A stretch of DNA of 64,000 nt from Mesostigma viride (Eukaryota; Streptophyta; Mesostigmatophyceae; Mesostigmatales; Mesostigmataceae): NCBI GenBank assembly GCA_009746045.1, contig RPFO01000097.1, forward strand, positions 779,646-843,645. The letters run 5' to 3'. The notes under the pieces are model-generated. The model made no database searches and was not told where the DNA came from. It saw only the letters and a list, made by a program, of their open reading frames with translations. The position numbers and the translations under genes are program-made. Below, in pieces: positions 1 to 64,000 of this stretch. Position 1 is the stretch's first letter, and each line of letters starts with the position of its first letter.

Positions 1-1
1 G

Positions 2-3000
2 GAGAACCCGGAGGAGAAGGGGATGGAGGAGCACCAGCCGGGCGACGCGCGCGCCATGGCACTCAAGCTGCCGCATCCGCCTGCCTGCCACCGGGAGGTG
101 AGGGCGCTGCATGCGCGCTCCAGGGTGCTCCAGGGTGGGGTCATCCCGCGCGAGGCAGGAAAGGCATTACCCATTACGCATCACCCAACGCGGAAGCATC
201 CGCTGCTGCCGCACGTTTCTATAGTGCCGCGCGGACGCCGATGGGTGGCTGGGCTTGGAGAGAAGAACTTGAATGTGGCCATGTGGGGTGGTCTCTTAAA
301 GGCCAACGTATAAGCCCGACTATGGATCGAGCATCGTGCAGACCTCCCCCCCTGTGTTGGGCTCCTGGTCCCCATGAGGGGGTCCCCGTCGCCCCTACGA
401 CAATGCAGTGGGTGAACCCCTGCCTGTAGCGTGTGTGGCCAACGCGGGGCGTGCGACACACTGCCTCGTTGGCCCTGTGCCGTGGTTCCGAACGCTGGTG
501 GCCGCGTAGCCTCCCTCTGCCGCGACAAGGTCCCACCCTCTGCTTGTATGGGAACGATGCGGGGCGTGGGAAGGATACGGGGCGTGGGCCATCCTTGCTG
601 TTGCCATGAGCATGCACCGGGCTGGGTGGCCCTGGCTGCTCCAGTTGGGTGTGAGCCATATTTGCCTGCTGGCGTCCCCACCACCTCCGCAAGTATGCCC
701 CCCATTGCATATGCTTCCCATTGGGTGTGCCCCCCAGTGCATGTTTTCCCGCATGGGGTGCATGCCAACTCTGACCGCGTCCAACGCTGCCCCACGCGCG
801 CTTGCTTGCTCCCCCGCCCACCCCACTGCGCAAGCGAAAGGGTTCTCCGGAGCCTTAGTGAGGCGTCATGCGGGTGCAGGTAGGTGGGTCTGCTCCGGGA
901 TGCCATCACAAGCACTTCCCCTGCCAACAGCTGTCCATGGACCGCGCCCACACCCACCTGAACGACTGTACATCAGCAACGTGATCCCTTCTGCGGTCGC
1001 CTGCCCACCTGCCCACCTGCCCACCTGCCCACCTGCCCACCTGTGCACGTGCGCCAGGTGCTCAAGTGTCGCAACCTGGCCATCGGCTACGGCGGCAGCT
1101 CCCCTGTGCTGGTCAAGGACGTGGACCTGGTCATCGAGCGCGGCCAGCGGATGGTGGGTGCCCTGCAAGCACGCACACACACATGCGTGGGTGGGTGGGC
1201 GTGTGGCCCCACCCCGCCTGCTCCTTCTCTTGCTGCATGCAACCGTGTGGTGCGGTGGCGCTGCATGATGGGAATGGCGTCGGCGCGTCCCCAGGACTCC
1301 ACCGCACGCGCCTCCTCGATCTCTGCTCTGATGCAAGTGGTCCCATGGTAGCGGCTGGCAGGTCATAAGTGCACGACAGTCTCACGGCGCATGCATGGCA
1401 CAGCAGCCGGCGCCATGGCCCTAGTCGTGCGTGGGTTGGTGGCTGCCAACATCGTCGCCCCGACCTGGCCCAGGCCACGCGGAGCAGCCAGGGGCAAGGG
1501 ATCTTCCCATCCCTGTAATGAGGGAGGACAAGGAAGGACCTTTTCAAAAAAGACAGCCGGCAGCTCTCTTGTGCACGCGTGCCTTGCTCCACCGTTGGCG
1601 ACATCGCTTCTCCAACCTTCATGCCATTGCTGCCGTCGCCGTCACCACCTCCCCCGCCTCCATTTTCCTCGCATCCCTTCACCTTGTTCTTGGCATCCCT
1701 TCACCTTGTTCTCGGCATTCCTTCACCATATTCTTGGCATCCCTTCACCTTGTTCTTGGCATTCCTTCACCTTGTTCTTGGCATTCCTTCACCTTGTTCT
1801 TGGCATCCCTTCACCTTGTTCTTGGCATCCCTGCGGCGCCGCACGCACCTGGCCCCTGCCGCTTCCTGTGCGCTAACCCATGCCGTGCGCTCGCCCAACC
1901 CACTGCGTGTGGGTGGCCACCCCTCGGCGCTGCTGGCGTTTGCCCCCAGCTGGTGCTGGGGCCCAACGGGTGCGGCAAGAGCACACTCATGAAGACGCTG
2001 GCGGGCACGCTGGCGCCGGTGGATGGGGAGCTCGAGCTGGGGGAGGGGGCCAAGATCGGCTTCTTCACGCAGGTGGGTGGGAGGGGGGGGGTTGGCTGCT
2101 TGCTGTCGGATGTGGTCCCCCCGTGTGCACCGTGCATGTATGGGGTCGCAGAGTTGGGGGGGTTGCTTTGGTGGCGGAGAATGTGGGTGTGTGCGCATGC
2201 GGGTGGGGGCCCGTGGGGATGTGAGCGGGATGTGGTTCACGCCGCGCTGGTCAGGGAGCCTGTGCCGGGTGGCAGCAAGGGCGACCCAGGGACTGGGGCC
2301 GGCGGCTCCTTGGCGCCCCCCCTACCGCGTCGGTGCCAACAGCGTGGCCCGGGCTTCGTAGTACACGCGCACGTGCTTGCATGTGGATGCGCACGTGGTC
2401 GTGTGGCTATGCTTGGGGGCCTTGGTGTGTGGTGCTTGGCTGTGATGTGCTGGCGCTTGCATGTGGCTATCTGTGTATCGGACGCTCCCCACCCACTCAC
2501 CGGCTCGCCATGTGTGCGTGCGCATGGGCCCCTTGTCACTGCCACCTGTCACCGCGTGATGCCGCCGTGCGCAGGATCTGGCGCAGGACCTGCCCAAGGA
2601 CAAGGTCGCAGTCGACCACGTGCTGGAGGTATGGGCTATTTAAAGACGATAGCTGCTGGAGGTATGTGTGAAGTATGTCGTACGCCGTTTTCATGATGTG
2701 GTGGGCGCTGTAGATAGGGCACATGCAGGAGGTGTGCGTTGGCGCGTGTCACAAGGGGGGCTGGGCTGTTGCGCTTGGGGGGGGGGACACCATCACGCGC
2801 CACCGTAATTTCGACGTGAGGGGGGGGGGGGGTTGCTATTTTACACGTTTGCACAAGATCTTGTGTGCTGGTGTGCGGTGGCTCAGCCAGCAGTGGAAAG
2901 TGCAGGAGAGCAGGCGGCTGCGATGGGGGGGGGGACCAGACGGGGGACCAGAAACTTGGGGGGGGAAGGAGGGCCAGGACACTGAACAGCTTCCAGTTGG

Positions 3001-6000
3001 ACATGAATTTTCCATCCTACCCTCTCGCACCCTGTGAGATGCACCCGCCCTTATCACCTGCCAAGCCCTGTGAAATGCCGCACGCTGGCGCGAGTGCAGC
3101 AAGCGTGTGCACAATGGGTGTGTGTGGGCAAACACGCTCTTCTCCGTGCCTCCCAGGAGGCATGGAGCCTATCACTGGGGTGGAACCAGGAGAATCTCCA
3201 CACACACACGCTGTGCACGCACCTGCAGCTGCGTTGCCAAAGCGCGGCCAAGCGTGGCCCCGCGTAGACCGCACGGGTGTTGGCCAACCTGCTCCCTTGG
3301 CCAGCGCAGCCAGAGGTCTCCGTGTATGTGGGGGGTCCACCCATCCACTCACGCCCCTGGCCCGCAAGTCTGCGTGTGTTGCCCATGTGCCTGTGCGCGA
3401 CTCATCTCTTGTCGCCCTGGCGGCCCGGCGCACAGGTGGTGCGCAAGGAGGACCCTGGCGTCACCCTGCAGCAGGCACGCGGGGCACTGGGCGCTCTGGG
3501 CCTGCGGGGCCCCTCCCAGCTTCGGCGCATCGGCGACCTGTCAGGGGGAGAGAAGGTGCGTACTGGCTGCCGTCGCACGCCATTCCCCCCCTCCCCCCCC
3601 CCAATCGCCCCTTGTGCTTGTCGCAACGGTCTGCTCTGCAGGGGGAGTAGTGGTGCCTTCTCTCCATAGCCTCGCAGGTGGACAGGGTCCCCCTGCCCAG
3701 GTCACTTTGGCCTGTGGGGTGCCCACATTTTTGTTCTTTCCTTGGCAGGTGAACGCTCCTGTGCTAGTGACGGCGCACCGCAGCCAACCACCTGACGGAA
3801 TGCCATGTGGCCATACCATACCATACCATACCATACCATACCATACCATACCATACCATACCATACCATACCATACCATACCATACCATACCATACCATA
3901 CCATACCATACCATACCATACCATACCATACCATACCATACCATACCATACCATACCATACCATACCATACCATACCATACCATACCATACCATACCATA
4001 CCATACCATCCCATCCCATCCCATCCCATCCTGTCCTCCCCTCGCGCCTCGCTGTTGCCGGCTGCCCGCTGCCTGCCACCACACAGCTCCTGTTGGCTTG
4101 TTTCTGGTTCTCCTGTTGGCTAGGCTGCTCGCGCCTGCTCTACTCAGCTTCCGCCCCCATGCCTGTGGGCCTGCATGAATCATCACGTGGTCCCTGTCGC
4201 CCCCACCGCTTTGGGGGAGGGGGCTTCTTTGCCCCCACCGCTGTGTGTGGGGGGGGAAATTTGTCGCCCCCACCGCTGTGGGGGGGGGGGAGACTTTGGC
4301 GCCCCCACCACACTTGCGCGCCGACTCGGGAGCAGTCCCTACGCTGCCGCCCCCACCCCCGCACACTCCTCTCTGGAACCCCCCGCCCCCCGCCCCCCCC
4401 CCCGCCCCCCCCCCCCCCCCGCCCCCGCCCCCTCCCCGCCCCCCGCCCCCGCCCCCGCCCCCGCCCCCAGCCCCCGCCCCCCGCCCCCGCCCCCGCCCTC
4501 CCATCCGTTGGTGCCTGGCTTGTTCCGAGTGGCAGCCCGCACACGTTGCAAGGCAGGGACTGTGACGACACGGCTCTCACCCTTATCTTGCGGCTGCTCG
4601 TGCCCCTGGCCTTGCCGTGTGGCACGCGCTCTTGCGGCTGCTCATGCCCCTGGCCTTGCCGTGTGGCACGCGCGCTGATTTGGGCCACCACCCCCGTGTC
4701 GGCGCTGCATCCCTCGTGTTTGACCCACGGGCTTTTCACCCCCCCACGCGCGCGGCCCGCGTGTGTCGGACGCCAGGCGCGCATCGCCCTCGCCGCGTTT
4801 GTGCTGTGCCCCTGCAACGTACTGCTGCTCGATGAGGTGAGGTGGGGATGGAGGGTAGGCCAGGTTTAAAGGGGGGGGGGAGAGACATGGTTAGGGGGGG
4901 GGGGGCACAAGGTGAAGGGTCGGGCGGGAGACAAGGGGGTGGTAGGGCACAAGACGTGGTAGGACGAGGGGAAGGGGCAGTAAACGAGGGGTGGAATTGC
5001 CGGAAGCAAGCAGTGGCTGGGCATGGACCAGTGGGCGCCATTCCTTGGGGTGGAGTGGACGAAAGGTGGCAGAGGATGCCCCTTGCTGCAGTGGGTGGCC
5101 GTGCTCCAACGGATCGTGTTGGGATGATGTTTTCTTTGGGGGAGGGGAAGGGGGGGGGGGAGATATTTGGGTGAACTGTTTGTGGGGGTGAGGGTTAGGG
5201 GTTGCAAGTCCCAGGTTGTGGGTTTGGGGATGGGAGGTGGGGGTAGCATTTGTGTTGCCAGCCAAAGAACCCTACCTCCCCCTTTTGGACAATGGGGGGG
5301 CGGGCATGCCGGGGACTCGTCAGTTGCAGCCGCGCCCTTTCAGCCCTGCCGCGTATGGCATCACCTTCCCAAGTTTTGCATCCCATCACGCACATCCCAC
5401 TAATCACGCCCAGTGTTCGTGTTCATTATGCACATTAGCAGGGAAAACGCGGCTTGTGGCTGATGCAAGCATGTATATTGGGGAGGGGGGGGAGGCGCAC
5501 AGTCACGTGGCTTGCACGTGGGTCGCGCTCTCTTCCTTGTGTGCTGCGTCGCATGGGCTCAGAGCACCCCCCTGGTGGTGGTCCTAGCAAGCTCTGCCAC
5601 GGGGTGTGTGCCGCCAACCCACCGTCGTGTCATGCGGCGCCGCAGCGGCCTCGTTCCACGAAACTCTCGCCACGGCACGTTCTGGGGCGTCTTACCGTGC
5701 TCCCCCGCGTGTCTACGGCCTGCCACCTGTCACGCTGCCTCTCCCTCCTGGCTGCCTGGTAGGGGCGGACGCCCCCTGCATCGCAGGGCACAAGGCGGTG
5801 CAGATGGTGATGGGCATGGGGCCAGGTAGGGGTCAGGTGGCTGGTCACACCGCCCTCGCTTGTTGTGTGTTGGAGTTTTCGCTCTTTACACCCTATCCTC
5901 TACCTACCTGATACCTCCTTTCTCTTCCTGCCCGCTCCCCTCTCTCATGCCCCCCTTGCTGACTGGCCGCTCCCCTCACACTCGTGTGCTGCGGGTGCCG

Positions 6001-8146
6001 CGCTGCCGCCGCGTGCGCAGGCGAGCAACCACCTGGACGTGTCTACCAAGAACGCCGTGGTGGACGGACTCAGCCTGTACACGGGTACGCGCACGCCCGC
6101 ACGTAGGCATGGATGGCCCCCTGACCACGCCTGACCCCCTTGCCATCCCCCTTTTCTTTATCCGGGAATGGCCCCGGGTGGGATCCCCTGCCCAACCCGC
6201 ACGCACCATACCACGCACACGGCCTCAACCACGCACACGCGCACACGCAGGCCCTCAGCCACGCACACGCACGAGCTGGCCGCTGTGCTCGTGTGGCTGC
6301 TGGCCACCGCATCGCCCACGCCCAATCATCGGCCACCATGCGCTGTGAATGCGGCCCCACTCCTCATCCCGTCACCTTGCCTCCTCCTGTCGCCTTGCCT
6401 GACCGCAGCACGTATGCGCATTTGCACCCCTCTCCTTGTTGCCCTGCCTGACCACCCCCTTTTCCCCTCCCCTGTGGGTGGCGCCCCTCCCCCCTCAGGC
6501 GCTCTGGTGGTCATCTCCCACGACCGCGGCTTCTGTGAGGCCCTCTCCCCCACACACCTGCTGCGCGTGCTGCCCAACCGCACGCTCGTACAGCGCGCCA
6601 TCAGCGCCGACGAGCTGACGGATGACGACTTTGAGCACCCAGACGAGGGCGAGGAGATGTACGCGGGGGCGGCCGGCAGCAAGTACGTTGGGGCGAGCAA
6701 GAACAACACGGATGTCAAGAGTAAGGCAGCGACCAAGGCCCCCGAAGCCACAGTCGCCGCCAGCAAAGGGAAGGGGCCAGCGCTCGCAACCACCAAGCCC
6801 GCTAGCCCCGCCAAGCCAGCTGGCCTACCCAAGCCGAGCAAGGCGGCTGATACTGGCGCCCCAAACGGTGCTGCGGTCGCCGTGGAGGAGGCGCAGGCCA
6901 AGGCTGTGGGGGCCCAGGGGGCCACTGCAGCCACCAGCAACAGCGGGGGTGCGGTGGCCGCAGCGGCGGCGGCGGCAGGCGGCAAGGGCTTGAGCTACGC
7001 CGAGCGCAAGGAGCTGACCAAGGTAGGTGGGTGGGTTTTACAGGGATTTGAGTGGTCACACGCATGAGGGCGGATGGGATGTGGGTGGGTGTTGGCATGC
7101 CAGCTCAGAGGTGGCGTGCGCGGCTGCAGCGGGGACCGCCGTGTGCCAGCAGTTAGTGATGGCAAGCGGGGTGCTTGCCCCGCCGACGCGGGCGCGCTGG
7201 CATGGACATGGGGTCCTCACAAATGGCACGCCGCCCACCGACCACGAGCATGAGAATGCCACCATGCGCCCAGCCCACGCAAGGTGGCGGCGCGCAGTAG
7301 CCGCCCAGATGCCTCCCCCTGCGAGGGGCAGCGCTGGGAGATGGTTGGGCAAGGGGGGCGGGGCGGCAAGGGGATGGCTCGAACAGTTGCTGCCATCGTA
7401 GCTGGGTGGCGGCATCTTGTGTAGCGACGCAATGCATGCAAGCGAGGCATCGGCAACCACTAAAGTGACTTTTTGCCTGGCATGTTGGTGTTTTACCGCC
7501 GGGGAGTAACGCAGCTACTAGTGATAAAAATTGGTACTGTGGCGGATGGATGACAAGATTTCTGGCCTGCGCTGGTTGTCTCCTTGACAAGGGACGAGTT
7601 GTCGTGAGGTCGGGCTCCCACTGGCTGTCACGCCTGCCCGTGGAGCTGTGGCCGCGGCAAGTCGCCGCCACTTGGCATCGGCGGGCGTGGGCTATGTCCG
7701 CGCATGCTCCCCTAGCCATCCTCATGTCGCCGCCGGTCGGTGGCGTGTGTGCGCTTGCCGGCACCCGCGTACGTGGTGTTATGAACAGGATGGAACGGGC
7801 GGTGGTGAACAGGTGATGTCCATGTCCCTGTCTGCACTTGATGACTTGGTGGACAGCGTGGTGATGCTTAGAGTGCTTTGTACTGATGATGTTGCATGGC
7901 TTGCTCTTTTCTGCGGAGCTGCAGATTCGGAGCCGGCTGGACAAGGTGCTGAAGCAGATCAAGGAACACGAGGAAAAGGCCGCTGCGACGTCGGCGGAGA
8001 TGCTGGTGCCCGGCAAGACCGCAGGGAGCCTGATGGAGTTGCAGGCAAAGTTGACAGGAATTGAAGCATCTCAGATGCAGTTAGAGAAGGAATGGGAGGA
8101 GCTGGAGACACAAATGCTGCAACTTAAGGAGATGGGTATTTTTTAG
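2..8146 (+). CDS. ABCF-family ATP-binding cassette protein, 3' part of gene (9 exons)
   Basis: Soluble twin-ATPase of the ABCF/Uup type; family members act on ribosomes or translation and have no membrane segments. Exons placed by GT-AG sites and kept frame: 2-97, 1058-1153, 1950-2072, 2575-2628, 3436-3555, 4777-4836, 6021-6084, 6499-7022, 7925-8146 (stop TAG 8144-8146), giving about 452 residues. Exon 3 has the Walker A motif (GPNGCGKST), exon 5 ends in the signature LSGGEK, exon 6 gives Walker B (NVLLLDE), exon 7 the D-loop (SNHLD), and exon 8 the switch His (ISHDRGF) followed by a long Ala/Lys/Pro-rich linker. Exon 9 is a charged coiled coil like the Uup C-terminal domain. All of this is the second ATPase domain; the first lies left of the window. 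Family assignment is firm, the subfamily number is not. Confidence 0.93.
1001..1043. repeat. 8-bp tandem repeat in ABCF intron 1
   Basis: About five copies of CTGCCCAC directly before the exon 2 acceptor (AG at 1056-1057). It forms a pyrimidine-rich stretch that may serve as the polypyrimidine tract. Confidence 0.85.
1673..1831. repeat. 22-bp minisatellite in ABCF intron 2
   Basis: Seven units of 22 bp, each reading roughly ATCCCTTCACCTTGTTCTTGGC, with a few substitutions (ATTCC for ATCCC; CATATTC in one unit). They make open frames in several phases that have no coding meaning. Confidence 0.9.
3811..4030. repeat. CCATA pentanucleotide microsatellite
   Basis: Thirty-nine perfect CCATA units (3811-4005) followed by five CCATC units (4006-4030), in ABCF intron 5 between exons 5 and 6. 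The long Tyr-His-Thr-Ile-Pro and Trp-Tyr-Gly-Met-Val frames here come from the repeat and are not genes. Confidence 0.98.
4379..4500. repeat. Poly-C / CCCCCG tract in ABCF intron 5
   Basis: An almost pure C run with scattered G, about 120 bp long. The G-rich complement has many G4+ runs and could form quadruplexes or i-motifs. It lies upstream of exon 6 (4777). Confidence 0.9.
7557..7587 (+). repeat. 31-bp fragment of the Penelope-like terminal repeat in the last ABCF intron
   Basis: These 31 bases match the 3' end of the 214-bp direct repeats at 9170-9383 and 13676-13889 (ending ...GGTTGTCTCCTTGA). The fragment lies between exons 8 and 9 of the ABCF gene and looks like a strongly 5'-truncated insertion or a deleted copy. 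Confidence 0.75.
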
Positions 8147-9040
8147 TTGGCAGGGATCTAACAAGTTCTGGATCATCTTGTGGGTTCCATTCAATTACTT
8201 TTACTTCCTTGTTGTCCCACAGAAACCTGTTATCTGTGCCAACATTAGTCTGGGTTGATCATGCCAATGTCGCAAACACGTTGCGAACTTTGCACAATAA
8301 CGAGTATCAATGAGACAACCAGCAGGCTGCTTCATTAGGACCCATGATGTTAAGGGTAGGCATTTTTTTTGTGGTTAAAAGTCAGCTTTGGTTGCATATC
8401 ATTCCTATCATTGGTTGCATATCGTTTGGGAGGTGCTCTGTGATGATTGCGACCCATAAGTGTGGACATCAATCCATCCCCCACTAGTTTAGGGTACTAA
8501 CCCCCATTGTACACCGATGGTAAGCTGCTTGAGGATGCAGGGCTTGAGGGACTATCCTTACTCCGTGCCCGCATGATTCACAAGGAGAAATGGGCTGCCA
8601 TTTGCAATAAGCACCTACCTGAATGGTACGATCCTGTTGTCTCCTCACGGCCCCCGCGGCCCATTTCCAGCCAGGGTAGACGTCCGCAGGTAGAGATTAT
8701 TGGGCGGGCTTAAGACTGGCCAGCCAGGTAGACACCTCCTCCTATGGCAGGGTCCCCTTGTCCCGTCGCAACCCACTGGCAAACTTGTGTGTGCCCCGCA
8801 CCGACGCAGTGCGACCCGGACCTACATGACACAATGGCTTGAGGATGCAGGGCTTCTGGGACTATCTGCAGTGAGACAACTATGCCTGGACACATGGCGA
8901 TCCAACGCCGTGGAAGGACTAGGGTAGTTGTCTGAGAGGAAAGACGCGAAGGCCGCGGGAGCCGCGTGGCTATCTCTAGGAAGTCCTGCATGGTCCAGGG
9001 AGACAGAGGGTAACAAGAAAGGTTGATAGGGAAAACACAC

Positions 9041-9071
<31 letters not shown>

Positions 9072-9169
9072 CCAACAACAACAAAAACAACCAAAACTAA
9101 GAAGGAAAAGAGGGAACGCATACACACATACACGAAGGGGCTAAAAGAAAAAGTAAGGAGTATACATCA
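8147..9169. other. Region after the ABCF gene, no gene recognised
   Basis: The start should contain the ABCF 3' UTR. Two imperfect direct repeats (8527-8557 and 8837-8866, GCTTGAGGATGCAGGGCTT core) lie about 310 bp apart. Short frames around them (8507-8713; 8826-8927) include LEDAGL...LGLS-type text that could be the tail of a decayed non-LTR element, but no domain can be named. A CA-rich microsatellite runs at about 9031-9072, followed by A-rich DNA. Confidence 0.6.
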
Positions 9170-9383
9170 TCAAGCAATCTGTTTCCGGCCCCGCCGTCTA
9201 GGTCATCTAGTCGCTCTACACGTAAGCCAGCCATTATTTCAATGCACAAGGCTACACATTTCCATCACCATTCATATTCATCATCCTGAACGACTCGAAC
9301 ACGCGGACAAGATAACGGCAGGCTCGAGCTACCATGGTCCGGATTCTCCCGATTTCTGGCCTGCGCTGGTTGTCTCCTTGATA
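9170..9383 (+). repeat. Direct terminal repeat, upstream copy (candidate Penelope pLTR)
   Basis: 214 bp, nearly identical to 13676-13889 in the same orientation (a few substitutions such as CAATCTG/CAAGCTG and CCATGG/CCATCG). The pair flanks the broken Penelope-like coding region. Members of that class often carry direct pseudo-LTRs from tandem or partly tandem insertion. Confidence 0.8.
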
Positions 9384-10344
9384 TTAGATTGGTTGAATAT
9401 AGTTCGTTTTCGGCTAGGAGGCGTGGCCTTTGCATGACGGGCAAGAGGATTTCAGCCGTGGGCAACCAAGCACACATGTCGTCGGGCTAGTCCGGCGAGT
9501 GGGCACGTGAACCGGCACTCCCGGTCACACACGACACCATAGAGATAGTCAGCTGCACCGCCTCATGTCGGCAAAACCCACAGTTCCATCGAAATCGTTT
9601 CACCCGCCGGCACTTCCTCTCCGCGTTTCCTCAACCTCGTTTTCAGGATCGTACTCATCGTTCCTGCATTTTCCTCTTCCACGCAGGTTGTGGCTTTTTT
9701 GAAAGCCACGAATGTACCCGGGGATGGGACGCTTCGGCTGCCTTAATGCCTACATATTCAATACGATGTCCCCCTCTCACCTTCCTCCATCATTCCGCTC
9801 ACATTGCACTACGTGGCTGTGTTTTGTTATTGTTCTTGTTCTTGTTTGTTTTGCTGTTCTTGTCATTTTTCCTTTACTCTTACTGATGGAGCTGGGCTGG
9901 GCTGCGCGCTATGTGTGCTACTCTCGTGTTTTTCTGTGGGCACTTGAGAGACTAACCAAGGATCGGGGCCCCCACACGGCAATCTCAGCCTTTGCTTTTG
10001 TTTACCCTCCCATATCTCTTGACAAACGCCAAAAAAACACAAAGGCAGGAGCACGGTGACTCATGTGGAACATGAAGAAGGGAAATCTTTTCGTTACAGG
10101 AAAGAGGTGTCAAGTATGACAATTGGAAGGCCCCCCCACCGGGAATACACATGCTCCGAGTCCTTTCAGCTGTGTTGTTAGCCACATCCTGCCCCGGGGA
10201 GATGCATCATGGACCACCGCTCTCGCGTAACGGATGTTACGCAGTGAATATTGACTTACCTCAATATGCTCCGCTCTGGTTCTGTTTGTTGTCTTAGCTC
10301 TCAGTGCATCTGAATCATCATGAAACACCTTATGACTTTCTGGC
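9384..10344. other. Non-coding part of the Penelope-like element or its flank
   Basis: No convincing coding region. Pyrimidine-rich DNA with several short frames lies between the upstream terminal repeat and the first recognisable protein segment. It may be the 5' untranslated region of the element. Confidence 0.5.
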
Positions 10345-11232
10345 ATGCTCTTACCCTCCACAGAATACGGCAATCAAGTGGCATTGATTACCGGACGTAC
10401 ACTGTTTTTTCTGATTTACACTGCTATTTCTCGGCAGTTCCCCTATCGTATCTCCTCAAAGGAATGGCGGAAGCGTTGTCGCATCAACACGCGCCATAAC
10501 CATCACTGCAAGGATGACCATACTCTACGTCGCCTCCGGCGCTTACAGCGCACGCATTTGTCGCTTACCAACTCCACTCGCCCACACCCCGAAAGCACCC
10601 GTCACGTCATTTATGCCATTTACAACCGCAGGTACCCTCAACGTATCTTCGTAACTTGGCCAGACGGCAACGGGATGCCTGGACGCGTTTTCAGGAACAT
10701 GTCTGAGCAGCACGCCGCCTTCATATTGGCCGCCCTGCCACCAACGACGACACCCCCCTACATGGCCCCATGGCCCAATACGGGTGGTGGGATTGGCGGG
10801 TCGTACCCTTGGAACATGTCCCCGGCACCTTTACCGGCGCAGCTTTTCGCAAAGCCGCAGGGCATTGGGAAACTTTTTGGAAACGAATGTTACATGCTGC
10901 CCCACGGTTTTTGCATTGAAGGCAAGAGCTTCAAAGCTCGGTCTCGACGCCGCCCGCCTCCCCCCCGGTCCCGCCCTCTTATGTTCATCCGTGCCTGGTG
11001 TCTGAAGCACAATCTCCACCCATATCGCCCCTATCCCCCCAGCGTCACCCCGCCCCTCCACCTTCCACACATGTGTCCCCGATCCTTCCCTTTACTCCAC
11101 CAGTCTCCGCTGCTTACGTCACATGTCTCGGCTTATGCAACGCGGCAACTTTCATGCATCCTATCTCAAAGCCTGCAGCTTGAAGAAGCTTACCAGCTTA
11201 CACATTGCCGTCGGGTCGTGCTCCCCATCTGA
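10345..11232 (+). pseudogene. Penelope-like element, N-terminal segment with possible GIY-YIG nuclease relic
   Basis: An open frame of about 295 codons with a basic start (Arg/His/Lys-rich, about 10441-10560). Around 10600-10725 it reads VIYAIYNRRYPQRIFV, then T, and further on R and H residues. This spacing resembles the IY...(I/Y)xG...R...H core of GIY-YIG nucleases, though the second Gly is missing. It lies upstream of the reverse transcriptase, where a permuted Penelope-like element would carry its nuclease. The later part is low-complexity Pro-rich text and probably out of frame. The nuclease reading is an inference from pattern only. Confidence 0.45.
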
Positions 11233-11353
11233 TCTGCAAGTCCCCTGCTCCCATGCCACTAGTCTGCGAGGCCTTCTCTCACGTATCATTCGGCACCGTG
11301 TCAATGGGAATGCAGATGCACTGCGTCCGGCCGTTTACTGATCTCACCTTTCA

Positions 11354-13310
11354 TTCATGCTGCGATGGATGAGCTGTGTTTGCCACACATTCTGCATTTG
11401 CCGCAAGTGCAGGCTGCGATGCCGCTCGTGGTGCGCAACACTTTCGGCACTCCCATTGCCCCTGGCATTACTCTCCCACCTTGGGACCAATGGTTTTCAG
11501 CAACGGGAAGGTCAGCCGCGATACACGACGCCCACCGAGCTGGCCACGGTCCCTCTTGGCAGGGCCCTGCCCCTGCCAACAACAACGGTATTTCAAGTAC
11601 CTTGATCCCACCTCACAGCACGTCATGACCGCTGACCTCAGCATCCTGCCGAGCCACACGCTTGTAGACCTTTTTGCCAAAGGCACCAAGTTTCGCCGGC
11701 CGTGGGTCCAGCGCACGTGTGCCAAAGAGGTGAATGCACTGCTCTCAACATCACTGCGCGAATTCTGCAATGCCATTTGCACGGACCTACAGCTTGCTCC
11801 CCTTGCCATGGAACCGTGGTTTTGCGCCGTCATTCACGAATGCAATGCACGTCTCACCAGGCTTGATTACCGTCTCCGGCAGGTCCACCGCACCACCTGG
11901 CTCAACACCACAGATAAAGCACTTCTTGACCACTTATAGCAGGACTTTATCATCACGTGTGTTGACAAGAGTGCCAACAACTTTGCTTTTATCTGCAAGA
12001 AGCACTACCTTGCTACTTTGCAACACGAGTTGGCGTCCAGCCCTACCTAATAATATGTTCAGCGTGCACAGTCCACCGCCAGTATCACTGCTGCTCATCG
12101 GGCTTTTCTGCACAGCAAAACTCCTGTTGCTTTGCGCACCATTGCTGCGTAGCATTCCGCCCCACTGACGCCTCTCTCGAAACTCATCTGCCATGCTTTG
12201 AATGCTCTTCTCCCCGAAACCAATGGGTTACATATGGGTGGAGGTGCTGTCGAATGCCGGGTATGAATGCGCTGGTAGTTGGCGTCATAGACTCAGCCAA
12301 GGACGCCTACGCCTTGCCGCCCTTAGCCGTTCTAAGACAGCAGCAGAGAAGCATATATATACCTATGCCCATAGCCACCTATGATTTCACCACTCTATAT
12401 ACCACACTAGATTTGCACGATTTGAAAGCTCGTTTAGATAGCCTCCTTACTCGTCTGTATGCACGTAGGCCTCACGGGCGCAACCACCTGCACGTGCCTG
12501 TTGCTCAGACCAAGCCCACGGCCAACGTGGCTCTCGGGGATTGCGGCAGGTGCTATCGTGCGGGATGCTTATAATTATATTATCACGAAGGCTGACCTTG
12601 TTCATTGGATCTCCTATCTTGTTGATAACACCTTCATTTGTTTTGCGGGCAATGTATACCAACAAGCTATCGGCATCCCTATGGGCACTAACTGTGCCGG
12701 GCTCCTTGCAAACCTCTATCTATACACTTATGAGCTTGCATTCATGGAGAATCTCATTGCCTCAAACGATGATGTTCTCATCAGGCGTTTTATCCACACA
12801 TGTCGATACATTGATGAGGTACGTCATTGCTTTCGACAACCCTGACTTCGCAACCCATTTGTATATCACCGCTGGTCTGCCTGGCATCTACCCGCAAGCA
12901 TCCCTCACATTAAAGCTCACGTCGGAGGATACTTACTGCAATTACCTCGATCTTAACATTACCCATAACAAGAAGGGCTGGCGTACGGCTGTCTATGATA
13001 AGCGCACGGATCCTAAATAGCAGCAAATTCCTTTTATTCGTTACCCCGATATTCACAGTCTCCTTTCCCACACAGCAAAATATGGTGTTGTTCTTAGTCA
13101 GTTACATCGTTTTTCCCGTCTTTGTTCTTATCGTGTCGATTTCATCACGACTCTTGTTGAACTCTTGCATCCTTTGTTGGTCAAAGACTATGACCGAGAC
13201 ATTATGCTCCGTCAAGTCCGGTGTTTTTTGCAACGTCAACCACATCTGTTCGGTGCTGCCCCTTGGCACAAGCTCTACAAACAGGTCGTTGACCGGCTGG
13301 ATCGCCTAGC
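11354..13310 (+). pseudogene. Penelope-like reverse transcriptase, broken by frameshifts and stops
   Basis: Fragments in successive frames keep a recognisable order: a leader block with DKSANNFAFICKKHY (about 11965-12010), an RT motif A-like block TYDFTTLYTTL (about 12378-12410), the motif B' block QQAIGIPMGTNCAG (about 12660-12702), and a catalytic block RYIDEV (about 12803-12821) where Y-x-D-D is expected, so the second Asp has become Glu. A thumb block LDLNI...VYDKRTDPK ends at a TAG at 13018, and similar text continues to about 13310. The DKxANN and GIPMGTNCA blocks are typical of a widespread Penelope-like lineage. At least four frame breaks make it a dead copy. Confidence 0.8.
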
Positions 13311-13675
13311 ATCTCCGCACATCTGAACCCTGTGGTGCCAGATCTCCTTTGCGGCCGTTCCGAGCTTGGAACTGGATTCGCTGTCCACATCGTCGCGTCG
13401 CTGCAGCAACACGATGTTTTCTGGCATACGAGGGCTTTTGGTTCCCGCCGCACATTTGAAAGTGCTGTCCTCCGGATTTTTGCCTTTGCACCGTGTGCAG
13501 TTCTTCGACGTTTGGAATCATGGCATGGCTAACGTAATGACTGACTAGCTAGACCTTTTCAGTGGTTTCCCATTTGCGGGTATTTCCTCGTAAATTGTGG
13601 GAGAGCGCTCGCAGCAATGGTGCTTACCCCTAAACACTCCCGGCCAGTTAGGCTCGAAACACACGCCCTGCATGA
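13311..13675. other. 3' untranslated part of the Penelope-like element
   Basis: No coding signal that can be supported. The stretch joins the broken reverse transcriptase to the downstream 214-bp direct repeat. Confidence 0.5.
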
Positions 13676-13889
13676 TCAAGCAAGCTGTTTCCGGCCCCAC
13701 CGTCTAGGTCATCTAGTCGCTCTACACGTAAGCCAGCCATAATTTCAATGCACAAGGCTACACATTTCCATCACCATTCATATTCATCATCCTGAACGAC
13801 TCGAACACGCGGACAAGATAACGGCAGGCTCGAGCTACCATCGTCCGGATTCTCCCGATTTCTGGCCTGCGCTGGTTGTCTCCTTGATA
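13676..13889 (+). repeat. Direct terminal repeat, downstream copy (candidate Penelope pLTR)
   Basis: Partner of 9170-9383. It is followed at once by A-rich DNA (ATTAAAAAGGGAAAAAG...), as expected behind the 3' end of a target-primed retroelement. Confidence 0.8.
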
Positions 13890-14147
13890 CATTAAAAAGG
13901 GAAAAAGAAAAAAGAAAAAGAAAGAAAGAAAAGAAAATGTAATTAGTAATAATACGAACAATAAAAAATATAGACAAAGTAAAAAGTAATAATAATAACA
14001 AAAATGGAATAAATAAAGGTCATTGCTGGGATGTGGTGAGGCACAGGCGATGTTGGAGTATGGGTCAGGAGTTCGATGTTTCAGCGCCCGCGGTGCCCGC
14101 CTGGGAGTCTCCTATCCAACAGGGTCTAAAGCCTCGTGCCCAGCAGT

Positions 14148-14339
14148 TAGCATATTGGTGATTCAATATGCTAAGCATAACATACTTAAGGATATATTTC
14201 CAACGCCGTGCTGAACACCTTATTTGGACAAGGGACTTGATAACTTTCACGTCCCTTGTCCAAATAAGGTGTTCAGCACGGCGTTGGAAAGATCTCTTTA
14301 AGTATGTTATGATTAGCATATCGAATCACCAATATGCTA
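14148..14339. repeat. 192-bp near-perfect inverted repeat (hairpin element)
   Basis: Left arm 14148-14236 and right arm 14251-14339 are reverse complements with few mismatches, separated by a 14-bp loop (TTGATAACTTTCAC). The termini read TAGCATATTGGTG and CACCAATATGCTA. It looks like a fold-back element or MITE, with no coding capacity. No clear target-site duplication was found. Confidence 0.9.
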
Positions 14340-14679
14340 GCTCCAGCTCACTCCAATGAAAAAGTGTAAGGTGAAAAGGGGGCAGGCAGTGAAAAATAGA
14401 CCGGATGAACAAACATAACAGTGAGAGTTATAAAGAGGAGTTGAGGCACAAAGAGAAGTGGCCAAGGAGAGAAAAAAGGAAAGCAAGAAAGAAGTAAAAA
14501 AAAAAGAATAAAGTAATAAAATAATCATAACAATGAAATGAGAAGAAGAACAAATTATTACAAATGAGAATACAAAATTGTTGATTAGGCATATACATAA
14601 GAATGACAAGAAGAAAAAGTAAAGTAAAAAATAAAAGAAAATGAGGTGCATGGGATGGAAAACCCTTGCAATGAACAGA

Positions 14680-14800
<121 letters not shown>

Positions 14801-16632
14801 GGGAAAAAAAAAACTACTGCGTGAGGTGTGAGAACTTACTGGTAGAAGTGACGAAGAGAGAGCAGCCCGAAGATGCATGTTAACAAGGGTTACCGAAGAT
14901 GTGTGGAGGCAACCCGACCAGTAGAGCTGGAAAGCGACATTGAGAGTACGTAGGAGCCTGGGAAATGCAAAGGAAATATGACTGGACAGAAAACAAAGTA
15001 GAATTAGTAGAAAAGGTAGGCTCCTAGCATAGGAGTAGCTGTGTGTATCCTAGAAGCGAGACAATCTGCCTGTGCAGCATGCTGCGACTATTTAAAAGGT
15101 GGCGTATATATGGGGGTTGTGGTTAACCCTGGGTATGCCCCTAAAAACCCTCAGGCTCCGGGAGAGGCCTTTATATTCTCCCAAACCGGCGCCTCTAAAT
15201 GTGTTCCAAGCCTAAGTGTGGGCTCCAGACCATGGGGCAGCCTTACTGCATCCGCTATATGAGTCAGCCATGCTTTGCCATTTTTATTTCGCTGGCAGTG
15301 GTACGTCAGGCCCGGGGACGGCTCCGGCGCGAATACGCGCGACGGTGGTCGGCGTCCAAGCGGTCGTTTGAGGGCCAGTCGTTGAAATTCGGGGCAGAAA
15401 TTGCGGATTTAGTGCCGAAATCTGCGGTAGGGTGCCGGCAATCTTTTTCGGCCTTAACTGACCTGGGACGAGGCGAATAAAGGTAGCTTGGACTTGTTTC
15501 GATGGTCCTAAACCACGAGCAAAGGTGGTCGGCTGCTGTCCCGTCGTTTGAGGGGTGGGCATAGAAATTTTGACCCGAAATTGAGTCGCAAGGCCGGAAA
15601 GTGCGGTAAGGGAACAAAAATTCTACTGTATTTCGGCCCTGGGCGTGCTTGTTCGAGCTGTTTTACGTTTGATACTGCCTTGCATGATGACCCTCAACGA
15701 CGAGCAGTGTAAAAAATATAGTAGGCTGCAATGCTGGCTGCTCAAGATCTGAATGCGGGGTCATTAGCTATCTTTGGCTCTCGGGGCTTTGCGGGCAGGG
15801 CATACTGCGTCACAGCCCGATGGCTTTGAAGGAGCGGGTCGGCTGGTCCATTACGTGATGGTAACGTGAAAAAGAATATGTGGAGCCGAATTTTATGGGG
15901 AAAACCGGTGGCTGGAGGAGCGCTGGGTGTGGCTCCCTGGATTTTGTTTCTCGAGGGCTTACGTGATGGTAGGGCGGCTCGGCGGCCTTGGGCCAGTGGT
16001 GGCCGGTTGGGGGAGGTGCCTTTCTTGACGGCGTCAAGGGGCTAAGGGCTGTGGTGTTTTGGAACTGGGGCGAGGCTAAATGAGCGGCCTACGTAAAAAA
16101 GACTTTTGGGCGCTGCCAGGCTAGTACCCTGCGAGCTTTGGGATGACATCTGTAATGGCATCCAAGAGGTGGGCAGGCAATGGGGGGAGCCTGGTGAGAC
16201 CGGCTGGTTTTGACGGTTGTGAGGGCTAAGAGCAGGGGCGCTTGCTCGAGATAGCCTAAGTGACCGGCTAGCTGTCCTGAGAATGGAATGGAGATTACAC
16301 CTTGCTACTACGTATGCCGCCGGCAGCCCTCTAGGGAGAGTACCTGGGGATGCTTGCACCCCGGGTTACGCCCTGCAAACAGAGGGCTGTGACCGTAGCG
16401 GCAGCTTGTGGCATGTGACTTTTGGCGAGTCGCTGGGCCATAGCACTGGATCGTGATAGTTATGGCATGAGGAGCGCGAGGAGGATGGTGTAGGGTGGAA
16501 GTTGGCAGACGTGTCAGCTATTTTTGCTGGACGAGGGGGGGGAAAGGTGTGGGGGATTGATCGACCGTACCATCGGTTGGACGCTGTTCTCTCCTATCCA
16601 AGGGGGATCAAGGCATTGTTTGAGACTTCGCT
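14801..16632. other. Unassigned region with a diverged tandem duplication
   Basis: No gene recognised. A diverged direct duplication of about 180 bp begins at about 15343 and 15525: both halves share GGTGGTCGGC, then CGTTTGAGG, a GAAATT block and GTGCGGTA or CTGCGGTA before AGGG. The rest (15620-16632) shows no domain, tRNA-like fold or long intact frame. Confidence 0.5.
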
Positions 16633-16670
16633 AGTGGGGCGCACTCCAGCAGACAAGCTGGGGCCCCACT
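16633..16670 (+). other. DIRS 3' hairpin, family C copy 1
   Basis: Outer stem AGTGG/CCACT, then GGC/GCC pairs, a GCAC bulge on the 5' side, inner stem CCAGC/GCTGG and a loop AGACAA containing GACA. Same layout as the hairpins of DIRS-A and DIRS-B with different stem bases. Confidence 0.75.
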
Positions 16671-16699
16671 GTTGGTGACAGGCTTCCCCGCGACCAGTA

Positions 16700-16737
16700 A
16701 GTGAGGGGCACTCTAGCAGGCATGCTAGGCCTTCACT
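16700..16737 (+). other. DIRS 3' hairpin, family C copy 2
   Basis: Outer stem AGTGA/TCACT, then GGG/CCT pairs (C-G changed to G-C relative to the other copies), GCAC bulge, inner stem CTAGCA/TGCTAG and loop GGCA. Confidence 0.75.
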
Positions 16738-17009
16738 ATTGGTGAGGGGTCCTCCACGGCCAGAATGGCCAGGCTGGGGGAAGCGGGGAGTGAGATGGCA
16801 GCATCAGCTGGCTGGGGGGGCCTGCAGATGCTTTATTCACCAATTATGCGACTTTGGTCCAAGAGTCTCTTGTGCGTAAACGTATTTTGTAAAAAATAAT
16901 GTTTGGAGCCCTCAGTAATGGAGTGAACGAGTTGGGACATGCATAGGGATGGTTGATCTCCCTCGATCTGGATTCCCTGATTTGTCGGGGCGGAGGGAGC
17001 GAAGGAGGC

Positions 17010-18006
17010 GAGGTGCGGAGGTCCTTGATCGGTGGGTGGTGATGGTGCTGCAAGTGCGGCGCATGCTCTGCTTTTCCTGCAGTTCCTCCTCCTCCTCCTC
17101 CTGCTGCTGCAGCTTCCGGCCACGCCTCCTTCCCTGGATGGTGCTGCGGCCACGGCGCTTGCTTTGCTTCTTGTGTTCCTCCTCCTCCTCCTCCTCCTCC
17201 TCCTCCTCCTCCTCCTCCTCCTCCTCCTCCTCCTCCTCCTCCTCCTCCTCCTCCTCCTCCTCCTCCTCCTTCTCCTCCTCCTTCTCCTCCTCCTCCTCCT
17301 CCTCCATGTTGTCTGCATCCTCATCGGCCACGTCGGCCGTGCCATCATCCACATAGTCCTCGTCGTCACTGTTGTTGTGCACATCCACATGCAGTGGCAT
17401 TGTGATGGCAACTGCAAAGGCCGTGTTGCCGTCTTCTCGCATGACTTTGGGGCTGAGGGCCTGCCCCGTCTGCTCACTGTACCGTGACAAGACCTAATTG
17501 CGCATGAACGCGGCAGGGCCATGCAGGCAGGCGCAGACAAATTCCAAGACCTTGTCCAAGGCAGTGTACTCCTCAAACATGCCGTCTGACCACACAACGG
17601 TAACCTTGCCAGCTATGGCCACCACCCAACCATGAAACCTCTCCTTCCTCCTGGAGCGGCCATCTGCAATTAAACAGGGCGCAGACACGCATGCCGAGCA
17701 ATTCCTCCTGCCCCTTCTCCTGGAAGTAGCTGGCGCATGCAGCCTGTGCCGACTTCACCGCAGCGCCCGGCGTCTTGTAGCCCTCCCAGTCAATGCCCGC
17801 ATGGCATCTTGGGTCGTGCGTGTCAGCTTGCTGCCTTGGGCTGACAGCTTGGGCGTGAAGACCGCAGCGTTGCCGTTCATAGACCAGTGTTGGATAGCAA
17901 TGTCCTCCACCGGGACGACCAACCCGACCCCGGTTGACCTACCATTGACGGTTGCCAGCCCCCCTGCAAGGGAAACCTTGTCAAACCGGCTGCCCCAACA
18001 CATCAC
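17010..18006 (-). pseudogene. Broken minus-strand gene: globular domain, acidic tract, basic segment
   Basis: Frames 17755-18006, 17494-17688 and 17010-17490 read in series on the minus strand, joined by frameshifts near 17690-17755 and a stop at 17494. The middle part contains KERFHGWVVAIAGKVTVVWS, then DGM, resembling a small beta-barrel (Tudor-like) fold. After it come an Asp/Glu-rich tract extended by the GAG microsatellite and a Lys/Arg-rich segment. The same order (small domain, acidic linker, basic patch) is seen in the piggyBac-type protein at 56648, so a related transposase N-terminus is possible. The last part of the frame is antisense to the DIRS-C repeat and is not original. Function unknown. 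Confidence 0.35.
17177..17306. repeat. TCC trinucleotide microsatellite
   Basis: Mostly pure (TCC)n with two TTC interruptions. It encodes poly-Glu with Lys on the minus strand. A shorter TCC/TGC cluster lies at 17083-17110. Confidence 0.97.
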
Positions 18007-20968
18007 CTAAAATCGGTCCGTCCGGTTACATGAGATCCTGGGAATTTTGGCGCGAACGCGTCGTGTTGAGGACGACGGGACCAGAAAAATTCCACCTTGC
18101 ATGGCTGTCGACCCTATGTCCGCCGGAATATCAGTCAAAAGTCAATTGCGCAGTCAATTGCGCAGTCGCTGCGATTGTTGCAAACAACGCGTAAACTCTC
18201 CTGCTTTGCGATGATGCATGGTAGATATTACTCTCGAATGTTCATGCGTCAAAATAATTCGCAAACTGAGACGCTGATTTTCTGTGTCGGCCTGATCTGG
18301 ATCGCATCGGCAGCGAAAATGCATGTTTATTAATTGTGGGGGAAACTTTTTTGTTGGAAGCTCACAATTCCCAAAAGGTTGAATCCGAATGGGCTTCAAG
18401 TCTACTTTCACGAGCGCTAATCAGTTTTTCGAGAAACGAAACACATTTTACAGGCTGTCGCATTACCTGCCGGCAGGTCAGATTTTGCTGTTTTCAGTGA
18501 CGTTCACGACCGTTCTTGCTTGATGGGTTTCTTCCTTTTTTTCGGCTCACGGCATGGCGGGGCTTGTTCCAACATGCCTGCGGAGGTGTAACATGTGTAG
18601 CCATGATTTAAAAGTCACATATTGCTGTCGCGCCACCATCTGTTACTGCTCGACACTGCAAGAAACACTTGTTGCCTGCTCGCAACGCAAGCACGACAAC
18701 GGTGCCCTAATCCACATCCAGGCGTGTATTTCCGAGAAAAACTTCAGGCTTTTGTCGCGGCATACCTTACGTGTTCCAAGCCGTTCACCGCTCCCCGAAT
18801 TAGTCTTATGACTCGCTTTTATAGCATTGTGGGTTCGCGTCCGCCATCTCCGCCGGGTGCTGACATGAGATGTTCGCGCTGAACCTGGACTGCAAGGTCG
18901 CCTGCTTCTGGTCAGCTGTACGTATTTAGCAAGCTCTGGATGATATTGTCATGGTTTTGGTGCAGGAAGGTGCTGTGGGGGGGTCTATCTCACCTCTTTA
19001 CCTAGCTTTCCTCCTCCTAGCTTGACAGCTAAGTTTGCATCAGGAAGTCATGCTTGTTGACAAAGCTCGATGGATGTCAACCTTGGGATGTGCTGTGAAG
19101 GTGTTAGCATGCTTGTTTGAAGAATTGAACGCGTATGTGTGCAAGCAATCGACATTTTCTTTTAAGGGGAGGGTCCCATAGAAATATATCAAAACTTACC
19201 CCCCCTAATAACTACAGAAATGCAACTGACAACCACAGAATGATGTTTGTGGACCATAAACATGATGTTTGGGCATGCATACCACCACTTGTTGGGGGTA
19301 CTACCCCCAGCCATACACCGGCTATGAGCTAAAAATAGAAAAAAACGCTGTCCGGGGCACATCTTGCCCAGAACAGTGGGAGAACCAGTTGCATGAAAAA
19401 AGCACACCCCATATAAAAATGTCATGGGACATTGTTTCTACCTAATTGGATCAACAAAATCAGCACATCCCTTTGAGTTATTAATTTTTGGGCCAAAAAT
19501 ACGCTTTTTTTGGCGGGGCGTCCCCATACACACTCATAACACATCAATTAGGCCTGAAAAGCACAAGTAAAATTCTGTCATGACCATAGAAGGCACTGTC
19601 AAAGTTTGGTGGCATTCTGAGCTCAGCTGTAGCAGTTATTAATTTTGGCAGTTATTAATTTTGGCAGTTGGCCACCTGTGCAGACGCTAAGGAAGGCATT
19701 AGTGAGTATTAAGGCACACTGACACTTCCTATGCCATCCAAAAGGCTCCTGACCATGCCCAATTCGACCACAATGTACAAGGAGGTGGCTGGGCACGTCA
19801 TGTGCCCTTGCCTTACCTCGACACGGGCAACCTGTTGCGTGTGTGCACAACAATGAGGCAGGTAGCTCTACATGCCTAGCCAACACTTCTAAAGCATATT
19901 CCAGGTTTATGGTGTGGGCATCATCCCAAAACCAAGCTCAAACACACCCTAGAAAGCCATATCCACTAATTGCCCAACAAGGGTAACAACAGACAGTCCA
20001 CAGAGAAAGCAGAATTATCATACATGCTGCTTGCCAAGGCTTCTTACCATGGTTACCTTGCCTTGCTAGCATATGAATTAGGGCTCTCCCATTTTAGTGG
20101 GAGAAAGGCCAACAAGACAACGATAACCCCTACCTACGTGCAGTTCCACCCATGCAGTATGCCCCTCAGAAAAACCACTGCCACCTTTCTTTCCAGCGCA
20201 ATCGTTTGCCAAGAAACAAACTCAAGCTTGTGAGCCTCTAACCACAATGAAGCCTCTGCTAAGAAAGGCCGCGTCAATATTCACACAAAACTGAGTGCTG
20301 TTAGCAATCTCCTTCCAAGAAACCACTCAGCAAATCCCTGACAACTTGACGATATGCCACGGTCACGCTTTGACACATCCCAGCCATGCAACGTACATAA
20401 AAACCACTGAAAGGTGCCAGGAATCTGGCGATGCGCAGCACGGAATGGCATTATACCTGGCGCTAACTGCACGGAAAGAAGCCGAAAACTTGCGTTGATA
20501 ACCCATAAAGGAAGCGAAACATTCATAGGGTCACGTTGATCACACGATCGTACCATTACCGGAATTGTCCTTCGCCCAGCGGCGCAAGAAAGAACAACCT
20601 TCCATGGAATAATAAGACGCGCATCCCGCGAGCCTAGAGAGTGTCTTACCGATCATGACGGAAATCTTGCCGAAACCCAGCAAAATTTTTAAAGCTTTAC
20701 CAATAACGATTTAAACGCATCCTTGACGCTAGGTAAAGCCCATAAAACCTGACAATCACCGCCGCCAGCGTGCATTCTAATTTATTCCTCTCGACGAAAA
20801 CATCAGATTGGACCCTCGTGGCGATGGTCATCAATAAAATCATCGACACTGCAAAAAACGCGAACTCCGCTACGAAGTAGTATCATATACTCATCGTCTT
20901 TAAGATTCGCTCAGTTTCTCTGCATTCGGCGAGCTATCTTTTTCTACTCTGCCTGAAAGCACGTCGCC
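18007..20968. other. Unassigned AT-richer region, probably decayed mobile DNA
   Basis: No gene recognised in nearly 3 kb. Noted inside: an E2F-like TTTTGGCGCGAA (about 18045), and a 16-bp tandem (GCAGTTATTAATTTTG, two full copies and a third start, about 19631-19668). Base composition differs from the GC-rich coding regions. All frames are short. Confidence 0.5.
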
Positions 20969-21154
20969 ATGGCCAGCTCCGGTAGGGGTGCGCGCCCCGT
21001 GCACCACTTTTTCACGGTACGGACGGGTACCGCGAATTTTTCGGCGCCAAAATATTCGCGCCGGGACCGTCCCCTTAAGGGCAGTAGGAAGCAGCCACGT
21101 TCTTCTTCAATTGTGTCAGGACGTCTATGTTGCCTTCACTGCACTCTGTCCTAG
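20969..21154 (+). CDS. Small hypothetical ORF (61 aa)
   Basis: ATG in a good context (CGCCATGG). The product is Arg/Ser-rich with HHFFT and CCLHC segments that could be a worn zinc-finger start. A second short frame (about 21128-21244) with EEFDATADDYDQWGGEDG overlaps it, suggesting a frameshift in one older gene. Palindromic TTCGGCGCCAAAA/TTCGCGCC motifs lie inside (about 21038-21065). No family can be assigned; it may be a fragment of a DNA transposon. Confidence 0.2.
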   Translation: MASSGRGARPVHHFFTVRTGTANFSAPKYSRRDRPLKGSRKQPRSSSIVSGRLCCLHCTLS

Positions 21155-22070
21155 AGGAGTTTGATGCCACTGCAGATGACTATGACCAGTGGGGTGGTGA
21201 GGATGGGCCGGTGTGCTGGGGTGAGCCCGAGGGGCATCTTTGATCACGTGCCCCTTAGGCAATCATGCCGGGCTGTGCAGTTTGTGGCTTGTGATGTATG
21301 GATGCAGCGGGTGAAGCAGGTTGTCGTTGCCGTGGCCGGTGTCAGTGAACTATATCATCTTTTAACTTACCCCAAGCCCCCCTAAGACCTAAACTGCCTC
21401 GCCTTCTTTGAGGGGTTGCCTTCTTTGAGGAGTGCTATGTCTTGAAAGGTTTGTTGGGGCCCTGGCCTTTCAGAGTAGGTTGAGGTGGAGAGGGGTGGCA
21501 CACTGCTAGGTGATGGCAGGGCCATCAATGTGATGCACCTTACGTTGGGATGGGGACCATGCATTTGTTCTTGTTTGCTAGCATAGTTAACGCCAAGCGC
21601 ATTGCATGGCGTGTTCCTGATTTGGCACGATTCCAGCCGCACCGGAACGAGTTCATTCCGACAAGTATCAAGAAAGTTATGGCGTTCCAACTTCCCGGTC
21701 GCGCGCGAGCGCGAGCCGGCTGATCTTCCAAGTCATGCGTGAATATGTGCCGACGACATATGGGGTCGACAGTAAAACCTGGGCTGACAGGAATTAGGTA
21801 CTGTACTTACGACGGTATTGGATTAATACGTCGTACGCAGGAAATAGGAACCTTAACCTGTGGTCTGTTGGTACCGCAGGCTTAGTCCTGGACTATTAGG
21901 TGCAGACGCAATAATCACTGTGTAGACTGTACTCTGTGGTCACTGTGCCTGTATGGCAGACCTACTGTATAGGATCTGGACTCTGTACAGGTTGTTAATA
22001 CTGTACCGGGGTGTTAATACTGAGCAGGACCTACGAGGCTGCTCAGGCCTAGCAAAGCACAGTGAACAAG
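21155..22070. other. Upstream flank and probable LTR/promoter region of Copia-2
   Basis: No intact gene after the small frame ending at about 21244. From about 21750 the sequence is rich in short GTACTG/GTCGTA repeats and leads into a TATA box. By position this could be the 5' LTR of Copia-2, but no second copy is visible in the window to prove it. Confidence 0.4.
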
Positions 22071-22078
22071 TATATAAA
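22071..22078 (+). promoter_or_regulatory. TATA box upstream of the Copia-2 leader
   Basis: TATATAAA, about 300 bp before the first ATG of the spliced ORF at 22378. It is the best TATA match in this region; placed by sequence only. Confidence 0.55.
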
Positions 22079-22377
22079 GAATAGGCCAGTGCCAACTGGT
22101 CATCTTGCGAGCCCAACTCACGTGTGTTGCCTAGCTTGACTTGGCAAACTCGTGTCTAAGCCTCAAGTGTCTGAGTGTTGTAACATTATCCAATTTTGAC
22201 AAAGCTCCGTTCCAACCACATTCACACAATTGCTGCATTGCAACCACATCCTTATACATTGCGTTCTTAAAACGTTAACTCAAATTACAAGCAGTAATTT
22301 CGACGGAACGACCAGGAGGGTTGTTGCTGTGTGCTGCGTGCAGCGTTGACGACGTGGTGAAGATCGTTGGGTGTCGA

Positions 22378-23302
22378 ATGGTGCAGGAAGAACAACGGCA
22401 GCAGGATTCCCGGTTTTCTCGGCAGTCTTCTGTTGGTTTTATATCCCCTGAATTGCATCGTGTGTTTTCGAAAATTATCCTTATTGCTTGCAGATCGGCC
22501 ACCCGTTGATCGCAACTTTGCGCAATTCGTCGACGACCAGGTCGAGGATTGGGAGCGCATTTTGCAACACGTCCGGACCATCGTTGTTCCGGCACACCGG
22601 AGCGCCGACGACATTGAGCAAGAGCTGCACGGTCTGGTCGGAATACAGACTGTGATCACAGCATTAGTCGACCGGGTGCGTGGGGACTTGGTGGCCAGGC
22701 GAGAAGGAGCTGCGGAGCCAGCAGGTGCGGTGCGACGAGAGTTCGTGCAGGTAGCGGCAGGTGTGGGCGCGCAACGTGCGTTCGCAGGCGCAATTGGCGA
22801 CGAGGGATTTGCGGCAGGACCAGTTCGACGTGAGCGACGAGAGGCGGAGCGCTACAGGCGGCTGGCAGATATCGAGTCCGCTGAAGGAGCCATCGCTGGA
22901 AATCAGCGTGCGACGCGGGTCGACGGGGTAGTCGACAGGAATCCGGAGCGGAGGAGAGTGCCTCTGCAGGAATTGCCCCAACCTCTTCGCGTGCGTGTGA
23001 CGCAGTGGGAGGAGTTCGCCTCTCGTCGTTACGATAGTGACCTTGAGGTACGCGCTGTGGGGGTCGCTGATCTAAGCGACGAGGAGCTTGGCGACCGCGA
23101 GGTGCCAAGGTATAACCCGCGGGGTGGCAACGACGGATTGTTGCCTGTTTACTACGCCAATGATGACGACGCTGTCATCCCGAGCCGACAGCGGGCTGAC
23201 GACGGTGCTGCTGGCAGCAGGGTGCCAGAGCTCATCAGTGTGAGCGACAGCGACAAGGAAAACCAGGTGGCGCAAGCGGGTGGCCGTGGTGGGCTTGACT
23301 AA
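22378..23302 (+). CDS. Gag-like or hypothetical protein with one small intron (288 aa)
   Basis: The main frame has no ATG, but a 58-bp intron (22436-22493, GT...TTGCTTGCAG) joins ATG 22378 in frame: exons 22378-22435 and 22494-23302 (stop TAA). The product is charged and Arg/Glu-rich, with no zinc knuckle and an acidic C-terminus (SVSDSDKENQ). It lies 300 bp after a TATA box and about 100 bp before the next Copia-2 frame, so it may be the first Gag product of Copia-2. A host gene cannot be excluded. No family recognised. Confidence 0.5.
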
Positions 23303-23405
23303 GTGGTAACACTTGTCATCTTCTTTCTTGTTCAGCAGCGTATATTGCTTTTAATTGCTGTTTGGCCACTTGGCTGATCTGTAGCCGACCTGAACAAGAC
23401 CCATC

Positions 23406-24169
23406 ATGAGCGAAGGAGCATCCGACCAACGAGGACGTGGGGTCGGCTTTGAGCGGCGCGGCGCTGATATGGATGGACGCGGTGGACGAGTAGGAGGGCC
23501 TGCACTAGGGGACCAGGCTGGTCTAGCGGATGATCAGAGTCAGGGGTCTCAAGGCGCTCAGAACGCGCCAGCAGCAGCCCAAGTAGCGCCTAGGCGGCCG
23601 ACCGTAGCCGAGGGGTACGCTGTGCTGAGCCAATTTCAGTCAATCAAAGACAATTGGCAGCCCTGAGACGCGGAGAGGATGCTGGAGGATATGAACTTGT
23701 ACACGGACATCTACACCAGCGGCAAAGCTGACAGGGCAAGGCTGTTGATCATTGACTTGAGCCTGCACACATCCCTGAACCCTGGAGGGTGCCCCCAGGG
23801 GTGTGTAATGTAGCTGCTAGTGACAGCAGTGAGGGGCAGCCCCATGCTCTAGTGATAGAGCCCATTGGACACGATGGGGCAAGCTTGGTTACCACAGAGA
23901 GTATGCCAGCTGTAGCTGCAGTGGTTACTCGCCAACGTGCCCGCCATGGCGGTGCTGAGCCTGAGGTAGGACCTGGTGCTGTGGACCCAGGTGGATCTCA
24001 GAAGCATTCTGACCGTGCAGGACTGGCACAGGATGGTCAGGATGAGGATAGGGCTGGAGACAGTCTGACAGGCACGACCCTGGTGCCTCCAGTACATAAG
24101 GGATCTGTACATACCTTGAGTGCTAATAATGACAATAAAAGATTTTCTCCCTTGTATTGTCCAAAAACC
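23406..24169 (+). pseudogene. Copia-2 second Gag-region frame, broken
   Basis: ATG 23406 opens a Gly/Arg/Gln-rich frame with a TGA at 23664-23666. Similar text continues in frame (ERMLEDMNLYTDIYTSGK...) and then in another phase (23789-24169). No CCHC knuckle is visible, unlike Copia-1. The frame runs into the palindromic end of the insertion at about 24170. Assigned to Gag by position before the integrase only. Confidence 0.45.
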
Positions 24170-25911
24170 AAATGTCCTCATTTGAGGACATAGTCCTCGT
24201 TTGAGACGGGGGGGGTCAGGGGGGCGGTTTTGGCGCCAAAGTTGGTCCTGAGGATCCCTGGTGGGTTTTGGCGCGAAACTGGGATAGGTACTGAGCGCGC
24301 CAAGCCCCCGGGGTCGACAGGGGCCGACCGTACCTGGAAAATATGAGGCGAGGAAAAGTACCTACTACAGCAAGAACGTTGCAATGTAATCGAGTATTTT
24401 GTCGAGTGACGGCTATGGGGTCGTTCCAGTTCTGAGGCTTGCCTGAACGTTATAGGCCATTATTTTGCCCCGAATGAAGACAGAACTTTAGATCATCATC
24501 TAGTCGTTTCGAAGATGCTGCTTTTGACGTGCAGTTGCTTTGTATATGTCGAAAATATTGTTCATGAACGGATTTTGGCATCGTTGAAGAAAATCTGGAA
24601 GCTACGTAGATGGCATGATAGGTCAGTATGCAGTTCGGTTTTACAGTTTCTTTTTCCGCCCAGTAGCTGCGGATATCGCGAGTATGGGTTATGGTACGCT
24701 TCTGGGTTAATGGGCGACCCGGGCAACAGAGGGACCTGGGCAGTTAGATGGGTCAAAGAGTCTCCATTTTTTCGTCGTGATATCGCAGTCACGCCTGGCG
24801 AAAACCACGGCGAGCGCGAGCCATATTTTACTTTTGCCGCCAGGCTGGGTGCTTCCCGGGCGTCACCGTCCTTTAATATATATTTCTTGAGCTGTCCCGC
24901 GCAGCTGGCGGCCTGGGCGCACGTCAAGAACAAGGTTCCGGATGTCATCCGCAACCGCATCGTTCTAAACAAGCGTGTCAAGAGTATCGTAGCTTATAAC
25001 TCCCGCAGACTTAATGATTCCGGTTCTTTTCAATGCCCAACGTCGTGGTTGTGATTACGCCTATGTCCGGGGAACTTAAAGGAAGTTTGCTGGGTAATGC
25101 TTTTTTTTCCCGTGGTGTCACTGAAAAGGTAAACGGCCTTGCGTCGTCAAAACAGCAGCAAGTAGAAGTCACTGTGCTTAGTTGCAATGTGGTAGTTTGA
25201 TTTAACACATATACTGCCTTGTTGCTGAAAACTTTTTCAAGGCTTGCTGGGATGTTGCCCATATGTTTCTAACGCTTAACCTCATGTCCAAGTGAGCTAG
25301 ACTGGCTTGGAAACTTGAGCTTGTCATGCTTACATTGTGCTTGTATTGCTATTTGTGCCTCTTTGCAGTATCTGCTTCATATATAATTGAAGGCTTCAGC
25401 ATCATTGTCGAGCACCGTGGTGGCAGCCAAGCCTCCAATAACGATCATGGACCTAACCTTGGCAAGTATTTGCTTCTTATTTCATTCTTTGGACTGGGCT
25501 AGCTTTGAGCTAGCTTTACACATGCTATTTGGCCTGCACCATGGTCCCTGGCTGCCAGTTACATTTTGTGCCCCCCCCCGGCAGGCTGCAGGGTCTAGGA
25601 TAGCGAGGGTGTAACGTAGACATGTTGTGGGCACCTTGGGTGCATTTTCAGGACCAGCCATGACCTGGCCCTGCCTTCTTTCTGGGCATATTGTTGACTT
25701 GAGTGCTTGTTGGTCACTCGCGTAGCGACCCCCCTGCATTCATAAATCGTAAACCATTATACAATGAGCATATTTCATGGATGTTAAGCATTGCTACTCT
25801 TGAACATATCATAAATGAACATGGTTCCATGCCGTACCCATGGAGATGTTGAAATGTGTGAGTTATTACAAATGGTATCCATGCTTAAAAATGTCCTCAT
25901 ATGAGGACATT
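24170..25911. mobile_element. Insertion with palindromic ends in Copia-2 (unclassified DNA element)
   Basis: Both ends carry a near-perfect 20-bp palindrome: ATGTCCTCATTTGAGGACAT at 24171-24190 and ATGTCCTCATATGAGGACAT at about 25892-25911. Copia-2 protein text stops before it and resumes with the integrase after it. Next to the left end lie TTTGGCGCCAAA and TTTTGGCGCGAAA. The only longish frame (24515-25054, 179 codons) matches no family I know. Most likely a non-autonomous DNA transposon. The exact ends and target-site duplication are not settled. Confidence 0.6.
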
Positions 25912-26877
25912 TTCTTGGTGATTAGACAGTATGACATTGTCTCAAGGTTGCATACCATGTTTGGCCATGCAGCTCAGTCTTTGCAGGTTGCTAGACGGCT
26001 GGGAGGAAGTGAGTTGTACTCCATTTGCCAACAGGTTGCTCAAGCTTGCATGTGCAGGCTAGTTGCTAGAAAGCCCAAGCAGTCTCATGCCAGGTCTCCT
26101 ATTTTGCAGCCAGGCCATGTGCAGGTGGATATTCAGAGAATCAGGGGTTTGAAGCTGCTGGTGGCAGTAGACAGATATACCAAGTACAAGACCCTAGAGA
26201 TCCTGCCTGACATGGAGAAGCCTACGTTGATTGCTGCTCTGAAGTTGACAAGGAGCAGGTACCCTGGGTTGGAGTTGCTACAGTGTGACATTCAGTTTGA
26301 GTGCTGTGAGAACCTGCCAGAATTTCCAGAGTTGCTGATTACACCCAGGGAGAGCCACGGCCAGCAAGGGGTGGTGGAGAGAGCCTTCCAAGAGATCAAG
26401 ACTGTCATGATGGTGGAGAGGATACCAAGGACGTCATCTGCCATTGTGACATCTGCATGGCTACGTTCTGTGGAGGATAGGCTGAACCTGAGGACTCCCA
26501 TGTTCTTTGGTGACATTGCCATCAATCCTCTTATGCTGCATACCAGGATGCTGCCAGCTGATGCTGAGCAGGCATGGAAGGAGAAGCTAGAGGCCAAGTT
26601 CCTCAAGCTACGGCAGAAAGACAAGGGCTGGAGTGTCCTAGAACCTAACGTTGGACAACAGGTTGTTGTGTGGAAGGAGCCAAGCTTTCTAGGGAAACGT
26701 GGCAGCTGGCATGATGGGGTCCTGACCCGAGTAGAAGCCGCTGGCCATAAGTGCTGGGTGGCCATTGATGGCACCCAGGCAGTGCACCGTCTGTCCTGGT
26801 CAAAGATCCGTCCCTGGGGAGGTAATCAAGGAGACCTCTTTCAAGTGCCCACTGCATGGTTTACAAGGCGGGGGTGA
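25912..26877 (+). CDS. Copia-2 integrase
   Basis: Integrase that would insert the element's cDNA. After the insertion end the frame shows a zinc-binding start (RLHTMFGH, then a CMC-containing helix), a core with D in HVQVDI, D in LLQCDIQF and E in GVVERAFQEIK, and a C-terminal region with paired Trp and basic residues (VVVWKEPSFLGKRGSWHDG). The D-D-E triad is intact. The frame ends with TGA at 26875-26877 and overlaps the next frame (protease) in another phase. The true N-terminus was cut off by the insertion at 24170-25911. Confidence 0.85.
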   Translation, partial: FLVIRQYDIVSRLHTMFGHAAQSLQVARRLGGSELYSICQQVAQACMCRLVARKPKQSHARSPILQPGHVQVDIQRIRGLKLLVAVDRYTKYKTLEILPDMEKPTLIAALKLTRSRYPGLELLQCDIQFECCENLPEFPELLITPRESHGQQGVVERAFQEIKTVMMVERIPRTSSAIVTSAWLRSVEDRLNLRTPMFFGDIAINPLMLHTRMLPADAEQAWKEKLEAKFLKLRQKDKGWSVLEPNVGQQVVVWKEPSFLGKRGSWHDGVLTRVEAAGHKCWVAIDGTQAVHRLSWSKIRPWGGNQGDLFQVPTAWFTRRG

Positions 26878-26879
26878 CG

Positions 26880-27469
26880 CGGAACTTCCTGATCAGGGTG
26901 CTACAGCTGTATCGAGCCCTCAGGGTGACCCTGGCCCGGCCCCTGGGGTACCTTCACATACGGTGGTTGGGCAAACAGGCGGACAGGCTGCACCTCCGCA
27001 ACGGCCCGACACCAGGCCTAGGGGTGTGCGTCTGTCAGATATTGTACAGGCTTTGCAAAAAGCCAAGAAGGAGCCTAAGGTGTCCAAGCTTGTCCAGTTG
27101 GATGAACCTGAGGTAGCTGCCATGCAAGTAGATACCAATGCACAGGTTTCTGTCATGGGACCTCAGCATATAGGAGAACTGCTGGTCGGTGAACCAAGTT
27201 GCCCCTGGGTGTCTGACTTCAGTGGTAGGACGCATCTAAGGGTGTTGGGAGAGGTTGCTGCCCCTGTCATGGGTGTGGATGTGACCTTCCTTGTGCTAGA
27301 AGACTATGATGGCCCTGTGATTTTAGGTCAGAATTTTCTGGGCAATCCTGGGATTTCTATCAGAGCTACAGCTCTGAGAAGAGATGGCTGGGGGATGATT
27401 CCCCTAGAAAATTTCAGGACAACATTTCCACTCAGGTGCAGGGCCAAGCCGGTCAAGGGTGTAATATGA
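26880..27469 (+). CDS. Copia-2 retropepsin-like protease, located after integrase
   Basis: A Pro/Gly-rich linker is followed by AMQVDTNAQVSVM (active-site Asp codon 27131-27133), DFSGRTHLRVLGEV and a VILGQNFLG block. This order (D-T-x-A, then I-L-G near the end) is that of a retropepsin half-dimer. The usual D-(S/T)-G-A is D-T-N-A. The frame ends at TGA 27467-27469; RT follows in the same phase after this single stop. In standard Copia elements the protease precedes the integrase, so the position is unusual and is shared with Copia-1. Confidence 0.75.
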
Positions 27470-27947
27470 GATGAAGGGGAGGTGCCCCCAGCAGCCAGTT
27501 TGGTGATTCCAGCTGTGTTGCACCCCAGCAGTATTGGCATAACTCACAGGAGCCTTGCTGCACACTCTCCTTTGACATATGACCAGCTGGTCCAAGAGAT
27601 GAGCTCGCCTACTTTGTTTGAGGCTTGGAAGCTTGCCTTCTCCAAGGCATTGGAGGAGTGGTTGCAGTTTGAGTGTGCTGCACCAACAGACAGGCGTCCC
27701 CCAGCATCAAGGAAGCTTGCTTTGAGATTTGTGCTGAAGAGGAAGGTTGTGGATGAGGTATCAGTGCCCCATGTCAGACCTGTCCTGAATGAGTATCACG
27801 GCACGGGGAGTCTGCTGGGAGAGGAGCTGTACACGCCAGGGATGCTGCATGACACGTGGAGAATTTTGCTGTGTCTATACGTGGGGTTGCTGAACTGGGG
27901 AGCAGCTATGTCATCAGTGCTACTGGACTTCAAGAGGGCATTTTTAA
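27470..27947 (+). pseudogene. Copia-2 reverse transcriptase, piece 1
   Basis: The same phase as the protease continues past the TGA. It carries the Copia RT start (YDQLVQEMSSPTLFEAWKLA...) and fingers (LYTPGMLHDTWRILLCLYVG...LLDFKRAFL), ending in the TTAA target at 27944-27947. Compare LYTPGIQQTSLKILLSVFVG and IKRAFL in Copia-1. Confidence 0.85.
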
Positions 27948-29636
27948 CCCCTAAATGGTCTGAGATCCTGCCGATAAATCGGCTGGATCTTCACAATTTT
28001 GCAAACCAGATGCCATCCAACCTACCCATATCCAATGGCTGTCCTTGGGGGCCAAGCATGTCCATGAGTTGCCCTTCGGGTTGGTATATCACAACCTCAC
28101 ATATATGCAGGGTAGGCCATGTTTAACTGCCGTCAAAGTCAGGGGGGTCAAGACGCGCGTTTTCATTTTTGGTAGAATGTGCATTTTGAATTATGTTATA
28201 AGACCTAGGCACCTACCACTTCAGGGATGATAAACAATTAGTTGCTGAACAGTTTGAGCTATTGGGGTCATAATTTGGGTGGGTATACCAGCAGTTACAC
28301 CCAGTACAGCCCATAGGGGTACCGTTGGTAAAAAGCAACCAAGGGAGTAGGGGTGGGCATACTACCTCCTAATATGGCCACCAACCATGCCAAACAATAC
28401 ATTTCCCTTCCACAATGATGGGGAAACATAACTGCATCATCACACTGCCCTTACATGGCACCTATGTGCAGGTGCCACCTTGTCCATGCACGTAGGTAAC
28501 GTGGTACGGACACCCTACGCAAGGCATGCATTCTAGGAGGCAGCCACCAACAAACTAGTGGTGTTGAGCCTATTTCAGCCTGCCCTAGCAAGGATAAACT
28601 AGGCCTAAGCTGCTATAGCTTGCCAGGTGATGGCCAGCACACCTGGTGGCACATGCTGTCAATGGGAAGCTTTTACTCACCGGTTACGTGCTTGATGATG
28701 CCACAGAGACCAGCCAACTGCCTCACACTCATGCAATATGTGTATGGGAAATGTATAACAAACATATATGGAGGTATTCAAACCCATACAGCCTCTAAAA
28801 CTTATCACCATCACCCTGTGGCAGGTCAACTGACTGAGGGAAGCATCTAAGAAGGGTGTTTTAGAAAGGGGCCAGGCCAGGGTCAAGAAAGAGCATGAAT
28901 AGTGCAAAAAGAATGTGCTACACAAGCTAGAACGTATATATAAACGTCAAACATCGATAGGAAAACGATGCTTAAGCTTTACCAGGCATGGATGGCGTTA
29001 ACTTGGCCCAGGCGGTGGCCGCAAAATGGCGCATTTCGGCACACCAAAGTTGTGCAGCATGGTCGCTGGATTCGGCGATTTCTGGCCACCCTTGCACGTT
29101 TACGACTACTATGTATCATAAAAAGTACAAAGAAACCAATATATCCTTTAAAATACGCCGGAAAGGTATTGCTGTCAACGTTTCTATCGTCCGGCCTGAT
29201 CGCAGTTTTTTCCAGCAAGAACGCTGCCGACACCTATCAAATGGCATTCCCGCGAACCAAAAATTGGCCTGTATCATCTTTAGGACGTTTAAAATCAATA
29301 TCCTAAGTTTGGCCAGAAAATTCGAACGCAAACGTAAATGCCATGCGTGGGCGCAAGCCGCCATGGCCAGGTCGTCGTTTTCCGGAATGCACGTTGTACG
29401 TGAAAAAGTACCCTGACCCCTTGTACTTTGACCGGCCAGAACACCTCTATAACTTTGTCAAAAGTATGCAAACCCTAGTACCATGCTGTGAAGAATTTTA
29501 TAAACTTTCGATCTTCTCAGCTAAACTTTTCCTAATTCTCAATAGATTTCGCGGCATCTGGTCCCCCGAGAAGGGGCCGATGCATCGGCTGGAACTCGAT
29601 TTTTGGCGGAAAATCGGCAGCAAGACCATTTAGGGG
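27948..29636. mobile_element. piggyBac-type non-autonomous element in Copia-2 RT
   Basis: 1,689 bp with terminal inverted repeats CCCCTAAATGGTC and GACCATTTAGGGG, flanked by TTAA on both sides (27944-27947 and 29637-29640). Removing the element and one TTAA restores the Copia-2 RT frame. TTAA duplication and CCC(C)T termini are hallmarks of piggyBac-type transposition. No transposase is seen inside; 28130-29620 holds only short frames. Near the ends lie CCGAT/ATCGG inverted motifs. Confidence 0.88.
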
Positions 29637-29640
29637 TTAA

Positions 29641-29732
29641 AATCTGATCCAGAAGTGGCCAGGAGGGTGTGGAAGCAGGATGAGCCTTATTGTGTTGAGG
29701 TGCCTGCTATCTGGAAGCTGGAGCTGCATATA
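29641..29732 (+). pseudogene. Copia-2 reverse transcriptase, piece 2
   Basis: Encodes (F)LKSDPEVARRVWK...YCVEVPAIWKLELHI, which aligns with LKGSPEIAQQVWH...VYVVSTPRVWAKHI of Copia-1. It lies between the piggyBac-type element and the DIRS-A nest. Confidence 0.85.
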
Positions 29733-30433
29733 CCACCATATAACACCCCCAGAGACAACAAACGAACAAACAAACAAACAAACAAAAGAGGGTGGGTGGG
29801 TGGGGAAAACTGATAAAGCATGCACCGCCATGTCTTCCTCAATAAATTGGCTGCATTGCATGCCCACGGTGACGGATGCAAGTCCGGTACAGTACTGGCG
29901 CGGCGCCCAGGTGCCACTGAACAGTTGTACTACAAAGAACCCATTTGTACTGATTCTTTCGACATTGTACTACGTTTAGTCACTGTCTACTTCAACCCCG
30001 GTGGTCATACCACCTCCTAGGCAGGTTGTGCTACACCTGAACGAATCTTTACTAGCCTGAGCTAGTTTGAACTAGTTTGAAGTAGATTGTACTACCCTGT
30101 AGTACCAATAAAGTACTTTGAACTACATCCAAGTACTTGGAAGCAGTCCAGAGGTCATTTGCAAGGACTTTCACCCTTTCCATGAGCATTTCTCGCAGAT
30201 CAGCCATGAGGCAGCGGCACCGACTCGCACTCCGCTCCCCTTAGTCGCAAATCAGGGAATCCAGATCGTAAGATCAACCATCCTCTGTGCATGCTTTCAG
30301 GTTCACTTTGTTTGAGAAGGCACCAGAACTTATTTGTTGCAAAATTATATGCTTAAGCCGCTTGCAGGCCTTGGTAGACCGAGAGACTGGCAAATTGTGC
30401 ACAAGTCCCAGGCGGCTGCCACCATATAACACC
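29733..30433 (-). repeat. DIRS-A outer copy: B1, A2 and B2 stub
   Basis: 30281-30433 is B1 (transcript-sense AATAAACAAG near 30336-30345 as polyadenylation signal). 29807-30280 is A2, starting with transcript-sense TTGATCTTACGATC. 29749-29806 is a CCACCC/TTTG-rich spacer, and 29733-29748 is all that remains of B2 before Copia-2 sequence returns. Confidence 0.8.
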
Positions 30434-30483
30434 CGCATCTCCAACCTGGCCGTCCCCGGCCGCATCTGGAGTGGTTGTAGAGG

Positions 30484-30695
30484 GGGAAGCCCTAGCGTGG
30501 CTGCTAGAGTGCGCCTCCCCTGCACCTGTCAACGCAGGTACCCGCAGAGCCCTAGTGTATCCACTAGAGTGCGCCCTGCCGGCTCTGTCCAAGGCAGGAT
30601 ATGGTCGAAGGTAAGCCAAACCGGAAATCAGGATCATGATGGCGCGACGCCCAAAACCAGCAGGGCCCCAGCGTGTCCGCTGGAGTGCGCCCTGC
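30484..30695 (-). other. Three DIRS-A 3' hairpins
   Basis: Minus-strand hairpins at 30484-30519, 30544-30579 and 30660-30695. Outer stems: GGGA/TCCC, GCAG/CTGC, GCAG/CTGC. All have GGC pairs, a GCAC bulge and six-base inner stems CTAGC(A)/(C)GCTAG, CTAGTG/CACTAG and CCAGCG/CGCTGG, with loops GCCA, GATA and GACA. They lie between the recombinase ORF and the B1 repeat. Confidence 0.8.
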
Positions 30696-30749
30696 CGACT
30701 CCTCCAACGGAGCTGCATCGTTTTATACTGCGCCCCCCGGCCTAGACCG

Positions 30750-32240
30750 GGGCAGGCACATCCCCACACTTGCTACTGCCAGTGTGAACTCCACTGAGCG
30801 GGGGGGAACTCCTCAGCCAGCAACCACACCCACCACGGCACTTGCACCGCTAGAGCACGGTGCAGGCCCACGTAGTGGTCCACCGACTTGAACTGGCGCC
30901 AACGCCCTCGCTTCTGGATGTCTGGGAGTGAAACGCCCTGCAGGTAGTCGTACGTTGCCCCACCATGTCACATGGAGTAGGGCGGAAACATCCCCCGCAG
31001 GCCCAGAACATCCCACGCCGCGTGCCACCGACGAGAGAACTGGCTGTAGTTGAGGCTCCCAAACAAGGGCTCCTCGGGCTCCCGCCCAGCGCACAGGCGC
31101 TCGAGCACGTACAGCGAGAGGGGATCCTGCACCACCACCGCCTGTGCACCCCCCTTGGCTGTCTTGGGATCCCGCAGAAGAAGCGCGCCCAGTCCCCGCT
31201 GCCCCAGGCGACGGTCGCCACGCAGTGCCACGTCCCCCACTCGGAGCTTGAAGGCCTCCCCGATGCGCAGGTATTGCTGGAAAGTGATGACGCACATGGC
31301 TGCTGCCATGGGCGCCCCCTGCCAGCGGAGGAGCTGCACCACCAGGTAGAGCAGCTCCCACGGCACCGGATTGGGGCTATGCGTTTGCACGCGTCGCTGC
31401 CACCCGTACAGGAGCCGGCGGGCCTCGCGCCACCCCTGCACTTGGCTGGGGTAGTACAGTTGCAGCCCACACAGCGCCCTCATGCACATGGAACGCCCTG
31501 CTCCCCCTCCATCCTCGTAGACAGACACGAGCCACTCGCAGAACACGCTCTCCGCTTCCTCCGGCGGTACAGCACCATAGGGCTCAGCCCACAGGAGGTA
31601 CGCGATCACTGCGCGATGGTAGCTGCGCAGGGTCGCGGGCAGCACGGTGCTCTCCAGCAGTTCCTGCCGCCCTCCCGGCCCCGGGTTACTCTCCACATCG
31701 CCATCGGCGGTAAGGTCCCGCACCCACCGGCCCCGGCGGCTGGGCGCGTCAGCGGGGTTTCGCTCCGAGCGGATGTACACCCAGTGGTACCTGGTGTTGC
31801 TGGCACAGCCCAGGGCGGCAGCGCGGCGGCACCACGTGTTGAGGCGGTAAGATGATGACCGCCCCTTCACCACTGCGCCCACAACGGCGGTGTTATCCAC
31901 CAGCCATACGTGCCGTCGCCCCCACCGCGCCCGCGTGCGCAGCCCCCACTCCAGGCTCTGCACGGCTGCGCGCGCCTCTTTCTCATTGATGTGCGCCCCC
32001 GCGTCCCTCCACCGGTGTTTCACCGCCACACGCCAGCGGGCGGTCGCCACCGCCCGATGTTCCCTCTCCCCCGTTCGCTCCACACCGACCTCTTCCGACC
32101 CGACACACAGAGTCTTCCACCCCTTCATTTCGCGGCAGTTGGACAAAGCTTTCACGTCTGCCTCTGCCAGACGGGCGTACACCACACCGGAGCCCCGGCT
32201 CGACGCGTCACTGGCCACGACGGTGGTGTCCAGTGGCTGG
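30750..32240 (-). pseudogene. DIRS-A RNase H and tyrosine recombinase, nonsense at catalytic Arg
   Basis: The 416-codon frame 30968-32218 has RNase H residues (VVASDASSRGSG, EKEARAAVQSLEWG, WLVDNTAVVG, NPADAPSR), then the 2A motif, then the recombinase with YLRIGEAFKLRVGDV. It stops at TGA (30968-30970, minus) just after PPYSM, exactly where DIRS-B has the catalytic Arg (YSMRHGG). The same frame goes on after the stop with HGGATYDYLQG, KRGRWRQF and VDHYVGLHRAL (Tyr nucleophile). A single CGA to TGA change explains the break. The 5' side is cut by the + strand DIRS-A copy. Confidence 0.88.
31676..31699 (-). other. 2A-type ribosome-skipping motif (DIRS-A)
   Basis: Encodes DVESNPGP, preceded by RDLTADG, between the RNase H end (NPADAPSR) and the recombinase start (GRQELLESTV). 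This fits the 2A consensus D-x-E-x-N-P-G-P. Separation would occur between the last Gly and Pro. Confidence 0.85.
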
Positions 32241-32713
32241 TTGATCTTACGATCTGGATTCCCTGATTTGCGACTAAAGGGAGCGGAGTGCGAGTCGGTG
32301 CCGCTGCCTCATGGCTGATCTGCGAGAAATGCTCATGGAAAGGGTGAAAGTCCCTGCAAATGACCTCTGGACTGCTTCCAAGTACTTGGATGTAGTTCAA
32401 AGTACTTCATTGGTACTACAGGGTAGTACAATCTACTTCAAACTAGTTCAAACTAGCTCAGGCTAGTAAAGATTCGTGCAGGTGTAGCACAACCTGCCTA
32501 GGAGGTGGTATGACCACCTGGGTTGAAGTAGACAGTGACTAAACGTAGTACAATGTCGAAAGAATCAGTACAAATGGGTTCTTTGTAGTACAACTGTTCA
32601 GTGGCACCTGGGCGCCGCGCCAGTACTGTACCGGACTTGCATCCGTCACCGTGCGCATGCAATGCAGCCAATTTATTGAGGAAGACATGGCGGCGCATGC
32701 TTTATCAGTTTTC
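32241..32713 (+). repeat. DIRS-A A1 repeat (inner copy)
   Basis: Starts TTGATCTTACGATCTGG and ends at CAGTTTTC. It contains a cluster of short TAGTAC/GAACTAG motifs (about 32395-32470) and an inverted repeat AGGTGGT-ATG-ACCACCT (about 32501-32517). The same unit occurs on the minus strand at 29807-30280, 37700-38183 and 39945-40422. Confidence 0.85.
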
Positions 32714-32805
32714 TTTGCCGTTTCTTGGTCAAAATCACTCGTTCTTTTTGCGCTCTTTAAAGCTCGATAATTTCCACGTCATATTAAGTGATTTTGCAGC
32801 AAAAA

Positions 32806-34715
32806 ATGGGGTCGAATGAGCCCATTCCGAGAGGTTTCGCGCAAACTGCACGAAATCTTTATTTTGCAGCAAATAAGGATAGCACTTCGTTGGCCACTTT
32901 GATAGTGGGTTCCCTCGGTCCTGCCTACAAGGCAAGACTTGCAGCTTCTTCAAAAAGTCCCTTAGACTCATTAGGACGGTATTTGGTGAGTGTGGGATAT
33001 GAAATAGAAGCTAGCAGCGAGCCAGCACAACTGGGAAAGAATATCGCGTTTTCCTTGGAGCACAAACTGCCAGAGGGGTTCCTGGCCGAAATGGGGGCCG
33101 AGGAGGGCTTCGTAGGCTCTGAGGAGGCCGAAGATATGTTGGGGGACATGTCTGGGGCCTCTGGAGATGAGCAGAATGATGGGGCGCCTCAAGCTGCGAA
33201 TTTTTCCAATGATTTGGCAAAAATTGCGGCAACCATGGGCAACATGAGCATAGAAGCCCTAGGATCGGCTCAGGAGACTGGCACAGGTCTCCCAGGGGGT
33301 GGGGAGACTGTTGGCAGAGGTGCCACGCCATTTGCTGGGCGAGGGAAGGTGGTGGGAGGCACCCCCCTGGTGGCTGGAGGGGCCAGGGGAAAGGGGGTAG
33401 GGGGCACGGCCCCAACTGTGGGGGGGGGCGCAGCGGTGGCAAGGGAGGGGCTGCGGGGGCCCACCTGTTGGCCATGGACCCCGCCATGATGGCCCGCATG
33501 GGCGCCGTCATGGGTGGACAGGGGGTGATGGGTGCGGGGGGGTGGGGGGGGCCCTGCCGGCTTGCAGGGAGGAGGGCACCCCCCATTGGGCCCTGCACTG
33601 CGAGTGCCGGGTGGGCACACCCCTCAAACCCACCCCGGGATAGCCCCACTGTGGGCTGGTGGCCTGCACGCCACGGGGGTAGCCCCTCCATGGGGGTACA
33701 CCAGTGGGGCAGGGGAAGGAGCAGTGCCAGGGGGCGGTTACTGGGTGCCTGCTCCCCCCCGGGGTACTGGGGAGCCGGGTGGCCGGGGGCTGGAGGCCCA
33801 GGCACTGGGGAAGAGCCCCGGGGCGGCCAGGGGGATGGGTGACGGCCCCCGCGTCCGTGGCGGGGGACGAGGAGCCTGCAGAGGGGTATCCCTTGCACAG
33901 CTCACACCCAGCGGCCCAGCAAGGGGCGCGGGGGGTGGGACAATCCTGCCCGGCGCCAAACCAGTGGCCCCAGCACCGGCGCGAGCCAAGGCAGCCAAGT
34001 GTCCCAAGTGCCGCCATCGCACGTGCCGTTGCAGCAGCAGCAGCAGCAGCAGCAGCGCGGCAGCAGCAGCAGCGACAGCAGCAGCGACTCGGGCCGGCGC
34101 AGCAGCAGCCGGCGCCGCAGGGACCGCCTACCGGGTCGCGCCGACCCAGCGAGCGGCCAGGTGTTGGCTGTGCCCATGACCAAGGGGGTCGCCCTGCCGG
34201 GGACTGCCACCAGCATCCCTTGGGAGGTGGAGGACTACCGGTACAAGCTGCGGGTGCTGCCCGAGTACCTGCAAACGGCCAAGGACCGGTACGGGGGCAG
34301 TCTGCGGGCCCGGCTGGAGGGCCTGAAGCCCATGTTCATCCGTGGGCCAGGCCAGACCAGCGGGTGGCAGAGTCGCGAGCGCATGGACATCGCGGTCAAC
34401 CTGTGCCACGCCCTGGACGTGGCGGTGAAGGAGCTGGGAGTCACGGCGGTGACCGAGCTCGCGTGCATGGAGTACTTTGCACGCATCGTGGAGTCACTCA
34501 TGGTGGTGGAGAGCGAGCGGGGCCAGGGCGCGTGGGTCGCCCAGGCCGCCTTCGTGCTGCCGGTGGTGGAGAGCGGCAGCCAGCGGACGAGGGCGGCGCG
34601 ACGGGCTCTCAAGGCCGCCAAGAAGGAGCACGACGCGCGGGTCAGCGCGGCGGTGCTGGCCAAGGTGGATGGGGGGGCGGTGGCCTCCTCCTCCGCCAGC
34701 AACAAGCAGAAGTGA
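32806..34715 (+). pseudogene. DIRS-A Gag (inner copy), frameshifted
   Basis: ATG 32806 in AAAAAATGGGG. The N-terminal half (to about 33420) is followed by a Gly/Pro-rich middle. The phase changes in the G run at 33420-33428 (one base fewer than the copy at 60661), and the C-terminal half continues from 33999 in another phase. That half has a Gln/Ser and SSSSDSSSDSGRRSSSRRRRDR-type segment and a helical C-terminus (ELGVTAVTELACMEYFARIVES...), ending at TGA 34713-34715. Gag would package the RNA. No CCHC knuckle; a CPKCRHRTCRC cluster precedes the RS-like part. Confidence 0.8.
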
Positions 34716-36282
34716 GGGGGCGCGGCGTGTTCCCCCTCCCAGTTCCGGCCGTCCAGCCCCTCGACCGGTCCCGCCTGCGCTCACGACGCAGGCTGCAGCG
34801 AGCCACGCGGCGGCGGGCACGCTTGCTGCTCATGGTCCGGCTCGTGGAAGGCCTGAACTGGATGTGGGGGGGACACGGGAACCGCCTGTGGGGGCGGCCG
34901 GGTGTGGGGCGGGGCCAGCAATGGCCACGCCTGCCGGCGGGCCCCCAGGGCGCGGCACTAGCGGGGCGACGGCAACGGCTCCCTGCACCGCTGCCCAGCA
35001 GGCGGCCCTACAAGGGCTGGAGATTGCCGCCCAGGTCCATGAGCGCCGGCTGAGAGCCGTAGCGGCAGAGGACCTGGTGCATGACGTTGAGTCTGGGCCC
35101 TATGGGCCCGACGGGCAATATGAAATGATTGTCCCAGAGAGACTTGCGCTGCCCGCGGGCGGAGTGGCGGGCAGCGTGCCGCTGATGGACTGCCTCCCCC
35201 CCCAGTGGAGGGAGGTATATGGCAACATAAAAAATATTTTGAGGGAGGAGGAGGTAGTGCAGCCAGGGCGTCGACGGCGAGTGACGCATGGCTGTGCGAG
35301 CGACACAGAGTACGCGCGCCTGAGCGTGCGGCTGGCGGAGACCGGGATGACAGAGTACAGCGAGGAGGAGCCCCCGGTCACCAACGGCCTGTTCGGCGTG
35401 CCCAAGCGCGATCCAGGGGTGGTGGACCCGTCAGCCCAGCGCCAGCGACTCATCTGCAACATGGTGCAGAGCAACGACAAGTTCCTCACCCCTGGCGGCT
35501 GTTACCTGCCAGATGTGGGGGCGGTGGCCGAGATGGCAGGGGGCGCGCCCAGCTACTCGAGCAAAACGGACCTGGAGACGTACTACTACCGCTTCTCCGT
35601 GCCAACGGAGTGGCGGGAGTGGTTCGCGCTGCCCCAGTCTGGTCGGACGAGGTCGGCCAGCCCGGGGAGCGCCGCCGGCTCTATCCCAGGTTCCGTGTTC
35701 TGGTGATGGGGTGGTCTCACTCGGTCCTGCTTGCGCAGGTGGCGCACATGCAGACCCTGTTCGGGCCGGGGAAGCTGAACCCCGGGCTGAGTGTGAGCGT
35801 CCCGATGCATCAGCTCGGGGTGCGCACAGTGCGTGAGGGAGGACGGGAGTGGATGGAGTTGGTGGGGGCCGCCGAACTTGACTGGCAGCTGCTGCCCGAG
35901 GACCCTCCTCGGCCGGCGCAGTTGGTCATGATCGACGACCTGGGCACCACACACGCGCGCAGCGCAACGGAGGCGAACGCGCTGCTGGACCGCGCATGCA
36001 CCGAGTGCTACGCGCCAGCTGGCCTGGTGGTGAATGAGAAAAAGGTCGGCAGCTACCATCGCGCAGTGATCGCGTACCTCCTGTGGGCTGAGCCCTATGG
36101 TGCTGTTCCCGCCGGAGGAAGCGGAGAGCGTGTTCTGCGAGTGGCTCGTGTCTGTCTACGAGGATGGAGGGGGAGCAGGGCGTTCCATGTGCATGAGGGC
36201 GCTGTGTGGGCTGCAACTGTACTACCCCAGCCAAGTGCAAGGGTGGCGCGAGGCCCGCCGGCTCTTGTACGGGTGGCAGCGA
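34716..36282 (+). pseudogene. DIRS-A pol fragment (inner copy): RT joined to recombinase by deletion
   Basis: From LDRSRLRSRRRLQRA the frame runs through the connection to RT (NGLFGVPKRDPGVVDPS, DLETYYYRFSVP). A missing C in the CCCC run near 35635 shifts the phase after WFALP. RT continues with GWSHSVLLAQ and the catalytic MIDDLG. At about 36046 it is fused to the recombinase start by the deletion. No 2A motif remains. Confidence 0.82.
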
Positions 36283-37505
36283 CGCTGCGCATGCACCAGG
36301 GGAGCCAGGCAGACAGCCGCCCAGAGCTCCCGGCGCACACTTGCCCAGAGTTGGAAGCGTCCTCCCTTGCGGAGGGCCAGCACTTGGTGGAGCATCCTGT
36401 AGGCGTGGAACCAGGTGCTTAGCAGACTCCTGCGCAGCAGCTGGATCCATACCCAGCGTGCCAGTAGGGAGGCCAACTCATGGTAGCTTGCACGTCCCCG
36501 GGCCAGCACCGCCTCGGTGTCGTGGACCAGGAGGGCCAGTCGCTTCGCCGACGGCCACAAGCTCCCATCTTGGTGGAACTCGATGCCCAGGATCTCAACA
36601 GCTTGACCTTCCCGCGCCCGCTCGACCTTTTTCTCATTCACCACCAGGCCAGCTGGCGCGTAGCACTCGGTGCATGCGCGGTCCAGCAGCGCGTTCGCCT
36701 CCGCTGCGCTGCGCGCGTGTGTGGTGCCCAGGTCGTCGATCATGACCAACTGCGCCGGCCGAGGAGGGTCCTCGGGCAGCAGCTGCCAGTCAAGTTCGGA
36801 GGCCCCCACCAACTCCATCCACTCCCGTCCTCCCTCACGCACTGTGCGCACCCCGAGCTGATGCATCGGGACGCTCACACTCAGCCCGGGGTTCAGCTTC
36901 CCCGGCCCGAACAGGGTCTGCATGTGCGCCACCTGCGCAAGCAGGACCGAGTGAGACCACCCCATCACCAGAACACGGAACCTGGGATAGAGCCGGCGGC
37001 GCTCCCCGGGCTGGCCGACCTCGTCCGACCAGACTGGGGGCAGCGCGAACCACTCCCGCCACTCCGTTGGCACGGAGAAGCGGTAGTAGTACGTCTCCAG
37101 GTCCGTTTTGCTCGAGTAGCTGGGCGCGCCCCCTGCCAATGATCTCGGCCACCGCCCCCACATCTGGCAGGTAACAGCCGCCAGGGGTGAGGAACTTGTC
37201 GTTGCTGTGCACCATGTTGCAGATGAGTCGCTGGCGCTGGGCTGACGGGTCCACCACCCCTGGATCGCCCTTGGGCACGCCGAACAGGCCGTTGGTGACC
37301 GGGGGCTCCTCCTCGCTGTACTCTGTCATCCCGGTCTCCGCCAGCCGCACGCTCAGGCGCGCGTACTCTGTGTTGCTCGCACAGCCATGCGTCACTCGCC
37401 GTCGACGCCCTGGCTCAACCCTACCTCCTCCCTCAAAATTTTTTTTATGTTGCCATAGACCTCCCTCCACTGGGGGGGGAGGCAGTCCATCAGCGGCACG
37501 CTGCC
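36283..37505 (-). pseudogene. DIRS-A outer copy, reverse transcriptase middle and C-terminus
   Basis: Minus-strand RT with NGLFGVPKGDPGVVDPS, DLETYYYRFSVP, LVMIDDLG (Asp pair), LGIEFHQDG and a Trp/Leu-rich tail up to PLVHAQR, where the inner + copy interrupts it. A frame change near 37135 (GGAPSY block) and another near the LPPVWSDEV block separate the pieces. On the other side it is cut at 37505 by the solo A-B unit. Confidence 0.83.
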
Positions 37506-38183
37506 TCCTCTGTGCATGCTTTCAGGTTCACTTTGTTTGAGAAGGCACCAGAACTTGTTTATTGCAAAATTATATGCTTAAGCCGCTTGCAGGCCTTGGT
37601 AGACCGAGAGACTGGCAAATTGTGCGCAAGTCCCAGGCGGCTGCCACCATATAACACCCCCAGAGACAACAAACGAACAAACAAACAAAAGAGGGTGGGT
37701 GGGTGGGCAAAACTGATAAAGCATGCGCCGCCATGTCTTCCTCAATAAATTGGCTGCATTGCATGCGCACGGTGACGGATGCAAGTCCGGTACAGTACCG
37801 GCGCGGCGCCCAGGTGCCACTGAACAGTTGTACTACAAAGAACCCATTTGTACTGATTCTTTCGACATTGTACTACGTTTCGTCACCGTCTACTTCAACC
37901 CAGGTGGTCATACCACCTCCTAGGCAGGTTGTGCTACACCTGAACGAATCTTTACTAGCCTGAGCTAGTTTGAACTAGTTTGAAGTAGATTGTACTACCC
38001 TGTAGTACCAATGAAGTACTTTGAACTACATCCAAGTACTTGGAAGCAGTCCAGAGGTCATTTGCAGGGACTTTCACCCTTTCCATGAGCATTTCTCGCA
38101 GATCAGCCATGAGGCAGCGGCACCGACTCGCACTCCGCTCCCCTTAGTCGCAAATCAGGGAATCCAGATCGTAAGATCAACCA
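37506..38183 (-). repeat. Solo A-B terminal unit of DIRS-A
   Basis: A complete A repeat, spacer (CCACCC/TTTG) and B repeat without any coding region, inserted in the outer DIRS-A pol (GCTGCC|CGCCACTCC restores the intact sequence). It begins TGGTTGATCTTACG and ends CATGCACAGAGGA on the minus strand. No target-site duplication. It is the DIRS counterpart of a solo LTR. Confidence 0.85.
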
Positions 38184-38640
38184 CGCCACTCCGCCCGCGG
38201 GCAGCGCAAGTCTCTCTGGGACAATCATTTCATATTGCCCGTCGGGCCCATAGGGCCCTGACTCAACGTCATGCACCAGGTCCTCTGCCGCTACGGCTCT
38301 CAGCCGGCGCTCATGGACCTGGGCGGCAATCTCCAGCCCTTGTAGGGCCGCCTGCTGGGCAGCGGTGCAGGGAGCCGTTGCCGTCGCCCCGCTAGTGCCT
38401 TGCCCTGGGGACCCGCCGGCAGGCGTGGCCATTGCTGGCCCCGCCCCACACCCGGCAGCCCCCACAGGCGGTTCCCGTGTCCCCCCCCACATCCAGTTCA
38501 GGCCTTCCACGAGCCGGACCATGAGCAGCAAGCCTGCCCGCCGCCGCGTGGCTCGCTGCAGCCTGCGTCGTGAGCGCAGGCGGGACCGGTCGAGGGGCTG
38601 GACGGCCGGAACTGGGAGCGGGAACACGCCGCGCCCCCTC
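38184..38640 (-). pseudogene. DIRS-A outer copy, pol N-terminal region
   Basis: Minus-strand text from LDRSRLRSRRRLQRA through MATPAGG, AAQQAALQGLEIAAQVHERRL and YGPDGQYEMIVPERLALPAGGV, ending at the solo A-B unit. It overlaps or directly follows the Gag stop at 38639 in another phase. It is the linker before the RT fingers; no catalytic motif. Confidence 0.75.
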
Positions 38641-39796
38641 ACTTCTGCTTGTTGCTGGCGGAGGAGGAGGCCACCGCCCCCCCATCCACCTTGGCCAGCA
38701 CCGCCGCGCTGACCCGCGCGTCGTGCTCCTTCTTGGCGGCCTTGAGAGCCCGTCGCGCCGCCCTCGTCCGCTGGCTGCCGCTCTCCACCACCGGCAGCAC
38801 GAAGGCGGCCTGGGCGACCCACGCGCCCTGGCCCCGCTCGCTCTCCACCACCATGAGTGACTCCACGATGCGTGCAAAGTACTCCATGCACGCGAGCTCG
38901 GTCACCGCCGTGACTCCCAGCTCCTTCACCGCCACGTCCAGGGCGTGGCACAGGTTGACCGCGATGTCCATGCGCTCGCGACTCTGCCACCCGCTGGTCT
39001 GGCCTGGCCCACGGATGAACATGGGCTTCAGGCCCTCCAGCCGGGCCCGCAGACTGCCCCCGTACCGGTCCTTGGCCGTTTGCAGGTACTCGGGCAGCAC
39101 CCGCAGCTTGTACCGGTAGTCCTCCACCTCCCAAGGGATGCTGGTGGCAGTCCCCGGCAGGGCGACCCCCTTGGTCATGGGCACAGCCAACACCTGGCCG
39201 CTCGCTGGGTCGGCGCGACCCGGTAGGCGGTCCCTGCGGCGCCGGCTGCTGCTGCGCCGGCCCGAGTCGCTGCTGCTGTCGCTGCTGCTGCTGCCGCTGC
39301 TGCTGCTGCTGCTGCTGCTGCTGCAACGGCACGTGCGATGGCGGCACTTGGGACACTTGGCCGTCTTGGCTCTCGCCGGTGCTGGGGCCACTGGTTTGGC
39401 GCCGGGTAGGATTGTCCCACCCCCCAGCGCCCCTTGCTGGGCCGCTGGGTGTGAGCTGTGCAAGGGATACCCCTCTGCAGGCTCCTCGTCCCCCGCCACG
39501 GACGCGGGGGCCGTCACCCATCCCCCCTGGCCGCCCCGGGGCTCTTCCCCAGTGCCTGGGCCTCCAGCCCCCGGCCACCCGGCTCCCCAGTACCCCGGGG
39601 GGGGAGCAGGCACCAAGTAACCGCCCCCTCGCACTGCTCCTTCCCCTGCGCCACTGCTGTACCCCCATGGAGGGGCTACCCCCGTGGCGTGCGGGCCACC
39701 AGCCCACAGTGGGGCTATCCCGGGGTGGGTTTGAGGGGTGTGCCCACCCGGCACTCGCAGTGCAGGGCCCAATGGGGGGTGCCCTCCGCCCTGCAA
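38639..39796 (-). CDS. DIRS-A Gag, C-terminal 385 residues (outer copy)
   Basis: The least damaged DIRS-A Gag half: one uninterrupted frame from the Gly/Pro-rich middle (GGHPPLGPALRVPGGHTPQT) through CPKCRHRTCRC, a Ser run (CTG repeat 39285-39323), a SDSSSDSGRRSSSRRRRDR segment and the helical C-terminal domain to SSSASNKQK. The N-terminal half is missing; the sequence jumps into a truncated B repeat at 39796/39797. Role: nucleocapsid/capsid protein of the retrotransposon, by position and composition. Confidence 0.75.
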   Translation of the reverse strand: MQGGGHPPLGPALRVPGGHTPQTHPGIAPLWAGGPHATGVAPPWGYSSGAGEGAVRGGGYLVPAPPPGYWGAGWPGAGGPGTGEEPRGGQGGWVTAPASVAGDEEPAEGYPLHSSHPAAQQGALGGGTILPGAKPVAPAPARAKTAKCPKCRHRTCRCSSSSSSSSSGSSSSDSSSDSGRRSSSRRRRDRLPGRADPASGQVLAVPMTKGVALPGTATSIPWEVEDYRYKLRVLPEYLQTAKDRYGGSLRARLEGLKPMFIRGPGQTSGWQSRERMDIAVNLCHALDVAVKELGVTAVTELACMEYFARIVESLMVVESERGQGAWVAQAAFVLPVVESGSQRTRAARRALKAAKKEHDARVSAAVLAKVDGGAVASSSASNKQK

Positions 39797-40422
39797 ATTA
39801 TATGCTTAAGCCGCTTGCAGGCCTTGGTAGACCGAGAGACTGGCAAATTGTGCGCAAGTCCCAGGCGGCTGCCACCATATAACACCCCCAGAGACAACAA
39901 ACAAACAAACAAACAAACAAACAAAAGAGGGTGGGTGGGTGGAGAAAACTGATAAAGCATGCGCCGCCATGTCTTCCTCAATAAATTGGCTGCATGGCAT
40001 GCGCACGGTGACGGATGCAAGTCCGGTACAGTACTGGCGCGGCGCCCAGGTGCCACTGAACAGTTGTACTACAAAGAACCCATTTGTACTGATTCTTTCG
40101 ACATTGTACTACGTTTAGTCACCGTCTACTTCAACCCAGGTGGTCATACCACCTCCTAGGCAGGTTGTGCTACACCTGAACGAATCTTTACTAGCCTGAG
40201 CTAGTTTGAACTAGTTTGAAGTAGATTGTACTACCCTGTAGTACCAATGAAGTACTTTGAACTACATCATCCAAGTACTTGGAAGCAGTCCAGAGGTCAT
40301 TTGCAGGGACTTTCACCCTTTCCAGGAGCATTTCTCGCAGATCAGCCATGAGGCAGCGGCACCGACTCGCACTCCGCTCCCCTTAGTCGCAAATCAGGGA
40401 ATCCAGATCGTAAGATCAACCA
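39797..40422 (-). repeat. DIRS-A A repeat with truncated B at the 5' end of the outer copy
   Basis: On the minus strand: A (40422 to about 39945), spacer, then B only as far as CTTAAGCATATAATTT, where it joins the middle of Gag. The right edge (CAACCA|TTTCTG) borders Copia-2 RT. It probably arose by recombination or deletion between a repeat unit and Gag. Confidence 0.75.
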
Positions 40423-40941
40423 TTTCTGCTTATTCTGAAGGGCCTGGAAGGACTCAGGTCGAGCCCTATCATCTGGAGACTCACGCTGCAGTAAGCTGTG
40501 ATCAGTGAGTGTGGCTTGAGAGTGTCTTCAGTTGATCCCTGTTTGTTGCTGGCCCAATGGGAGGGTCTGCCAGTGTATGCTAGTTTGCATGGAGATGATC
40601 TGCATTTGCTAGCCCCCACAACCTGGCTGAAGAAATGTATTCCTGTCATCAGTGGCAAGTTTTCACTGGGCAAGGAGCTGTGGCAGGAACCCAACAACAA
40701 GCCTGTAGTGTTCTGTGGAATGCAGGCTACCCTGTTCAAGAGGGATGGGGAGTGGAGTATCAGGCTTCAGGCTGGAGGAGATTATAAGCAGACCATTGTG
40801 AAGGCCTTGCCAGAGAAGATCACCCAGGCTGCAGGTCCTGAGTTGAGAGGCATGTGGGCCTGGTTTGCCAGCATCTGTGGTCCGTCTTTGATGGTCCATT
40901 GCAGAATGCCTGATGATGTGCTTGAGGATGAGAAGCCTGGA
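40423..40941 (+). pseudogene. Copia-2 reverse transcriptase, piece 3 (catalytic part)
   Basis: Reads FLLILKGLEGLRSSPIIWRL, then a TAA, then ECGLRVSSVDPCLLLAQ...YASLHGDDLHLLAP and FSLGKELW...KPVVFCGMQATL, matching Copia-1 (GVEGLQSAPRIF, DDIDPCFFVV, FVWHGDDQLIAGP, FEIGKQVEL). The catalytic pair sits in H-G-D-D, not the usual Y-V-D-D. It ends at EDEKPG where DIRS-B enters. Confidence 0.85.
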
Positions 40942-41450
40942 TGATTGATCTTACGATCGGGATTCCCTGATTTTGCCTGGGGGAGCGGAGGGATGGAGGT
41001 GCGCCGCTACCTTGGAGGCGCTACACCGTTGCCCAGTGGTGCAAGTCGACATGCGGGAGCTAAACGGGGTGGCCACGCCCTCTCTGGAGGGTCTGACAGC
41101 CTTGGATGGGCCTCAGATGTAGTTCGAACTAGTTCAAAGTTAGTACAGGTAGTACAAACTAGTTCAAACGAGTTCAATCTACTTCAACTAGTATCCAGGG
41201 ACCCTCAAGATATGCCAGGTGGTTGCTGAACGGTTCTGGCATGACAGAACATGTGTGACATCATAAAAATGTAGTACAATGTTGAAAAAAGTAGTATCAG
41301 GGTCCTAGATCTAGTACAGTAGTATTCTGAGGTCATTCTTACATGGAGCGCCGCGCCAGCGGGGCGCCGCACTTGCGTGTGTCACGGATGCAACGTTGAT
41401 GCGATGTATTTCAAGGTGGTGATGGCTGCCAAGCCAGCTTATCAGTTTTC
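40942..41450 (+). repeat. DIRS-B A1 repeat
   Basis: 509 bp, essentially identical to A2 (46570-47078). It starts TGATTGATCTTACGATCGGG and ends CAGTTTTC. It contains a cluster of GAACTAG/AGTAC motifs at about 41118-41204 and should hold the promoter. Confidence 0.9.
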
Positions 41451-41691
41451 AACACAACTAGAGCAATACTTCACCGTTTTTGACAAAGTTGGTGTCAAAC
41501 TAATCGTGAGACAATAGCCGACATCATTTTGACGGTTTTCGCACCAAGTTTTGACGGGTTTGCGCAACGGGAGTAAAAGTCCGCAAGGTAGAACTGAGTG
41601 ACAAATTTTCAGTCCGAAATTTTTCTCAGTCTCCAAGATTGCGGAATATTGAGCCTAGTTGTGAGAAATTTCTTCATCTTTGAATTCTATA

Positions 41692-42402
41692 ATGGCTAGT
41701 GATCACGAAGACACCACCCTTGAGGCAGTAGACCGAGATTTCTTATTAAATGTGAAAAAATCGTATTTTCAGGGGGGCAAGGAGTTGTTAACGACTTTGA
41801 AGTTCTTGACTGAGTATCTCGGTCCAAACTGGGCCCAAAGGCTTACTACTATGTCTGAGGGTCGTTTGACATCCTTGGGACAGTTTCTCAAGACTGCAGG
41901 GCTCCAGATTAGTGAGGGGTCAAGTGATTCCGACATGGGTTCCATGTTGTGCAAGGCCATTACTCTAGAGATGAAGAAGCCCCCAGTGGCCACTGGGGGC
42001 AAGGGGAAGACTGGTCCAGCCAGGGGCGAAAGGACCCGAAAGGATCCTCCCAGCAACGGCACCGACGAGGAAGAGGAGGACGCGACGAGCTCTGAGGATT
42101 TTTTGGACGCGCGCGAGCAGCTGGCCCCTGCTGCTGCTCGCGCCAAGGGAAAGAAGTCTCAGGGCAGGAACCGAAAGCTGGCAGAGAATGCTGCCCTTCT
42201 GGCGGGCGTCCGCGAGCTCATCGGAGCGGAGTTGCAAGCCCTGGCGCGGGGGAAGAGGAGGGACGCGAGGAAAGGGAAGAGCCAGCGCGAGGACAAGGGG
42301 GGCAAGGGCCATCCGAAGAGCAAGCGCCAGGAGAAGAGACGCGCGCGGCGCGGGAGCAGCCCAGGCTCGACAGACACCAGCAGTGGGAGCGACGAGAGTC
42401 GC

Positions 42403-42456
<54 letters not shown>

Positions 42457-43197
42457 TCCGACAGCGAGAGCAGAGGCCGTGGCAGGGGCAGGGGTGGCGC
42501 TCGGTCGCGCCGCGACAAGTCCCGGGAGCGACGTGGGCATGGCAGGGGCCGTTCTGCGGAGCCCAAGGGGCGTCGGGATCGCTCCCGCGAGCGTCGCAAG
42601 GAGCGGCAGCGGTCCAGCAGCCGGAGCACGAGTCGGGACTCCTCCCAGCGGAGCTCGCGTCGATCGCGGGAGCGTGTGAGGGAGAGAGACCTGCGCCGAA
42701 CCACCAAGGGGGTGCGTCTCCCCCGGCGAGCTTTCAAAGTGGCCTGGCGCCTGTTGGTCAAGGACCGCGACGACAGGGTGCTGCCGCTGCAGGTGCTGGA
42801 TGCGCGCCAGGTCGCGCACGGGAGCCTGCAGGCCCGCTTGGCCCTTCGCAAGGAGCAGGAGGGCGTTGGGGCTGCACCGGGAGCCCCCCGCGGGTGGAAG
42901 AACAGCACGCACCATCTGGTGTGCAACAACCTGACCTACATTCTGGATGTGGCCATCCAAGAGCTGGGGGAGGATGTGGTGACGGAGCTGGCCTGCTTCG
43001 AGTACCTGGCGCGTGTGGTCGAGGCGTTCCTCATGGTGGAGAAGACCAGCGGCTGGAACAACGGGGCGATGCACCTGCTGCCACTGGTGGAGGGCAGTAC
43101 TATTGGAAGCGCAGCAGCCCGGGCAGCGCGGAAGGCGGCTCGCCAGGAGGCGGAGCTGGCATCGGCGGCGGCGGCGGCGGCCAAAAAGGACAAGTGA
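41692..43197 (+). CDS. DIRS-B Gag with RS-rich domain (501 aa)
   Basis: Intact frame from ATG 41692 (first ATG in phase) to TGA 43195-43197. The N-terminal helical region is followed by an acidic patch (DEEEEDATSSEDF), basic KR tracts, a run of about 15 Ser (AGC repeat 42405-42450), then an Arg/Ser domain with repeated SRERR, RSRER and RSSSRSTSRDSSQRSSRRSR. The C-terminal globular part (ELGEDVVTELACFEYLARVVEAFLMVE) is homologous to DIRS-A. RS domains are known from splicing factors; here one probably binds RNA or host SR proteins. pol follows immediately. Confidence 0.88.
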
Positions 43198-46100
43198 GGG
43201 GCAGGGGTGTGCTCCCGCTGCCAGTGAAGATGGTCCCCCGCTCGACCGCAGCCGCCTGCGATCCAACCGCAGGCTGCAGCGCGCTCTGCGTGCCAGAGCA
43301 AGGCTGCGGTGTCAAGAGCGGGCCACAAGGGGCCTGAACTGGCTGTGGGGCAGGACCCGGGAACGGTCCGGTGGACCGGCGGTGCAGCAGCAGGCTATTA
43401 CTGCGAGCCCCTGCACCGTCGCCCAAAGGGCCGCCCTACAAGGGATGGAGGATGCTGCCCGCGTCTACAACCGCCGGCTTACCGCCGTAGCGGAGGCGAC
43501 AGACACGGGGGACGCAGAGCCCGCGCCATACGGGCCGGGCGGTCAATACGAAATTATTGACCCGGAGAGGCTGGCACTGCCAAAAGGAGGAGCTGCAGGT
43601 AGTGTCAAGCTGCTGGACTGCCTGCCGGAGGCATGGCAGAGGACGTATGAGGACATAAACAACATTCTACAAAGATGCGACGCGGAGGCGGGGGCGTGGA
43701 TGCGGCGGGGCCGGGTGTCTCATGGTTGTGCAAGCGATGCGGCGTACGCACGACTGAGCATCAGGCTGGCGGAGACGCGGATGATCGAGTACAGTGAGGA
43801 GGCGCCCCTGTGGTGAACGGCTGTTTTGCCGTCCCCAAGAAAGACCCCGGGGTTGTGGAGCCCAGCGAACGACGGCAGCGGTTTATAGGGAATATGGTGC
43901 CGTGCAACCGGCGCTTCCTCAAGCCGCCTACCTGTTACCTGCCTAACTTGGGCGAGGTCGCTGAGCTGAGTGTGGGGGCGCCATGCTATTCGGGCAAGAC
44001 AGACCTTGACACCTACTATTACCGGTTCGAGGTACCTGAGAGCTGGCGCCCCTATTTCTCGCTGCCCCCCGTGTGGTCCGATGAGGTCGGCCAGCTGGGA
44101 CGACGGCGAAAGTTGTACCCCAGGTTCCGGGTCCTTGTCATGGGCTGGAGCCACTCGGTGGTCCTTGCACAGGTTGCCCACCTGCACTGTCTCTACGGGG
44201 CGGGGTGCTCGATGCCAAGAGAGGGCTGTCATATCCCATGCACTTGATGGGGGTGCGCACAGTGCGCGGGGATGGCATGGACCGGCTGGAGTTGGTGGAG
44301 AGCGCAGCCAGTGCAGCGTGGCGGCTGCTGCCGGAGGATCCCCCACATCCCGCTCAGCTGGTCATGATCGATGATCTGGGGGTCACCCATGGGCGGAGCG
44401 CGGAGGAGACCAACGCCGTGCTCACCAAGGCGTGCGAGGAGAGCTACGGTCCCAAGGGGTTGGTGGTCAACGAGAAGAAGGTGGAGAGAGCTGAGGAGGG
44501 GCGCCCGGTGGAAATCTTGGGGATTGAGTTCTGCCAGGACGGGTCCATGCGGCCGAGCGCGGCCCGGATGGCGGCCTTGGTGCGCGACACGCAGGCAATG
44601 CTGGGGCGTGGACGGGCCACTTACCACCAACTGGCCTCGTTGCTGGGACGGTGGGTGTGGGTCCACTTGCTGCGTCGGGGTCTACTGTCCATCTGGTTTC
44701 ACGCCTACCGCTTGCTGCAGCAAGTCCTGGTGCACAAGCGGGGCTGGAGCTATCGGCTGTGGGGTAGTGTAAGGGAAGAGCTCCAGGCTGCAATGGACTT
44801 GGCCCCGCTGGTGCATGCGCAGCGCGACCAGCCCCTGAGCTGCACCGTGGTGGCCACTGATGCGTCAACCCACGGTTCTGGGGTGGTGTACAGCCGGTGG
44901 GAGGCGCCTGCGGTGCGTGGCCTGTCCAACTGTCGGGAGCGGAAGGGCTGGAAGACGCTCTGTGTGGACTCTGAGACGGCCAGCGTGGAGCGCACAGGGG
45001 AGATTGAGCACCGAGCCATGGCAGCGGCGCAGTGGCGCACCGCTCTTGCCCACCGGTGGCTCGATCCCTCGGCCCACATCAACGAGAAGGAGATTCGTGC
45101 GGCTGTGCAAGGGATCGAGTGGGGCCTGCGCTCACAGGTTCACTGGCAGCAACGTCACGTGCGGCTGGTGGACAATTCGGCAGTTGTCGGTGCGCTCGTC
45201 AAAGGGCGTTCGTCGTCCTACCGGCTGAACGCCTGGTGCCGCCGGGCGATCGCGCTAGGGCTGGCCAGCAACACCCGCTACCACTGGGTGTATGTGAGGT
45301 CGGAGCGCAACCCGGCCGACGCGCCCAGTCGTGGTCGATGGGTGCGCAACCTCACTGCGGATGGCGACGTGGAGAGCAATCCGGGGCCACATGGGCGGCA
45401 GGAATTGCTGGAGGCCACTGTGCAGCCCAGCACGCTAGCTGCATATCACCGAGCGCTGAGGGCGTACGTGGAGTATGGTCAACCCCTCGCTCCCGTGGCC
45501 AAGACGGAGGCGGAAGGCGTCTTTTGTGAGTGGCTGGTCAGCGTGTATGAGGAAGGGGGAAGCCGGACCATGGTTGTGCGCGCATTATGCGGGCTGCAGC
45601 TGTACTTCCCCAACGAGATTAAGGGGTGGTACGAGGCGCGTCGCTTGCTGGCCGGCTGGGCGCGACGAGTTCCCGTGCAGAGCCCTCACCCCGTCCCGTG
45701 GCAGCTACTGTACCTCGTGGCAAACATTCTTCGTGCACAAGGCTCGATATTAGCTGCCTGCTGCTGCATCATTGTTTTTCAGCAATACTTGCGCATCGGA
45801 GAAGCGTTCAAGCTTCGCGTGGGGGACGTGGCTCTGCGCGGGGACTTCCGCCTGGGGCCCAGTAACCAGGGTGCGCTGCTGCTACGCGACCCCAAGACAG
45901 CCAAGGGCCAGGCCCAGGCAGTGGTGGTTGTTGAGCCCCTTTCACTCACGTTGCTTGGCGCCCTGTGTGCTGGGCGGGCGCACGAGGAGCTGCTCTTTGG
46001 CGCACTCAGCTACAGCCGTTTCTTGCGGCGGTGGCACGCCGCCTGGGACCTCCTTGGCTTGCGGGGGATGTTTTCACCCTACAGCATGCGCCACGGGGGG

Positions 46101-46289
46101 GCCACCCATGACTACCTGCGCGGGGTACCAATCGCGGACATCCAAAAGCGTGGCCGGTGGCGCCAGTTTTCGTCCGTGGACCATTACGTGGGGCTCCACC
46201 GCGCCCTGCAGGTGCGGGTGCCCCAGGTGGTGTGGGACCTCGCGGGCAGACTGCCCCCCCGTGACTGGCGTCGTCACTTTGGGCCATAG
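43198..46289 (+). pseudogene. DIRS-B pol: reverse transcriptase, RNase H, 2A motif, tyrosine recombinase
   Basis: The N-terminal linker and RT start lie in phase with 43198-43816, RT fingers in another phase (43810-44247), and the rest in one long frame (44205-46289, 694 codons). Indels near 43808 and 44200 separate them. Motifs: VPKKDPGVVEPS, GWSHSVVLAQ, LVMIDDLG (Asp codons 44370-44375), LGIEFCQDG; RNase H VVATDAS, INEKEIRAAVQ, LVDNSAVVG, NPADAPSR; 2A motif 45366-45389; recombinase YLRIGEAFKLRVGDV, PYSMRHGGATHDYL (Arg codon 46089-46091), KRGRW, VDHYVG (Tyr codon 46185-46187). The recombinase joins and resolves circular cDNA. Only the two frame breaks seem to inactivate it. Confidence 0.9.
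45366..45389 (+). other. 2A-type ribosome-skipping motif (DIRS-B)
   Basis: Encodes DVESNPGP (full local text RNLTADGDVESNPGP) between RNase H (NPADAPSRGRWV) and recombinase (HGRQELLEATVQPSTL). It sits at the same place as in DIRS-A, although the flanking residues differ. Confidence 0.88.
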
Positions 46290-46305
46290 ATTTCGGCCAT
46301 ACTTC

Positions 46306-46343
46306 GGTGAGGCGCACTCTAGCGGACACGCTAGGGCTTCACC
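46306..46343 (+). other. DIRS-B 3' hairpin
   Basis: Seventeen bases after the pol stop: outer stem GGTGA/TCACC, GGC/GCT pairs, GCAC bulge, inner stem CTAGCG/CGCTAG, loop GACA. One copy, against three in DIRS-A. Confidence 0.8.
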
Positions 46344-46423
46344 AGCTGGAGGGTAAGGATGTGCCCTCCCATGGCTCCTGACGCGGTTTCCAGATGTACG
46401 GCCTGCGGCCAGGTTGGAGATGC

Positions 46424-46569
46424 GGGTCAAGTGGAAGCGGCGGCCAGGGACTGCAAAAAAATATTTTATGTCTCTCTGTCTACTAAGTCCGGTCGGCTTC
46501 AACATATAGTGTAATAAACAAGTTCTGGTGCCCTTCAACCAGAAGTGGACCTAGGCAATGCACAGTGGA
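46424..46569 (+). repeat. DIRS-B B1 repeat
   Basis: 146 bp from GGGTCAAGTGGAAGCGG to CACAGTGGA. It contains AATAAACAAG (polyadenylation signal, about 46512-46521). Its twin is B2, split at GGAAG by Copia-1. Confidence 0.88.
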
Positions 46570-47126
46570 TGATTGATCTTACGATCGGGATTCCCTGATT
46601 TTGCCTGGGGGAGCGGAGGGATGGAGGTGCGCCGCTACCTTGGAGGCGCTACACCGTTGCCCAGTGGTGCAAGTCGACATGCGGGAGCTAAACGGGGTGG
46701 CCACGCCCTCTCTGGAGGGTCTGACAGCCTTGGATGGGCCTCAGATGTAGTTCGAACTAGTTCAAAGTTAGTACAGGTAGTACAAACTAGTTCAAACGAG
46801 TTCAATCTACTTCAACTAGTATCCAGGGACCCTCAAGATATGCCAGGTGGTTGCTGAACGGTTCTGGCATGACAGAACATGTGTGACATCATAAAAATGT
46901 AGTACAATGTTGAAAAAAGTAGTATCAGGGTCCTAGATCTAGTACAGTAGTATTCTGAGGTCATTCTTACATGGAGCGCCGCGCCAGCGGGGCGCCGCAC
47001 TTGCGTGTGTCACGGATGCAACGTTGATGCGATGTATTTCAAGGTGGTGATGGCTGCCAAGCCAGCTTATCAGTTTTCCCCACCCACCCACCCTTTTCTG
47101 TTTTGTCTTGGGGGGTCAAGTGGAAG
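46570..47126 (+). repeat. DIRS-B A2 repeat, spacer and first 14 bp of B2
   Basis: 46570-47078 repeats A1. 47079-47112 is a CCCACC/TTTTGTC spacer like that of DIRS-A. 47113-47126 (GGGTCAAGTGGAAG) opens B2 and ends in the Copia-1 target. Confidence 0.9.
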
Positions 47127-47581
47127 AGTTAGATGAGATGCTTAGGCTGACACACGGATTTCCGGCCTGCGCGCCGCGTATTGCCTACCGCGGCTGAGCG
47201 GGACACCTCAGTACAGTACGGCAGGGTGTACGGTACTGAGGTGTCATGTGGACCGATGTGCGGTTAGTGCCAGACTGTGCCTAGACTCTAGCTCGACCCG
47301 CCAGACCCGGGTTATCCGGTTCTGGACGGGCCGAGTGTAGTTGATGCTAGTGACGTGGTCGCATGGCATTGCAGTGTACAGTTGTCCACTGGTCGTGTGC
47401 TGCAGGTAGCACCGCCATAGGCATATAGGCGTAGCACTGGGGAGTGCCGCAGCACCCGAGTTTGCCCAGACGTTCCATTCTGAGCCCTCAGCTTCCATTG
47501 CTCTCTCATTGTATTATTGTAATACAATCATCATTCGCTTCAGCTTCGCAGTTGTTCGTCGTCCCTAGTCTCCATCCAACT
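47127..47581 (+). repeat. Copia-1 5' LTR
   Basis: 455 bp. It contains a 13-bp-stem hairpin (47202-47245, GACACCTCAGTAC and its complement) and a small hairpin TTGTATTA-TTG-TAATACAA (47509-47527). The following TGGACTGAAAAG should be the primer-binding site, but I do not recognise the tRNA. Confidence 0.9.
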
Positions 47582-47626
47582 TGGACTGAAAAGTTCGATA
47601 TTTTTTTTACAAGCAAAAAAATATAT

Positions 47627-50286
47627 ATGGCTTCCAACAACGGCAACAACAACAAGGGGAAGGCGCCTGCCAGGCGCACCTCACCCCGACTTTCGCCGGA
47701 GGGCACGCCCTCCACCAACGATGCGAGGGTGACGCCCAACGTCACCTTCCGCACGGTGGTCGCTGACCACCCAGGCGTCGGGGCCCGCAGGTGGGGCCCG
47801 GCGCCCGGGGGATGGCGAGCGGTCGGCCGTTTGCCACTGGCGGTTCGTCCGCCATGGCACCTGGGGGGCAGGTCCCCCGGGCACGTAATTCCCCCGTCGC
47901 AGGTGACGGGGGTCGTGAGCGGAGTGATTCCTCTGAGGAGGATGGGAGGTGCAGCCTGCGAGGTCACGGCCTTCGCTCGAGATTTCGTCACAGACGCCTG
48001 CGACGTCTGGTAACCTTTCCGTGGGCCGACAGATGGCCATCATGGACATTGACCGGTATGGGGCACATGTTCCGCCCCCGGTCGCGTTCGGGCGCCCACC
48101 CCATTTTCTCCCCATTGGGGAGGACGACATCCCCGCGTTCATTTCGATGAACGGCCGGATCCTACGTCAACGTTTTCAAATGCTTCCAGATGAGGAGATG
48201 CACGCGATAGAGGTTCATCGGGTGCAAACGCAGGTCGAGGGGCGGTTGAGGATGCAGTTCTCCCTGGTTCAGGTGGCAGTTTGGCTGTACTGTTTCGCCA
48301 ATCGGCCGAGGCACAATCCCGGCACTGTTGATCAGTGGGCGTCCAGGCAGCGCCAGAGAGAGGCGCTGAGCGTGGTCGCCCGACAGGAGATCACGCTGAC
48401 TCCGTTGGGGCCGTGGCCCCAAGTCACGCCAGTTGGCTGGGGCCCGGATAGGCGTGAGGCGGCTGCGATGCCGCCTGCGACGGAGCGCGGGGCGGCAGAC
48501 GCCCCCAACACGCCCATGGGTGGTGAAGCCACCCAGGACCCTCTGGCAGGTCAGAGGGTCCAACCTCAGCCGCAGGCTCCCCCGCCCAGCGTGGGGGGCC
48601 AGGTGGCTGAGGAGGCCACCGGGGTCGCAGGGACCCCGGCGGCGACACAAGCGCCCGGGGTCGCAGGGACCCCGGCAGCGACGCCGGCGCCTCCGGCGCT
48701 GGCGGGGGATGCAGCCCCCATGGAGGGTGTCACGGGCACCTCCAGCGGCTCTGGGGGGCAGGCCCCCTCTAGCCGCAACAAGGACAAGGCCCTGGCAGGG
48801 CCGGAGGGGCCTCAGGGTCCCACCGCAGCTGGGCAGCAACCAGCACTGCTGGAGGGCGACCTGGAAGGTCGCGACTTCATCACCCTGGGTGATGAGGCCG
48901 TGTGGCGTGCCATACAGACAGCCACAGCCTCCTTCCGTGGGCTGGCCGACAGGAGCCAGCAGATGCACGTCGCGGAGGCGGGCAGCCTGGTGTGTGCAAT
49001 CATCACGCACATCCTGGGCCTGCCCAACCTCCAAGCGGGCACACGCAGGGTGTGCGACGACCTGCTGCCTGCCCTGCAGGCTCTCCTCTCAGGGAGGAGG
49101 GTGCAGGGCAGCAGGGTGCGTCTGGTGCGTTTGCTGGAGCTCCTGCACAACGCCATCCTGAGAGGGGCGGGTAGGTGGCTGCCTACCTGGCTGCATCATG
49201 ATCTTACTAACCCTACTGACGATGAAGTGTCCCTCTCTCCCACCTTCCATGATTGGGAGGAGGCCCGCAGCAGGAGGCGGGAAGTGACACACACTCACAC
49301 CCCCACCCAGCCCACCCCTATGTTGTCTAACCCTCCTACACAGCCCATGTTTGCCCATCCTGCTCAGCTCACTCAAGTAGCACTTCCCTCTCAGCATGTC
49401 TCTCCTGTGAATGCTGCAGCAGCAACACCATCTTCTCCCTCTCCCCCTGCATCCCCCTCTAGGTTGCCCACTTACAATGAAAACCGTCCTGTGGATAGGA
49501 TTAATGTCAGGGGGCTGCCTGAGGGGTATACTAGGGAGCAGGGGAATCATGCACTTCTCTCTCTTCAGCTGGCTAGGGAGGAACTGAATGTCAAGAATTG
49601 GTTTGGATCTCTCATGCAGGGGGATTTCTACCATCAGTCCTCTTCTCAGATTCAGAATCTCATTCTTGTCTTCCAGCGTAGGTATCCCAAGTGGCAGGAC
49701 ACGCAGGCTAGGGCAGTTTGGGAGGCTTTCATGAAGGAGCTAACTGACCTCCTCTCCACCCCCTCATCTGTGGACATATATGGGGCATTCAGGTGGGTAG
49801 AGGAATACAGGGTCACATCAGTGGACTATGTGGCTGAGACAAAGAAATATGAGCTAGCCATCAAAGCACGTCCTGATGTCCAGCAGCTAGATCACAAGTT
49901 CTTGCTGCGTTCTTCCTTGAGAAACTCAAACTTGACAAAAACACCTACGCTATGCTTGCCACAGGAATGGCAAAGTACTGGGAGGACATGAAGGAGGCAT
50001 TGGATTATATCAAGCTGGCCTTGGCTCCCCTTAGCCAGGGGGCCATGGGCACCTCTGTAAAGAGGGTCAGGGGGGAAGAGAGGGAGGAGGAGGATAGGGA
50101 GAGGGAAGACAGGAGCAAGAGACCTGTCACTATGGCAGAAGTCAAGTCCCTGCTGGGACAAATGTTTAAGGGCAAGGGCAAGGGCAAGGGCAAGGGCAAG
50201 GGCAGGGGCTGGGGCAAGGGCAAGGGTAAGGGGCAGTCTCCCTCCAAGGGGGGCAGCTCCAGCAACAACAACAACAACACAACAGC

Positions 50287-50354
<68 letters not shown>

Positions 50355-50400
50355 GAAGCAGGACAAGGAGGACAAGTCTTCTCAGCGGTGCACCCGCTGT
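47627..50400 (+). pseudogene. Copia-1 Gag with CCHC zinc knuckles, frameshifted
   Basis: ATG 47627, 45 bp after the LTR. The Asn/Lys/Pro-rich start changes phase near 47790 and 47945, then a 680-codon frame runs 47949-49991 with a long Ala/Pro/Gln middle. Near 49925 it shifts again to YAMLATGMAKYWEDMKEALD, an acidic/Arg stretch and Gly-Lys repeats (GGCAAG, 50169-50230). The AAC microsatellite (50262-50353) makes the last change of phase before RCTRCGMKYHLRPTC, a C-x2-C-x4-H-x4-C knuckle at 50389-50430. A second CHKCHGPPHGDPKDC follows. Gag binds RNA and forms the particle. Confidence 0.8.
50262..50353. repeat. AAC trinucleotide microsatellite in Copia-1 Gag
   Basis: About thirty AAC units. 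They encode Asn in the phase that leads to the zinc knuckle and Thr in the phase coming from upstream, so the present copy is out of phase across the run. Confidence 0.95.
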
Positions 50401-50403
50401 GGC

Positions 50404-51625
50404 ATGAAGTACCACCTGCGGCCCACCTGCCGCAAGAACGTGGACGAGCTGGGGCATTTGGACGTCCTGTGCCACAAGTGCCACGGGCCGCCCCACGGTG
50501 ACCCCAAGGACTGCAAGCGGCCTCCTTACGGCAAGAAGTGTGAGTCTCCCTCTCATGCTGGCTTGAGTGTGCCTGCTTCACCTCTTTCATCTGCATGCCC
50601 CACTGTCAGAGCAGTGAGCAGTTCTGGAAAGGTGCTACAGCTGGTTTCAGAAGATTATGTCTCTAAACCAACCTTCACATCTATGGTTCCCAAGGTGTGC
50701 AGAGTGTCCCCAGCAGAGGATGCTCAGATCAGTTTTCAGGAGCTTGCTTTGCAGTTGCATTTCCTTTATGGGCATGAAGTGAGTGCAGAGGTGGTGGCAG
50801 CAGCAATAGGGGGGGCAGCACTCAGACGTGCATGCCAGGTGGTCAGATCCCACTGCCAGCATTGTCAGTTCAATGCACCCAAACCCCCTAAGTGGCATGT
50901 AGCTACCCCACCTAAGAGCAAGGGCAGGGTGGTAGGAGATGTCTTTCATATCAAAGGACAATCTTACTTGGCACTTAAAGATGCATGGTCAAGGTACACA
51001 ACCATTGAACCATTACCTGGAATGGACAAGACACAGTTGCTCAGGGCTCTCTTGATTGCTCAGGCCAGGTACTACCCTGTGGAGGCATTGTTACTGGATC
51101 AGCAGTTCACGTGTCTTGCCAATGAACCAGGGTGTGAGGCTATTGATCTGGCTGGGCTAGAAGATCATGAGAGGCAAGGCATTATTGAAAGGGCCATCAG
51201 GTCCATTAAAACCCTTGTAGCCAAAGAAGATGGCAATCTGCTGGCTGACAGTGGGTCATATGCTGACAGAGCTCTGTGGTCCACCAGGTTGTGCCAAGTC
51301 CTCAACAGGAGGCCACTCATGAAAACCCCACAAGGGGTGGTCATTACACCAGATGGATTGCATGCAGGCATTTATCCACCTGAGGTACTAGCCCTACAAC
51401 GCACAGCGAGCACAGACAGCTAGCAGGTTAGCTGTCAAGGATGCAAAGCATCCACGTCCCACCTTCAGAGAAGGGGATCAGGTCCTATTCTACAAGGAGT
51501 CGGGACTAGGCAAGGTGGGTACCTGGCATGGGCCAGCCACCATCCTAAAGTTTAACACCACTGGCAGGACAGTGTTAGTTAAACACAATGACACGGGAAA
51601 ATTCACAGGTGTTCACCTCACAGGA
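50404..51625 (+). pseudogene. Copia-1 integrase
   Basis: In one frame with the zinc knuckle, without any protease between. Zinc-binding LHFLYGH...CQVVRSHCQHCQ, core D in VVGDVFHIKG, D in LLLDQQF, E in GIIERAIRSIK, then LNRRPLMKTPQG. The frame stops at 51421-51423. The C-terminal part (HPRPTFREGDQVLFYKESGL, GTWHGPATI) continues in another phase to about 51625, so one frameshift is present near 51410. The catalytic triad is intact. Confidence 0.87.
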
Positions 51626-51884
51626 TGAAATTGTATTTTCCAACTGTGTCAGACGTGGCAGAGGAGGAAGAGCTGTTGGCCGACAGCCCTGTACAGTTGC
51701 CTGGCATCCCAGCGTTGCCCAGTGAGTGGTTGTTTGGAACACCCACTGGTGAGTGTGAGAGCCACACCCACTGTGACACCCAGGTCACCCTTGATGATTG
51801 CAGGCAGTCACTGCAGGCTTGGCCCCCTGCAGCAGAGGGTCACATTGGCAAAACAGGTGATCAGCAACCTATCACCTCTCAAGT

Positions 51885-52420
51885 GTGAACATAGCTCAGC
51901 CACTAGCTGCACCTTCCAAACGCAGCCTAGCAGACGCTGTTCGCATTTTACAAGCAGCTCATAGAGCCAAAGCTCAAACTGCTGCAGGATCAGCTAAGGT
52001 GGGGAAGGTTGGGCAGAATGACAATAGCCCATTTATGGTTGCAGTGGACACACAAGCCCAGGTCAGCATTATCAGTGCCCTGGCTGTGCCCCATTGCCTT
52101 TGGAACCTTCACCCTGGCACCATGTGGCTGATTTCTCAGGGCAGTCATCCCTCAAGGTATTAGGTCAGGTCATGTTGACTATACTCGGTATCCCCACTCC
52201 TTTTCAGGTATTGGAAGGTTATAAAGGGAATGCTTTGTTGGGGGATCCTTTTCTCTGTTACCCTGGTGTCCTCATCTCCAGTGATAGACTATCCATCCAG
52301 GACATGGGTGGTGTTGATCTGAATCATTTCAAAATTTCTCTTGAAAAACTTCTTAACACCAACATTGCTTCTGTAAAATTTGCTACACCCAAGTATGCCC
52401 CAGGGCAAGAACCCTGTGTG
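51885..52420 (+). pseudogene. Copia-1 retropepsin-like protease, located after integrase
   Basis: Frame 51885-52163 contains FMVAVDTQAQVSII (Asp codon 52047-52049). A frameshift around 52100-52130 leads to DFSGQSSLKVLGQVMLTILG and NALLGDPFL. These blocks match DTNAQVSV, DFSGRTHLRVLGEV and VILGQNFLG of Copia-2. The active site has Gln where retropepsins have Gly. A linker lies between integrase and protease (51626-51884). Confidence 0.75.
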
Positions 52421-52439
52421 GCAGACTTGGTTCACAACC

Positions 52440-54041
52440 AAAAACTTCATCCCAACTCATTTGGATTGGGCAAGCATGATGTGGCTAAAATGTCTCCTCT
52501 TTCTTATGAACAGATAGAGCAAGACTGTCGCACACACATAGGATTCCTAAAATGGGTGGAGGCCTTTAACAAGGCCAGGGAAGAATGGGTAGTGCCAGAT
52601 CCTCTTAGTCCTTCTCATACTCCCCTGTCACACCTATTGACAAAAAGCCTGCAGGGTGCAAGCACTTGCGCCTGAAGTTTGTGTGTAAACATAAGCCAGC
52701 AGCAGATGGGTCAGTCATTTTCATGCTAGACCTTGTGTGACAGAGTTCAAGGGCACCACTGATCTGACAGAGGCAGAGTTGTACACGCCAGGCATTCAGC
52801 AAACATCCCTAAAAATCTTGCTGTCTGTCTTTGTGGGTCATCTCAATGATGGGGATGACTATGTATGTAAGGCTACAGACATTAAAAGGGCTTTCCTGAA
52901 AGGCTCACCTGAGATAGCACAACAAGTGTGGCATGGTCAGGTGTATGTAGTCTCCACTCCCAGAGTTTGGGCAAAACACATCCCTCAGCAGTACCTGAAA
53001 GCTAACATAGGTGTTGAAGGGCTGCAATCAGCTCCTCGCATTTTCAGGATGTCAGCTCAGGCTGTGTTTGAAAAGCTAGGGGCTAGATATGATGACATAG
53101 ACCCTTGCTTCTTTGTGGTCCCACACCCTCATGGCATTCTCACCTTTGTGTGGCATGGGGATGATCAGCTGATTGCTGGGCCAAGGCGTGCTGTGGATGA
53201 TTTTATTCAACAAGTGTCACAGCATTTTGAGATTGGCAAGCAAGTAGAGCTGGGCACCACTGCCATAAAATTTTGTGGCACAATGTTACAACTCCAGCAG
53301 CATCAAAACCAGTGGGTGTGTGCACTCTACTCTCCCAATGATTACATGCACAGCTGCTTGGAGGTTTTGCAAACAAAAATCAAACCTGGAGCCTGTCCTA
53401 CCATTAGAGGCAAGCTGGGGTGGTTGTGCTCAACGTGTGCACCTCACCTGGCTGTGGTTAGCAGAGTTGATGATGATGTCTTGATGCAAGTAGGTCACAA
53501 AGCCATCACCAAAACTCTCCAGGAAGGCCCTCCCCTTATCTTGCACTCCTTGGATCTCCACAAAACCATTCACATCCAAGCTATGATGGATAGTTCCATG
53601 GAGTCCAGGCAGATTACCAAGTTGCAGGCAAGGGAGTCAGGCTTGTATTTTGTGCAGAATGATGATGCACCCTTGTCTCTCATTTCATGGTACAGCCGGT
53701 TGCATAGACGCAAGGCTGTCAGCAGCAATGCTGCTGAGTGCAGGGCAGTGGTGTCAGCAGTGCTTCATGCCAGGTACTTGAATCATGTGCTGGTTTGGTT
53801 GCAGATGCAAGCAGGCAGCAATGCTGGGGTGGTGGCACACTTGCTCACTGACAGTCAGTCAGTCCTCAGTTTCCTTGCTAACCCCTATGCTGTCCACACT
53901 GATCTTGACTGGGTGGTCCTGAAACAGGAGTCCACCTACTGGGAGTCCACCCGTCACGTGGAGGACAAACACAACGCTGCTGATGCACTCACTAAAGTGC
54001 CTCAGCAGGCAGCTGACAATACCAGCTGTTGTACCACTTGA
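52440..54041 (+). pseudogene. Copia-1 reverse transcriptase and RNase H
   Basis: The RT start (PLSYEQIEQDCRTHIGFLKWVEAF) is followed by two or more frame breaks (52620-52740); the 434-codon frame 52737-54041 then carries LYTPGIQQTSLKILLSVFVGH, DIKRAFLKGSPEIAQQVWHG, SAPRIFRM, catalytic FVWHGDDQLIAG, and RNase H with AMMDSS, AAECRAVVS, LLTDSQS and NAADALTKVP (D-E-D-D). The stop is at 54039-54041. The catalytic block is H-G-D-D, as in Copia-2. Confidence 0.9.
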
Positions 54042-55153
54042 TGAACCCCTATGGCAAGCAGGCAACCCTGCCCCATAGGGGGGACGCCTAGCAGGGTCCT
54101 GTTCACCAGGGCCGCCTAGGTCACCCAGTACCCCTTGGGCAGGTCCAAGGGGTAGGTTGTGGCTTCCAGCAAGGGGGGTTGGTTGGAGTCTGTTTTTCAT
54201 ACATCTGCGTGCCCTATGCCCAATAAAATCTGTTTTGATTTTTTCAACACCATGGAATTTCGTTATGCACACCTTCATAGGTGGGCATGGGATGTATCTC
54301 ACACCTTTTTCACTAGGGCGTATGCCTTGGTGGATTGGCCTTGAGCTCAGTGGCTCAGGTGCCCCCATTCAAGTGGAGGGTCAAAGCTCCCTTGACAGGT
54401 GGTTACCCAGGACCCCAGTTCACTGTGGATATCCTGGGCCACCTGGCCTTACTGTTCAGTGGCAGTAAAGGCATGGGTGCTGTCATGTTGTCTAGTACAA
54501 CGTGCTCAGCACAGGTGCAGGATGAAATATTCCTGTCACCTGTCACCAGGACTTCAGTCACCCATGTGCAGGGCAGGGGTGGCTGGTCCCACACGTTGTG
54601 CAGGTGCAATGTGGCCAGGTCCAGGATGTCATAGTCCTGTCACCTGTCACTCGGACTTCAGCCCCCTCTGTGCAGGGCAGGGGTGGCTGGTCCTCACATG
54701 TTGTGCAGGTACAACATGGACAGTGCAGGGTGCAATAAACCTGTCCACTGTCACTCCTCAGGTTGCAGGTAACCTGAGCTCAGTTGACCCAGCCTGGCTG
54801 GGTATTTTTCTCTGAGTGGGCGATGATGATGGAACAACATGGAACCTCTTAAACGGTTACCTTGGCATTTTTACAATGGCTTCTTGGCTGGTGATGCACT
54901 CCCTGGATAGGCAGACAGGCATAGCTATCTCCCTTGTGAGCTCGCGAGGAGGAGGAACTCCCCGGGCATGTTGAGCTAAACGTGATGCCATCACAAGTAT
55001 TGCACGAGTTCTGGGGCCCATCTTTTTCAGTCCAGATGTTGCAGTATGGGTGTCAGTTGCTCAGCACCTCAGTCAGCTTGGAGTCAGTCTCCTAGCTGGG
55101 CAGGGTCAGGCTTGAAGTCGCTAGCCTTCAACCTGAAAGGAAAACATAATGGG
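54042..55153. other. Copia-1 3' non-coding region with 104-bp tandem repeats
   Basis: No gene. AATAAAATC at about 54221 may be a polyadenylation signal. Two full 104-bp units (54519-54622, 54623-54726) and a third start (from 54727) share AGGATG...CCTGTCACCTGTCAC and GTGCAGGGCAGGGGTGGCTGG. The purine-rich AAAGGAAAACATAATGGG directly before the 3' LTR is the likely polypurine tract. Confidence 0.75.
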
Positions 55154-55610
55154 AGTTAGATGAGATGCTTAGGCTGACACACGGATTTCCGGCCTGCGCG
55201 CCGCGTATTGCCTACCGCGGCTGAGCGGGACACCTCAGTACAGTACGGCAGGGTGTACGGTACTGAGGTGTCATGTGGACCGATGTGCGGTTAGTGCCAG
55301 ACTGTGCCTAGACTCTAGCTCGACCCGCCAGACCCGGGTTATCCGGTTCTGGACGGGCCGAGTGTAGTTGATGCTAGTGACGTGGTCGCATGGCATTGCA
55401 GTGTACAGTTGTCCACTGGTCGTGTGCTGCAGGTAGCACCGCCATAGGCATATAGGCGTAGCACTGGGGAGTGCCGCAGCACCCGAGTTTGCCCAGACGT
55501 TCCATTCTGAGCCCTCAGCTTCCATTGCTCTCTCATTGTATTATTGTAATACAATCATCATTCGCTTTCAGCTTCAGCAGTTGTTCGTCGTCCCTAGTCT
55601 CCATCCAACT
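55154..55610 (+). repeat. Copia-1 3' LTR
   Basis: 457 bp, differing from the 5' LTR by small indels near its end. It is followed by GGAAG, the target duplication, and the rest of DIRS-B B2. Confidence 0.92.
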
Positions 55611-55615
55611 GGAAG

Positions 55616-55747
55616 CGGCGGCCAGGGACTGCCAAAAAATATTTTATGTCTCTCTGTCTACTAAGTCCGGTCGGCTTCAACATATAGTGTAATAAACAAG
55701 TTCTGGTGCCCTTCAACCAGAAGTGGACCTAGGCAATGCACAGTGGA
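55616..55747 (+). repeat. DIRS-B B2 repeat, remaining 132 bp
   Basis: Continues B2 after Copia-1 (CGGCGGCCAGGGACTGCC...) to CACAGTGGA. One of the visible differences from B1 is CTGCCAAA versus CTGCAAAA. Confidence 0.9.
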
Positions 55748-56314
55748 GTCATAGCCCGATTGGTGGAGAGTACCCCTGATCTGATTTTGTCTGGGATTGA
55801 CTTTGCCCAGCCTATCACCTTGGAGATCTTTGTTGACAGTTCCATGGATGCTCGCCAGGTTACCAAGGTCAGGGGGAGATCTGTTGCTCTGTTTGCTTTT
55901 TATCAGAGCAGGGCAAGTTTGTTCAGCTGGTACAGCAGACTGCAGAAGAGGGTCTGTATCAGTTCAGATGTGGCAGAATGCAGGGCCATATGTGAGGGGA
56001 TCCAGTCCAGTTTGTACATAAAGGAGTTAATGCTGGAGCTGGCTTCAGTTACCCCTTGGTCCTTGCAGATGCAGACGTTGTTGCTAACAGACAGCATGGG
56101 TATGGTCCAGTTTGTTCACAAGCAGCTGGCCAGGAGCCGGGATCTGGATTATTTGTTGCTTAAGGAGTTGGCCAGTTTGGTTGACTTAAAGCATATCCCT
56201 GGCGAGGAGAACCCTGCTGATGCATTGACCAAGCTTCCACACAAGGCCCCAGCCCAGTACAATGTACAGAGGAAGCTCATGATTGCTGACTGCCAAGTTG
56301 GTCTATCTGTCTAA
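55748..56314 (+). CDS. Copia-2 RNase H domain
   Basis: In phase with the RT piece ending at 40941 once DIRS-B is removed (EKPG|VIARLVESTPD). RNase H residues: EIFVDSSMDARQ (D), DVAECRAICEG (E), LLLTDSMGMVQ (D), NPADALTKLP (D). It degrades RNA in RNA-DNA hybrids during cDNA synthesis. The frame is open to TAA 56312-56314. LFSWYSRLQKR matches LISWYSRLHRR of Copia-1. Confidence 0.88.
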   Translation, partial: VIARLVESTPDLILSGIDFAQPITLEIFVDSSMDARQVTKVRGRSVALFAFYQSRASLFSWYSRLQKRVCISSDVAECRAICEGIQSSLYIKELMLELASVTPWSLQMQTLLLTDSMGMVQFVHKQLARSRDLDYLLLKELASLVDLKHIPGEENPADALTKLPHKAPAQYNVQRKLMIADCQVGLSV

Positions 56315-56647
56315 AAGCTGAGAGCTGGGTGCTTAACCCCTAAACCGTCCTCGTGCCGATTTTCGACTGCGAGTTTTTCTCATGCCTCACATTCGGCATG
56401 AGTTTGTGCGCCCTGTAGGGATTTGGCGGGAAGGTTTTGGCGGGAACCAACTAGACCACCGAAAAGATCTAGATTCACTCTATCCGTAGGACACTTGTCT
56501 GACCGTATTTGACCACCGTATCAGGGTGGAAACCCTGGTCAAAGTCAACAGGGTACCCTGGTGCATGCAGGTTTGGGCGGTAAAAAAAATTGACAAAAAC
56601 GTACGAAAACGAAGGATGCGATAAAAGGGGGGAGCGCGGACGTAGAC

Positions 56648-57649
56648 ATGGCGGACGAAATGCAGGCAGATATACGGACTTTCAAGGTTAAGAAGGGCAT
56701 TTTCATGGCAGTGCCTGTGGGAAAATTCGGACTAGACTGGGCGATAGAGCAGTATGGGGAAAAACATAGCGAGGTACGTTTGCCGGGCAAGGTAGTGACA
56801 GTGAACAGGTCCGGAGATGGTGCACGGTGCTATTTCCCGGACGACAAGCTCACGTACCCATTCACCCGTGAGCAGATTTTCATATATTCGTGCAGCTCAG
56901 ATGAGTACGAAGCTCTAGTGAAAGAATGCGCAGCCAGGAAGGTCCCAACGGCAGGTAGCAGTGACGATGATAGCGAGCAGGGCCAGGATAGCGATTCTGA
57001 CGCCGGCGAGGACGACGACGACAAATCCGAGGATATCGAGCTGACCACACCGGTCAAGCGACGCGAGCAGGGGAAGCACGCTGTCGGCAACCCGAAGAAG
57101 AACCCAGCCATCAGCCACGCCCCGAAAAGGCGCCGTCAGACCAAGGCGGCGGCCAGCGAGAGCGTTGTCTCGGACGCTTCCGATGACGACTTTGTTTACC
57201 GGAAGGGTGCGGAGGGTCCGGTGCCGAGCGGTGAGGCTGAGCTCGATGATTCGTTTTTTCCTAACGACACGCCTGCCACTGAGGAGCCAGCCGAGACTGT
57301 CTGGAAATCTGGTTTCGGCAAGCCAGGTGTGTTTCCTTTTCCCGATACTCCGGTGCTGTCGCCGATGACGGGTACCGCCTGCTATCAAAACCTTTCCCCT
57401 GCCCAGCTCAAGTTTGGGCCCCTCGGGCTGTTCTCCCTTTTCTGGTCCCAACGTGATGTCGTGGCCAAGATTGTCAAGGAGACCAACGACTATGCTGAGC
57501 TCAAGGGGGCGGGCAAGCCAGGTGAGCGTGAGTGGCACCCCTTAACAATGCATGAGATGGGCAAATTTCTGGGTGGAGCAGGTGCTGTGCCAACTGTGCT
57601 GCGCGCAAGGCAGGAAGCACAAGACCTCGGTCATGTGCGAGCACTGTGA
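56648..57649 (+). CDS. piggyBac-like transposase, N-terminal half (333 aa frame)
   Basis: ATG 56648. Residues 12-85 form a small beta-rich domain (FMAVPVGKFGLDWAIEQYG, LPGKVVTVN, YFPDDKLTYPFTREQI) that may be Tudor-like. A Ser/Asp/Glu-rich linker follows, then KR-rich probable nuclear signals, and then the conserved piggyBac N-terminal block FSLFWSQRDVVAKIVKETN, with W..L...E..KFLG. At about 57575 the DDD catalytic core expected next is absent and the phase changes. The product could bind DNA or partners but not cut. Confidence 0.75.
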   Translation: MADEMQADIRTFKVKKGIFMAVPVGKFGLDWAIEQYGEKHSEVRLPGKVVTVNRSGDGARCYFPDDKLTYPFTREQIFIYSCSSDEYEALVKECAARKVPTAGSSDDDSEQGQDSDSDAGEDDDDKSEDIELTTPVKRREQGKHAVGNPKKNPAISHAPKRRRQTKAAASESVVSDASDDDFVYRKGAEGPVPSGEAELDDSFFPNDTPATEEPAETVWKSGFGKPGVFPFPDTPVLSPMTGTACYQNLSPAQLKFGPLGLFSLFWSQRDVVAKIVKETNDYAELKGAGKPGEREWHPLTMHEMGKFLGGAGAVPTVLRARQEAQDLGHVRAL

Positions 57650-57911
57650 CATGGCGTTCTGCAGCAACAGCGAGCGGAACTGCTTCGGCCTCTTCCACTC
57701 CGGGCAGGTGGAGGGGCTGGACTTCAACGTGACGAAGCAGCGGGTATGGCAGCGCCTCTCCCAGCGTGGCGAATGCGCCAAGAATTTCAAGGGCGCCACT
57801 ACCACGAGAAGGGCAGCAGCCTCCACCCGGAAGCTCAAGGGGGTGGCGCGGCGCCGCCATCTCAGGGCGGAGCATGTCCGCCTGGGATATAGTCCTACCG
57901 AGGCTGACTAA
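57552..57911 (+). pseudogene. piggyBac-like C-terminal cysteine-rich domain
   Basis: In another phase directly after the deletion: LCQLCCAQGRKHKTSVMCEHC, then DMAFCSNSERNCFGLFH, giving a C-x2-C, C-x2-C, C, C, H arrangement like the C-terminal zinc-binding domain of piggyBac transposases, which binds the terminal repeats. About 350 residues of core are missing between 57575 and this domain. A basic tail runs to TAA 57909-57911. Confidence 0.7.
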
Positions 57912-58013
57912 GAATGCTAGCAGTTGTTGCCTACGTGGCATGGCATTTGGCCTTTCCTGCCCGCGCTCATGCGCGCCGTGTATCACCATGGGCCGGCATG
58001 GTTTGAAGTGTGT

Positions 58014-58935
58014 GTTATTGTTTCATGGACCCACCTGTGCATGCGTTATTTGGTTTCATGTTGTTAGCCTGGGTTATTGTTTCATGGTCCCACCTGTGCA
58101 TGTGTTATTTGGTTTCATGTTGTTAGCCTGCATGGGTTATTGTTTCATGGTCATGTCTTATTAGCTTTCATGTTTATGCATAACTTTTGCAGTTTGAAAA
58201 TCTGCTCCGTGATGGTCACAGTGCCACCTATTTCTAGTTGGCAATTTTCAGTGTTACTGCATGCATGGTCCCTTGGTCACTAATTTATCTAGGAGTGCTG
58301 GGATGTTTTGACTTTGTGTGCAAGGTCCATCATGCATGTAAAAATAAGTACCACAGTATCAGCGGGTCTGCAAGCATTTACGCTTATTGTGGCATATATT
58401 TGTGCCACATAGGCTGGAATAAACATAATCATGCATGTTTCATGCTTACCTATCATTTCCATGTTCAAAACTGCACTAGGATGTTTATTCTAGCCCCCCC
58501 CAAACTGGTGACTCAAAATAGTCTCCAGCTTTTTTTAGCATTATCTGGTGGGTCCCTGGGTGAAACAAGACATGTAAGTGTTTGGATGTAGTGCTTGGGT
58601 ACAGTTGCAGTCCCCCCTGAAATACTAGGGTGAAATCCAAGGTATACGTGCTCCATCATGCATGATAAGGTTGTGAACCCCGTACTCGCGGCCCGCGCGT
58701 AGTCGTCTCCAATCATATCCGGCAGGGACCTGCAGTTGTTATGGCAGGTATTGGTGGCATACAGGTTGGAATAAGTGTTAGCATGCATGTTTGCCCATAC
58801 TCCATGCTTACCTATCGTTTCCATGTTCAAAACTGCACTAGGATGCCTATTTTAGCCCCCCCAAAACTCGCGACTCAAAATAGTCACCAGTTATTTTTAG
58901 CACCAGCTGATGGGTCCCTGGGGGAGTTACAATTT
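58014..58935. repeat. Direct duplications in the 3' part of the piggyBac-type element
   Basis: 58014-58150: about 62-bp units (TTATTGTTTCATGG...CACCTGTGCATG), two full copies and a third start. 58390-58570 and 58755-58935: a diverged direct duplication of about 175 bp, sharing ATGCTTACCTATC, CCATGTTCAAAACTGCACTAGG and GGGTCCCTGGG. No coding signal. Confidence 0.8.
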
Positions 58936-59261
58936 TTAGTGTTTGTATCCCATCCTAACTAAAAAATCTATCTACAAAACCAACCCCAGGGTCAACTCAT
59001 TGAGGAAAGGGGTCTATCATCCGTTATAAGGGTGTCACCGCGCACACTCACCGTACCCCCCTGAGGGGGGGGCTATTTATAGAGCAGGGGGGGCTAGCAC
59101 TGGGACCACCCACTATACCCCCAGGTGGGCCCTAATATGGTTATGCTTGGTTCCTAGTATGGTCTAGAAAAAATCATTAGGCTGAATGGGGGCACCTGTG
59201 GCATACTGTGCAACTCGTGACTCATTTTTTAGTCACGAGTCAAAGACGGTTGAGGGGTTAA

Positions 59262-59872
59262 GTCTCTGGATATCAGGCTGGGAGCTTGATTGTACATGAT
59301 CCTGAGCACACCTTGAGGGGTGAGACATGTCTCTGGTGTGGGAATGTCTGACATTGTCTCTGATGGAGAGATGTCTATCTGGGGTTTTCATCTCAGTCTG
59401 AGGTTTCCCCAGATCTGTGGTTTGTGGGCGGGGTTCGATTCCCTGGTGCCGTCTTAAGGCGGAGTTTCACGGACTGGCTGACCCATCCATCATGCTGATG
59501 AGGTGGCGACAGGTCCCCTGATTTTCCACGGTTGGAATGAGTATAGGAGCTTGTGGGTTTGCATGTGCTTCGCGTAGATATTGTATCTGGTTCGATAAGG
59601 GGCAGCTTACCGGCGCCGACTCCTGTCTGGGGGTCAGCAATGTTTTCTGATGAGCTGTTGTGGGTGATCTGTGGGGTTTCGCCTAAGGTCCCGAAGGTTG
59701 TACATACTTTTCAAGTTCTTCACTGAACACCTATGGGCTGCCACAGTTGGCCAACCTCTTGTACATGGGTAACACAACGAGCCTCCAAGGAAGGGATAGG
59801 GACTCATTGTAATTTCTTCGTGCTCCTGGACCAGTATGGGTGCTATGTACATATAATAAGGAATCCAAGCTT
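59262..59872. other. Copia-2 3' non-coding remnant
   Basis: Continuation of Copia-2 after the TTAA. No gene recognised. It ends where DIRS-A (copy at 59873) begins, so any 3' LTR may lie to the right of the window or be lost. Confidence 0.5.
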
Positions 59873-60045
59873 GGTTGATCATCCGTCATCGTGCGCATGC
59901 AATGCAGCCAATTTATTGAGGAAGACATGGCGGCGCATGCTTTATCAGTTTTCTTTGCCGTTTCTTGGTCAAAATCACTCGTTCTTTTTGCGCTCTTTAA
60001 AGCTTGATAATTTCCACGTCATATTAAGTGATTTTGCAGCAAAAA

Positions 60046-61964
60046 ATGGGGTCGAATGAGCCCATTCCGAGAGGTTTCGCGCAAACTGCACGAAATCTTT
60101 ATTTTGCAGCAAATAAGGATAGCACTTCGTTGGCCACTTTGATAGTGGGTTCCCTCGGTCCTGCCTACAAGGCAAGACTTGCAGCTTCTTCAAAAAGTCC
60201 CTTAGACTCATTAGGACGGTATTTGGTGAGTGTGGGATATGAAATAGAAGCTAGCAGCGAGCCAGCACAACTGGGAAAGAATATCGCGTTATCCTTGGAG
60301 CACAAACTGCCAGAGGGGTTCCTGGCCGAAATGGGGGCCGAGGAGGGCTTCGTAGGCTCTGAGGAGGCCGAAGATATGTTGGGGGACATGTCTGGGGCCT
60401 CTGGAGATGAGCAGAATGATGGGGCGCCTCAAGCTGCGAATTTTTCCAATGATTTGGCAAAAATTGCGGCAACCATGGGCAACATGAGCATAGAAGCCCT
60501 AGGATCGGCTCAGGAGACTGGCACAGGTCTCCCAGGGGGTGGGGAGACTGTTGGCAGAGGTGCCACGCCATTTGCTGGGCGAGGGAAGGTGGTGGGAGGC
60601 ACCCCCCTCGTGGCTGGAGGGGCCAGGGGAAAGGGGGTAGGGGGCACGGCCCCAACTGTGTGGGGGGGGCGCAGCGGTGGCAAGGGAGGGGCTGCGGGGG
60701 CCCACCTGTTGGCCATGGACCCCGCCATGATGGCCCGCATGGGCGCCGTCATGGGTGGACAGGGGGTGATGGGTGCGGGGGGGGTGGGGGGGGGCCCTGC
60801 CGGCTTGCAGGGAGGAGGGCACCCCCCATTGGGCCCTGCACTGCGAGTGCCGGGTGGGCACACCCCTCAAACCCACCCCGGGATAGCCCCACTGTGGGCT
60901 GGTGGCCTGCACGCCACGGGGGTAGCCCCTCCATGGGGGTACACCAGTGGGGCAGGGGAAGGAGCAGTGCCAGGGGGCGGTTACTGGGTGCCTGCTCCCC
61001 CCCCAGGGTACTGGGGAGCCGGGTGGCCGGGGGCTGGAGGCCCCGGCACTGGGGAAGAGCCCCGGGGCGGCCAGGGGGAATGGGTGACGGCCCCCGCGTC
61101 CGTGGCGGGGGACGAGCCGAGCCTGCAGAGGGGTATCCCTTGCACAGCTCACACCCAGCGGCCCAGCAAGGGGCGTGGGGGGGTGGGACAATCCTGCCCG
61201 GCGCCAAACCAGTGGCCCCAGCACCTGCGCGAGCCAAGGCAGCCAAGTGTCCCAAGTGCCGCCATCGCACGTGCCGTTGCAGCAGCAGCAGCATCAGCAG
61301 CGGCGGCGGCAGCAGCAGCAGCGACAGCAGCAGCGACTCGGGCCGGCGCAGCAGCAGCCGGCGCCGCAGGGACCGCCTACCGGGTCGCGCCGACCCAGCG
61401 AGCGGCCAGGTGTTGGCTGTGCCCATGACCAAGGGGGTCGCCCTGCCGGGGACTGCCACCAGCATCCCTTGGGAGGTGGAGGACTACCGGTACAAGCTGC
61501 GGGTGCTGCCCGAGTACCTGCAAACGGCCAAGGACCGGTACGGGGGCAGTCTGCGGGCCCGGCTGGAGGGCCTGAAGCCCATGTTCATCCGTGGGCCAGG
61601 CCAGACCAGCGGGTGGCAGAGTCGCGAGCGCATGGACATCGCGGTCAACCTGTGCCACGCCCTGGACGTGGCGGTGAAGGAGCTGGGAGTCACGGCGGTG
61701 ACCGAGCTCGCGTGCATGGAGTACTTTGCACGCATCGTGGAGTCACTCATGGTGGTGGAGAGCGAGCGGGGCCAGGGCGCGTGGGTCGCCCAGGCCGCCT
61801 TCGTGCTGCCGGTGGTGGAGAGCGGCAGCCAGCGGACGAGGGCGGCGCGACGGGCTCTCAAGGCCGCCAAGAAGGAGCACGACGCGCGGGTCAGCGCGGC
61901 GGTGCTGGCCAAGGTGGATGGGGGGGCGGTGGCCTCCTCCTCCACCAGCAACAAGCAGAAGTGA
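60046..61964 (+). pseudogene. DIRS-A Gag (right-hand copy), one 2-bp insertion
   Basis: ATG 60046. The first phase is open through the Gly/Pro-rich middle to about 61113, where an extra CC (GACGAGCCGAGCC versus GACGAGGAGCC) shifts the frame. The C-terminal half with CPKCRHRTCRC, Ser-rich/RS segment and helical domain ends at TGA 61962-61964. The undamaged protein would be about 640 residues. The Ser run is shorter than in the other copies (ISSGGGSSSSDSSSDSGRRS). Confidence 0.82.
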
Positions 61965-64000
61965 GGGGGCGCGGCGTGTTCCCCCTCCCAGTTCCGGCCG
62001 TCCAGCCCCTCGACCGGTCCCGCCTGCGCTCACGACGCAGGCTGCAGCGAGCCACGCGGCGGCGGGCAGGCTTGCTGCTCATGGTCCGGCTCGTGGAAGG
62101 CCTGAACTGGATGTGGGGGGGGACACCGGAACCGCCTGTGGGGGCTGCCGGGTGTGGGGCGGGGCCAGCAATGGCCACGCCTGCCGGCGGGCCCCCAGGG
62201 CGCGGCACTAGCGGGGCGACGGCAACGGCTCCCTGCACCGCTGCCCAGCAGGCGGCCCTACAAGGGCTGGAGATTGCCGCCCAGGTTCATGAGCGCCGGC
62301 TGAGAGCCGTAGCGGCAGAGGACCTGGTGCATGACGTTGAGTCAGGGCCCTATGGGCCCGACGGGCAATATGAAATAATTGCCCCGGAGAGACTTGCGCT
62401 GCCCGCGGGCGGAGTGGCGGGCAGCGTGCCGCTGATGGACTGCCTCCCCCCCCAGTGGAGGGAGGTATATGGCAACATAAAAAATATTTTGAGGGAGGAG
62501 GAGGTAGTGCAGCCAGGGCGTCGACGGCGAGTGACGCATGGCTGTGCGAGCGACACAGAGTACGCGCGCCTGAGCGTGCGGCTGGCGGAGACCGGGATGA
62601 CAGAGTACAGTGAGGAGGAGCCCCCGGTCACCAACGGCCTGTTCGGCGTGCCCAAGCGCGATCCAGGGGTGGTGGACCCGTCAGCCCAGCGCCAGCGACT
62701 CATCTGCAACATGGTGCAGAGCAACGACAAGTTCCTCAACCCTGGCGGCTGTTACCTGCCAGATGTGGGGGCGGTGGCCGAGATGGCAGGGGGCGCGCGC
62801 CCAGCTACTCGAGCAAAACGGACCTGGAGACGTACTACTACCGCTTCTCCGTGCCAACGGAGTGGCGGGAGTGGTTCGCGCTGCCCCCAGTCTGGTCGGA
62901 CGAGGTCGGCCAGCCCGGGGAGCGCCGCCGGCTCTATCCCAGGTTCCGTGTTCTGGTGATGGGGTGGTCCCACTCGGTCCTGCTGGCGCAGGTGGCGCAC
63001 ATGCAGACCCTGTTCGGGCCGGGGAAGCTGAACCCCGGGCTGAGTGTGAGCGTCCCGATGCATCAGCTCGGGGTGCGCACAGTGCGTGAGGGAGGACGGG
63101 AGTGGATGGAGTTGGTGGGGGCCGCCGAACTTGACTGGCAGCTGCTGCCCGAGGACCCTCCTCGGCCGGCGCAGTTGGTCATGATCGACGACCTGGGCAC
63201 CACACACGCGCGCAGCGCAGCGGAGGCGAACGCGCTGCTGGACCGCGCATGCACCGAGTGCTACGCGCCAGCTGGCCTGGTGGTGAATGAGAAAAAGGTC
63301 GAGCGGGCGCGGGAAGGTCAAGCTGTTGAGATCCTGGGCATCGAGTTTCACCAAGATGGGAGCTTGTGGCCGTCGGCGAAGCGACTGGCCCTCCTGGTCC
63401 ACGACACCGAGGCCGTGCTGGCCCGGGGACGTGCAAGCTACCATGAGTTGGCCTCCCTACTGGGACGCTGGGTATGGATCCAGCTGCTGCGCAGGAGTCT
63501 GCTAAGCACCTGGTTCCACGCCTACAGGATGCTCCACCAAGTGCTGGCCCTCCGCAAGGGAGGACGCTTCCAACTCTGGGCAAGTGTGCGCCGGGAGCTC
63601 TGGGCGGCTGTCTGCCTGGCTCCCCTGGTGCATGCGCAGCGCAACCAGCCACTGGACACCACCGTCGTGGCCAGTGACGCGTCGAGCCGGGGCTCCGGTG
63701 TGGTGTACGCCCGTCTGGCAGAGGCAGACGTGAAGGCTTTGTCCAACTGCCGCGAAATGAAGGGGTGGAAGACTCTGTGTGTCGGGTCGGAAGAGGTCGG
63801 TGTGGAGCGAACGGGGGAGAGGGAACATCGGGCGGTGGCGACCGCCCGCTGGCGTGTGGCGGTGAAACACCGGTGGAGGGACGCGGGGGCGCACATCAAT
63901 GAGAAAGAGGCGCGCGCAGCCGTGCAGAGCCTGGAGTGGGGGCTGCGCACGCGGGCGCGGTGGGGGCGACGGCACGTACGGCTGGTGGATAACACCGCCG
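61965..64000 (+). pseudogene. DIRS-A pol (right-hand copy), RT and RNase H, incomplete at window edge
   Basis: The linker and RT start are open to about 62795 (NGLFGVPKRDPGVVDPS). An extra GC (GCGCGCGCCC versus GCGCGCCC) shifts the phase, after which one frame stays open to the end of the window. It contains DLETYYYRFSVP, GWSHSVLLAQ, LVMIDDLG, LGIEFHQDG, then RNase H with VVASDASSRGSG, INEKEARAAVQ and RLVDNTA. This is the best preserved DIRS-A RT in the window. The 2A motif and recombinase are expected just to the right. Confidence 0.87.

Follow-up and report, generated by a model that had tools for sequence, protein, structure and literature searches.

The window, meaning the whole 64,000-nucleotide stretch of Mesostigma viride DNA analyzed here, contains two copies of tyrosine recombinase (YR) retroelements, DIRS-B on the forward strand and a DIRS-A fragment on the reverse strand (Table 1). 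Both copies are damaged: the RT of DIRS-B is split across frames, and the DIRS-A piece is truncated. Uninterrupted pol frames are present elsewhere in the Mesostigma genome, for example one of 1102 aa, and many copies are near-identical.

Table 1. Features of the DIRS-B and DIRS-A copies in the window (2A, StopGo/2A)
Feature	Position	Strand	Remark
DIRS-B, split direct repeat A1	40938..41450	+	513 bp, 100% identical to A2
DIRS-B, first ORF	41665..43197	+	510 aa between stops; Gag-like from its position alone
DIRS-B, RT N-terminal part	42983..43816	+	other frame than 44085-46289; by eye against P0003
DIRS-B, open frame with C-terminal RT part, RNase H, 2A and YR	44085..46289	+	734 aa plus stop
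DIRS-B, RNase H C-terminal end NPADAPSR	45309..45332	+
DIRS-B, upstream WVRNLTADG	45339..45365	+	one mismatch (N for D) to viral motif 4, WV(R/K)DLTx[acidic]G
DIRS-B, StopGo/2A core DVESNPGP	45366..45389	+	predicted skip between G 45384-45386 and P 45387-45389
DIRS-B, tyrosine recombinase after NPG/P	45390..46286	+	PF00589; YLRIGE, MRHGGATH and SVDHY boxes
DIRS-B, split direct repeat B1	46424..46569	+	copy B2 after A2 in L045, L046 and L047
DIRS-B, split direct repeat A2	46566..47078	+
DIRS-B, B2 remnant	47113..47126	+	first 14 bp; rest absent in the window copy
DIRS-A, frame fragment with RNase H, 2A and most of YR	30968..32308	-	446 aa
DIRS-A, StopGo/2A core DVESNPGP	31676..31699	-
DIRS-A, upstream WVRDLTADG	31700..31726	-	full motif 4 match

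The best protein match to the frame 44085–46289 is jgi/Mesvir1, with 99% identity over 95%. In the DIRS-B pol, Pfam PF00589 matches residues 551–703 (45735–46193) with 29.9 bits against a cut-off of 27.1. The RT-RNase H part gives profile matches to P0017–P0020 with E values of 1.4e-119 or better, and P0017 carries PF00078; on the frame 44085–46289 itself, Pfam RT has no match. No Pfam match of any kind was obtained for the first ORF, and no methyltransferase match in pol or the first ORF. Additionally, Rfam at the gathering score has no matches in window positions 30000–48000, and neither A2 nor P0024 has a relative in IMG/VR searches. An AlphaFold model of the RNase H-2A-YR region of DIRS-B, built from 8 sequences, was discarded at a mean pLDDT of 43.7.

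The earlier note had called these elements DIRS-like, a name that holds in the broad sense and fails in the strict one. With a YR, a DIRS-type RT and RNase H, and A1-B1-A2-B2 repeats, DIRS-B fits a YR retrotransposon of the DIRS order, broadly defined. According to the group definitions in the available text of PMC4157794, the strict DIRS group (PAT, Toc3, Kangaroo) has a methyltransferase (MT) domain, and DIRS-B, judged by Pfam, falls outside that group. It possesses the Ngaro structure, that is, split direct repeats, no MT match and internal repeats downstream of the YR. Owing to these repeats and the missing MT match, DIRS-B is closer to the structural definition of Ngaro and is described here, in a purely structural sense, as a YR retrotransposon of Ngaro-like structure. 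As far as the available parts of PMC4157794 and PMC8547959 describe them, Ngaro, PAT, Toc3 and Kangaroo elements share with DIRS-B the combination of RT-RNase H and YR and the A1-B1-A2-B2 repeats. However, the Ngaro elements in that part of PMC8547959 encode the YR as a separate ORF3, whereas the Mesostigma elements have one frame with the 2A in between.

Other retroelement remains, with Penelope-like RT and copia-like frames, were recognized by eye at window positions 10336–13020 and 50230–56314. At about 3796–4030, the translation contains a long HTIPY run, which implies a pentanucleotide repeat.

The pol border of DIRS-B reads NPADAPSR-GR-WVRNLTADG-DVESNPGP-HGRQELLE, passing from the end of RNase H through the 2A to the start of the YR. 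At the equivalent position, the translated minus-strand frame of DIRS-A reads WVRDLTADG-DVESNPGP-GGRQELLE. Both placements agree with what the earlier note had reported, and the right-hand DIRS-A copy beyond position 64000, to which it had also pointed, carries the motif as well (window-equivalent 64183). The DIRS-B core thus lies in frame between two separable proteins. Across all six frames of the window, the patterns NPGP, D.E.NPG and [DG].E.NP.P match the DIRS-A and DIRS-B cores and nothing else. Furthermore, the core, written as a degenerate DNA pattern, has 2 matches in the window, compared with a mean of 0.01 in shuffled sequence, where none of 100 shuffles reached 2.

Genome-wide, the core pattern with E at p14, GAYGTNGARNNNAAYCCNGGNCC, has 177 matches (reversed control, 0), and the corresponding H14 pattern has 326 (control, 1). 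Sorting of the first 100 of the 177 E14 places by hand via the core sequence assigned 34 to DIRS-A, 33 to DIRS-B, 21 to DIRS-D and 12 to others. Thirty loci were taken from the E14 matches; 24 are DIRS borders and six are non-DIRS, and this set, having been selected by the motif, is unable to show that the motif is always present.

Some of the first 100 E14 places also lie in blocks. At least 11 contigs (C1, C2, C335, C446, C1106, C1391, C1480, C1513, C1535, C1579 and C1591) have at least two DIRS-A/B sites each among the matches listed, and these sites form one block of about 12–113 kb per contig. Single DIRS-A/B sites occur in C106, C1077 and C1469 among the same matches; in a separate genome search, C1690 has two DIRS-B places approximately 0.9 Mb apart. 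In contrast to the DIRS-A/B blocks, the sites of DIRS-D (E14 matches) and DIRS-H (H14 matches) are dispersed. The blocks look like candidate centromeres.

A StopGo/2A sequence lies between RNase H and the YR in all five DIRS families reached (A, B, D, H and K); the genome searches scored the best candidates only, so the families number at least five, and they share one genome and are hence non-independent. In the motif-selected loci, the border is WVR[DN]LTADG-DVESNPGP in families A and B, with a DVERNPGP variant in L015, and WRRDLTSDG-DVEANPGP in family D. A protein search with family D scored 67 places; 13 belong to family D, and the other 54 are 60–64% identical. Six of these 54, representing DIRS-H, were read (L050–L055), and all six show W[VI]PDLTRCG-DVHPNPGP; a seventh stretch (L056) stops short of the border. 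Similarly, a search with P0019 gave 201 matches, of which seven borders were read (L058–L064). The DIRS-K border WVRDLTAE-GIHPNPGP is present in L058, L060, L062 and L064, a degenerate DIRS-K copy (L063) has GMHPNPGP with M at p13, and L059 has a type A border. The remaining DIRS-K copy, L061 (C998:4794850–4795350), is disrupted behind AGWV, precisely at the position of the 2A. Thus, NPGP occurs at 12 of the 13 borders that were located by protein search without using the motif, and the exception is the disrupted copy. Related proteins, perhaps from other hosts, carry DVEANPGP (P0002), DVESNPGP (P0003), DVERNPGP (P0004) and DVETNPGP (P0006).

Cores of the 2A type also occur outside these elements. 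Non-DIRS frames with DLT[KAR]DGDVE[SAP]NPGP were seen in L010, L018, L019, L031 and L032 (E), L017/L040 (F) and L043 (G). The E, F and G frames have in common a FIN[LIF]....R..WRA stretch upstream of the core. In L018/L019, E forms part of a 243-bp tandem repeat. Inspection of the adjacent frames by eye revealed no RT.

The Mesostigma borders were compared with the StopGo rules given in the available text of PMC12846837. The core rule there is (D/G/C/N)(V/I)ExNPGP, with H at p14 and N16H among the rare functional variants. Viral motif 4 is DLTxDG with D at p12 and S at p15, and viral motif 1 is (R/K)DLTxE with G at p12 and P at p15; the two share WV(R/K)DLTx[acidic]G with a one-residue offset, and both are almost 100% active in reticulocyte lysate. 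By these rules, DIRS-A combines a full motif 4 upstream part with the core, and DIRS-B and DIRS-D are near matches, with N for D in the upstream part of DIRS-B and R for V after W in DIRS-D. DIRS-K has the motif 1 upstream part together with G12 and P15, as reported for the viral class, plus H14. The DIRS-H core is an H14 variant, and its hexapeptide deviates by P and C. In other words, DVESNPGP, DVEANPGP, DVHPNPGP and GIHPNPGP (the last with G12 and H14 together) each correspond to a canonical core or to rare variants tested in that text. Since the viral sequences tested there differ from the Mesostigma ones, skipping activity of the Mesostigma 2As is expected by analogy.

Pol of many LTR elements is processed by a protease, and the border could likewise be a proteolytic site that is cut by a host or element protease. 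However, no protease family of Pfam matches the pol or the first ORF of DIRS-B, or P0003, a longer pol. Moreover, the border obeys the rules of a signal known to act during translation, including variants tested in that role in the available text of PMC12846837. Proteolytic cleavage is therefore considered very unlikely, and a StopGo/2A signal is preferred.

At the codon level, the eight core codons of DIRS-A and DIRS-B differ by four silent and no replacement changes; across the 692 aligned codons of their pol, pS is 0.64 and pN is 0.20. Of 684 eight-codon windows compared between the two, 61 are as conserved as the core, so the comparison supports a constraint on the protein without setting it above that on catalytic regions. 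The seven core codons of H1 and H2 differ by six silent and no replacement changes. Between DIRS-B and DIRS-D, the seven codons show only one silent change, so not every pair is informative. When families A, B and D are compared with H, the sole change at seven core positions is E to H at p14. The silent changes in A/B and H1/H2 speak against a nucleic-acid signal in place of a peptide, and this candidate was rejected. They also bear on the possibility that the motif is a functionless relic or a by-product of recent bursts, as might be suggested by the many near-identical copies and the two damaged copies in the window. Within A/B and H1/H2, silent changes occurred without replacements, and between families that are as little as 48% identical (K left out), the changes are confined to p14 (E/H) and the free p15. 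A relic is thus exceedingly improbable.

Among ten relatives in which no NPGP was seen by eye, four (P0017, P0018, P0019 and P0020) have an RT-RNase H frame that ends within two residues of the border. These frames end 1–2 residues past NPAD[AG]PSR, where the Mesostigma frame goes into the 2A; such ends may also reflect contig borders. The frames of P0009, P0010, P0013, P0022, P0016 and P0012 end 4, 38, 66, 87, 155 and 208 residues past RNase H, respectively; these six longer tails count against the StopGo reading. In the five Mesostigma-type proteins measured, the first Met lies 60–122 residues after NPGP, and in the dinoflagellate proteins described below, a Met is found within 20 residues past the motif in 10 of 116, compared with 38.8 expected. 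Separate initiation of the YR was rejected on these observations.

Under the StopGo reading, RT-RNase H and the YR of the Mesostigma elements would be translated from one frame. At the border, the ribosome would release RT-RNase H after NPG and resume at P, yielding a free recombinase of about 300 aa. The frame, the position, the conservation at the protein level, the variation within StopGo rules and the lack of a Met near the YR start form the observed basis, and on this sequence evidence, it is highly probable that StopGo at the border divides the product of this frame into RT-RNase H and a free YR. The earlier note's interpretation, that the two are made as separate proteins, is well supported by the upstream match to motif 4, the presence in all five families, the four relatives that end at this point and the two families that have other variants published in PMC12846837 (available text). 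We infer that ribosomes of the alga skip the peptide bond, that both resulting proteins are put to use and that selection keeps a free recombinase. If true, this explains how a YR that shares its frame with RT can act as a free recombinase without a protease.

Based on its available text, PMC12846837 describes StopGo as largely confined to viruses and finds no evidence for its natural use by plant viruses. Beyond viruses, the parts consulted of PMC11512398 (2024) and PMC4981915 (2016) report 2A in non-LTR retrotransposons (L1Tc and LINEs of sea urchin and other origin) and in NLR genes. The Mesostigma sequences resemble those of RNA viruses (FMDV 2A and classes 1 and 4 of PMC12846837, as given there) in the core, the hexapeptide class, the association of p12 and p15 with that upstream class, and His14. 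They are likewise placed between two enzyme modules of one frame; in contrast to the viral cases, they belong to an algal retrotransposon and mark its RNase H/recombinase border. With the non-LTR elements (L1Tc and LINEs, as far as described in those papers), they share a 2A within a retroelement frame, whereas here the 2A belongs to YR retrotransposons, and the product that follows it is the recombinase.

The earlier note knew of no description of 2A in DIRS-type elements, and none in DIRS-type or YR elements was found in the literature searched; the survey of cellular 2As by Rao et al. (2025), which possibly includes them, lies outside that scope. The terms '2A-like', '2A peptide' and 'NPGP' are absent from the main text of PMC12440569, PMC6681497, PMC8547959, PMC3537659 and PMC5890265, and 'retrotransposon' is absent from the available part of a 2021 review (PMC8623073). 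The finding thus seems to represent a known mechanism in an apparently new class of elements. StopGo would be an apparent route by which green-alga retrotransposons make the enzyme for their integration. The genome has hundreds of sites (177 + 326 pattern matches) that retain variants also known from viruses, a natural collection of StopGo variants within a single host.

A second motif emerged in proteins that are mostly dinoflagellate, as judged from the named ones (Symbiodinium, 'Skav'). A search with P0011 residues 760–1158 found 165 proteins, and 121 were examined, namely the 120 listed and P0014. Among these, 116 have exactly one [NH]PGP, always as GEAx[NH]PGP, in a search whose query includes the motif and may favor proteins that bear it. 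In the remaining five, GEA is intact and a single residue of NPGP differs. Of the 116 proteins, 102 have N and 14 have H at p16, p15 varies freely, and LDxxxCA[RK] is often found upstream. H at p16 agrees with the functional N16H variant, but with E at p13 and A occupying p14, the canonical rule of E14 (or H14) fails. In these 116 of 121, the [N/H]PGP ending with a free p15 lies directly before an independent domain, a Cre-like YR. About 320 residues follow the motif in most proteins (300–345 in 109 of 116). Homology to the Mesostigma YR begins a few residues past the motif (hhalign probability 99, E 7.7e-18). After a length filter, 109 of the 116 entered the hhalign alignment; 107 were used for invariant columns and 46 for a structure model. 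The single IMG/VR match of the dinoflagellate DNA pattern (L049) was dismissed as chance, with no RT or YR seen by eye in the frames listed.

The structure model of P0033, based on 46 sequences, has a mean pLDDT of 86.2 and a pTM of 0.49. It resembles Cre recombinase (2hoi; E 1.4e-5, TM by target 0.57) and has weak matches to DNMTs (E about 7e-3). The pLDDT falls below 50 at residues 1–4, 19–39 and 319–335, and the motif occupies residues 325–332. Additionally, the G, E, A, P, G and P of the motif account for 6 of the 17 invariant columns in the 107 motif-bearing proteins; the invariance of P-G-P follows from selection of the rows for [NH]PGP, whereas that of G-E-A does not. A motif that is predicted to be unfolded yet so conserved would fit a signal acting in the nascent chain.

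In Prorocentrum cordatum, the YR of P0021, a protein whose upstream part may be misannotated, is similar to the Mesostigma YR (BLASTP E 1e-16) and is directly preceded by KTHPGP, without the acidic residues of 2A. The placement of NPGP or HPGP at an equal position before homologous YRs in Mesostigma, dinoflagellates and this Prorocentrum protein would also be consistent with an old N-terminal motif of the recombinase clade, active in folding or DNA binding, with no skip and a working fusion. Against this, the conserved residues in Mesostigma lie upstream of NPGP as well as in it, they follow the StopGo grammar, and family K shows the one-residue offset. Furthermore, the dinoflagellate motif is placed in the only stretch past residue 39 with pLDDT below 50 (319–335), between confident domains. 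An old recombinase motif is unlikely in our view, and co-translational skipping remains the preferred reading.

GEAx[NH]PGP, which immediately precedes the YR in a linker predicted to be unfolded, is accordingly named here as a candidate for a new StopGo class; GEASNPGP, GEAKNPGP and GEAXNPGP have no occurrence among the matches listed in the literature searched. We regard the chances as even that StopGo freeing a recombinase is recurrent in YR retrotransposons of distant eukaryotes, with a new dinoflagellate class LDxxxCA[RK]xxxxR[IV]GEAx[NH]PGP that lacks the p14 E/H of the classes in the available text of PMC12846837. In the dinoflagellate proteins, a single frame encodes both a DNMT-like domain and the YR, which GEAx[NH]PGP precedes; in the longer ones, this frame also includes RT and RNase H. 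SymbioDIRS-Dnmt3 of Symbiodinium, as described in the part of PMC5890265 consulted, is likewise a dinoflagellate DIRS element with a DNMT-type domain in Pol; unlike the proteins here, it has its YR in a separate ORF.
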